64,000 nt of DNA from assembly GCA_949358305.1 (NCBI GenBank), contig OX442316.1, positions 15,998,001 through 16,062,000 of the forward strand. Reading direction: 5' to 3'. This document shows, piece by piece, positions 1 through 64,000 of this stretch; the first letter of the stretch is position 1; each line of letters opens with the position of its first letter. The DNA comes from Strigamia acuminata (lineage: Eukaryota > Arthropoda > Chilopoda > Geophilomorpha > Linotaeniidae). The position numbers and the translations under genes are program-made. The notes beneath the pieces were generated by a model. The model saw only the letters and a list, made by a program, of their open reading frames with translations, made no database searches and was not told the DNA's origin.

Positions 1-64
1 CCTGCGGGTCCAGTGTGATATTTCTTCTTTTTAATTTCCGCGGCTGGCGCAGACGAAGCTGAAT

Positions 65-3000
65 TTATTTCGGCGACGCCTGCGCTTGGGAGTTTTTTGC
101 TAGATTAGTATTTAACTCCATCATCATTTTCATCAAGGTTTGCATGATGCCTTTTTCTTTGACGGTTTTTTCGCATTTGTCGGAGTAGTGACCGTATTCT
201 CCGCAGCTGTAACATTTGATGTTACTTTTATCCCCTGTGGGAGTGAATCCCGGTTTTTTCGGGACGAAGGGCGTCGGGAATCGTCTTTTTCCTCCCAATG
301 CCCCTCTCGCTTTTGTTGCCTGCACGTGTGCTCTGAATTGTGCGATTGCTAAGGCCCGGTGTGCATGGTGCAAATAGGGACCTTGATCGTCGCATCCCGT
401 CGACAAGTTTTCGAGGTGCTCATTTAGGGCTTCCTCGTCGCTTGATGCTGGCTCCTCTTCTTTAGCCGTGGCGAGAGGTGTTGTCTCTTCGACTTTCTCC
501 ATCTGGGTGGAGTCCGTCGAGGTCACCTGCATCGCCGTTGCTGCCGGTGCTTTCTTTGGGGCAGCTATCGGGTTGGCTGGAAGAATACTGCCTGCTTTAG
601 GCGTCAGCATTCGTCCGAAGGATGCTTCGGTGAGACTCATTATGCCGCTCAAATATTCACTTGGCCTCATTAATTTCTCTGAGGTCTTGTGACGTTCGGC
701 GCTCGTCTGCAACCGTTTCTCGTGCGCGTCAGCTTCCTCCGGGGGCAGAGTGGCGTAATACCGCTGTTCTATTTCTAACGTGTTTGTTAGAAGATAGTTA
801 CTGACATCTTGGTAATCGCCAGTGCGGGGTGCACGCATGTCTAGCAGAATTCTTTGCGAGTGGGCCGATAATCCTCCGTAAAAGATCATCGTAAAACCAG
901 CGGGGTTTATTTCGTACGGCGCTCTTGCAAACAGGAGTTTCGCTCGGGCGTCGTAGTCGGCTAATGTTTCTCCTGGGGCTTGCCGTAGACCACGTAATTT
1001 GTTACTGATCTCGTCTGGAGTCTCGCCGTATCGGAGATCGAAACGGACGAGAAAATCGTCCCAGGTTGGGTTTTTCAGTCCCTGATACCATTCTCGAGCT
1101 GACCCCGTGGTTAGCTCCACTAGACCGTGGGTTAGCATGTCGGCGACGGTGGCTTTTGTCGCTTTCTTGATACGCATTACTTCGTCTAGGAAGCGGTCTC
1201 CGGCCTTCCACGAACCGTCGAATCGTGTTTGTATGTAGTGTTGCCAACGGATGTTACCCGTGGCTTCGCTGCTTGGTTCGTTTCGTACGCCATATTTACG
1301 CTTAACCCTCTCTCCAGCGCGATTATGTTCGTCGCCTGGATGGCCTAGATCGATTCCTTCTCTTCTGAAAGAGTTCAGCAGGGCTCGGCCTAGCTCAGAC
1401 ATCGTGTAATGTCGGCCAGATGAGTCCTGAAAGTTCCCCTCCTCCGAACGAGGGTTGGAGCTCCGGGAGGAGCGGTCTGAAGCATTCGGCCGGTTCGACC
1501 GGTGCCCATCGCTGTCTTCTTGACTCCTCCCTGTAGACGGTCGACTCGGATGGTCGTCGTCCGACGAATCGGAGGGCTCGGAGGGATCTCCTTGGGGGTG
1601 AAACCTCGGCCCTCTCGGTGGGGTCTCTCCGCCAGCCTTCTTCTGTTTCGAGCCTCCGGATGGCGGCGGCTCCCCTCCGTCGTTGTTCTCGTAAAAAGAA
1701 TGCCATCTGTTTTCCTCGCTTTCGGGGCGTTCCCGATTTTTATTTGCGTTTTTCTTTTCGAGTAACGCGTCGATGGCTGCTCCCGTCTCGGATCTTTTTG
1801 AGGGGTGACGGTCCTTTGTTTTTGGGACCGACTCGTCTCTCTTTTGAGATTTCCCCCTTTTCGCCGTTTTTGCCGGCTTTGTTGCACCTTCTCCTGTGTC
1901 GGTATCAGAGCCGCTGGGGGGTTCTGGTTTCCGTTTCAGGTTTTCTTCATTTTTCTTCCTGTCCGAGACGTCTTGTGCGTACTCTTTCTGGAACTTTTCT
2001 GTCTCCTTCTCCCAGTTTTCGGCTTCCCATCTTTTTTGCTCATCTATTATAGCTTGTTTCTTCGCTTTGTACTCTTCGGTCCATCTGACTCGATCCCACT
2101 CTTCTTTCTCTTTCAGAAACTGTTCTTTTTCTTTTCTGGCTTCCTCTTCTCTCAACCTCTCGCGATGTTGTTCTTCCCATTTCTGATGTTGTAGAATGGC
2201 CTCTTTTCGCAACATTTGTAGTTTTTCTGTTTTTCTTTGAGCTATTAGCGCTTGAAATTGGTCCTCGTACTCTTGAGCTTCTCGATGTCGCCCTTCTACT
2301 GTTGCGTTCCATTCTTTTCGAATTTTAGCTTCTCGTTCTTCCCTCATTTTTTGGACCAGTTTCTCTGTTCTCTCGGTGGTTCTTCTCTCGCGTTGCTCCC
2401 TTTCTTCCTCTTCCTTCCAGAGTTCTCGCCGCTCTGCGCTCAGCCTTCGTTGGCGACTAGTCGCTTCTTGTCTGGCTTCCTCGCGGGCCTTCTCTCTGGA
2501 TTCGTGAAGTGTTCGGTTGGGGTCTGGCGCGAAACCTCCGGTGTCACTGGGCGTTACCTGGGGCATGGGCGTCTCCGCTGCTGGTCTTGCGACCGGCGTC
2601 GGGGCTTGTGCCGCACAGATAGCGTCAGTGAGTAGGGTAATCGATTCCCAGACTGACGTTCCTACTGGAATGTCTATCATCGCTTTTAGCTGGGCAGCTT
2701 GCTGCGTCAACCGAATTAGGTGAGATACTTCGAAGGAAACAACTGCAGGACTCGCCGTAACTCGGGGGGTTATCGGGGTCCCGCCGTCGTTTTTCCGTGG
2801 GGTTTGCTCTACGGACGTCTGAGCCGTTGGTGGTGATGGGTTTGTGCCGACCGTGACCGTTTCTCTCGGAGCTTCATTCGTCTCCTCGGTCATTAATATC
2901 GATACCCGTCCCGGCGATACGTCGCGAATTTCTTCTCGATTTTCTATGGCTTCCGGATCGGTATCCTCGAAGGGTTGCATATTCAAGGGAACCCGCTCTC

Positions 3001-3205
3001 GCTCTGGCCCGTCTAGGGCCGCGAGCGATGCAGCTTGCTCCTCTTTCTGCGCCTTCGCTCTCCTTTTATTCGCTCGGGCTTTCGCCTTTGCGGACATTTC
3101 AGGGACGGGACCATCCGATCTCAGGTGGTAGTCGGAGGTCCTTTTTCCCTTCTCGGGCATTCTCTGCTCGGTTTCAGACGTGGATTGCTCGTCTTTGTCT
3201 GACAT
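65..3205 (-). CDS. gag: Retrotransposon gag polyprotein, 1046 aa
   Basis: Intact 1046-codon frame starting at the first ATG after the primer site. The N-terminal two thirds are charged and low in complexity (long Glu/Arg-rich coiled-coil stretch around residues 230-420, then Ser/Asp/Arg-rich linkers). A retrotransposon-gag fold follows at roughly residues 640-790 (WYQGLKNPTWDDF, then an RFDLRYGE-type segment). Near the C terminus (about residue 1010) is a CCHC zinc knuckle, CYSCGEYGHYSDKC, for RNA packaging. Gag would assemble the virus-like particle that carries the element RNA. The frame stops 64 bases before the window edge, so pol is either a separate frame or reached by frameshift. An uninterrupted frame of this length suggests a fairly recent insertion. 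Confidence 0.85.
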   Translation of the reverse strand: MSDKDEQSTSETEQRMPEKGKRTSDYHLRSDGPVPEMSAKAKARANKRRAKAQKEEQAASLAALDGPERERVPLNMQPFEDTDPEAIENREEIRDVSPGRVSILMTEETNEAPRETVTVGTNPSPPTAQTSVEQTPRKNDGGTPITPRVTASPAVVSFEVSHLIRLTQQAAQLKAMIDIPVGTSVWESITLLTDAICAAQAPTPVARPAAETPMPQVTPSDTGGFAPDPNRTLHESREKAREEARQEATSRQRRLSAERRELWKEEEEREQRERRTTERTEKLVQKMREEREAKIRKEWNATVEGRHREAQEYEDQFQALIAQRKTEKLQMLRKEAILQHQKWEEQHRERLREEEARKEKEQFLKEKEEWDRVRWTEEYKAKKQAIIDEQKRWEAENWEKETEKFQKEYAQDVSDRKKNEENLKRKPEPPSGSDTDTGEGATKPAKTAKRGKSQKRDESVPKTKDRHPSKRSETGAAIDALLEKKNANKNRERPESEENRWHSFYENNDGGEPPPSGGSKQKKAGGETPPRGPRFHPQGDPSEPSDSSDDDHPSRPSTGRSQEDSDGHRSNRPNASDRSSRSSNPRSEEGNFQDSSGRHYTMSELGRALLNSFRREGIDLGHPGDEHNRAGERVKRKYGVRNEPSSEATGNIRWQHYIQTRFDGSWKAGDRFLDEVMRIKKATKATVADMLTHGLVELTTGSAREWYQGLKNPTWDDFLVRFDLRYGETPDEISNKLRGLRQAPGETLADYDARAKLLFARAPYEINPAGFTMIFYGGLSAHSQRILLDMRAPRTGDYQDVSNYLLTNTLEIEQRYYATLPPEEADAHEKRLQTSAERHKTSEKLMRPSEYLSGIMSLTEASFGRMLTPKAGSILPANPIAAPKKAPAATAMQVTSTDSTQMEKVEETTPLATAKEEEPASSDEEALNEHLENLSTGCDDQGPYLHHAHRALAIAQFRAHVQATKARGALGGKRRFPTPFVPKKPGFTPTGDKSNIKCYSCGEYGHYSDKCEKTVKEKGIMQTLMKMMMELNTNLAKNSQAQASPK

Positions 3206-3279
3206 TTTCTTTCGGTAATTCTACGATTTGGGTTATCTTATTGAGAGATCACAAGTTCAGATTTGAGATTTATTTCTAA

Positions 3280-3297
3280 ATCCCGGACAGACCCCCA
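3280..3297 (-). other. Primer-binding site, tRNA-Pro-like
   Basis: On the minus strand this 18-mer reads TGGGGGTCTGTCCGGGAT, two bases after the presumed LTR end (GGACGCGACA). It matches the well-known tRNA-Pro primer site of murine-leukaemia-type retroviruses at 15 of 18 positions, with the three differences together in the middle. The tRNA assignment is an inference; this organism's tRNA-Pro may carry the same changes. Confidence 0.55.
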
Positions 3298-3299
3298 CG

Positions 3300-4120
3300 T
3301 GTCGCGTCCTACTTGGTATAGGTTTAAATAGCGCTAACGTGTAATACTTTACCTGTGATCAATTATGTAAATACCCAAATGAATACCAAATGTATGTAAA
3401 TAAACAGGTAATTTATTCACCAGGCTTTATGCCTTTAAAATACACTCAGTAATAATTCTAGAGTCGACGTGGTCAGCGTCGAACAAAGGATTTCTCAAGA
3501 TGGCGTCGTCGATTCCGCGTGGTCGGCGGAACAAAGGCGGCGTCTCGAGTTGTCGTTAATTCGTCACGGATTCGTCTTCACGGACGCGGTGGAATGCTCT
3601 TTCGAGTCTTCTATCCGTGCCTGTTGTCTAGGGTTTGTTTAGCGTCGCAGAGGCCTCGTCTAGGAACTTTGGGGTTCCCTACAAAGCACTCGGACACTTA
3701 CTTCGGCGAATAATCGTCTGGGCGATTATTCTGGGTGATTTCACAAGGGCTATTCTCGTGCTTTCGCAGGAATAGCTCGCAAGTGACTTCGTGAGAGTTA
3801 CAGTTTGCACTTTACTCAGCGATCCTCGATCAATCCTAACTTGTAGTTGAAGTTGGCCTGACGGTGAGGTAGTTGCTGTGTTCTTGGTGTCGTTTGTGTA
3901 AGTTCTGACTTTAGGCGGGAAACACAGCCTTTTATGCAGTGGGGTGAAGGGCCGGCGATCAACCAATGGGGGCTGACCACCAGCCGCTTCCTCCCCCTCG
4001 GGGCACACACCTGCCATGGGGAGGTGGAGCCAACTCGGGGGGGAACGACTCTTTAATCATAGTGACTCATAGGACAAGTATCCGCCCTGGGGGGACACTT
4101 ATCCAACTGGGTCACCACAC
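3300..4120 (-). repeat. 5' LTR of the gag element (outer edge approximate)
   Basis: The inner end is set by CA (3300) next to the primer site. A TATA-like GCATAAAAGG on the minus strand near 3927-3936 could start transcription towards gag. The outer end is placed near 4120 only because unrelated repeats begin there. Confidence 0.45.
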
Positions 4121-4323
4121 AGGTAACAATCAGGGTCGGATTAAAGCAAAAGCAAAATAAGCAGTTGCTTAGGGTCCCCACCAGGCCTGTTTGATTACTC
4201 TTTGAAGCGAATGCGAATGCAATACTGCAGTTTGGCAATATTTTTGCGATATATTGCATTCGCGATATATTGCTTAGAACTAGTCGTAAATATCGCAAGA
4301 TATCGCAAGCTATCGCAAGATAT

Positions 4324-4819
4324 TAGAGAGTTTGCGGGATGCATTTTTCCCTTATTTTGTGCCACGTTACACTATTTTAGTGCCATATCGTAAGGGAAAA
4401 ATCTTTAGTGTATCGTTTTCAACACTAAATTAAAATATAGCGCCGCCAATCAGAATTGAGAACACTATATTGTTAGCTCCGCCCATTGCAAATGGCGATT
4501 ATTTTGTTGTCCCGATCAAACACATCACAGTCATAGGTATGTAGATTGAATGATAAGTGAGGCCCAAAATTGAATTTTAGGTTCAAAACCATACTTTATA
4601 GGCATAATAATGGAATTTTATACAGAAATTTGCACATTTACACCCCCAAATTGAATGTTTAGGCTCAAAATTACTAACTGTCAGTAGTTGGCTGAAATAA
4701 TGTAGTTATAAGGGAAAAGTGCAGCCCGCAAAAACTTAATTTATCATTTTTTCCTTACACTATTTTTATACCATACAGTCTTTAACTGTAAGGTAAAAAT
4801 TTATCCTGCAAACTCTCTA
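4324..4819. repeat. MITE with TAGAGAGTTTGC terminal inverted repeats, set in ATATCGCA simple repeat
   Basis: Left end TAGAGAGTTTGCGGGAT (4324) is mirrored by ATCCTGCAAACTCTCTA (ending 4819); an inner CCTTACACTATTTT pair is also inverted. Both sides are a degenerate GATATCGCAA simple repeat (about 4235-4323 and 4820-4891). No coding frame is inside. The ends resemble those of the MITE at 28803-29361 (TAGTGAGTTTGCGG). Confidence 0.65.
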
Positions 4820-4895
4820 TTGCAAGATATCGCAAGATATCGCAATATTGCAATATCGCAAAGATATCGCAAGATATTGCAAGATATCGCAATGT

Positions 4896-6642
4896 TGTGA
4901 CGATTCTACTTTTGGGCTAATTTATTAGTCCTTGTTAGATAGATAATTCGGTTTATACAAGACGTTGCTAAGTTTAGCAACAACCTAACCGAGATAAGCT
5001 ACGGAAGTCTTTACAAACATGAATACGTGATCGAATAGAAATAACTTACAGTTTTAGTGTGACATAACATATTTATTACTAAATATTAATAATAACAAGG
5101 ATGGGTTCTTGACGCGTGTAAACGGGCGGCATCAACTGGTTGAGGATCCGGGCGAAGCCAGAGGAATACGGCTGACTTGCGGCATCGTCACAAATATCGC
5201 TACGGAGACGTATTTGGTCCGCAGCATCGATTATCTAAATATGCGAAGAGTCCTTCGCATAAACCGGAATATTCGGCAGAATATTCCATAATTCAAATGA
5301 ACAAAAGTAAAGTAATTAAATGAATATAACAAATGAATTGTTATATAAATATTAATTGGGCGGGGACTGTCACGACAATTGAAAGAACGTCGCGGGAGTT
5401 GTTGAGACTCCATCCGCCAGCATGCCTTACGACGACAAGATCTCGTGATCAGGCGCCGAGTATTTAATTGTGTGCTTTAACTCGCTATCGGTGGTACCAA
5501 CCACCAGGTAAACATTTCTATGGACTTACCGGTATAAAAAGTGATTGCCAATACAGGATTACCAATGCCCGAGTAATTTGTTTAACACGATATATTTTAT
5601 ATATCGTTCACGGGTTACTAACCCGGAGGGTACAATGGGGCGGGGACCGTCACGACGGTCGAGAGAACCATCGCGGGAGGATTTGACTCCTCCATCCGCC
5701 AGCATGCCTTACGATGACGGGATCCATTGATCGAGCACCGGGTAAAATATTAATCGGCCACTGCCGTTGGATTACCATTATCCAGGTAGTTGTTTCTCGC
5801 AACATCTTGAAGATATTACTCACGGGCTACCAACTCGGCGTGTTACCTGTGCATTAGGCCTTTACCGACTTTTAACGAGCGGAAGGACCAATCGAGAAAA
5901 GACGGGAACCTGCGAGGGCTGTTTACAACAACCATCCTGCAGCGGACTGAGGCCAGTTAGCTGAGGGACCTACTTTCATTTAGCAAGGTTGTACTGTATA
6001 CGACCGTTATATTAAGCCACCGTACGAACTCTAACTGTCCCGTAGAACAGCAAGCTAACGTTACGGGGCCATTTCATGCGGACGCATGTCTATTACCGGA
6101 GTTAGCCTTCCCGAAAAGGCCCTACAACAACAATAACAATAGTAATGAATACCGATTGTGGAGAGCTGAGGTGGCCTGATGTGTCGATAGAGAATAATGA
6201 AATCAAACGATAACAATTCAACTACAGACAATATACGTGTTCAGTTATCAAGCCAGGGGGGTGAGTGGGTGAGAAACTGGAGCTTATATAGTTCTGTAGA
6301 ACTACTAGATTGGCGACAGCCAATCAGCGTACGAATCGGCGGATTCGTGGGTCACTAGTCCGGACCTAATATATGACTATGTCCAGATGGGCCCAGTTGG
6401 GGGCAGGAAGGGTCCAATTGGTTCCCTTCGACAGGTAAGTAAAGGGTTATTGATTCGGTAGAATCAATATTTCAAGTAGATAATACTTGTTAGTGCTAAA
6501 TAAAATATTGTATATTTTATTCACGTCTCCTAAGAAATGAATTATCATAACTTTTAACTTTTATCGAATTTGAATCGTGCGCGTTAGTTTAACAGCGCCA
6601 CCTAGTGTGAACATCGAATAATACGAGTTTATAATCGTCACA
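4896..6642. mobile_element. Solo LTR, 1747 bp, 4-bp target duplication
   Basis: The block begins TGTGACGATT and ends AATCGTCACA, perfect 10-bp inverted ends of LTR type. It is flanked by ATGT at 4892-4895 and 6643-6646. A 4-bp duplication with TG..CA ends fits a Ty3/gypsy LTR left behind by recombination between two LTRs. It contains a diverged tandem repeat with a step of about 281 bp (for example CATCCGCCAGCATGCCTTAC at about 5411 and 5692). No coding capacity is seen. Confidence 0.75.
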
Positions 6643-6646
6643 ATGT

Positions 6647-7256
6647 ATTGGAAGGAAATTAGTTTTCAATGTTTAAAAGAAAAATGTATTTTAAAGCAAA
6701 ACTCAAATAAGTAAGTGTTTGTTCGTGGCAAGTCGTTCGGTAAATCGCATATATATCGCAAACGACAGCTACTGACTAATGCAGCTGCCATAGTACAGCA
6801 AAATATATATGCGATGTATCGGGTCTGGTAACAATTAATTCACTTTGAGTAGTTTTGTTGGCTCGATGTGGATTGGCCAGATCAGTGGTTCCCAAACTGA
6901 CCTACAGTTTGGCTGTAAAATATTCTAATATTAGAGGTCTTTTGGAATACATGTAAATTGTTTGTCGTTTTGTGATAATTGGCATTTAATTTTTCTAAAT
7001 AATCACACCAAGTCACCAACTGCACACTGCAACTGTCTTGTATATGATCTAGAAGTATGGTTTCATTTGGAAAAATCTTGAAACATTAAGTGTGCCGTGA
7101 ACCGAAAAGGTTTGGGAACCACTGGGATAGGCAATCATGCGATCATTTCCATTGAATCAACACACTGGACCAATGAGAATTAGTGGATTCTCTGGGCGGA
7201 TAGTGTGTTTGACATATGACATTCAGTATTTACTGACTCGTTTGTTTCTCTTTCAG
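6647..7256. other. Non-coding stretch before copy A, with hAT-type MITE
   Basis: From 6883 to 7124 lies a hAT-type MITE: CAGTGGTTCCCAAA at the left end and its inverse TTTGGGAACCACTG at the right. At 7170-7200 is a copy of the dispersed motif CCAATGAGAATTAGTGGATT that recurs before other ABC exons. Nothing resembling the first half of an ABCB gene is seen here or further left. Confidence 0.6.
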
Positions 7257-9694
<2,438 letters not shown>

Positions 9695-10055
9695 TTTTAA
9701 TATCTGTCTGTAGCGCCGTAAATTACACTTTTAGTCATGACAACTTTATCAGGTTTTTGAGCTTCTGTTGACGCTGAGTCAAGGTGGAATATTGATGAAT
9801 GAGTTGATGTTGACGAGTTTTTAACACAAAACTATTTTTTTTTAAAGAAAAAATATTTTTTCTTTTAAAATTTCACTCAATTTGAATATTATAACTAAGC
9901 TTGAATAAATTAATATTTGAAATTCTAAATGAATAATATATCTAAAAAAAATAAATAATAATTTTTAAATATACTAGTATATTGTTACTATTATTATAAA
10001 ACTTACTTTAAATATATAAATGATACATAGAAAACACTCTATAACGCAATTGCCA
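9695..10055. repeat. Duplicated 3' flank carrying the tail of the NRAMP gene
   Basis: This segment is closely similar to 36976-37345 behind copy C, including the AT-rich convergent 3' region and, on the minus strand, the last codons and 3' end of the NRAMP final exon (about 9985-10053). Similarity stops inside that exon, at TTGCC, where the C1GALT-like sequence begins. So copy A was copied from the copy C/NRAMP end of the cluster and the break fell within NRAMP. Confidence 0.8.
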
Positions 10056-11502
10056 AAGGAAGCATTCCATTCCGTTTACAAACATCACATCAAGAACGCT
10101 GATTGGTTCTTGAAGGTGGATGCACTTCTTATGTCATACTTGAAAATCTGCAGTACTTGCTGTTAACCCATAATGCATCGTAGCCCGTCTACTTTGGCTG
10201 CCGATTGAAATCCCTCGAGAAACAGCGAGGGAAACAGGGATACATGAGTGTGGATGCCGGTTACGTGTTGAGCAAAGAGGCGATGCGGCGATTCGTCACC
10301 AGGGCGATTCCAAACAGGAGAACCTGCAGCCAAAATGGCGCCGAAGACAAGGAAATGGGGAAATGTTTAGTAAATGTCGGAGAAATTGCCGGCGATTCGT
10401 GGGACGAACACGGTCGTGGCAGATTTTTCCCGTTCTCGCCCAGACAACATTAAATTCCGGGAGGTTTTGCGAAAAATCTTTGGTATTTGAACAGTCTTTA
10501 CTACCCCAGCAAAGAGGTAGAAGCGAAATTGGGAATAAGTTTAGAATGTGTGCCCAACGTGGATTTTCGCGAAAGACAGATTTTGCCATTAGAATGGCAG
10601 CGTACCATCAATGTTAATTCACGATGTTTGAACGCAAATATTTCGCCAGTCAGTGAGTCTCAATTAATTTTTTTTCTGAATCAGGCCTATCAGAACACGA
10701 TAGAGAATAGATCATGCATTGATAGATTTTTTTTTATCGATTTTTAATTGATTTTAACGATGCTTTATGCTGGGTTGCCACTGACTGAATTCAGTCAGCA
10801 GAAAAGTTCCTGAGCAGAAGATTTTTAGAGCAGAAAATTCGTCTTTTCTCTCATCTGGGAAAAAAAGTGGGCAGAAAATATTGGGCAAAAAAAATCCTGT
10901 CTCAGACTAAGAACTAAGATCGTATGCAATTTCCACAATTAATTGTTAAGTTTAGATTGGCTGCCATTTTGTTTAAAATTGTTTTGTCCTAACCACAGGT
11001 CAAGATGACGTCACTGGTCGGAAAGTGATCTGATTGGCTAGTGATGTTTTCTGCAGCAAAAAAATCGAAATAAAGTCCACTTTATCTGTCTGCTATTTTC
11101 TGCCCAAATAAGAGGAAGTGACGTCATAGCAGATAATAAAACTGTCCCGTTTCAGTTGAGTGGGAACCTAAGGTCCGATTGTGCGAAGAAATCGGTTTCT
11201 TGATCAAGTATCTATGTGTCGCAATTAGTTAAGATAATCGATGATCAGTTGTATGGCTTTTGTGAAAATCCACGTTGGACACTTATTATAAATCTTACCC
11301 AAGAAGTTGCTAGAAAAATTTAAAAAAGTTTAGAATTAATTTTTCTTTTTTCTCTTTTATTTAATTAAAATTAATTCAGGGTTCCATGGACTGTTGTGGT
11401 GATCTTGCAGTTTCTTTTCATGGGATATCGCCGAACTGGATGCACATGTTGGAGTATTTGGTCTACCGTTTGCATCCCTATGGGATTTCTAGTTCTTTTT
11501 AA
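10054..11502 (+). pseudogene. C1GALT1-like (core 1 beta-1,3-galactosyltransferase) pseudogene, C-terminal part
   Basis: Two exons (about 10054-10516 and 11380-11502) read as the C-terminal half of T-synthase, the Golgi enzyme that adds galactose to O-linked GalNAc. Recognisable pieces in order: KEAFHSVYKHH, NADWFLKVD, LENLQYLL, PVYFG, GYMSVDAGYVLSKEAMRRF, CLVNVGEIAGDS, FFPFSPRQH, LWYLNSLYY, then after a GT-AG intron DCCGDLAVSFH and EYLVYRLHPYG. It is broken: a frameshift removes the metal-binding DxD motif near 10118, TAG precedes PVYFG, and TAA follows FSPRQH. The N-terminal half is missing, because the sequence starts exactly at the duplication break. The family identification rests on recalled motifs and is strong in combination. 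Confidence 0.85.
10773..11168. repeat. MITE in the C1GALT pseudogene intron, with two TGACGTCA palindromes
   Basis: Ends GGTTGCCACTGACTGAA and TTCAGTTGAGTGGGAACC are inverted. Inside are two perfect TGACGTCA octamers (about 11004 and 11120) and two ATTGG boxes. Most of the element is also present before copy C (26422-26662). No coding frame is seen. Confidence 0.6.
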
Positions 11503-12131
11503 ATGGAACGAGACGATGTTTTTTAGTGCCAAATTTGGGAACACAAAAGTAGGTTTGTTGGATGCGATGAATTGGACTTTGAGATGAACTTTAATAATTT
11601 TTAGATTAATAGAAAAAAATTGTACTTCTCTTAGAGTTTGAGTAAATAAATAAATTGACTTTAAAAGTTTTTATTTATTTATTTACTTATTTTACATGTT
11701 TCCATTGAGTGACAGTTGTATTGTTTGAGAATTAAGGCAATTTATTTTCAAGGTGTGTGGACTGTCCTTGTTTTAAATTACGCAAGAGAAAAACTATTTG
11801 TTAAGTTGTATTGTATTCGAATTAAATTGCTGCTAAATTGCCTCTGTTTGGGAATTTTGCCAAGTTTTGTCAAGATTTTGCACTAAAATGTATTGCTTCA
11901 TAAATTGCTAAACTCCCCGGTCCCATTGTCACAATTTGTCACCTTTTCTTGAAACTCCGTGCATGATAACATTAATGGCCATTTCCTAATACAGAGTACA
12001 ATACACTTCTGGTTAACAAGTTTAATATTAATATAATGATGCCTTTGTGATGCCTCATTAGAATTCTTAATGGGTTTAGAATAAATAATTATTGAAAAGC
12101 CTCGTAACCCAGTATACATTCAGTATACGAA
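11503..12131. promoter_or_regulatory. Upstream region of ABCB copy B
   Basis: This AT-rich stretch is shared with copy C (about 26883-27421) and lies between the C1GALT remnant and the first coding exon. A likely splice acceptor ending CAG occurs 7-8 bases before the ATG in both copies, suggesting a non-coding first exon upstream. No TATA box could be singled out. Confidence 0.35.
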
Positions 12132-12417
12132 ATGGTGATGGGGTGGTTCCGACAAGATTTACCCAGGACATCTGTTGTTTCACTTGGGAGGACGATACGG
12201 TAAAATTTATTAACAATATTCATGTGTCAATTCAAAACCGAAACTCTGGTTTCAGGTGGCTTAAAATTGATTCAAAAATTGAATGATTTTTTGTCTTGTT
12301 AAAATATTTTCTTATTTTTCTATTAGATTGGCAACATCACCTCGTTTTGCTGAGAAGAAAACAAATTCAAGTTTTACTAGTGCGTGCAAAGTTGTGAGTA
12401 TTTCTGGGAGTGATCAC

Positions 12418-12591
12418 CAGGGCTGGACTGGGAACAAATTTAGTACTTTGAAATCTGGATAGTTCGGGCCCATGGGAATAAATTTATATCGGAAAATCTG
12501 GATAGGTGGGGCCATGGGGCATAAAAAAAAATTTCACAATGTCACGGGCCAGCTGGAAATTCCCAGTATCCCACCGGCCACTCCAGCACTC
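12418..12591. repeat. hAT-type MITE in intron 2 of copy B
   Basis: Begins CAGGGCTGGACTGGG and ends with the near inverse CCACTCCAGCACTC. It is flanked by the 8-bp direct repeat GTGATCAC (12410-12417, 12592-12599), the target size of hAT elements. The same insertion sits in copy C (27735-27906), so it predates the duplication. Confidence 0.85.
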
Positions 12592-14836
12592 GTGATCACC
12601 TGATTATTGCGTTTGTATCAACACTAACAAAACAGTGAGCCATTGAGAATAAGTGGCCGGGCAAATAGAATTCAGCCCAGGCATAGGTGGGTCCTAATTT
12701 AAACCGTTATTTTCAGGTAAGAAATGCGAGTTGCATGGAAATCATTTATTTCGTATTGGGATGCATTCTGGCCATTGTAAACGGCATCTGTGGTTGGCCA
12801 GTTTTACTTTATTTCAGTGCAGATTTTGCCCAAGACGTATCGAACATTTTAGGTAATGTGAAGGAACATTCACACATTGGTGCTGCAAATGGAAGCCAGG
12901 AAATTGTTTTACACACCTCCAAGTATACAAATGCAGTTTGAATTTTTTTAAAACTTTTATTGGACTTATTTTTATTTAGTTTTTCGACCGAAATCGAATC
13001 AGAATGGAGAAATACAATCATCAAATTTACTATTCCAGTTTTTATTGCTGGTATAGTTGGTTTGTTGACTGGCTACTTGTTTTGTCTGATCCTTAACTCC
13101 ACTGCAGAAAGAATTGTTTTACGTTTGAAAAAATTGTATTTCAAGAAACTTCTTGAGCAAAACATGATTTGGTTTGACACAAAAACGCAGGGGGAACTCA
13201 TATCATCGATTTCCAGGTATTAGCACTTTACGAGTTGAATAATTAGAGTGAGAATTGTTAATTGTGTTCATTTTTCAATTGTAGGAGGTCAGGTTTGGTG
13301 CAGGCAGCACTAGGGGACAAGTTGGGTGTGTTTCTTTCATCCATATCAAATGTGTCAGTTGGATTTGTCATTTGTTTGTGCAGTGGTTGGAAATTGACAT
13401 TAGTCATGTCTTTTGTTTATCCCATGTTAATTCTCATTTCAAAATTGTGTTACAAAGTATAAGTACATTCATATTGACTATCTTAGACTTGTTTATTACA
13501 AATGTTTTTTTTTTATATAGTGCCAAGAAAAAAGTCTGAAAACTATTGAAATATTAAATGGTGATCTAGCAGAACTTGTGCAAGAAGTTGTTGGTGCAGT
13601 AAAAACTGTTTTCGCATTTGGTGGCGAACAAGTGGAAGTAAACAGGTTAGTTCTCAAATTTGTGAATTTTTTGGTGTTTCTGTAAACAGCAAAATAACAG
13701 AAGACAAAAACAAGTCTAACCATTTACATAGTGGGTCAACTGATTGACCCCTGGCGACCAAACATGGCGTCGCCTCTTTCTTCGTACATTTTAAACAACA
13801 GTTTTTACCAAGGCTACTACTCGTAGAATACTATAAGGTTGCGCAACTTGGGAAAAAAGCCAACAATTTTGCGCATAGGTCTACGCACAACGTCACAGAT
13901 TATAATCTGTGTTGCTGTATCACTGGCCATTCATGACGTCACAGATTTTTAAATTAAATTAAATTCACACGCATGAAATTAGTCTCAATTTTATTTTATT
14001 TTATGTTAACTTAAAATTTGAGTATTAACTCTCGGTATTAAATATCCCCAACAATCTGATATCACATATACCAGTATATTTTAGTACTTTTACATACCCT
14101 TTGATGACGACACGCTTTTCGACCAATGACGGCAAAGTATCCAAGTTGCACCCTCCTGGTTTTTACAGATATAAACCGATTGTTATTGTTTCTGTGTATA
14201 GTTTGGTTTTTGGGTTTTACGAGTAAATGGCAATTCAAATTTCTTCAACCAATAAACCACTTGTTTCGTCACAATTTAATTGCAGACTTACAAATCGACT
14301 GCATGTCTCACGCAAAATGAACATTCAACAAGGAGTTGTAAGTGGAATTAATTTTAGTTTAGTTTTACCGACCATGCAGTTTTTTATTTTACTGGGGATA
14401 TGGTATGGCATCAGTCTGATGTTGTACGTCGACAATGCCCACTTGTATGATGTCAGACATGTATTTTTGGTCAGTTCTTTAGTTTTTCCTTCATGCACCA
14501 TCTCTTAGTTTCTTATTTGTTGATTTTAGATTGTTTTTGTGTATCTCTTTTCCGGGATTTTTCTAAGACAAGCTGTATCGTTACACAACGTTCTCAAGCT
14601 TGGATTCAGTGCTGCACGCGACATGATTAATGTCATTGAAAAAGTTAGAAATAAAAACTTGCTTTTGCTTGTTTGTGATCCGCACTGTTTGTTTCTGGTT
14701 TTAGGATCATGATATCGACAACAGTCACTGTGAAGGCAAAATTTTACAGAAATTAAGCGGAAATATTGAATTGAATAAAGTGTTATTCTACTTCCAATCA
14801 ACCGATGAAAATGTAATTAGAAAACACACAGTGATA

Positions 14837-14989
14837 AGGACCGGCTCAAGATAAGATCAAGCGTGCGTTGCGCCAAGGCGAATGTGAGCATCAATGCGCC
14901 CAAAATTCACCGACTAGCATTGAAGGCAATATGAACGACGGGGAGCACAAAAACGATCGCACCGGGCGCTGATCGCTTGAGCCGACCCT
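14837..14989. repeat. hAT-like MITE in intron 9 of copy B
   Basis: Ends AGGACCGGCTCAAG and CTTGAGCCGACCCT are inverted. The orthologous copy in C (32468-32859) is longer because another element has inserted into it. Confidence 0.7.
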
Positions 14990-15279
14990 GCAATGATTTT
15001 AAAATGTAAACTTCTAATTTGTTGTCATTTTCTGTATAGACAGTTGTGACGCAAGGTCTAAGCTTAAACATCAAAGCTGGCGAAACGGTTGCATTGGTTG
15101 GACCCAGCGGAGGAGGAAAATCCACCATTTTACAATTGATTCTTCGGTTTTACGACCCGCAGGAGGGTGAGGTAAGTTTATAATGACACCCTAAAGCTCC
15201 TAGTAAACGCCGGGTGGTTAATCTTATTTGAGACCAGACTCTCAGGCATCATTTTGAACCAGGGCGATTATTTTGGCGG

Positions 15280-16345
15280 GTGATTAATTAGATTTACCCT
15301 CACTTCTTCAAATTTCATTTATTTGAAATTTCAAAGTTTTTGTTCATTTCTTCGACACTCTTTACTTCGAAAAGCAATGCTAATCTCCCTTTGCTCCAGT
15401 GCCATTTCTCCCACGATCAGTTCTTCGAACTCCATTTCTCCAATCGGTCACTTCTTCGAACTCCATTTCTCGAATCAGTCTTCATTTCGGAATCCACGCA
15501 TTTACATCGCATTAACGTGATGCCACGAACAGTTACGAGTTCAGCGATTTTGAGGGAGCTGCACTCAATGATGCGCAAGAAGTTTTTCCACAGATGCTAC
15601 TTCCATTTGACTCAGTGCATTTACCGACTGGTGCAGCACAAACATCTCCATGCCCTGTACTTGGTGGATGATGATTTTCGAATGCTAGTACGCCAGCTGT
15701 CTGCTCTAGCATTCTTGCCCACAAACCAAATACAGTCGCGTCGGCATAAAGACAGTTGAAGCCACTGTTCAGCCCAAATGCAGCTGGCCTGGCTGGGAGA
15801 ACAGGGAGACACTGAAGCCGCGGTCGAAGGCATCGTTACAGGGGTTTCTTACCCCCGAAGAAATGTAAGGACCTGCTAAGGGAGGCAAGAATACGCCATT
15901 TGATGACTGAAAAGCGCACAATGTCTTCATTAGCCTTCATTCGTGGCATTGCCCACAACTTTGCTAAGTTTGATTAACTTTCATTACTACTTTAACATTT
16001 CAAAAATTGGAAATTACGGGTTACTTCTCAAATGATCACTTCTCGAATGGGTCGTTTCTTCGAAGAATATTTGTCTGCGAAACGATCTAATCGAGAAACT
16101 CTTTACTACTGCAGCAAAGCCAGTGTAAAAGTTTTACTGGAGCTTTAAGAGGCAAAAAATTTCAATTCAGAATAATTAATGAAATAAATAGCCCATGACT
16201 ATAAATTTCACTTGAGATATAGTCTACCATCATATAAACATACGGTAGTGACAAATTTTCAGCATTGCTATTCTAAATGTCGCTATTATTGGCCTTCTAC
16301 AAGGAATTTAGGCCCAAAACTTGAATTTTGTGCAATAAAAAATCA
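15280..16345. repeat. About 1.1-kb insertion in intron 10 of copy B, origin unknown
   Basis: Intron 10 is about 1220 bp here but 216 bp in copy C; the flanking parts align. The extra block contains repeated TTCTTCGAA-like motifs at both ends and short open stretches on both strands that I do not recognise. It is probably mobile DNA inserted after the B/C duplication. Confidence 0.5.
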
Positions 16346-17190
16346 ACAGGTAGATTAGGTCCATTGATTTTTACTAATTCATTCATTGTAGATCCTTATT
16401 GATGGAGTTCCACTGAGAGAATTAAACATCGGTTGGTTCCGAAGCAATGTTGGCGTGGTCAATCAAGAACCGCATTTGTTCAATACAACCATCAGGGAAA
16501 ACATCAAATATGGCAAGGAAGACGCTTCGGATGAAGAGATCATTGCTGCTGCTAAAGCGGTCAATGCCCACGACGACATCCTTAAATTACCTAAAGTAAT
16601 TCTTCTTTTTTGTTTTAAAAGTAGGCCTATTTTTATTGTCGAGTTTTTGCTTAGCAATATGATACGGTGGTAGGTGAACAGGGCTCTCTCTTAAGTGGTG
16701 GTCAAAGGCAGCGAATTGCAATAGCTAGAGCGTTAATCAGAAATCCGGCCATTCTCCTTCTGGACGAAGCCACTTCTGCTCTAGACAGCGAAAGCGAAAG
16801 AAAAGTTCAAGATTCTTTAACTGAAGCCAGTTGTGGACGAACCGTGATCATAATTGCGCATCGGCTGAGCACGGTTCGGACTGTGGATCGAATAGTTGGA
16901 ATCAAAGATGGCCAAGTGGTGGAACAGGGGACGCATCAAGAATTAGTGGACAAAAAGGGACTGTATTATCAACTGTTGCAAGCTCAAGAAGATAAAGGTA
17001 AGCAAACTGTTTGTGCGTTCCATTGCTGCCCAGAAGTCATATGTTGGTTGATGGTTGTATAGGTGAAGAAGACGAAGGAAATGCATGTGGTGAAAGACGA
17101 CGCTCAAATGCACTGAAACACCGTCGCTCCACGCATGATTATCTCCAGGCAGGAAGTACATGGATTACGGAAAAAGATTCTTCCAGTTTG

Positions 17191-18045
17191 GTACGAGCGA
17201 AACACACTCTTACCAATGAATGCACTTATTCTCATTGGTCAGTTGGCGAATTACCGCTGGCTTCCTAAAAATTTTTTTTTGCGTAGGGGTCCCACAATAC
17301 GTAAATACGGCCCTGGTAACAATTAATTCACTTTGAGTAGTTTTGTTGGTTGGTTGGTTGTGGATTGGCCAGATCAGTGGTTCCTGAATTGTTCAGTCAA
17401 TGGATTCGTATCAATGGTGTTGGATGAAGATGCAGAGAATAACATTGGCGAAAAAAGCGTACCCGTTACCCGCCCGTTACCCGTCACCGAAAAAATTTCG
17501 TACCCGTACCCGGGGTATCCCCCTACCCTACCCTACCTGTACCCGTACCCGTACCCGATCGCGATTACGTGTTCAGTGTTCATGGCGGTGCGATTTTACA
17601 ATGAACTACGGTAGGCTGATCAAAACATCATCATTTCAAACTTTTAAAATTTTTTAATTGAATGGCATAAAAATAAACCAAATTGGTTAAATAAATCAAT
17701 TTATTACGTTATTATTATAAAACTAAACCAAAAAAAACAGTATGAGTAAAGTTAACTGCAAAAACCTTTAGATGGAGAGGACTCAAGGAACGACTATGCT
17801 AAGTTAGCTTATTTGCATAAGTGTTTATTCAAGGGTACGGCACAGGTGGTGCTGCAATCGGCAGCGTCACAAATTAACATATTCACAATTGGAGTGCGAG
17901 ACACTCCAATTCCATTGAATCTTGGACAAGATTGAATCAACCCATTGGCACAATGAGAATTAGTGGATTCTTTGGGCGGATAGTATATTTGATATTTGAT
18001 ATAGTATATTCCAGTATTTACTGATTTGTTTGTTTTGTTTTTCAG
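17191..18045. other. Intron 13 of copy B (between the two halves)
   Basis: It holds a pair of inverted motifs (TCTCATTGG near 17236, CAATGAGAATTAGTGGATTC near 17951), a GC-rich TACCCG simple repeat at about 17455-17560, and AT-rich filler. No exon is seen. The same inverted pair occurs in intron 13 of copy C. Confidence 0.5.
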
Positions 18046-18717
18046 TTGGCAAACAAATGTGAAATGAAGAAATCATTCTTGGCGATGCTTCAGCTTTGCA
18101 CGAGCGATTTGTTTATTTTTATTGGTATTGCAACATCAGCACTCTTATACGTGCTTTATCTATTAGCAAGACCATTTATTGCAGCAAACTTACTAAATGT
18201 AACATCTCTCGAGTCGATAGTGATTATTCATGCATTTGACATATTTGTATTTAGTTAATAATAGAGAAAAGTTACTACGGTCACCATCACACATTTGCGT
18301 TTTGGGCTGGAGTTTACATACTTTTAGGAGTCGGAATTTCCTTGTTATTTCTCACGAAACTGGGGCTGCAATGTATGGCCGAGGAAAATTTGCTCGTGCG
18401 CATCCGCCAGCGCGCATTGGCGGCCATTTTGCAACAAGATGTCGGCTGGTTCGACGAAGCGAGTCAAAATGTTGGGAATTTGTGCTCGATGATGATGATT
18501 GACGCCGAAAATGTGAAAAAGGTGTAATAAATGTCGAATTGTAAATTGTTAATTTGAAATATCCACTTTTGGTGTCCCTCTAGATCCCTGGTGCCATATT
18601 AGGATCGTGGCTTTTTACGATTCTAGCATTCACATTGATGCTGGCATACAGCTTGTGGATGCAATGGAAACTAGCGCTAGCAGTTGGCGTAATGTCCATC
18701 GGCATCTTTGCGAGTTA

Positions 18718-18933
18718 TGTAGTTTTAGTTCTAATATGTTGGAGGCAAAAAAATGGAGACGCGTGGCTTTTTTGGTGAAATATTAACAGTGATGGTTTTA
18801 ATCTAAAACAGATGTTTAAAAGTGCGCGGAGCACTAAATACAAAACAGGGCACTGATTGGTCAGTGCCAAATACAGGTGCACAGGTGGCAAAGACACCTG
18901 GCGGATAGGAATACAACATTCAATAAAACAACA
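18718..18933 (-). repeat. Copia 3' LTR (216 bp)
   Basis: In the element's sense it runs TGTTGTTTTATTG to CTAAAACTACA. It includes a perfect hairpin (GGCACTGA, TTGG loop, TCAGTGCC) near 18850. I see no difference from the other LTR. Confidence 0.95.
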
Positions 18934-19055
18934 CTTCCCCTGAATGGCAATATTCCTACATTTCAAAAGGTTAAAACATTTTTCTTTAAAAATTCAGGCA
19001 TTTAAACATTAAAGTATTCATTCACAAACAATTCAAATATTAAAAACAATATTTC

Positions 19056-22000
19056 TTAAACAATTTCCTTCAATCCAAATTGGGCGATCAATTCTTCGTG
19101 TTTTGGCTTAAAAAGCCCCTTGGTCAACACATCGGCGACCATCTTCTCACTCTCCAGGAATTCTATGTCGATATCTCCCCGCTCACATGTTTCTCGAACG
19201 AAATGGTGGCGAATGTCGATGTGCTTGGTTCTGGAATGAAAAATTGGGTTTCGCACCAATTTGTGTGCCCCCTGATTATCGCTATAAATGAGGGTCGTTT
19301 CTTTCTTCTTGTTGATGTATTTAATTTCGTCTAGGAAGTTTCGCAAGTAGATTGCTTCTTTTGACGCGTCGGCCAACGCCATATATTCTGCTTCGGTCGA
19401 CGAGGTTGCGACGGTCTTCTGCTTTCTTGCTTCCCAGCATATTGTCGCGTTCGCGAGTTTAAAACAGTAGCCGGTGTACGAGCGACGGTCGTCCAAGTTT
19501 GCTCCCCAATCTGCATCCGTGTAGCCGACTAAGTCTTTTCCGGTCTTTTCGAATTTTAGCCCGAGATTCGATGAGTGCTTCAAATATCTTAGGACGCGTT
19601 TTGCTGCTGTCCAATGAGTTCCGGTGAAGCACGTATTATATTGACTTAATGCGCTGACGGTGTAGGAAATATCGGGTCGAGTGCAAACGGCGAGGTACAT
19701 GAGTGATCCGATTAAACTTTGGTACGGGAACTTCTCTGGATCCAGTAGCTCTTCGTTGGTCCCATCCTCCTTTTTCTTGTTTTTCTGCAATTTCTGATTT
19801 GCGTCGAGTGGAGTTGTGTTTTTCGAGCAGTCTTGCATTCCGAAACGATTCAGTATGTCCTTAACGTATTTTTTCTGCGCCATCGTGATTGATTTCGTCT
19901 TTTCGTCCTGTTTAAACTCGATTCCCAAGCAGTAGTGAATTTGTCCTAAATCCTTCATTTTGAACTCGCTCTTCAGGTTCGATTTTAATTTCTCCAAGTT
20001 TCTTTTGCAGTTCGTTGCGATGATAAAATCATCCACGTAGATTGCGACGAGCGTGATGACTTCTCCATTCGTTTGGTAATACACGCATGGGTCTGCGTTT
20101 GTTGGCTTCAGTCCGTGCTTTTGCAACTTCTCGTCCAGTTTTTTGTACCACTGGCGACCCGACTGCTTCAATCCGTATAACGCCTTTTTCATCCGGCAGA
20201 CTTTTCCTTTCTTGATTTTTATTCCAGCGATAAATTCCAAATATTCGGGGAATTCCATAAAAATTTCCTCTTCGATTTCGCCGTTCAAATATGCCGTTAT
20301 CGCGTCCATTTGGTGTACGGTCAATCCCAACTCGGCTGCGATTGCCATCATCATTCGAATTGATCCCGGTCGTGCGACGGGCGCGTAGGTTTCAAAATAG
20401 TCGATGCCTGGCTGCTGTGCATATCCTTTGGCGACCAGTCGGGCCTTTCTGCGTTCGATTGACCCGTCTGCTTCAAATTTTGTGCGGAGGACCCATCTAC
20501 ATCCGATTACGTTTCTATTTTTCGGTCGGTCGCACTCCTCCCACGTTTCGTTTTCAATTAAAGCGTCGTATTCGTCCTTCATCGCTTTCATCCATTCTTG
20601 TGGGTCATTTCCATTCAAAGCTTCGGCCGCTGTTGTTGGATCGTCGAGAATTGCTATCTGTGCAATTTCGTCCAAAACTTCATTAGTTGTTGTCAGATTC
20701 TTTCTTGTATATTTCTTTCTGGGTGGGTCCCCATTTCGGTTTGGATAAGGTTTTGGTGTTCTAGTGGATCGTCGTGGAATCGTTTTCGTGTTTTCATTTT
20801 GACGAGGTTCGGCTTCTTCGTGTTGCGTCTTTCTCTCGTTCTCATTTTCGGGCTCGGCTACATTGTTGGGTTCGTTCTCGTTTGCGTTCTCTATTTCATC
20901 TTCGGAATTTTCGGTTCTGTTTTCGTCTGGATCTGTTCTGGAATCGGTGAAATCATTATTAAAATTATTATTATCGTCTTCTCCACATTCTTCATTCGTC
21001 TCATTTTTTGATTTTTCGACAAATTTCACGTCTCGACTTTTTATAATCTTATTTTCGCTTTTCGACCATAAACGATACGCCTTCGATCCGTCCCAATATC
21101 CGATGAGAATACATTCTTTTGACTTCGGTTCGAACTTCCCTTTGTTTGGTTTCTTGTCCAACGCAAAGACTCTGCTCCCGAAAACTCGAAAATAGTCGAC
21201 ATTTGGTTTTCTTCCGGTCCAAACTTGATGCGGGATTTCATTTTCTAAACTTCTAGTTGGGCATTTATTTCGGATGTGGCATGCAGTGTTGATTGCTTCC
21301 GCCCAGTACGTGTTGGGCAATTTTGCTTGCAGTAACATGCATCGTGCCATCTCGATCAAAGTTCTATTCATTCTTTCCGAGACGCCATTTTGTTCCGGGG
21401 TTCGTTCGACGCTGGTTTGGCGCTTTATGCCGTTTTCTTGTAAATACGTGTCGAATTTCTTATTTACATATTCCTTCCCGTTGTCCGATCGTAAAACTTT
21501 TAGTGCGCAACCAGTTTCCCTCTCGCAAAACGTTTTAAATGACTTGAATGCCTCGAAAACTTCGCTTTTGTGCTTCAGAAAATACACCTTGCACCACCTC
21601 GATTTGTCGTCGGTGAAGGTCACGAAGTATCTTGATCCGTTCATGGACTTTGTTGGCATTGGTCCGCAAACGTCCGAGTGTACAAGTTCCAGCAGTTTTT
21701 CGCTTTTTGACGTGGAGTCAGGAAATTTCGTACTTGCGTGCTTCCCCTCGATGCAAGTTTCACAAGTTGGCAGCTTGGCGTCCTTTTCCAAATTCATTCC
21801 GTCCGCCTTTTCGTTTAGTATTTTCAGACTTGACTCGTTCAGGTGCCCAAGTCTTTTGTGCCATTCTTGTATTTTCGTACTTGCGGGTTTTGCAGGTTTT
21901 GATCCGGTTCCGACTTCGATTTCCGCTGCAGTCGCAGCATCCTCGGTCTCGTCGACGATGTAATACAGTCCGTTCCTTTTTTCGGCGGTGAATACGATTT

Positions 22001-23171
22001 CTCCCTTCGGATTTATCACCTCTGCTGATTTATCATCGAAAATCACCTTGTGTCCCCGTTCTGTGATCTTCCCGACTGACATCAAATTCGTTCGTAGATC
22101 TCGCACCAAAAGAGTTTCCGCCAAATCCAGCTTCACATTTCCGTTCCCGGTGTTGACGACAATTTTCGCGGTTCCTTTTCCGTCGATTTTTGTACTCGCT
22201 TTGCTGGCCAAATTCAGTTTTTGGTTTTTCAGGAATTCGATCGTCGAAAATGTTGAATCGTTCGAGCACATGTGGGAGCTGGCGCCGCTGTCCAAACACC
22301 AATTTTTCGGTCGTGACGTCTCGCTTATCAGCGCTGTCTCGATTTGCTCGCAGAAAAATAATTCGTACTTGGATTTCTCGGCTCTTGATGCGCTTTCCTT
22401 CTTGCTTTTACTTCGGCAATCGGCGATTTTGTGGCCAATTTTTCCGCAACCGTGACACTTGTATTTGAAAACTGGCTTCTCGGTCGAATTCGAATTTTCG
22501 TCGCCGTATTTCTTTGGTTGCTTACGTTTTTGGAACGTTTTTCTGGCCATCATGGCGTCCGACACGTCTTCTTTTCCTTTTCCGCGGGCGATCGACTCGT
22601 CTTTGATTTTTCCCTCCAAAACTTCCAGTGAAGGCAATTTGTCTTGCGATTCTATTGCGCATCTGAAGTTGTCGTAAGAGTTTGGCAGGCTTAGTAGTAG
22701 TAGAATCGTCGTGAAGTCTTCGGGCATCTTGAAATCCATGTCTAGTAGCTTATCCACCAGCTCGAAGAATTCTTTTAAGTGATTCTCCACGTTTTCTCCG
22801 TCCGCCATTTTGTGTGTTGCGAGTCGTTTTAACAACGTGATTTTTCTTGCCGGTCCTTTCGATTGGTACACACTGTGCAACTTCTTCCATAATTCATTCG
22901 CGGTGTTGCAATTTTTGGCCATTCGAAGTTCCGATTGTTTTATATTTAGCAAAATGTCATTTTTGGCTGTTCGATCACTTTTCTCCCACGTTTCGATCTC
23001 CTTCACGCGTTTCGCGTTTCCTTCGATGGTTTCTGGTCGTTTCGACGTACCTTCCGCGTGCACGAGTAGGTCCCGTTGATCCAAAATTGCTTCCATCTGG
23101 ATCTTCCATGTGTCGAAGTTTTCCTTTCCCAACGCCTCGATTCGAGCTGAATTTCCGCCGCCGTTCGCCAT
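19056..23171 (-). CDS. Copia gag-pol polyprotein, 1371 aa
   Basis: Single frame in Ty1/copia order. Gag is N-terminal (about residues 1-230), with CCHC knuckle CHGCGKIGHKIADC at about 239-252. The protease has active site LDSGASSH at about 293-300. The integrase zinc-binding region (KRLGHLN ... CETCIEGK) and catalytic core (HSDVCGPM, RSDNGKEY, TPEQNGVSERMN) follow. The reverse transcriptase carries the signature YVDDFIIA, and the C terminus is RNase H (YTDADWG, SSTEAEYMAL, YSDNQGA, HIDIRHHFVRE). Length is close to Drosophila copia, about 1400 aa. All catalytic motifs are intact and there is no stop or frameshift. Gag and Pol would be made from one frame; how the ratio is set is not visible. 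Confidence 0.97.
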   Translation of the reverse strand: MANGGGNSARIEALGKENFDTWKIQMEAILDQRDLLVHAEGTSKRPETIEGNAKRVKEIETWEKSDRTAKNDILLNIKQSELRMAKNCNTANELWKKLHSVYQSKGPARKITLLKRLATHKMADGENVENHLKEFFELVDKLLDMDFKMPEDFTTILLLLSLPNSYDNFRCAIESQDKLPSLEVLEGKIKDESIARGKGKEDVSDAMMARKTFQKRKQPKKYGDENSNSTEKPVFKYKCHGCGKIGHKIADCRSKSKKESASRAEKSKYELFFCEQIETALISETSRPKNWCLDSGASSHMCSNDSTFSTIEFLKNQKLNLASKASTKIDGKGTAKIVVNTGNGNVKLDLAETLLVRDLRTNLMSVGKITERGHKVIFDDKSAEVINPKGEIVFTAEKRNGLYYIVDETEDAATAAEIEVGTGSKPAKPASTKIQEWHKRLGHLNESSLKILNEKADGMNLEKDAKLPTCETCIEGKHASTKFPDSTSKSEKLLELVHSDVCGPMPTKSMNGSRYFVTFTDDKSRWCKVYFLKHKSEVFEAFKSFKTFCERETGCALKVLRSDNGKEYVNKKFDTYLQENGIKRQTSVERTPEQNGVSERMNRTLIEMARCMLLQAKLPNTYWAEAINTACHIRNKCPTRSLENEIPHQVWTGRKPNVDYFRVFGSRVFALDKKPNKGKFEPKSKECILIGYWDGSKAYRLWSKSENKIIKSRDVKFVEKSKNETNEECGEDDNNNFNNDFTDSRTDPDENRTENSEDEIENANENEPNNVAEPENENERKTQHEEAEPRQNENTKTIPRRSTRTPKPYPNRNGDPPRKKYTRKNLTTTNEVLDEIAQIAILDDPTTAAEALNGNDPQEWMKAMKDEYDALIENETWEECDRPKNRNVIGCRWVLRTKFEADGSIERRKARLVAKGYAQQPGIDYFETYAPVARPGSIRMMMAIAAELGLTVHQMDAITAYLNGEIEEEIFMEFPEYLEFIAGIKIKKGKVCRMKKALYGLKQSGRQWYKKLDEKLQKHGLKPTNADPCVYYQTNGEVITLVAIYVDDFIIATNCKRNLEKLKSNLKSEFKMKDLGQIHYCLGIEFKQDEKTKSITMAQKKYVKDILNRFGMQDCSKNTTPLDANQKLQKNKKKEDGTNEELLDPEKFPYQSLIGSLMYLAVCTRPDISYTVSALSQYNTCFTGTHWTAAKRVLRYLKHSSNLGLKFEKTGKDLVGYTDADWGANLDDRRSYTGYCFKLANATICWEARKQKTVATSSTEAEYMALADASKEAIYLRNFLDEIKYINKKKETTLIYSDNQGAHKLVRNPIFHSRTKHIDIRHHFVRETCERGDIDIEFLESEKMVADVLTKGLFKPKHEELIAQFGLKEIV

Positions 23172-23262
23172 CGTTTCTTAGTTCTGTTTCTTGTGGAATG
23201 TTCGTGTTAAATTCGTTTTTAACTTCCTCGAATGTTCCGGTACAAAACTTGATGATTTTTAA

Positions 23263-23292
23263 GCGCAGTGGAAGCGTGCTGGGCCCATAACC
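23263..23292 (-). other. Copia primer-binding site: internal initiator tRNA-Met sequence
   Basis: The 30 plus-strand bases directly abutting the 5' LTR, ending CTGGGCCCATAACC, equal the D-arm to anticodon-loop part of eukaryotic tRNAiMet as I recall it. Drosophila copia is known to prime from a half-tRNA of the same tRNA, pairing about 15 nt next to the LTR. Here the identity extends about twice as far. Confidence 0.85.
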
Positions 23293-23508
23293 TGTAGTTT
23301 TAGTTCTAATATGTTGGAGGCAAAAAAATGGAGACGCGTGGCTTTTTTGGTGAAATATTAACAGTGATGGTTTTAATCTAAAACAGATGTTTAAAAGTGC
23401 GCGGAGCACTAAATACAAAACAGGGCACTGATTGGTCAGTGCCAAATACAGGTGCACAGGTGGCAAAGACACCTGGCGGATAGGAATACAACATTCAATA
23501 AAACAACA
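23293..23508 (-). repeat. Copia 5' LTR (216 bp)
   Basis: Same sequence as 18718-18933 by eye. An untranslated leader of about 121 bases separates it from the gag-pol ATG at 23171. Confidence 0.95.
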
Positions 23509-25465
23509 AGTTATTATGCAAAAGAAAAATTCGACCGTGAACTATTGCAGCAAAGAAACACTGCAGACACACACGCAAACAATGTAAGTAACAAACCCAC
23601 CTTTCGTATCGGATGATCGGTTTTAAGGCGAAAAATGTTTAAAGTCTGTTCCTGCCATCCAAGTACTGATCAGACCCAATGTTGCTTAACTTCTATGTTC
23701 TACTTGTGAGCCGTAATCTGAACGTGCGTTAAATTGAGTTAGCACAGATTAAATCAGCTTATGTCTGGCTTAGATTAAATCAGGGCTTTGATTTGTATGT
23801 GCGCCTATGTGTCTGCAGCCGCGTACAAATTTCATGGGCAAAAGGGGTTGCGAATGGAAAAGGTTTAAGAAGCCCGGGATTAAATTATTTGTTGTCCAGC
23901 TTGCATATATTTTTTTATTTTGCTTACCTCATCATGCTAATTTAATTTAATTATTATTCTTAATTATTACAGCTAGCGGTCGAAGCAATTCGAAATGTGC
24001 CGACAGTTGTATCTCAGCATATCCAACATTTGATTTCAAACAAGTATAACAGATCATTGGGCCATAGAAATGGGTAATTGCTGAAGCGAGTTTAGTTTTG
24101 TCGGATTCCAATAATGCGTTTGAATTATTAGATTTTTCAATTTGCTATTGCACAAAAGAGCGTTAGCAGTGGCGTCCTCGGATGCTCTTTGTTATTTGGC
24201 AATTGCACTGGGCACGTCGTTTGGTGCTTATCTGATGTCGTGTAATGAAATCGACTATGTCGGATTCCATACGTAATGGTTCTCTACACTTATTGGTTAT
24301 AAACGTATCTGTTTCGATCGGATCGTTTTGATTGCAGGGTAATCTGTGTGCTTGTCAACAATATGTGGGAAGTCATAATTGCTTTCTCTGCGATACCGAG
24401 TTACAGCAAAGCTTGCATTTCTGCTCGTACATTTGTCGAATTGTTCGCTAGAAAAGCGTCGATTGAAAAGTCGAAATCGGCAGGCATTGAGTTGGCACGT
24501 TACAAATAAGTGTAGTTAATTGATTACCGATAAATGGTTAATTTTATTATTTCTTGAATAGATAAATGCGATTAAACCCAAAATCGAGTTTACTAACGTC
24601 CGGTTTTCATACCCAACGAGACCCGATGATAGAATCTTAAACCATTTGAATTTGGTGGTTGATAGTGGGAAAAATGTGGCGTTTGTAGGTGCGAGTGGAT
24701 GCGGAAAATCAACGTGTCTGCAGTTACTGCAAAGATTTTACGACCCAATCGATGGAAAAGTGGTAAATGTTTGCCTCGTCTTTATTTCTACATCCGCTCT
24801 AATGTATCTTACTTTTAGACATTGAGCGGTGTCGACATCAGAAGCTTAAACGTGTCGTTTCTGCGTTCATTAATCGGCTACGTTTCGCAAGATCTGGTGC
24901 TTTTCAGCCGAACTATTGGCGAAAACATTGCTTATGGTGACAACGAGCGCAAGGTCGAAATGCACGAAATAATCGACGCGGCGCGCAAAGCAAACATTCA
25001 CGAATTCATTACGAGTTTGCAACAGGTTTATTAGGCTTAAAAATTCGCTTTTGACGCGTGAAAAATACAAAGATGTTTGTTAAAAACAGGGTTACGACAC
25101 GTTGATTGGTGCGCGAGGTGTGGAATTGAGCGGCGGACAAAAACAAAGAGTCGCCATTGCTCGGGCGCTCGTTAAAAATCCGGAAATATTGTTGCTGGAC
25201 GAAGCCACATCCGCCCTCGATAATGAGAGCCAAATGGTAAAGATTGCGTGACATTGTGTCGAGTTTTCTAAATGAATTTTGATGAATTTAGGCGGTGCAA
25301 CAATCGCTGGAGAAAGCACTGAAAGGTCGCACGTGTATCATCGTTGCTCATCGCTGGTCAGCAATTCAAAATGCGCAGAAAATTGTCGTTTTTTCGCGAG
25401 GAAAAGTAGAAGAAATGGCGACAAAGGAAACCTACATTGAAGTATTCTTGCGGAGTAAACTGTAA

Positions 25466-26759
25466 TGTCTGTATTTGCATTTAATTGTTAATTTGATTTA
25501 CGCAGAAAAATTGAAATTTCTAATTTTATTACACTTGCCCAAAGCGATAAATGAAATAAACAAGATCATAAAAAGAATAATAACTATTTAGTTATTTAAT
25601 CAGTTAACAGGGGCGCAGTTAGTCGTCACTGTTTAGAACGCTGTAATACTCGGTGCGGCGCTGACTATTAACATGGCAGTGAACATTGCACGTCCTTTAT
25701 TGCACTGTGCGTGGGCATCACGAGTGGTTTTAGTTTCTGCTACGTATTTTTATATCTGAACCAATGGGAGAATTTAAATAAAATGGAGGGCCAGGACAGA
25801 CAAAATGATTATCCAGTGTCAAATACTTTTAGGAATTAGAAGAAAAAAAATCCAAAATACACGTAGTCGCAGTTTTCCATGGCGCGGTATACAACTCCTT
25901 GCCAAAAAAATGGTCTACTCTATTTTTTGGAACTTTTAATATTTGAAATTTCTCAGAAACTATTTTTCACAAGTAAAAATGGTTTTAGGAGGATTTAAAG
26001 GATTGTTAGAGCTATCATTTCGTTAAAAGTTTTTTTAAAAAAATGAATAGTTAAAGAGAAAAAAATTAAAAACTCTAAAAAGTGACTATTTACAATATTT
26101 CTCATAACTTGTAAACAGAATGAGATAAAATTAAAAACTAAACAGATTTGAGACCGTCTATATCTCAGGAAACTTTTCTAAATTGGATGTACTCTGTATA
26201 TCCATACACAACTGTTGACGAATCAAGTCATAGCTATAACATGTTACAGTTCGACACAATAATGCTTCAATGCTAAAGTTTCGTTTCGATTCGTCAACAG
26301 TTGTGCTTGCCACGATTTTTCAAAAAATAGTGGTTGTCTACCCCTTTACATAGCTCCATTACGCTTTTTTTTTAGGGCCTTGGAAGTTTTAACAAAAAAT
26401 TTCTTCAAAACAATTATTTGTTAAGTTAAGATTGGCTGCCATTTTGTTTGAAATTGTTTTGTTCTAACCACAGGTCAAGATGACGTCACTCGTCACAAAG
26501 TGATCTGATTGGCTCGTGATGTTTTCTATAGCAAAAAATAGAAACGGAGTCTATTTTATCTGCCTGCAATTTTCTGCCCGAATAAGAGGAAGTGACGTCA
26601 TAGCAGAAAATAAAACTGGGTAGAAAACTGGACTTTCTGTCCTGTTTCAGCTCAGTAGAACCTAAGGTCCGATTGTGCGAACAAATCGGTTTCCAAGTCT
26701 CGCAATTAGTTAGGCATAATTTTTTTCTTTTCTCTTTTAATTTATTAAAATTAATTCAG
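25466..26759. other. Intergenic region between copies B and C
   Basis: No gene is seen. It contains AT-rich unique sequence, a hairpin element at 26207-26305 (ACTGTTGACGAATC and its inverse), and at 26422-26662 a left-truncated copy of the MITE found at 10773-11168, again with two TGACGTCA octamers. Confidence 0.5.
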
Positions 26760-26882
26760 GGTTCCATGGACTGTTGTGGTGACCTTGCAGTTTCTTTTCA
26801 TTGGATATCGCCGAACTGGATGCACATGTTTGAGTACTTGGTCTATCGTTTGCATTTCTATGGGATTTACAGCCGTTTTAAA
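26760..26882 (+). pseudogene. C1GALT1-like last-exon fragment before copy C
   Basis: After the acceptor TTAATTCAG it reads DCCGDLAVSFHW, then EYLVYRLHFYGIYSRFK, matching the C terminus of core 1 galactosyltransferase. It is the counterpart of 11380-11502. Several B/C differences are silent in this frame, supporting past coding use. The preceding exons are absent, so it is a relic carried along with the ABCB duplication. Confidence 0.75.
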
Positions 26883-27734
26883 ATGGAACGAGATGCTTTT
26901 TGGTGCCAAATTTGGGAACACAAAAGTAAGTTTGTTGGATGCGTTGAATTGGACTTTGAGATAAATTTTAATAATTTTTAGATTAATAGAAAATAATCTG
27001 TACCTCTCAGAGTTCGAGTAAATAAAAAAATTGACTTTGGAAAGGATGGAGTGAACGCAATTTGTTGCACATAAGTTTCCATTGAGTGAATTTGTATTGC
27101 TTGTAATTAGGGCGATTTATTTTCAAGGTGTGTGGACTTTCCTTGTTTTAACCTGAAAGAGAATAATCAGAAATGAAAATTACGCAAGAGAAAAACTGCT
27201 AATAGCAACTCCCGGGCCCCCTTGCACAATTTGTGAAGTTTTCTTGAACCTGCGTGCACGATACCATTAATGGACATTTCCTAATGCAGATTACAATACA
27301 CTTATGTTTAACAAGTGTAATATTAAAATAATGATGTCTTTGTGATGCTTCATTAGAATTCATAATGGTTTAAGGATAAATAATTATTGTAAAAGCATCA
27401 TAACATTCATTCAGATACGAAATGGTGATGGGGATGTTCCGACAAGATTTACGCAGGACATCTGTTGGTTCACTTGGTAGGACGATACGGTAAAATTTAT
27501 TAACGATATTCATTCTTCCATTCAAAACCGAAACTCTAGTTTCGGGTGGCGTAAAATAGCTTCAAAGATTAAATGATTTTTTTGTCTTGTTATGGACTTA
27601 CTAAATGCGATGTTTGTTAAAATATTTTCTTATTTTTCTATTAGATTGGCAACATCACCTCGTTTTGCTGAGAAGAAAACAAATTCAAGTTTTACTAGTG
27701 CGTGCAAAGTTGTGAGTATTCTGGGGGTGATCAC

Positions 27735-27906
27735 CAGGGCTGGACTGGGAACAAATTTAGTACTTAATATCTGGATAGGTTGGGCCAAGGGAACAAACTT
27801 ATACCGGGAAATCTGGATAGTTCGGGCCATGGGGTATGAAAAAAAAATTCACAACGTCATGGACCACCGGGAAATTCCCGATGTCCCACCGGCCAGTCCA
27901 GCACTG
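27735..27906. repeat. hAT-type MITE in intron 2 of copy C
   Basis: Orthologous to 12418-12591, with the same GTGATCAC flanks at 27727-27734 and 27907-27914. Confidence 0.85.
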
Positions 27907-28802
27907 GTGATCACCTGATTACTGCCTTTGTATCAACACTGGCAAAACAGTGAGCCAATGAGAATAAGTGGATTCTCCGGGCAAATAGAATTCAGCCCAG
28001 GCATAGGTGGGTCCTAATTTGAATCGTTATTTTCAGGTAAGAAATGCGAGTTGCATGGAAATCATTTATTTCGTATTGGGATGCATTCTGGCCATTGTAA
28101 ACGGCATCTGTGGTTGGCCAATTTTAGTTTATTTCAGCGCATATTTTGCCCAAGACCTATCGAATATTTTAGGTAATCTGAAGGAACATTCCCACATTGG
28201 TGCTGCAAATGGAAGCCAGGAAATTGTTTTACACACTTCCAAGTATACAAATGTAATTTTTTTAAAAAGTTTTTTGAAGACATTCTTATATTTCTTGGTT
28301 TGGTTAGTTTTTCGACCGAAATCGAATTAGAATGGAGAAATACTATTATCAATTTCACTATTCCAGTCTTCATTGCTGGAATAGTTGGTTTGTTTACTGG
28401 CTACTTGTTTTGTTTAATCCTTAACTCCACTGCAGAAAGTATTGTTTTTCGTTTGAAAAAATTGTATTTCAAGAAACTTCTTGAGCAAAACATGAGTTGG
28501 TTTGACACAAAAACGCAGGGGGAACTCATATCATCGATTTCAAGGTATTAGCACTTTACTAGTTGAATAATTAGAGTGAGAATTGTTAATTGTGTTCATT
28601 TTTCAATTGTAGGAGTTCAGGTTTGGTGCAGGCAGCACTGGGAGACAAGTTGGGTGTGTTTCTTTCATCCATATCAAATGTGTCAGTTGGATTTGTCATT
28701 TGTTTGTGCAGTGGCTGGAAATTGACATTAGTCATGTCTTTTTATTACCCCATTTTAATTCTCATTTCAAAATTGTGTAACAAAGTATAAGGATATTCAT
28801 AT

Positions 28803-29361
28803 TAGTGAGTTTGCGGTTGCCAATTGTTCCTTATAATTATGAGTTACAAGCTCATAATTATAATTATAATTCCTTCTTGGATTAGGCACTTGCGGTACAA
28901 CAAATATATTACATATTTTTACAAATTATACTTATAAATACCATGTGAACAGTACAAATCCCTTGCATGTAATGGTAGAACAAATCCATATGCAAAAGAA
29001 AATGAAAATCTGTAGTTTTACTAATTTGACATTTTTCAGACATAAAATTGTCTTCCAGTTTATTTATTTGCTTACCTGGAATGATTTTAGTTGTTTCTAT
29101 CCTTTGATGGCAGAAAGAAATTGTGATTGAGGCTGATTGTTGAAACAGGTCTGGCAGCCATTTTGAATTTCCATCAGCACTATCAGCGCCATTTGCAATA
29201 GTGGGAGGAGCTTCAAATAGTGATAAGCGATCTGATTGGCTCCCTTATTTTACAAAATAGTGTAAAAGTTGAGGAGTTACGTTATGTTATAAGTCCATTT
29301 TTATAATTATGAGCTTGTAACTCATAATTATAAGGAACAATTGGCAACCGCAAACTCACTA
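28803..29361. repeat. MITE with about 60-bp perfect terminal inverted repeats, intron 5 of copy C
   Basis: TAGTGAGTTTGCGGTTGCCA at the left is matched by its inverse at the right, and the inversion continues for about 60 bases. Copy B has the empty site near 13470, so the insertion postdates the duplication. Confidence 0.85.
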
Positions 29362-30010
29362 TATTAATTATTATTATTTATTACAAATGTTTTTTTTTAA
29401 ATAGTGCCAAGAAAAGAGCCTGAAAACTATCGAAATATTAAATGGTGATTTAGCAGAACTTGTCCAAGAAGTTGTTGGTGCAGTAAAAACAGTTTTTGCA
29501 TTTGGTGGCGAACAAGTGGAAGTAAACAGGTTAGTCGTTAAATTTGTGATTTCTCGGTGTTTCTATATAAACAGCAAAAGTAGAAGAGACGAAAACATGT
29601 CTAACTACTGGGTGGCCGAAATAAAACCAGCCCGACATTACAAGGACGGTTACTAAGGGTGTCACAAAAAGTGTACACATTGTTTAATTAAATATACAGG
29701 GTGTCCTAAAAGTCCTAAAAGTCCTGGCAGGCTCCCCAGGTTGTTGAGATATTCCAGTTTAAATCTGTGGCACCAGATTCAGGACTTTGCAATTTTGCAA
29801 TTTTGCAATTTTGCGCCATATTGAAAAGGTCGCCGCTCAAAAACTAAGAGGGCTGCAGCGTTGTCCTTTTCAGAGTTTGTAGAGGGGAAAGTCCTCTATC
29901 GTTTGGGTTTTGAAAAAAAAGAATCCGTGGTCACGTTGTTGAGATATTCCCGTTTTAATCTGTGGCACCAGATTCGGAAATTTAATACTGTACAAGTCTT
30001 TTTTGCGCTA

Positions 30011-30580
30011 CAGTCGAAACTCTTTATAACGAATCGCGATATAACGAATTATCGCTATAACGAATTAGCGAAAATGACTTGGTTGGCCAGCCATAGAACA
30101 CCATATTAAATATATTCGTTATAACGAATTTCGATATAACGAATTATTCGTTATAACGAACAAGTTTTCAGGTACACTGTAATACCAACAAGCCCTCGTT
30201 ATAACGAATTTTCAAAACTGATCACATGACTCACAACATCTTATGCCCATGTTAGGAACACATTTAGAAAAAATGAAAAATTTTGTGTTTTAAAATGGCT
30301 GCCAAATGAAAAGAAATTTTGATTTAGGACAAGTTGAACATTTATAATGCCATTAACAATGGCAAGAAGCTACCAATTGTAGCAGTTGAGTTTAATTTGT
30401 CCCGTTTTAACAATTTCAACAGTTTTTAAGAATCGGGATAAAATTAACATGATTTTATGAATAAATAATGTTGTTTATGATAAAATTTTATTTTTTTCAG
30501 CTAATTCGTTTTAACGAATTCTCGTTATAACGAATCGATTTGTCCGGTCCCTTGCGATTCGTTATAAAGAGTTTCGACTG
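30011..30580. repeat. Pogo/Tigger-type MITE
   Basis: CAGTCGAAACTCTTTATAAC and its perfect inverse form the ends, with TA duplications at 30009-30010 and 30581-30582. The interior repeats TTATAACGAATT. Ends of this kind are typical of the pogo branch of Tc1/mariner. No transposase frame is present. Confidence 0.8.
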
Positions 30581-31084
30581 TATATTCAAATGGTTGCTGC
30601 TCCAAAACTAATAGGGGTAGACACTCGTGGTTTTCAGGGTTTGTTAAGGAGAAAGTCTTCTTTCTTTTGGTGTAAAAACCATTAAAATCTGTGGTAAAAA
30701 AAAAATTGGGATTTGTTCTATCTGTATAGTTTGGGCGAATGTGAATGTGGTGCCAATTTCAGCCCGGTTCTATAAACAGCAAAAAAACAAGACGAAAACA
30801 TGTCTAACTACTTACTGGGTGGCCCAAATAAAACCAGTCCGACAATACAAGGAGGGTTACTAAGGTGTCTCAAAAAGTCTCAAAAAGTGTACACGGCTCG
30901 ACAATATGAGCAATCGCTACTCCGGATTCGCTCTTTAGAGTGTCGGTATTTTAGTCTTCGCTATTATTGTCCTTCGTCGAACAAACGGCCTAAAATGAAC
31001 ACATTCATGGTTAGGCACGTTTGTGTGTATAATTTTCTTTCCGTTTTGATAAATGATACAAACAGATACCTAGTGTTTTGTTAC

Positions 31085-31821
31085 TAGGCGCATTCGAAAA
31101 GTCATTTAAACGAGTGTAAACGTGTTTACACTCGTTTTCACACGACATTTACACGAATTAATTCGTGTAAATGTCGTGTAAACTGGTTAAACGGAAACGG
31201 CCTGTACGCCACGTTTCCGTTTAAAATCTCCGTGCAACGAGTTTTCTCGTACAAATCGGGTCTTGCTGGCAGCCATCTTGGATTTTCGTTAGATCGGTTG
31301 GAACGATGTCGATCGCAAGAACAATTTTGTAGCAGGTATTAGCCGCATTCTTGCGATCGAATGGGCCGATGTTCGACCGCATTTGTACGATCGAATGCGG
31401 CCGACGTTCGACCGACGTTCGGCCGCATTTGTACAATCGAATGCGGCCGACGTTCGGCCGACGTTCGGCCGACGTTCGGCCGCGTTTGTGCGATCTAATG
31501 CGGCCGGTGTTCGGCCGCATTTGTGCGATTGAGGCGGATGTTCAGCCGATTCCCGTTCTTAAATAAATATTAATGATAAAAATAATTAAAATAAATTTAC
31601 ATTTTATAATCATGTTTTTATAATCTCCTGTTTTTTTAGAGTAAACAACAACAATAATGACTATGGTTATTATTTGGACTAATTTAATATTTACACTTGA
31701 ATTTACACTGAATTTTGCACAGAAATTTATTTTGATACTCGAAAATTAGGTCGTTTAACTTGACATTTACACTACCAGTTGCACTGGTTGTTTAGTGCAA
31801 ATTAGTTTTCGAATGCGCCTA
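31085..31821. repeat. MITE with TAGGCGCATTCGAAAA ends, palindromes and a GC-rich repeat core
   Basis: Inverted ends TAGGCGCATTCGAAAA and TTTTCGAATGCGCCTA. Near the left end are two strong palindromes (around 31109-31134 and 31141-31178). At about 31340-31540 there is a GC-rich array of GCCGACGTTCG units, unlike the AT-rich surroundings. Copy B lacks the insertion. Confidence 0.75.
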
Positions 31822-32467
31822 TTGTTTCTGTTTGTAGTTTGGTTTTTGGGTAAATGGCAATTCAAATTTCTTCGTTTTCAACCCATAAACCACTTCATTC
31901 GTTACAATTTAATTGCAGACTTACAAATCGTTTGCATGTCTCACGCAAAATGAACATTCAACAGGGAGTTGTAAGTGGAATTAATTTTAGTTTAGTTTTT
32001 CCGACCACGCTGTTATTTGTTATACTGGGGATATGGTATGGCATCAGTCTGATGTACGTCGACAATGCCGACTTGTACGATGTTAGACATGTTTTTTTGG
32101 TAAGTTCTTTTGTTTTTCTTTCATGCACCATCTCTTAGTTTCAAATTTGTTTGTTGATTTTAGATTGTTTTTGTATTTCTCTATTCCGGGCTTTTTATAA
32201 GACAAGCTGTATCGTTACTCAACGTTCTCACCCTTGGATTCGGTGCTGCACGCGACATGATTAATGTCATTGAAAAAGTTAGAAGCAAAAACTTGCTTTT
32301 GTTTGTATGTGATCTGCACTGTTTGTTTCTGCTTTTAGGATCATGATATCGACAACAGTAATTGTGAAGTCAAAATTTTACAGAAATTAAGCGGTAATAT
32401 TGAATTGAATAAAGTGTTATTCTTCTACCAATCAACCGATGAAAATGTAATTAGGAAACAATGATTA

Positions 32468-32859
32468 AGGGCCGGCTCAAGATAGGATCAAGCGTGCGTT
32501 GCGCCAAGGTGAATGGGGTGCATTAATGCGCCCAAAATTCACCAACTATACTCCGTTCCGGTATAACGTCGTCCTAATTCCAGCCTTATCACTGGTGTAG
32601 TGGCACAAAAAAGTAGTTCAAAACACCAGAATTGTAATCTAACTCCAGACATTGTGATCGATTACCAACACAAATGCAGAGTCAATTGACTCTGACAAAG
32701 GTGATGCTTTGACACGAAACTACTTTTCCGCTTAGTAGAGCACAGTCGAAAGTTAGGCGTAATTCGGCACGGAAATAGGACAACGTTATACCGGAACGAA
32801 GTATAGCATTGAAAGCATAAAAACGATCGCACCGGGCGCTGATCGCTTGAGCCAACCCT
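32468..32859. repeat. hAT-like MITE carrying a nested Tc1/mariner-type MITE (32549-32803)
   Basis: The outer element matches 14837-14989 in copy B. The inner 255-bp element has 20-bp ends TACTCCGTTCCGGTATAACG differing at one base, and TA duplications at 32547-32548 and 32804-32805. Copy B shows the exact empty site, CGACTAGCATTG. Confidence 0.9.
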
Positions 32860-35800
32860 ACTATGATTTTAAAATGAAAATTTCTACTTAGTTGTCATTT
32901 TCTGTATAGACAGTTGTGGCGCAAGGTCTAAGCTTAAACATCAAAGCTGGCGAAACGGTTGCGTTGGTTGGACCCAGCGGAGGAGGAAAATCCACCATTT
33001 TACAATTGATTCTTCGGTTTTACGACCCGCAAGAGGGCGAGGTAAGTTTACAATGATTCCCTTAAGCTCCTAGTAAATGTCCGTGTGGTTAATCTTATTT
33101 GAGACCAAACTCTCAGGCAACTTTTTGAACCAGGCGATTGTTTTGGCGTTTGTTTACATGTGGCAAAGTCTCGCCAACCAGACCTGAATTGATGAGAGTT
33201 GGAGCCGATCAACAGGTAGATTAAGTCCATTGATTTTAACTGATTCGTTCATTGTAGATTCTTATTGACGGAGTTCCACTGAGAGAATTAAACATCGGTT
33301 GGTTCCGAAGCAATGTTGGCGTGGTCAATCAAGAGCCGCATTTGTTCAATACAACCATCAGAGAAAACATCAAATTTGGCAAGGAAGACGCTTCTGATGA
33401 AGAAATCATTGCGGCTGCTAAAGCGGTCCACGTCCACGAGTTTATCCTTAAATTACCTCAAGTAATTCTTCATTTTTCTTTTAAAAAGAGGCCTATATTT
33501 ATTGTCGAACATTTGCTTAGCAATATGATACGGTGGTAGGTGAACAGGGCTCTCTCTTAAGTGGCGGTCAAAGGCAGCGAATTGCAATAGCTAGAGCGTT
33601 AATCAGAAATCCGGCCATTCTGCTTCTGGACGAAGCCACTTCTGCTCTAGACAGCGAAAGCGACAGAAAAATTCAAGATTCCTTAACTAAAGCCAGTTGT
33701 GGACGAACCGTGATCATAATTGCGCATCGGCTGAGCACGGTTCGGACTGTGGATCGAATAGTTGGAATCAAAGATGGCCAAGTGGTGGAACAGGGGACGC
33801 ATCAAGAATTAGTGGACAAAAAGGGACTGTATTATCAACTGTTGCAATCTCATGAAGATAAAGGTAAGCAAATAGTTTGTGCGTTCCATTGCTGCCCAGA
33901 AGTCGTAAGTTGGTTGATGGTTGTTTAGGTGAAGAAGACGAAGAAAATGCAGATGGTGAAAGATCATGTTCAAATGCACTGAAACACGATCGCTCCACAC
34001 ATGATTATCTGCAGGCTGGAAGTACTAAAGATTCTTCCAGTTTGGTACGAGCTAAACACATTCTGACCAGTGAATCCACTAACTCTCATTGGTCAGTTGG
34101 CGAATTACTGCTGGCTTCCTCGCGCATCAGAAAAAAGTTCCGATAATTTGTTTGCTTTACATGTAACAATCAGGGTCAGATTTAAGCAAATGCAAAAGTG
34201 ACGAAATTTTGCCGTGCTGCTGTGCCAAAAATTGCTAACAAGTAAGCTATTTGTGCAGAATTTGTGCATTTGGGGCGCCATGGAAAAATCTTGAAACCAC
34301 TGGGCTAGATAATGACGCGATCATTCTCATTAAATCAACACTGGCACGATTATAATTAGTGGATTCTTTAGGCAGATAGTGTGTTTGACATATGACATTC
34401 AGTATTTACTGTTTACGTTTGTTTCTCTTTCAGTTGGCAAACAAATCTGAAATGAAGAAATCATTCTTGGCGATGCTTCAGCTTTGCACGAGCGATTTCT
34501 TTATTTTTATTGGTATTGCATCATCAGCTCTCTTCTACGTGCTTTGTCTATTAGCAAGACCATTTACTGCAGCAAACTTACTAAATGTAACGTCTCTCGA
34601 GTGGATAGTGATTATTCATGCATTTCACATTATTTGTATTTAGTTAATAATAGAGAAAAGTTACTACGGTCACCATCACACATTTGCGTTTTGGGCTGGA
34701 AGTTCCATACTTGTAGGAGTCGGCGTTCCTCTATCATTTCTCACGAAACTGGGTCTGCAATGTATGGCCGAGGAAAACTTGCTCGTGCGCATCCGCCAGC
34801 GCGCATTGGCGGCCATTTTGCAACAAGATGTCGGCTGGTTCGACGAAACGAGTCAAAATGTTGGCAATTTGTGCTCGATGATGATGATTGACGCCGAAAA
34901 TGTGAAACAGGTGTAATAAATGTCGAATTGTAAATTGTTAGTTTGAAATATTCACTTTTTGTGTCTCTTTAGATCCCTGGTGCCATATTAGGATCGTGGC
35001 TTTTCACGAGTCTCGCATTCACGATGATGCTGGCATTCAGCTTGTGGATGCAATGGAAACTAGCGCTAGCAGTTGGCGTAATGTCCATCGGCATCTTTGC
35101 GAGTTATTACGCAAAAGAAAAATTCGACCGTCAACTATTGCAGCAAAGAAACACTGCAGACACACGCGCAAACAATGTAATTCAGTACAACTAACAAACC
35201 CGCCTTTCCTATTGGATGTGGATGTTTAAAGTCTATTCCTGCCATCCAAGTACTGATCAGATCCAATGTTGCTTAACTTCTGTATTCTAGTGGTGAGCCG
35301 TAACCTGAACGTGCGTAAAATTGAGTTAGGTTTAAGTCCAGCACAGATTAAATTAGCTTATGTCTGCCTTAGGTTTAGATTAAGTAGTAACATGTCCTTT
35401 TTTATTTTGCTTACCTCATCACGCTAATTTAATTTAATTATTATTATTCATTATTCCAGCTAGCGGTCGAAGCAATTCGAAGTGTGCCGACAGTTGTATC
35501 TCAGCACATCCAACATTTGATTTCCAACAAGTATAACAGATTATTGGGCCAAAGAAATGGGTAATTGGTGAAACGAGTTTAGCTTTGTCGGATTCCAATC
35601 ATGCATTTGAATTATTAGATTTTTCAATCTGCTGTTGCACAAAAGAGCGTTAGCAGTTGCGTCGTCGGATGCTTTTTGTTATTTCGCAGGTGCACTGGGC
35701 ATGGTGTTTGGTGCTTATCTAATGTCGTGTAATGAAATCGACTTTGTCGGATTCCGAACGTAATTGTTCTTTACTGTACACTTATTGGTTATAAACTTAT

Positions 35801-36569
35801 CTGTTTCGATCGTATCGTTTGGTTTTGATCAATGTGCTTGTCAACAATATGTGGGAAGTCATGATTGCTTTCTCTGCGATACCGAGTTACAGCAAAGCTT
35901 GCATTTCTGCTCGTACATTTGTCGACTTGTTCGCTAGAAAAGCGTCGATTGATAAGTCGAAATCGGCAGGCATTCAATTGGCACGTTACAAATAAGTGTA
36001 GTTAGTTGATTACCGATAATTGGTGAATTTTATTATTTCTTGAATAGATAAATGCGATGAAACCCAAAATCGAGTTTACTAACGTCCGGTTTTCTTACCC
36101 AACGAGACAAGACTATGAAGTTCTGAACAATTTGAATTTTGTGGTTGAAAGTGGGGAAAATGTGGCAATTGTAGGTGCGAGTGGATGCGGAAAATCAACG
36201 TGTTTGCAGTTACTTCAAAGATTTTACGACCCAATCGATGGAAAAGTGGTAAATGTTTGCCTCGCCTTTATTTCTATATCCACTCTAATGTATCTTCGCT
36301 TTAGACATTGAGTGATGTCGACATCAGAGTTTTAAACGTGTCCTATCTGCGTTCATTAATCGGCTACGTGTCGCAAGATCCGGTGCTTTTCAGTCGAACT
36401 ATTGGCGAAAACATCGCTTATGGTGACAACGAGCGCAAGGTCGAAATGCACGAAATAATCGATGCGGCGCGCAAAGCAAACATTCACGAATTCATTACGA
36501 GTTTGCAACAGGTCTATTAGGCTTAAAAATTCACATTTGACGCGTGAAAAATACTAAAATGTTTGTTAA

Positions 36570-36758
<189 letters not shown>

Positions 36759-36975
36759 TAAATTTTGTCGAATTTAGGCAGTGCAACAATCGCTGGAGAA
36801 AGCAGGGAAAGGTCGCACGTGTATCATCGTTGCTCATCGCTTGTCGGCGATTCAAAATGTGCAGAAGATTGTCGTTTTTTCGCACGGAAAAGTAGTGGAA
36901 GCGGGCACACCTCACCAGTTATTAGCCAATAAGGGAACGTATTACGCGATGCTACACTCGCAAAGTGAAGCTTAA

Positions 36976-37283
36976 TGTTTTTATTTTAATATCTGGCTGT
37001 TGCGCCGTAAAATACAATTTTAGTCATGACAACTTTATCAGGTTTTTGAGCTTCTGTTGACGCCGAATCAAGGTGGAATGTTGATGAATGAGTTGATGTT
37101 GACGAGTTTTTAAAACAAAACTATATTTTTTTTTAAAGAAAAAATATTTTTTCTTTTAAAATTTCACTCAATTTGAATATTATAACTCACCTTGAATAAA
37201 TTAATATTTGAAATTCTAAATGAATAATATATCTAAAAAAAAAAATAATAATAATAATTTTTAAATATATATTGTTACTATTA
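36976..37283. other. Convergent 3' region between copy C and NRAMP
   Basis: AT-rich, with A/T runs that could serve as polyadenylation signals on both strands. It is copied behind ABCB copy A. No gene is seen. Confidence 0.6.
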
Positions 37284-40200
37284 TTATAAACTTACTATAA
37301 ATATTAAAAATGATACATAGAAAACACTCAATAACGCAATTGCCACATACGCCACTATAGAAATCGCTAGTGATTCGAATTGTAAACTAATTACGTAATC
37401 TTGAAGGAAATAAGCGTTTATTATAATTATGATAACAGCCAAAGACGTGACAATGGCTCTTGATATCCTGTAGGAGAATAAACATTTGTTGTGTTGTCCT
37501 AGATTTGTTTAAAGATAAAATGTTTTACCTTCCGTTTTTGAATTCGTCCATTATGTCTTCACTGTTGGTGAATGTTAGAAGTGGGATGAGGGTAAAAGGG
37601 AGTTGGAGCGTCATGACTGCGTTCAAAACGTTATTCATGCCGGTCAGGTCCTCAATTCCATTAAAAGCAGCCGTGAAAACAGTCGGAACTACGGCGCATG
37701 ATCGTGTCAGAAGAGTTCTTTTCCAACGTGGCCATTCCAAATTAAGGAATCCCTAGCAACAAAAAAATAATCAGTTTTATCAGTTATTTGCTCAAATTAG
37801 CATAAAATGAACCAAATTTCCCATTTATTTACTCAAATTAGCATAAAATGAACCAAATTTCCCATTTATTTACTCAAATTAGCATAAAATGAACCAAATT
37901 TCCCATTTATTTACTCAAATTAGCATAAAATGAACAAATTTCCCATTTATCTGCTCAAATTAGCAAAAATTGAACCAAAATTAAATCAAATTTACCATTT
38001 ATTCACTCAAATTAGCATAAAATGAATCAAATTTCCCATGTATTTACTCATATTAGCAAAAAATGAACCAAAATTAAATCAAATTTACCATTTATTCACT
38101 CAAATTAGCAAAAAATTAACCAAATTTGCCATGTATTTACTCAAATTAGCATAAAATGAACCAAATTTCCCACTTATTTACTCAAATTAGCATAAAATGA
38201 ACCAAATTTCCCATTTATTTCCTCAAATAACCAAAAATCCACTCAATTTCAATCAGAAAAAACTGTTGATTTAATTAAAAAATAGTTTAGACTCAGCCAC
38301 TTTATCCAGGTGGGGTTTCCTATTAGTTTGAACCCCTATTTATTGACCCAATACCCAAGCAATGTCAGGGCTAACCTTATTTACCCCATTCACAGCCCCA
38401 CTGACCCTATTTACCCCACTCAGGGTCTTGTTTCATTTCCTTACCCCATTCAGGGCCATGGCGACCTTCCTCACCCAATTCAGGGTCGTGCTGACCTTCC
38501 TTACCCCAGTCAGGGTCTTGGTGGCCTTCTTTACCCCATTCAGGGTCTTGTTGACTTTCCTTACCCCATTCAGGGTCAAGGTGACCTTATTCACTCTCTA
38601 GAGCACTAGGGAGGCCTCAACCCTGAAACATTTACCCAACTGACCTTCTCTTCACTCTCTACAGCTCTGTGGTGCCCTTAACCCTGAGGAAATGCACACA
38701 GGTGACCTTATTTAACCAAAGGGAAGTACTTAGTGGCCTTATTCACCCATAGAAGGGTTGTGCAGTGACCTTATTCGCTCTCGACTGAGGGTGAAGCGAG
38801 AAATTGGATCATTTTTAAACAATAGGTGGCCATTTTGGGATTTTTTGTGACGTCATAAGACTGATTTTTGTGTACCTCCATAACGAATTGTCCCGCGTAT
38901 GTTCCTGCAAAGAAAAGTGATGAGATTTAATTTTTTATTTTTATTTTAGTTTGGTTAAAAAGTTAAAAACCAGTCAGAGTTGAGCTTTGTCCAGCTGCCA
39001 AGATTCCAACTGCCCAAATGTACATTGCTGCAGCGCCGAATTGACAGCCGAGGAAAACACCCTGTTGGAGAATTGTATTTTTTTTGTATCTGGGTTTGTT
39101 TTTGGTGTTTGGGTTTAAATTAATTTGGAATAATCATTACTGCTTTGTACAAATCAGCTTCAATGGCGTGAGTGTTGTTCTGCAATGCACAAACAGTTGT
39201 ATACATTGGTTTTGCTTGAATTGTGTCACAGTTAGGCTTATCTCACCTTGAAAATCACTGCGTGGGCCATACTGTCTGTGTTTGCACACAGATTGAACTT
39301 GACAAAATATAGATATCGTTAAAAAACATGAAAGAAATCTCTTAAATTTGATGATTTACCACATCTTGGTTGGTTTTTCCATGCAGTCCATGGGCAAAAA
39401 CAGCCAAAACAAACACATTGATGATGAAGGAAACCAGCAGTGCGATTGTTGTTTCGATTAAGTAGTACTTATTGGCTTCTCTGACTGCAAATTTGCTGGT
39501 TCTGTCAATATTTCTAGACTGGCAACAATGAGAGAGAAAAAGTAAAAAATTGTGGACATAAAGTATTACACAGGGTGTTTACGTTCAAGTGTTCCAGGCA
39601 AACTACGGAAGAACAAACAAGAAATTCAAAAATGTGTTTAAACACTAGCTGCATTCAAAAATTAAAATAACAATTTTAGTTTAAGTGTATTTTAAGTTTA
39701 AACATTGGTTTAATCAGTAAATGATGTCATTTTTGGTTTAAAATTAAAGTAAAACACAAAATTTTTGAGTTTATGAATGCAGCTAGTTAAATAGGAAGTG
39801 TTAGGTGGTGATTTCAATGGCACTGTGAAAATTGACCCTTGACTTTAGAATTATGGTCAATCAGTTTGAATTTCTAGTCATTTGTTTTGTTAATTGCCCG
39901 GAAAACTTAACCCTGTAAATTTGATTACCTTAACTAAGGCTGAATGTAAAAACATGTTATGAGGCATGATGACAGCCCCTATGATTCCTACAGCTTGCAA
40001 CAGCTCATCACTTGAGCAGTCATCACAATATGGGATAAACATTCCTTTTAAAACCTCTTTTTGGTCAGGGCCAACAAGAAAATACTACAAAATGATACAA
40101 ATAACATAAATTGTGCTATATGTTATTATTTACATGATTTATACTTCAAAACCAAATGTGGCAGCCATTATTGCTATAAGAACTGCAAAAAAGGCTTCAA

Positions 40201-41509
40201 GTTTTCTCAAACCAAATCTATCTAGTGTCAGTATGGAAAGAGTGTCAACCATGGTGATAATTATACCAACCCATAAAGGAACTCTGCAATATTTGGTTTA
40301 ATTGATTTAATTAATCAAATGAAAGAATAACAATTTAGTGTTTGTTTTTGTGGGTATTTACACTTGATTTGACAGCATGTAAATGGCTATGGCTGTTCCA
40401 ATAACTTCTTGCATGTCGCTACTGTTGAGAGAAGCAGAATTAACAACTGAATAAACACAAATTAATATCAATTAACCCTATGATAGCAACTTCAGCCATT
40501 ATCCATAGAATGATTCTGGGAATCCTAGGATAGTACTGGAAGCAGAGTTCTGCTAGATGACATCCTGAAACCACCCCCAATCTAGCGCACAATCTTTGGA
40601 CTAATAATCCTAGAATGGTTGATACTAACAATACCCATAATAACTGCAAAGAAAGAAAATTAGAACTAAAAAATATCAAAACTTGTATGTACACTTTTAC
40701 TAATGACAAAACAGTAGCCTGGGCTTCAATAGAAGCTGGGAAATAAAATTAGCAGCTTTCCCTGCATTGCCACTTAAAATTCTAGCCGAAATGGCCACAA
40801 AGCGCCGCTTCATCCAAAAAATGTAGGATTTTCAAAAGAAAAGTCATTGGAAAGTTAAATGTGGAATTTAAACATTTCTAGTTTGGAAATGTGAAATATT
40901 TTATGGAAAGTTGAATTTCTGTGCCTCTTCTCGCGAGAAGAAGCGCAATCGGTGTGTTCTGAACATGCGAAAGTGCGATAGAACGCAGAAACGGAGTTAG
41001 AGGTTCTCGCAGTTCTCGCAAGTAGAAGAAGAAGAACAAGCGTTTGTTTGTGTTTAATGTGGTACAAATTAATTCTAAATTCTGCTCTGATAGCCCAGGT
41101 TATTATTTTTGTGGTTTGGAGCATTAAGCACCTACTTTATATTTTGCAACCACTCCAGATTGTAAGTCAGATTCGATATTTCCTGGATCTAAATAAGCAA
41201 TACTCATCAAAAAACCAGGTCCAGTGAATGCCCATAACTTTTTAAAACTGAAAGTGGTCTGAAGTTAGGAAAACAATTGTAAAAATCACTAATTTCTTCA
41301 ATTTTTGTGAATAAATTGGAAGGAAAATGATGATTTACATTTTCTGCTTGAGGAATTTCAATTTTGTCTATTTCTTCATTGTTGTCGTCATTGTTATTGT
41401 TGTTTTCTGAAGTCCGATTAGGATGGCTATCCGATTTCATTGCGTTTGGTTTAGCGGTTTGTTTTAATATGGTGTTAACATACTTATGAATATTAAAATC
41501 CTGTTTCAA
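37284..41509 (-). CDS. NRAMP-family divalent metal transporter (SLC11A, DMT1/Malvolio-like), about 530 aa
   Basis: Thirteen exons on the minus strand, phases all consistent: 41339-41509, 41136-41258, 40477-40643, 40362-40421, 40145-40283, 39929-40084, 39360-39518, 39247-39297, 39141-39179, 38971-39061, 38876-38904, 37529-37752, 37284-37467. It imports Fe2+/Mn2+ with protons across plasma or endosomal membranes. Family landmarks are present: [21 protein letters not shown] (TM1 with metal-binding DPGN), [33 protein letters not shown] (TM6 metal site), [27 protein letters not shown] and [17 protein letters not shown]. The N terminus has an Asn/Asp-rich run. The ATG at 41509 is the first in frame. 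It is head-to-head with CYP20A1 (360 bp apart) and tail-to-tail with ABCB copy C. It appears intact; DMT1-like is by similarity only. Confidence 0.95.
37790..38240. repeat. 41-bp minisatellite in an NRAMP intron
   Basis: About nine to ten imperfect copies of a unit containing CTCAAATTAGCATAAAATGA and CCAAATTTCCCATTTATTTA. Confidence 0.85.
38380..38600. repeat. 30-bp minisatellite in the same NRAMP intron
   Basis: About seven copies of a unit built on CTTACCCCATTCAGGGTC; degenerate copies extend to about 38780. Because the period is a multiple of three, frames stay open by chance; they are not genes. Confidence 0.85.
39645..39786. repeat. Short MITE, CTAGCTGCATTCAAAAA ends, in an NRAMP intron
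   Basis: The ends are inverted (TGAATGCAGCTAG at the right). A close copy lies at 62502-62642 in gene E. Confidence 0.75.
40717..41100. repeat. MITE in NRAMP intron 2 with TA duplications
   Basis: GCCTGGGCT and AGCCCAGGT form inverted ends, with TA at 40715-40716 and 41101-41102. No coding frame. Confidence 0.55.
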
Positions 41510-41869
41510 ATGAATTGATGCAGTATTTAGGATTTCCGGTGGCTTATTTTACAGGTAAAAAAATTTAAAAAATAAAGAATACAATTTAAAAAAAAAAAAA
41601 AAAAAAAAAATTGTTGTTGTGACATTTTTTAATTTCCTTTTACGCAATCCAAACAGAATTTGATGACATTTTGACCGAAAAAAGAATTTCATAACGTGTT
41701 TAAATTTTTCAAAATTAGTTGTGAATTTTAACACCAGTGCTACGTTTAGTTTATAGTTTCAATACACGATGGCGCCAACATCATTGAGGTGATTTTTCCG
41801 ATTTTTCTATACATACGGTAATGAGAGTTATCCGCCTCTTTTAATGCGAGATAAGATAGTTTTAGGAAA
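41510..41869. promoter_or_regulatory. Divergent promoter region between NRAMP and CYP20A1
   Basis: The 360 bp between two opposed start codons must hold both 5' leaders and any shared promoter. A run of about 21 T/A on one strand lies near 41588-41610. No TATA box stands out. Confidence 0.5.
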
Positions 41870-44480
41870 ATGTTAGGTTTTGTCATTTTTGCAATAACAT
41901 TTGCAATTTTTTTACTCGTTCTCGTACTTTACTTATACCCGGTAGGTTGCGTTAAACAATGAATCAAAACAATGACACAATGTTACAACATAACAATAAA
42001 TGCATGAAATATACAAAATATAAAATGTAAACATTTATTTTTCAGGGCTCCCGTAAACTTACAACTATTCCAGGTCTCGATCCCTCACATGCAAAGTAAA
42101 ACGCGTTTTCGAAATACGAAATAAATATAAAATTATAACTTGAAAAATTTTTATTACAGGGAAGGCAATCTGTCGGACATCACCGAAGCTGGTGGAATTC
42201 ACCCATTTCTTGTCAAATTACACGAAAAATATGGAGAAATTGCTGGATTTTGGTTCGGGGATTCGTATATCGTTAGTCTCGGATCATCCGAACTGTTTAA
42301 ACAACATTTAAAAGTATTTGATCGACCTGGTATACAAAATCAAGCGAAAAAAAATGCAAAAGTTTAAAAAAGTTGTTCTTTTGTCATTCAGTTGTTTTAT
42401 TCAAATGCTTGGAGCCGTTAATCGGGTCGGATTCCATTCAGTTTGCAAATGGCGCCGATGGAAGGCGAAGGAGAAAGCAGTACGACCGTTATTTCAGTCA
42501 TTCGTGGTCAATTTCGTATTTTAAAACGTTTCACGAGGTGATTTTGGTAGTTAGGAGTGAAGTTTTTGTTGTTTTGTGTTTATTTTTTTGATTTGTTTTG
42601 TAGATTGGAGAGACTTTGGTTGAGAAATGGGCGAGTATTCCGCAAAATGAACACATTCCGTTGCATCAGTATATGATGGCGCTGTCTTTAAAAGGCATTT
42701 TGCGGACTGCTTTTGGTTCGTTTTTTAGTGAGAAAAAGATTATTCAGTTTCACAGGTTGTACGAATTAGTAAGTTTAGATTTGTTTTTTTTTAAATGAGT
42801 AACTATAATAAGTAATTTTTTTTTTAAATCGCGGTAGGTTTTTTCTGATTTATGTTCAAGATTAACAGAATGCACATTGGATAGCAAAAATTCACACGAC
42901 CAACGAATTTTAAAAGGTATTTTGCATATTAAGATGTGTTGGGACTAGGAATTGTAATATATTTCAGTAATTCTTAAGTCATAATAATATTAACAGTACA
43001 CCATAAAAATTGAATTGAATTTATCGGGTAAAAAATGTATAAATTGAATTTTATTGGATTAAATAGGTATGTAAAAATGGAATTTTATAGGGTAAAATAT
43101 ATAAAAATGGAATTTTATAGGGTAAAATATATAAAAATGGAATTTTATAGGGTGAAATATATAAACATGGAATTTTATAGTGTGAAAAATGTAAAAATGG
43201 AATTTTATAGTGTGAAAAATGTAAAAATGGAATTTTATAGGGTAAAAATGGAATTTTATAGGGTAAAAATGGAATTTTATAGGGTAAAAATGGAATTTTA
43301 TAGGGTAAAAATGGAATTTTATAGGGTAAAAATGGAATTTTATAGGGTAAAAATGGAATTTTATAGGGTAAAAATGGAATTTTATAGGGTAAAAATGGAA
43401 TTTTATAGGGTAAAAATGGAATTTTATAGGGTAAAAATGGAATTTTATAGGGTAAAAATGGAATTTTATAGGGTAAAAATGGAATTTTATAGGGCAAAAA
43501 TGGAATTTTATTGGGTAAAAATGGAATTTTATTGGGTAAAAATTGAAACTCTTGATTTTGTTTTACACAGCAATTGACGAAATGAAAACGATGGTCTCAC
43601 AGGTAATCGAAGAGAGAGAAAAAACAAGCGATGAAGAAGTATTCGTCGACTTCTTACTAGCCGAATCATTACCAAAACAACATCTTGTAAGCGAATGTCT
43701 AACGTACATAATCGGCGGATTCCACACGACCGGAAATCGTACGAAATTAATCGAAAAAATAAATTTCCCCAATTCCTCACACAAATCTATATCTTTACTC
43801 AGTAATAAGCTGGGCAGTTTACTATCTAGCCTTGCACCAGGATATACAAGAAAAACTCTACGAAGAGCTAACCGACGTTTGCGCCGATGGAGACTTCACC
43901 GAAGACAAACTGCCCGAATTAAAGTTCAAAAAATTAAAAACCAAAAAATAGATTTCATTTAATTACACAAAATTAATCAATTTTTCAGATTCCTCGAACA
44001 AATCATCAAAGAAACATTGCGTATTTCAGTTCTCGCGCCCTACGCCGCTCGATACCAAGAAATCGACGTCGAAATTGGCGGCCATATTGTTCCAAAATCA
44101 ACGCCGGTCATACACGCTCTCGGAGTAGCATTACACGACCCCAAAGTGTGGCCGATGCCCGACAAGTAGGAAAAATCATTTAATCAATTCTAAACAAACA
44201 TTTAAAAACGATTTTATTCGATCGAAGGTTCGACGCGACTCGTTTCGCGCCGGAAAACGAGAAAAGCCGTCCATCTTTGAGCTTCAGTCCGTTCGGTTTC
44301 GCCGGACAGCGAGCGTGTCCGGCCAAAAACTTCGCCGACACCGAAGCGATGGTTTATTTAGCGTTGCTTTTCCGTCGGTTCAAAATCGGCTTGGTCGACG
44401 ACCAACTCGTCATCCCCGTTTACTCGTTGGTCAGCCATCCCGAGGATGAAATTTGGATCACGATTTGCCCGAGAAAATAG
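41870..44480 (+). CDS. CYP20A1: Cytochrome P450 of the CYP20A1 family, about 466 aa
   Basis: Ten exons: 41870-41941, 42046-42095, 42160-42329, 42392-42537, 42604-42768, 42838-42916, 43571-43738, 43803-43923, 43989-44165, 44228-44480. The N terminus is a membrane anchor (MLGFVIFAITFAIFLLVLV) followed by LYP and a short GSRK. CYP20A1 is an orphan endoplasmic-reticulum P450 with no settled substrate. Family-like segments include EGNLSDI, HEKYGEIAGFWFG and YIVSLGSSELFKQHL. The K-helix ExxR is present (KETLR), and the heme loop is FGFAGQRACPA with the Cys ligand. The I-helix reads IGGFHTTGN, where usual P450s have an acidic residue before TT. Length matches vertebrate CYP20A1 (about 462). Intron 6 is swollen by a minisatellite. 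It is tail-to-tail with SLC5A (230 bp). Confidence 0.93.
43030..43555. repeat. 21-bp minisatellite (and about 30-bp variants) in CYP20A1 intron 6
   Basis: Some fourteen near-perfect tandem units of GGTAAAAATGGAATTTTATA plus one base, preceded by longer variants. The 21-bp period keeps frames open on both strands (180 and 148 codons), but this is a repeat artefact. Confidence 0.95.
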
Positions 44481-44710
44481 CGGAAAGACGTTTTGACGGG
44501 CAATTTTTTTGTTATTAATATTAATACTGGTGCTATAATGTTTTAATACTGTATTTTTTACAAGTCATTGAACGCATGAACACACAAATAAAGATTTGAA
44601 TCACAGTCTTGTCACGTGGTTTTCTTGTTGTGTTTTTGATATTTGTGGACTGAGTTCGGGGTTGACTGCGACGGATGCATACTGCAATGGGAATATTGAG
44701 TTAATGTTTT

Positions 44711-47700
44711 TTAGGAGTTAGGGATGGAAATTGGTACCACTTCTTGGCGATTTTGATATTTGGCGATTGGAGGACTGAGTAAATCTAGGTTGGTTTTGTG
44801 ACCACCTAATGGAAGAATAAGTAAAAAAAAAATAAGGTTGTAATAAGACGTGTATATTCAGTTGGCAGTTATTTTTTCGATGCAATTTTAATCTTATTTC
44901 TGGTTTTTTTTTGTCGATAATTCTGGAAATGGTTTAGTTTAGACAAAAAAATGCATGTTTAGGCAGATAGAATGGAAACATTTGAGTTTTATATGCAAAA
45001 TTGCATTTTTAAATTACCAAAAAACAGCACAATTTATTTTTGTGTGCAAAAAATGCATTCTCGTGTGCAAAAAATGCATTTTTAATGCAAAAATTCATTC
45101 TCGTGTGCAAAAAATGCATTTTCGTGTCCAAAAAATGCATTTTCGTGTGCAAAAAATGCATTTTTGTATGCAAAAATTCATTCTCGTGTGCAAAAAATGC
45201 ATTCTCGTGTGCAAAAAATGCATTTTCGTGTGCAAAAAATGCATTTTCGTGTGCAAAAAATGCATTTTCGTGTGCAAAAAATGCATTCCCGTGTGCAAAA
45301 AATGCATTCTCGTATGCAAAAATTATTTTTTACTTGCAGAAATGCATTTTCGTTTGCAAAAAATGCATTTTCGTGTGCAAAAAATGCATTTTCGTGTGCA
45401 AAAAATGCATTTTCGTGTGCAAAAAATGCATTTTTGTGTGCAAAAACTGCATTCTCGTATGCAAAAATTATTTTTCACGTGCAGAAATGCATTTTCAGGA
45501 TTAGAAAAAACTTTCCGGATTAAAATATGCGCCAGAGCTTAACTTGTTAATTCATCACAAATGCAATAACAGTAACATACCTGTAAGTACACTTATTAAT
45601 AGACCAACCAAAACTGTTATTGTAAAACCAATGGGCGCCATCCACATATACGATAACCGATAAACATACAGAATATTTTCACTACAAAAAAAAAAAAAAA
45701 AAATTTTATATAAATTCAAAACTAATTCAAAAATAATATATTTCTTAAATTACTTTCTTTCACTAGGATCGAAAACAGTTTCAACGGTCGAACTAATATT
45801 CCAACCCACCGACTCGGATATGTTTGTGACATTAAACGTAATCTCTGGCATTGCACTTGAATTAACCGCAACACAACCGCTACTCGACTGCGGCAAAATC
45901 GGATTATACGGCTTAGTAATCGTAGCACCAAACCCGATCCAACAACAAAAGAACAAACTCGTGATTAGACCAGCTAATGCACCCTAAACACCAACAAACA
46001 AAAATAATCAAAATCAAAATTATTAAAATCAAATTTTCGCAATTTCTTTTCACCTTTTCATTACTTTTCGGAAAAAACATTCCCAAACTAAACAAACCCA
46101 ACAACGGACCTCCCACTAATCCAAATATGGTCAAAGAGGCCTGAAAATTAATTTAAAAACAAAAAAAAATTAAAAAAAAAATTTCCAATTAACGAAATGT
46201 AAACATCACCTGTAATACGCCACCCAGTTGCTCAGCAACGAACGTCAACGCGACGCATATTAATCCATAACTTAAAGCTAAAATTTGCGAAATTAACGCC
46301 AGTCTCGTTTCGGATAAATTCGTACGGACGTTTGGTTTAATAAAATCTTCCAACGTGACCGCGGCCAGCGAATTGACGGCCGACGACACCGTGCTCAGCG
46401 CGCCGCTGAAAATGCCGCTCACGAACAGTCCGGCGACGCCCGGTGTTTGGCTCAGGAAATCCATCACGAATAACGGCAGAAGCTGCAAACGATGATCGGT
46501 TAATGGCCGAATTTTGTTGCAATTTTTTTTTTATACCTGGTCTGCTGCGGAAATGCGTTTAGTCAGAAGGGGATCGCAGTCGTGGTATTTCGCGTAAATA
46601 ACTAAGCCAGAAAAGGACGTTGTGAGACTTAAAACCGTTAGAATGGGCCAGTTTAGGAACAGTGCTCTAGGAAAATAGTTTTTAAAATTGATGCATCTCG
46701 TTAGAAATTGTTGTTTTTATTTTTTTCTTGTCTAAAGGTCTATTTTTGTGCCTAAAAATGCATTTTTCGTCTAAGGCGCTCTAATTTAGAACCTAAAAAT
46801 GCATTTTTCGTCTAAGGCGCTCTAATTTAGAACCTAAAAATGCATTTTTCGTCTAAGGCGCTCTAATTTAGAACCTAAAAATGCATTTTTCGTCTAAGGC
46901 GCTCTAATTTAGAACCTAAAAATGCATTTTTCGTCTAAGGCGCTCTAATTTAGAACATAAAAATGCATTTTTCGTCTAAAGCACTCTAATTTAGAACCTA
47001 AAAATGCATTTTTCAATGAAGACGCTCTAAATTAGGACCTAAAAATGCATTTTTCATTGAAGGCGTTTTAGTTTAGAACCAAAAATGCATTTTTTAAAAC
47101 AAAAAGTGCATTTCATCGTCAGACGTGCAGGTTAAAATGCATTTTAAATAAAAGCAAAACTCACAATTGTGATTTTTTAAGACTTTTTACGGTCATGAGG
47201 CGTTGGATTTGCGCTTGGTTCACACCGTACAACGACGTATAGACAAATATCCCGCCAAACATTTGAGTCCACACCGTGTGCCGAATTGTCGGATCAGGAC
47301 TGAAACTAAAACGATTCGTCAGTTTTCACGTGTTCTAATTTACATGTTATTATTTCCACTTATTTACTTAAAAAATTCAATCCTTTTCCCACGATTAGCG
47401 ATGTCCAAAATGGGTGAAAATCCTCCAAACTCGATTAGCCCAGCGATGATGACGGTGAAAACGGCGGCGAACATCAACAACGATTGAAAAAGGTCGGTCC
47501 AAAGCACCGCTTTCATGCCCCCCTAAAAAAAAAATTTTAAAACAAAAATTAATTTAATTTTCCAACATTTAGAATATAAAATATAAAATTTTTTTTTTTG
47601 AAAAAAAAATGTAAATTACTGACTAAATATATCACAAAGTGGAAGGAAATATTGGTAATTTTGTTGTCGTTCTAGTGATGTAATTGAAAAGCGCTGCAAA

Positions 47701-48918
47701 GGTTAATAATAATCTAGAGAGGAAACAGATTTGACATTTCGATGAAAGTGATTGAATTATGCACCAAAAGGGATATTTAGTCATGTAATTAGTCATATTT
47801 CTTGTTTGTTTACCACAGTTGAGTAGAAAGTGCAGACTAAGCCCACAGTGATGATCGAAGTCCATTTGTCAATGCCTGTGACCGCATTAAGAGCTAAAGC
47901 AGGAGCGTACAACACAATAGACATGTATAAAACCTGAAATTAAGAAAAGTATTGTATTTTAATTGCATTTTTGCTGATTAAATTAAGCGTGGTGAGGTTG
48001 AGAAAAAATTTGATGATTTTATCGGTTTGGTAGTCAATTTGTACTAAAGTTTAACAAATTTGGTTTTTGTTTTGTGAAATTTTGTCTGGATTTAAATTTT
48101 TTTGATAAATTTCAACAGAATTTGGACAAAATGTAAATTATTTCGATAAATTTCAACAGAATTTCAACAAAATGTAAATTATTTCGATAAATTTGAAAAA
48201 AAAATTTTATTTTTTGATAAATTTCGAAAGAATTTGAATAAATTTTCTACTTTTTTGATAAATTTTGTAAGAATTTGAACAAAATATCATTTTTTAAATA
48301 AAATTTCGCAAATTTTTTAATTTTTTTAAACAAATTTTACCAAAATTTTAATTATTTTTTGAAAATTTGACTATAATTTCGTCCCAATTCAGTCCAATAC
48401 TGTAAAACCAAATTTTAACATATTAAAAAATTACCATTTGAATGATAAACGCACACGATGCAGCACGACGAGTGATTTTTCCAAACCTCAATTCCAAATA
48501 CTAAAAAAAAAAAAACCAAAAAAAAAAAACCAAAATCATTAAAATCTCAATTCCATCCAAATCCAAAAACCCAAACCTCATAAGCACTCGTCACTTGCAA
48601 CTGAAAAAACACCGGCAAATACAAATACGCCGCAATAAAAGTCCCGAAAATATACGAAAAATTAATAACGACAAACTGCGTCCCGTAAACATAATTCTCC
48701 GACGAAACTCCCAACAGCGAAACCGCGCTCATAAAACTCGCCATCAACGAAAATCCAACCGGAATAACATTCATATTTCCATCAGCCAACAAATACTCCT
48801 TCACAGACTTCTGTTTTCCACCCGTAAACCGATAATAAACACCAATCGCCGCCGAAATCACCAACATAACGCCGAAAACAACGTAATCCACCACACCGAA
48901 CGAATTATTCGCCGCCAT
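44711..48918 (-). CDS. Sodium:solute symporter, SLC5A6/SLC5A8-like, about 577 aa
   Basis: Eleven coding exons in phase: 48577-48918, 48435-48500, 47814-47933, 47368-47522, 47165-47299, 46537-46666, 46210-46482, 46054-46140, 45754-45983, 45581-45681, 44711-44805. Members of this branch move biotin/pantothenate or monocarboxylates into cells with Na+. Seen: [13 protein letters not shown] (TM1), [131 protein letters not shown]. Substrate cannot be assigned from sequence. A non-coding 5' exon probably lies at 49224-49300. The last intron and the intron at 46667-47164 hold minisatellites. Divergent from KAT2. Ends ISIPNS. Confidence 0.93.
45035..45500. repeat. 21-bp minisatellite in the last SLC5A intron
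   Basis: About twenty copies of GTGCAAAAAATGCATTTTCG plus one base. Open frames in several registers result from the period of 21. Confidence 0.95.
46755..47085. repeat. 41-bp minisatellite in an SLC5A intron
   Basis: Eight copies of a unit containing CCTAAAAATGCATTTTTCGT and CTAAGGCGCTCTAATTTAGA. It shares the core AAAAATGCATTTT with the array at 45035-45500. Confidence 0.95.
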
Positions 48919-49223
48919 TTTCTCTCCAGATCTCTAATAAAAAAAAAATTAACATAAGATTAAAATTTCAAAATTCAACGTAAAATGTAAGTGGATATCA
49001 CCGTGTCAGCAAACGACGGCTAATGTGACAAATATCAACTCACGCCCGTCGCTAAACACGGAATAGAATGTCATTTCCTACGTTGCTTTATTCACTTCCC
49101 TTTCTGTGCATTTTTTTCTTCTTTTATTTATTATTTACTCGCACAAAGTTCGATGTTTTAAATCTGTTAAATAAATAAACGTGTTTAGTAATTAGATTTA
49201 ATTAAATCGCGTGATTTAATTAC

Positions 49224-49300
49224 CTGCGCGGGATTTTTCACCGCAAAGGCGGTTGTTGGTTGTGCTTCCAATTTTAATCGTATTCTTTATTGGATCGGCA
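49224..49300 (-). other. Probable non-coding first exon of SLC5A
   Basis: On the minus strand CCCGCGCAG is followed by a good donor (GTAATTA) at 49223. The matching acceptor (TTATTAG) lies 15 bases before the SLC5A ATG exon (exon start 48933). The upstream limit is unknown. Confidence 0.45.
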
Positions 49301-49621
49301 GAACCGGTGAAAGTGATAACTGATAAGGTGTTTGGACACGTGGGCTATTCACGGCGACGGCGGGATAGTTGTTGCCATAGCAACTGTTCAATCTCTGCGA
49401 GTTTGTGTTTTAAAGAGTTTTTTTTTTAATTTTTAATTTTAAAAACTTTGAATTGGTATTGTTTTTAAATAAAAACCAACAAAAGCGGTTCATTTCGTTT
49501 TCGTGTCATGGGAGTACGGAAGCCAAGTTAGGCCTATAGATAGTCGATCACGGCAACCATGACAACCGAATTCAAAATGGCCGGAGATGATGCTCCTCCT
49601 ATTATAAGTTTCGATATAAAG

Positions 49622-49964
49622 TTAGAGTTCGTCTCGGAAACGTAAAAAAATAAAAACAATTGCATTTTTATGTTTACTTTGGTTCCAAACTCACCATAAA
49701 TGCCGACTTCAATTATTACAAAACCAAAAAAAAGCGTAATAACAACCGCGTGAACTTGATAATTCCGCCACCAGACCACGCTCTGAACTCTTTCTTATTG
49801 GCGTACCGTGTATGTGTAAGTCATAAAAACACTTAGGACATGTATTCGTAATCCCCGGACGAAAAACCAACGCGTTTACAAACACTAGGAAGCAAATAGA
49901 CCCCAAAGTAAACCAATCCAACAACATTCAACGCTTTAAAAACCGAACAATTCCCCAATCGCAT
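49622..49964 (-). CDS. Possible small two-helix membrane protein, 76 aa, C terminus YDEL
   Basis: Three exons fit in phase on the minus strand: 49840-49964, 49695-49789, 49622-49632, with canonical introns of about 50-60 bp. The protein starts MRLGNCSVFKALNVVGLVYF, has one hydrophobic segment at about residues 12-28 and a second at about 55-73 (VVITLFFGFVIIEVGIY), and ends DEL. Its ATG is 107 bp from that of KAT2, a divergent pair. I do not recognise the family. The KDEL-like end could be chance, because the third exon is only 11 coding bases. Evidence is the phase consistency and hydrophobic pattern only. Confidence 0.4.
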
Positions 49965-50071
49965 TTTTCCCGACGATTTTAAAACCGTGACAATTGATCC
50001 GTTTTTATTAAAAAAAAAATTATTAATTTATTTTGTAGACATTTCCATCTGCGATGTGACAACAACACGCA

Positions 50072-55405
<5,334 letters not shown>

Positions 55406-56598
55406 AGTGTTATTCATTAATTCGCTCGTTTCGTGCTGAATGTTTTTCGACATTTTTTGGTACATAGTTTGTGAGAAGTAGAGAATTTTACGAGTGACTT
55501 TGAGAGTTTGAGAACCTCAATCTCGACATTTTTCCCGGTCCGATGCATATCCGTTATTTGGATTTTGATGGGAATAGTTAATCTCGCTCTCGCTCATGCA
55601 GATCGATGTGAAATAATTTTTAAATTTGACGAACTTTTACGTTTATTTTTACCCATTTAGGACGACAAAACTGAAGTAAAAATAAGTCGTGTAAAAAAAA
55701 CCGTTGGTTTTTAATGTTTGACGTTTGAATTTGTATAATTCTGAAATGAACTGTCAAGAGGAATGGATTGTTTGAAATTGCTTCGTTTTGTAAATTTTCC
55801 AACGAATTTCCAATAAAGTATACACAAATTTTTGATGGATTTCAATGTGTAAACGTAAAATAGGCGTAGTTACTTATTCCAGTGTGGTTGTTAATACGTT
55901 TGAACCGGAAGTGGAATTCACAACTGTACTGGAATTGTAGATAGCTATTGAAAAAACACAAAAACACGTTATATTTAATTTTGATTTAAGTTTTTATTTC
56001 TGTTTAATTATAATTAACATTTGATTTGCTTCAAATTTCATATCCTGAGTCTGAAAAATAATTTTGTTCCTTATCATTTAATATTATAGGTTTTGATTTT
56101 TTTTTTCTACCACGTAATCTTCATCCGCCATGATGATTGGACATTTTCTTGATAAACACCGGGAGAGGATTAAAATTTTGTGATAAGAAGAGATAATCTT
56201 TGGCGAAACAGCATTCAGTGCCGAATCCCAATCTTGGAACTTAAAGAAAAGTAAGATTTTGCATTTGAAAGCTCGAAAAAAAGTGATGTGCGGATTCCAG
56301 CACAGTTGTCTTGGAAACGGTATTCACAAGTGTACTGGAATTGGGCTATCCTCATGTTTTTCTTACATCTGACAAATCTTCAATAACATCAAACGATTTG
56401 TCATTCGAATTTCTTCCGTAACAAACATTTTCGTACAAACTTCGACTTGGAAAAAGGAATTGAATTTCTTCAGAAATTAATGCGATATTCCTTCGAATCC
56501 AATGCACATTAACATCTCTTATATTACAATTGCTTATTAACTACAAAAACACTCTTCTTATTCTAATTTTTTGTAAAAAATAATTTAAAAAGTATGAA
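55406..56598. other. Convergent intergenic region between KAT2 and gene E
   Basis: No gene is seen on either strand, and in particular no ATPase-domain exon for gene E. Hairpin elements with ATTCCAGT...ACTGGAAT ends lie at about 55876-55939 and 56294-56347; a relative sits in KAT2's last intron (55081-55175). Confidence 0.55.
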
Positions 56599-59500
56599 TT
56601 AATCTGCTACCATTTGTCTTTCAAATGGATATTGTCCTGATAAAAAGCTGTGGAAAAATTTCTTTTTATTTTCAACCTCAATTTCACATTTGTGACCCGG
56701 ATGCACGACTAATGGCTGCCCAAACCGTACAGCAACAAAAATTAGTTGCAGCGGGGAAGTGGGTATTGATGCCTACAAAAAGACAAAATTATCATAAATA
56801 AATTAATAAATTCAAATTAATTTATACTTGAGATTGGTTTGCAAGATGCAATTTCGATTGAGATAAAAACTTCTCGATATTTTGTGCTGCTTTCCAACCC
56901 TTTTTAACACTAAACCCAACTGCATTTAACTGATTTATTTGCAGGGCTGTATTGATCATAATTAAATTGACCCTAAAACATAGATTTTTAGAAACAAAAT
57001 AATCAAAGATGTAAAAAAAAAGAGTAAAAATCTCATACTGTAGAACATTTTTATTGTTTTCACCATGATGAATAATGAGATAGGCTCCAAAAAACAAAAT
57101 GGTAGCAAAAGCCATTTCTCGGAATGCCCGAACAAATCCCCACAACAAACTGTTTCTAAAACTTTCCGATGCACTAAAAAAATAAGACTAAAATTACTTC
57201 ATCTTTACTTTACATTAATCCCTCGATTTGTGTCTTTCTTGGGTTCTCTTCCACTCTTGTTCACCTTGGTGAAGCTTATACTCGAGTTGCACTCAAAAAG
57301 GCACCTCACAATGTGTACTCCCATTGGTCGAGCCAGTTTACTACTAACTCCAGACTGTATACTACTACTAGGAGAAGTAGTTTTGATTTTTATTTATTGT
57401 TGTGATTGTTATGACTAGTTTAGTTAATGTTATTTTGATTTTATTTAATAAAAAATGTTATTTCCATTATTAAAATGAAGTTTTACACATTAAAAAATGT
57501 CAAACTTATGTTTGTTGTGTTTATTGCTTACATCGTCTGGAAGTTTGAATTTTAGGCCGTTGCCTAGGCAATCGATTACAATGTCTGTATATTGTAATGC
57601 AATTTTGGTGTTTGGGTCTACTTTTCCGGATCACTACACCAGTAAACTGGCTCGACCAATGGGAGTACACATTGTGAGGTGCCTTTTTGAGTGCAACTCG
57701 AGTATAGGTAACTGGCCGTTAGGTCATTCCTAGTATCGTGAGTGACATCGGCTGAATTCTGTTGTAATATTTTAAATATTGGACACTCTTTGCTCTACCC
57801 TCACTACCTTCACCACGCTGTCACTCAAGGTACTGGGAATGACCTAACGGCCAGTTTTGATCGGTGATTTGTGAGAACGCCAAGACTCAATCTCAATTTG
57901 TTCTAACGTCATTCCCAGTACTGTGAGTGACACGGTTCAATGTCTTCCAGGAGTTCTTGGCGGAACTTAAAGCCCATGCAAATTGAGAGATTATACGGTG
58001 TTCAAAAACCCTCACATACTTTTTCTTTTTCTCTGTCACATACTGCAGAAAATATATTGCAAACAAGGTTGGAAATATATATGACAAAATGAGTGCTTGA
58101 GACCAAACAACGCTTGATGCTAATGGCAAAGCCACAAGAACTGCTGAAACAATTTCCACACCGGTCCCTAAAACACTTGTCACAGCCTAGAATGTGAGCA
58201 GAAATATAAGGAGTTAACATGTTGAAAACATCTTTACTTACCAGTTGCACATTTAAGACATTTTGGTGCAATAACAAGTCAAAATTATCAGTTGTTTGTA
58301 CGTTGCAGTTGGTGAAATAGGACATCAAAAGTGTTGTTCTAAGCTTGTTTGAATACAAATATCCTAACACTTGCACCACATAGTGTTGCAAAACTGTTGC
58401 AATCAAAGTTGTTATTGCCAGAATGGAAAATGCACCCAACATTTGAGTAGTTCTATCAAACACTGTTTCATCCTCCAAATTGGCCATTGACTACACATGC
58501 AGAATGTAAAACAATCAGATTAAGGGATTGAGCAGAGCAGCAAACCTCAGGGACAGTAAGCTTAACTTACCCCAATGATTTCACAAAAGATGTAGAAAGT
58601 TGTAGGGATTGTACTCCCCAAAACAATTGATCCCACACATCCAAAAAGTATGTAAGGCCAAAATGAGTACAAACATTTGAGGGTTACAAACTCTTGCTGC
58701 TTGTTTTCCACTAGGAAATAAGTCTGGCTGTCTGAAGTGTGCAAAACCAATCTCCCAATTGCAGTTTTATCAGCCAATAAACCATTTTTGTGTGACAAAA
58801 AAGATGGTTTTGGGTTGAATGGTAATGGTTTGTCTGCTTTGATGGGGGGAATTAATAATCTGGCATTTTGACAAACACAAAACTGGAAATTAAGAATAAC
58901 AGAAATTAGCAGAAAAAATTAAACATTACCAATCTTTATTCACTCAGAGAATCCACTAAACTCTATTCCAAAAAGTATTTGAAATACTCCCATTGGTTGG
59001 GAGATTCATAACACCAGTATAAATGCATTGCGACAAAACAGCACAAGTCTAATGGAATCTGAAAACAGCATCATATTCAATACACAACTGAACTAGAGAC
59101 AAAATCTCCAATGGGAGTATTTCAAATACTTTTTGGAATAGAGTTTAATTCTCATTGGTCAGCCGAAAAAGCCGCGAAAACTTGTTCGCTTTATCGAAGG
59201 AGGGCGCTGAATATACTAAAGCGCTACGGATTAGAGTTTCAAGCATGTTATGATTTCCAGCCATCCAATGAGAATTAATGAATCATCTGAGCAGACTGAG
59301 TTTATTTATTTATTCATTACTTGTAAATGTTTTCCTAGTCTCGCAGTTGCTTTTAAGCTGGCTTTAACGACTGGATAACATGGTACTGCTTGGATGAATG
59401 TGGTTAGTCCACGAAGAAATGAAAAAAAGATCTATTTTTAGTGCGAATTAATGAAAATATATTGAATTGTTCATAATTTAAATGTTGATCTTACAACAAC

Positions 59501-62500
59501 TAAATTTCCAGGTCTAAATGGTGAATCTTCCTTTCTAAGATCTTCAATGATCAATTTGACCCCATACCACAACATTATGGCATTTAACAGATGGGAAAAC
59601 ATTGTAATCATTCCATTCACTGTTCCTGATGCGAGTGCAATTTTTTGCACGTATTTTTCCAAGTTATTTAATTGAAATTGATATCTGAAAAGAATTAAAA
59701 TTAGCATTTTTTAAAATTTGATTTGTTATAGTCATTTAGTTTAAAACCGACACCAGATGTCGCCCAGTAACAAAATGGCCGCAATGTTTCTCGTTTTCCT
59801 CGCTCCTCGCTTGTTTGGCGACAATTTGACCCCAGATTGGGAGTTTCACGTAAGAAAATATCGGATTAAATATGCTGATTGTTAGTTGATCGTTTTAATT
59901 AATCTCAATTTCTAGAACGAGACGATGTCCAACGACAACAAACAACGAGAACCAGACGGCAGTTTGGGCAAAGATGGCGGCTGGCTTGGCGGGATCAGTT
60001 AAAACAAGGTTTGAAATTTTACCGTTCCACCTCCGCACTTTCCTGATTAAATGCAACTACCGTGGGAACAGCTCTTAAAGTATCAAGTAGTTGAGACGTA
60101 ATCGATGCGTATCCTCGTTTGAATTTAATAATTGTGGGTTTATTCAGCTGTAAATGATTTTTAAAAATAATGTTAAACTGCCAATTGGAGGATTTGACAC
60201 AATACCTGACTAATTGTGCTCCCGTTAAGCTTTAGAATTAAATATGGGAGTAAAATCAGTGCTAGTTGCCATTTTCTGTAAAACGATAATCCCACGCAAC
60301 CAATCAAAGTGACAAAAGCTGACACTAGGAGACCAAAGTTGTTATTCAAACCCTTTTCGACTTGTCTGACATCACTGAAATTAACAAAATTTAGCCAAGT
60401 TTTAGTCGTCAGTGTGTGTGTTGTGGGAGAAAATATTCAAATGATTTGTTACTCCAAAAGGGATTTGTTTTGTCCATGAGGTGTTTGAGTTTTGGCCAGT
60501 AGAGAATGGCGCAAACGAGTGCAGAAACGAGCGCAGACGAAATCGAAGAGGAATGTCGTGAGGAAACCAGTAAGCAGTTGACATAAGCTCACAATGAGAA
60601 GACTGTAGCAGATGGTGTGGAGTGAAGCTTCGAATTTGTAATTGAGGTGGAAATTCAAACTGAAAATTGTACATTTCTTAGAAAATTAACGTTAATGAAA
60701 ATATTTTTTCTTAAAATTTAAATCAAATTATAAAAATGCAAATTTTTGAAACCATGTTAAATCAAAAGAAATCGTGTAAAAACAGAATTGAATTGAACTA
60801 TACTTTCAGCATCTCGGCCGTTTTCAAGTCTCGTTTTCCTGAGACGAGATCTCGTTCGAGACAGAGACAAATAAAATCAGATNNNNNNNNNNNNNNNNNN
60901 NNNNNNNNNNNNNNNNNNNNNNNNNNNNNNNNNNNNNNNNNNNNNNNNNNNNNNNNNNNNNNNNNNNNNNNNNNNNNNNNNNNNNNNNNNNNNNNNNNNN
61001 NNNNNNNNNNNNNNNNNNNNNNNNNNNNNNNNNNNNNNNNNNNNNNNNNNNNNNNNNNNNNNNNNNNNNNNNNNNNNNNNNNAGGAACGAGATCTCCGAG
61101 ACCGGATTACAAGACGAGCGAGATCCGGAAGTATAATCATGAACCAAGGATAACACGGACACGTATCCATATGTTATTTCCTATTGATTCGTTGTTCTGT
61201 GCGCTGATTGGATGACAGTAATCACATGTCATGCGTTGCTTGTCAACTAATGTAATCTCGGCTGAACGAAGTGAAGCGGAGCGAACGAGTGAAAGCCGAT
61301 AGCATTCACTCATGTAATCGGAGGTTTAACAGAATACAACGCGGCCATATATTATGTGGCGCCATCTGTGGCAAAACGCACTGAACATGTGGATACGTGT
61401 CCATGTTATCTTTGGTTCATGATTAAATCAAAATCTTGTAAAACCAGAATTGGGAAAGACACGAGGTTTTGTCACGCTTACTCCAATTCTTCACTTATAG
61501 TATGATTGTGCGCAGTCAGTGTAAGCGAGGAATTGGTGTGAGATTGGGCAAAGTGCTCGACGCTTTCTTCAATGTCATGCGCTAGTAGGTGGATGTTTCT
61601 ATCGGTTTCTTGTTCGTAGTCTGTGTGATTTTTTCCTTGTCGAAGCAGCACCGATAGTCTAGCTCTTCGGTTTGTGATGAAAAGAGTGACGACTTCTCCC
61701 ACAAAGTAAACTGCACTTGGTACGGTTAGGCCTAAAACAATGGCTGACAGGAAGCCAATGAATAGCAGAATGTATTCCAAAGGCGACAAACACTTGAACT
61801 GAAAACAAAGTTTTTGTCTCGTCAGATTTGCAGATTGATTAATGTGATGCAATTATTTTGCAATTTACCACATTCCTGATTGCTGTGAAATTTGTTGAAG
61901 CTTTTGAATGACAGCCAACTTCACAATCACTATTACACACAATAGAAAGAATCATTAATTTTTTTGTTGCTAAACCAAATCTTCATCTTTTATGCAGAAC
62001 TCTGCGACCTAAACTCATTTCGTGTTCTGTAATGCTAAAAACTTCCTCAAAAACCTCACAAAAGTCTCTCAAAATCTACAAAAATGTCAAAAACCACCCA
62101 AAATTCTCTAAAAACCTACAAAAACCGGCCAAAACTCCCAAAAATGGAGGTTTGCAGCTATTGTAATTCCCCAAAGTGATGAATTTTGTAGAACGGAAAA
62201 ATAATAACAACTTATGTCGTAGTTCATTTTAAACAAATTTAATCCACCGATGATGAAGCGGGGCGCGGAAAATCGCCTTTCTTAAAAATGGGTCGCAATG
62301 CTAAAAAGTTTGAGAACCCCTGATCTATCCTATAAAAATTCTATTTTTTAATAAAGGGGCCTGCGAAGGAGTTAAAACGGCACTGATAACACACTGGGTC
62401 TCTCCTGGATCCGCCTGTATGCAAATTAGGGTCTAACGAGGTGTTTGGTTTCCACACTTTCCAGAAAAACAGACCCAGGAATTTACTGTACACAGCTTTC

Positions 62501-62677
62501 ACTAGCTGCATTCAAAAATAAAAATAACAATTTTAGTTTAAGTGTATTTTAAGTTTTAACATGGGTTTAAACAGGAAATGATGTCATTTTTGGTTTAAAA
62601 TTGAAGTAAAACACAAAATATGTTAGTTTTTGAATGCAGCTACTGTTAAAGAAAATAGGAAAGTTTACATACGCCAT
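56599..62677 (-). CDS. Gene E: ABCB-derived membrane protein lacking both ATPase domains, about 815 aa
   Basis: Minus-strand exons: 62673-62677 (ATGGC), 61869-61929, 61482-61798, 60453-60659, 60206-60374, 60023-60147, 59495-59684, 59321-59431, 58571-58882, 58242-58490, 58186 to about 57920, 57039-57173, 56828-56972, 56599-56772. Phases agree at every junction except the one before 57173, where MITEs sit. TMD1 is complete and parallels exons 2-8 of copies B/C (exon 6 has the same 125-bp length, ending PTVVAFNQESAEVER). Exon 8 ends KATARLGKHLQ and is followed directly by an exon with about 70 linker residues and TM7 (SFWPYILFGCVG): no NBD1 lies between. TMD2 follows (FLQYVTEKKKK, RAFREMAFATILFFGAYLI). 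The last exon equals the Walker A exon of A-C (FVAVRFGQP for FTNVRFSYP) but has no Walker A, signature or Walker B, and stops. Not a conventional ATP-driven pump as read; a decaying gene is the main alternative. Confidence 0.78.
57277..57706. repeat. MITE with about 60-bp inverted ends in gene E
   Basis: TATACTCGAGTTGCACTCAA at the left is mirrored at the right (CTCGAGTATA, ending 57706) and the inversion runs on for about 60 bases. TA is the likely target duplication. Confidence 0.85.
57710..57856. repeat. Second MITE directly next to the first
   Basis: AACTGGCCGTTAGGTCATTC and GAATGACCTAACGGCCAGTT form perfect inverted ends. Its inner sequence GTGAGTGACA resembles the end of the neighbouring gene E exon (57909-57945). 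Confidence 0.8.
58958..59145. repeat. MITE with TA duplications between TMD1 and TMD2 exons of gene E
   Basis: AACTCTATTCCAAAAAGTAT and its inverse are the ends; TA at 58956-58957 and 59146-59147. It splits a copy of the dispersed motif GAATCCACTAATTCTCATTG. Confidence 0.85.
59148..59300. repeat. Short inverted-repeat element with ATTCTCATTGG ends
   Basis: Left end AATTCTCATTGGTCAGC, right end ATCCAATGAGAATTAATGAA. It is a member of the dispersed family also seen in introns 2 and 13 of ABCB copies B/C and before copy A exon 14. Confidence 0.5.
60883..61082. other. Assembly gap (200 N)
   Basis: Exactly 200 N lie within a gene E intron between two GAACGAGATCTC-type repeat copies. The fixed length suggests an unknown-size gap, so extra sequence may be missing here. 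Confidence 0.99.
61138..61421. repeat. MITE with about 37-bp inverted ends beside the gap
   Basis: CATGAACCAAGGATAACACG at the left and its near-inverse (TTATCTTTGGTTCATG) at the right. No coding frame. Confidence 0.75.
62502..62642. repeat. Second copy of the CTAGCTGCATTC MITE, in gene E intron 1
   Basis: Nearly identical to 39645-39786 (same ends and the inner ACAATTTTAGTTTAAGTG). Confidence 0.8.
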
Positions 62678-63051
62678 TTTGTGGTGAGATTAGATTAGTC
62701 CGAGTCGAGAACTGTCCAGGTCCACTTTACTTATTAGTTGCACCACAGAATGAATAAATCTCAATTGCTTGGCAATAAAAGGTGTAATTTTCTCGTCAAA
62801 CTTGAAGAGTTAAAAGGGAAACTACTCTGTATACGCGCGGTTGTATTGGGAGGATTTCGAAAGTTGAAAACATGCTCATTAAAGTGAAATGAAATAGTAG
62901 AAATGATATAATCGACATTTTAAATTGCAACTGTCGAAACGTCTCATTTTGATGTGAACATATAATTCTATAACGTCAAGGTCGGAGGGAAACAAATGTT
63001 GTGGCTTTGATTTATTTCTGTCGCTGGAAGTACAAAATAAATTCTAGTTTG
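62678..63051. promoter_or_regulatory. Region between gene D stop and gene E start
   Basis: These 374 bp must contain the 3' end of gene D and the 5' leader and promoter of gene E, both on the minus strand. No clear TATA box or other signal is seen. Confidence 0.4.
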
Positions 63052-64000
63052 TTATAAAAGTGGTCTGGAAAGTCGTCGGCGCGTTCCCTGTTGGATTTGA
63101 AGGATTTCGTAGTACATGCCCCGCTTTTCGAACAACTCGTCCGGCGTGCCTTGTTCCACGATTTGTCCGTGGGAGAAGACGACGATTTTGTCCACGTTTT
63201 GAATGGTCGACAACCTGTGGGCTATTATGATGCATGTTCGACCTTCCTGCGCCTTTTCCAACGACTCTTGCACTATCTAGATGAAGAAAAACGTGAAAGA
63301 AAAATTGAAAATGAAAATTTGGACAAATTTAACCCTCCCCACCCCAACCTAGGGTCAATTTTGACCTCCAAAAATGTTTTTATTTTTTTTCTCCAAAACT
63401 ATTGGGATTTTCATTCTGAAATTTCATGTATTTTCATTTGTCATCATAACAACCAATAAAAAAAATAATAGATTTAAAAATCGCATAAAAAATTTTTCAT
63501 AAAAATCCTTTGTTTACTCACTACTTTTGAATGCAATGTCAATTATTTTTGTCGCTCTCTTTTGATAAATACCGAATTGATTAAATTTCTTCAGAAACAT
63601 GAAATCCTCAGAGAATAAAATCATTTTCACTCATTTTTGGAAAAATTTTTTCGGCTTGGGATCAAAAATGACCCGGGTTGGGTGAGTAAGGGATTTTTTT
63701 TAGGTTAGGGCTGCGAGGGTTAAAAACTTTACCTTTTCGCTCTCGTTGTCCAGCGCGGAAGTTGCTTCGTCCAATAGCAATATTTTTGGATTTTTGATCA
63801 GAGCACGAGCAATGGCCACTCTCTGTTTTTGACCACCGCTTAATTGCACACCTCGAGCACCAACTCGAGTTTCATATCCCTGTTTTTTAATAATAATAAT
63901 CAGTAAAAAAAATAAATGAATAAATGCATTGTAGTACTTGTCGCAAACTCGTTATGAATTCGTGTATGTTGGCCTTCTGGGCTGCGTCTATTATTTCGTG
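63052..64000 (-). CDS. Gene D: ABCB/P-glycoprotein-like transporter, C-terminal NBD2 (runs off the window)
   Basis: Three minus-strand exons: 63938-64000 (partial, HEFITSL), 63733-63879 ([37 protein letters not shown]) and 63052-63276 ([20 protein letters not shown] to the stop). Exon lengths and borders equal exons 21-23 of copies A-C (the middle exon is 147 bp in all). Signature, Walker B and H-loop are intact; Walker A lies off the window. It is a conventional full ABC exporter as far as visible, in tandem with gene E and 374 bp upstream of it. Confidence 0.93.
63333..63719. repeat. PiggyBac-type MITE in a gene D intron
   Basis: The 387-bp element starts CCCTCCCC and ends GAGGG. TTAA flanks it on both sides (63329-63332 and 63720-63723), the diagnostic piggyBac target. 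Inside are inverted GGGTCA...TGACCC motifs. No transposase. Confidence 0.85.

Follow-up and report, generated by a model that had tools for sequence, protein, structure and literature searches.

The 64,000-nucleotide window analysed, from the centipede Strigamia acuminata, contains several ABCB-type genes. The second half of gene A (to ~9.7 kb), gene B (12.7–25.4 kb) and gene C (28.0–37.0 kb) are on the plus strand, and the C-terminal end of gene D, a putative pump, is on the minus strand at 63052–64000. Gene E sits in tandem 374 bp behind gene D and spans 62677–55994 of the minus strand, where 17 exons and 16 GT-AG introns can be read in frame to give a predicted product of 901 residues (Table 1). 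Genes A, B and C were modelled with a splice-aware aligner, first from P0001 (Mdr49 of the hoverfly Eupeodes) and then from B. A sequence-only reading had described gene E as an ABCB-type gene of about 14 exons with canonical splice sites and matching phases; the minus-strand gene with GT-AG introns stands, with the exon count raised to 17.

Table 1. Predicted exons of gene E and associated features (window coordinates; z, exon score relative to shuffles).
Feature	Coordinates	Strand	Remarks
Possible exon 1 (ATGGCGTAT)	62669..62677	-	9 bp; phase fits; too short for similarity test; weak; other start at 62511
MITE at gene E start	62500..62650		TA target duplication (by eye); terminal repeats 27 nt, 85% complementary
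Exon 2, pre-TM1 stretch	62458..62505	-	Open, phase 0; without sequence support (z -0.2)
Exon 3, TM1 followed by a long first outer loop; N-glycosylation sequons at aa 76, 108 and 117	61482..61798	-	z 7.6
Exon 4, TM2 and start of ICL1	60453..60659	-	z 2.4
Exon 5, TM3-TM4	60206..60374	-	z 11.2
Exon 6, ICL2 of canonical length	60023..60147	-	z 5.7
Exon 7, TM5	59495..59684	-	z 11.1; spliced alignment to B gives same borders
Exon 8, TM6, phase 0 end	59321..59431	-	z 3.2
Intron 8	58883..59320	-	438 bp; site of neighbours' five NBD1/linker exons; contains MITE 58957-59147
Exon 9, ~66 aa linker without detectable homology, then TM7	58571..58882	-	TM7 part z 6.9
Exon 10, TM8 and ICL3	58242..58490	-	z 2.6
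Exon 11, TM9-TM10, phase 2 end, shifted donor	58020..58186	-	z 4.2
Intron 11	57174..58019	-	Nested MITEs, perfect 66-bp inverted repeats; 101-bp ICL4 exon not found
Exon 12, TM11	57039..57173	-	z 3.4
Exon 13, expected TM12	56828..56972	-	Phase fits; weak sequence support, z 1.3, 56/500 shuffles as high
Exon 14, NBD2 start, VENKKKFFHS in place of P-loop	56611..56772	-	z 2.2
Exon 15, NBD2 Q-loop region	56367..56540	-	28 bits vs NBD profile; z 17.1; best BLAST match to neighbour exons 2e-5
Exon 16, NBD2 signature/Walker B region	56111..56239	-	z 4.0 and 4.8
Exon 17 (tentative), final 18 aa and stop codon, without recognisable H-loop	55994..56050	-	Phase fits neighbours' intron; without sequence support

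Intron phases in common with ABCB neighbours are expected of an ABCB full transporter, and those of gene E are identical to those of gene B at all 14 comparable positions (exons 3/4 to 16/17); at 11/12 the donor is shifted and only the phase agrees. The gene E model follows a reading of the raw B sequence and precedes the spliced neighbour models, and is not blind; the borders of exon 3 and of exons 14/15 were picked with B in view. Frame-keeping splice sites were chosen, such that the lack of stops is partly by construction, and the phase match supports the choice. Each exon was scored against seven aligned reference rows and 500 shuffles, in windows taken from an alignment containing gene E and therefore mildly circular. 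For 13 of the 16 exons or exon parts tested, namely exons 3–12 (only the TM7 part of exon 9) and 14–16, between 0 and 11 of the 500 shuffles score as high, the maximum for exons 3–12 being 6; for exons 2, 13 and 17 support is absent or weak (283, 56 and 248 shuffles as high, respectively). The exact 5′ border of exon 9 is uncertain and could lie further in. A spliced alignment of B to the region returns exon 7 with its exact borders, part of exon 6 and the beginning of exon 15, together with spurious pieces, and recovery of only part of the model is a sign of strong divergence.

The start of the reading frame is bordered by a MITE that shares 92% identity over 151 bp with positions 39643–39791 of the window. 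It supplies the acceptor of exon 2 as well as an ATG in frame (62511–62509) just upstream of that exon. The start of the gene is uncertain, the candidates being the 9-bp exon 1 and the ATG at 62511, of which the latter is called the likeliest start codon. The MITE bordering the start region had been overlooked in the sequence-only reading, as had exon 15 and the loss of the exon for ICL4 that would lie between exons 11 and 12.

An ABCB full transporter is expected to have two ABC exporter membrane domains, and gene E has both, with a weak TM12. Pfam family PF00664 matches at 5.8e-30 in three stretches (best, aa 32–340), and of the solved structures the bile salt export pump fits best (7.6e-30). 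Eleven of the expected TM helices correspond to hydropathy peaks above 1.1; TM12 has none, and a twelfth peak is located in exon 14. Seven sequons are present, three of them in the first outer loop. The membrane domains of gene E fit PF00664 worse than those of six NBD-bearing proteins (105 bits versus 214, 252, 281, 396, 417 and 422), and the low score perhaps reflects loss of conserved loops.

The lengths of intracellular loops ICL1–ICL4 between anchor columns are 46/49/46/23 residues in gene E and 56/49/52/71 in all seven references, such that ICL1, ICL3 and ICL4 are shorter than in every reference row by 10, 6 and 48 residues and ICL2 is equal. A, B and C have a 101-bp ICL4 exon that gene E lacks between its exons 11 and 12; exon 11 uses an earlier donor, whose phase is the one that exon 12 requires, and the nested MITEs of intron 11 sit in the place of the missing exon. 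Five readings in or beside intron 11 were considered as relics of the ICL4 exon and set aside, with 555, 682, 989, 637 and 915 of 1000 shuffles scoring as high.

The junction of the two membrane halves at 59321/58882 passes from phase 0 to phase 0, as had been proposed, with NBD1 missing and a MITE in the 438-bp intron. Between the counterparts of exons 8 and 9, gene B has five exons (108+132+204+343+128 = 915 bp) and gene C has five exons at the same place (108+132+204+343+116 = 903 bp), in phase 0 at both ends in each case. These five NBD1/linker exons are absent between exons 8 and 9 of gene E with the phases kept, and in the predicted gene NBD1 and the linker have been lost as one in-frame five-exon cassette. 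A stretch in exon 9 resembling by eye a P-loop strand was considered as an NBD1 relic, and none of six comparisons stood out: 229 and 428 (NBD1) and 413 (NBD2) of 500 shuffles score as high against P-loop regions, and 90, 449 and 147 of 500 against other parts of NBD1. The first 66 residues of exon 9 have no resemblance to any NBD part tested.

The MITE in intron 8 has perfect 40-bp terminal repeats (58957–58996/59108–59147) and lies exactly at the junction, and intron 3 contains a 200-N assembly gap. Both are compatible with an assembly in which NBD1 was dropped at the intron 8 MITE, gene E being a full-length divergent ABCB gene. However, the junction itself is without Ns and its phases fit 0/0, ICL1 and ICL4, the loops serving NBD1, are independently short, and NBD2 is degenerate anyway; we regard such an artefact as improbable.

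The other nucleotide-binding domain is still encoded. The terminal exon had been proposed to end in a stop near 56599, but exon 14 can instead end at 56611, where a GT donor lies at the intron position of the neighbours' P-loop exon in phase 0, and exons 15–17 (56540–56367, 56239–56111 and 56050–55994) carry on a degenerate NBD2. Exon 15 has BLAST matches to the corresponding neighbour exons (best 2e-5 among 1553 window ORFs), scores 28 bits (i-E 1.6e-10 in a search of three sequences only) against a profile of NBDs derived from five proteins of the database together with B and C, and is equalled by none of 500 shuffles in either shuffle test. Exon 16 is equalled against NBD2 by 2 and 1 of 500 shuffles (9 of 500 against NBD1) and exon 14 by 13 and 11 (225 of 500 against NBD1); exon 17, with 243 and 248 of 500 as high against NBD2, is unsupported.

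At the expected P-loop site exon 14 carries KKKFFHS, in agreement with the sequence-only reading. The motifs GxxGxGK[ST] and LSGGQ and a recognisable H-loop are all missing from the NBD2 of gene E, and the signature position reads IISSYHK; the Walker B acidic pair is retained (IIMADE) and one lysine aligns in the Walker A lysine column. No PF00005 match is listed for gene E in a Pfam search with E-values up to 10 and filters on. Neither of the two complete NBDs (Walker A, signature, Walker B and H-loop) of an ABCB full transporter is found; of the earlier suggestion that both NBDs had been shed, the absence of NBD1 holds, and the predicted NBD2 is rather a truncated shell from which the P-loop and signature motifs, and most ATP-site motifs, have been lost. 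Given the aligned Walker A lysine and the Walker B acids, this putative shell could conceivably retain some nucleotide binding.

Loop and domain losses can be set side by side using P-glycoprotein, in which models and cross-links assign ICL1 and ICL4 to NBD1 and ICL3 and ICL2 to NBD2 (excerpted text of PMC2661087). By that assignment, the loss of NBD1 in gene E accompanies a shortened ICL1 and a two-thirds-deleted ICL4, and the NBD2 remnant accompanies a full-length ICL2 and a shortened ICL3. Identity between E and B in the membrane domains is 20.2% (120/595), ~20% being close to saturation, compared with 22.9% (184/802) between B and P0001; in NBD2 the values are 24.8% (38/153) and 54.7% (99/181). 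Constraint therefore seems to have been lost mainly in the NBD.

Frameshifts and premature stops in coding exons, as expected of a pseudogene, are not found in gene E: the 901 codons contain no stops, against a mean of 59 and a minimum of 40 in base shuffles (n=1000). A simple simulation of neutral change, in which half of the substitutions are transitions, 0.1 indels occur for each substitution (80% of them frameshifting) and 64 bases count as splice sites, leaves the gene intact with a probability of 0.44, 0.13 and 0.016 at 0.002, 0.005 and 0.01 substitutions per site; the gene stays free of stops with a probability of 0.043 at 0.03 substitutions per site and of 0.002 at 0.05. With the frame intact, long neutral decay of gene E is very unlikely, and the slow decay suggested earlier is unlikely; the frame was, we infer, held by selection until at least very recently.

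A recent death is a more serious alternative, although we consider it less probable than survival. By this account a working E with an already degenerate NBD was newly silenced when MITEs inserted around the ICL4 exon and at the 5′ end of the gene, and stops have not yet had time to accumulate. Loss of the start would be a mark of a pseudogene, and the start region here is MITE-derived. The MITE located at the gene start, the young look of the MITEs in introns 8 and 11, whose terminal repeats are perfect, the missing ICL4 exon, the weak TM12 and the truncated NBD2 all point this way. However, the 901-codon frame is intact and the exon losses are in frame, and the start MITE itself carries an in-frame ATG. 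That MITE differs by 8% from its other copy, or ~4% per copy if both changed alike. If its insertion marks the death of the gene, this corresponds to a no-stop chance of 0.043–0.002, a rough dating since the copies may have differed before insertion.

In the protein searches with E, scoring covered the 7999 or 8000 candidates that had the most words in common with the query, and no close relative is among them. Whole E, with words from the first 500 residues, returned two proteins at E <1e-3, neither close and the best of them fly Mdr49; residues 395–901 returned 16 matches at E up to 1 (best 0.08). A control search with residues 20–330 of neighbour B (3502 candidates) returned three matches, the best at 27% identity. 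Because B also is without a close relative, this clade is apparently missing from the database, and little can be concluded on the conservation of E from its absence there.

The cycle of ATP binding and hydrolysis in ABC proteins depends on NBDs with a P-loop and signature. With NBD1, the P-loop motif and the signature lost, this cycle should not run in gene E, and the reading that we find marginally on the probable side is that gene E encodes an ATP-independent ABC-fold membrane protein, of strongly diverged ABCB type, that has lost its ATP engine. Its product would keep exporter-type membrane domains, with NBD1 dropped as an in-frame five-exon cassette, NBD2 reduced to a truncated shell and, of the four NBD-docking loops, three shortened or mostly deleted. 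Such a protein might serve as a passive or gradient-driven conduit, or as a ligand-binding or scaffold protein. A rival reading, in which the membrane halves of E pair or compete with the neighbouring full pumps as a regulatory or scaffold partner, could draw on the tandem position 374 bp behind putative pump D and on the retained length of ICL2. Against it, full-length ABCB pumps are not known to need a partner and no tested feature supports an interface; we regard it as very improbable.

Gene E can be compared with three known systems. It resembles full-length ABCB exporters (P-glycoprotein, BSEP, insect Mdr49) in its PF00664 domains, intron phases (14/14 with B), ICL2 length and first-outer-loop sequons, and differs in the absence of NBD1, the degenerate and truncated NBD2, the shortened ICL1 and ICL3, the mostly lost ICL4 and the ~20% TMD identity. 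Degenerate-site ABC exporters keep two NBDs and one intact site. Gene E has neither, but like them it has an NBD in which consensus residues of the ATP site are lost, as these exporters are described in an extract of PMC7756269.

SbmA has an ABC-type membrane domain and no NBDs, its transport being driven by protons, and the SbmA/BacA (SLiPT) peptide transporters are proposed to have originated from full ABC transporters losing NBDs and coupling helices (PMC13316013, in the portion available). Gene E is like them in having an ABC-exporter-type membrane domain, a predicted lack of ABC ATPase drive and the same direction of loss. Of its NBDs, NBD1 is gone and a remnant of NBD2 is kept; of its four loops, three are shortened or mostly deleted and ICL2 has its full length. 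Gene E is unlike them in being one fused eukaryotic chain, in keeping the NBD2 shell and a full-length ICL2, and in having no added acidic TM residues; the two would have separate origins. That an animal ABCB pump independently took an SbmA-like path, with NBD1 and most docking loops lost and NBD2 disarmed, and persists as an ATP-independent survivor is a tentative and rather unlikely extension of the reading. If true, such genes would tend to escape ABC surveys starting from PF00005. An arthropod-wide ABC survey was entered via this NBD profile with a lenient cut-off (according to excerpts of PMC8290562), and since E has no PF00005 match its relatives would probably be missed.

Mutant insect ABCC2 forms without one or both NBDs are on record, and the results with such mutants cited in a review seem to refute that toxin pore insertion requires opening driven by ATP (PMC8145640, in the passages available), a hint by analogy that ABC membrane domains without NBDs can still be produced and retain binding. 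Together with the SbmA-type folds (PMC13316013), as far as the excerpts of both sources go, they make the earlier statement that NBD-less ABC exporters are not a described class too strong. No fixed eukaryotic NBD-less ABC gene is among the matches listed from the open-access literature, where only the mutant insect ABCC2 forms appear. If expressed, gene E would be a eukaryotic ABC exporter gene with its ATPase lost and membrane domain kept, and would test whether the exporter fold works without ATP outside bacteria.

The composition of the TM columns was compared with that of the seven references. Among 315 columns, gene E has 6 acidic residues (7–12 in the references), 3 of them unique (0–6), and an SbmA-like glutamate ladder was not found. 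Basic residues unique to gene E number 5 (0–7 in the references), and its TM-column histidines are the most numerous, 4 as compared to 1–3, with all 4 unique.

Gene B, a plus-strand ABCB neighbour of the diverged ABCB-type gene E, looks broken because a Copia-type retrotransposon ORF (RVT_2 match in Pfam, 1.2e-68) interrupts one exon of the second membrane domain (TMD2); in the spliced alignment this exon stops at 18718 and restarts at ~23511. Spliced alignment of gene C, also a plus-strand ABCB neighbour, places an in-frame stop in the region of the TM11–TM12 exon; gene C may be broken too, or the aligner may have erred here.

Coordinates of the features described in and around genes B, C and E
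Feature	Position	Strand
1051-aa ORF	65–3220	minus
Copia-type ORF in gene B	19056–23177	minus
In-frame stop region, gene C	35619–35995	
KAT2/GCN5-like gene (putative)	within 46.5–55.6 kb	plus
SLC5-like transporter gene (putative)	within 46.5–55.6 kb	minus
AT-rich run	52250–52850	
66-bp inverted repeats	57277–57342 / 57641–57706	
Assembly gap	60883–61082	

Intron 3 of gene E contains an assembly gap of exactly 200 N, and in intron 11 a pair of perfect 66-bp inverted repeats (spacing 298 bp) adjoins copies of a second, older-looking inverted-repeat element. Beside gene E are two genes that we tentatively take, by eye, to encode a KAT2/GCN5-like protein and an SLC5-like transporter. A long, degenerate AT-rich run at 52250–52850 has units that resemble gatcaatttcgactaaattt by eye.

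The 1051-aa ORF has no match in a Pfam search; it carries a zinc-knuckle-like CYSCGEYGHYSDKC, spotted by eye close to its end, and looks like a retroelement gag.
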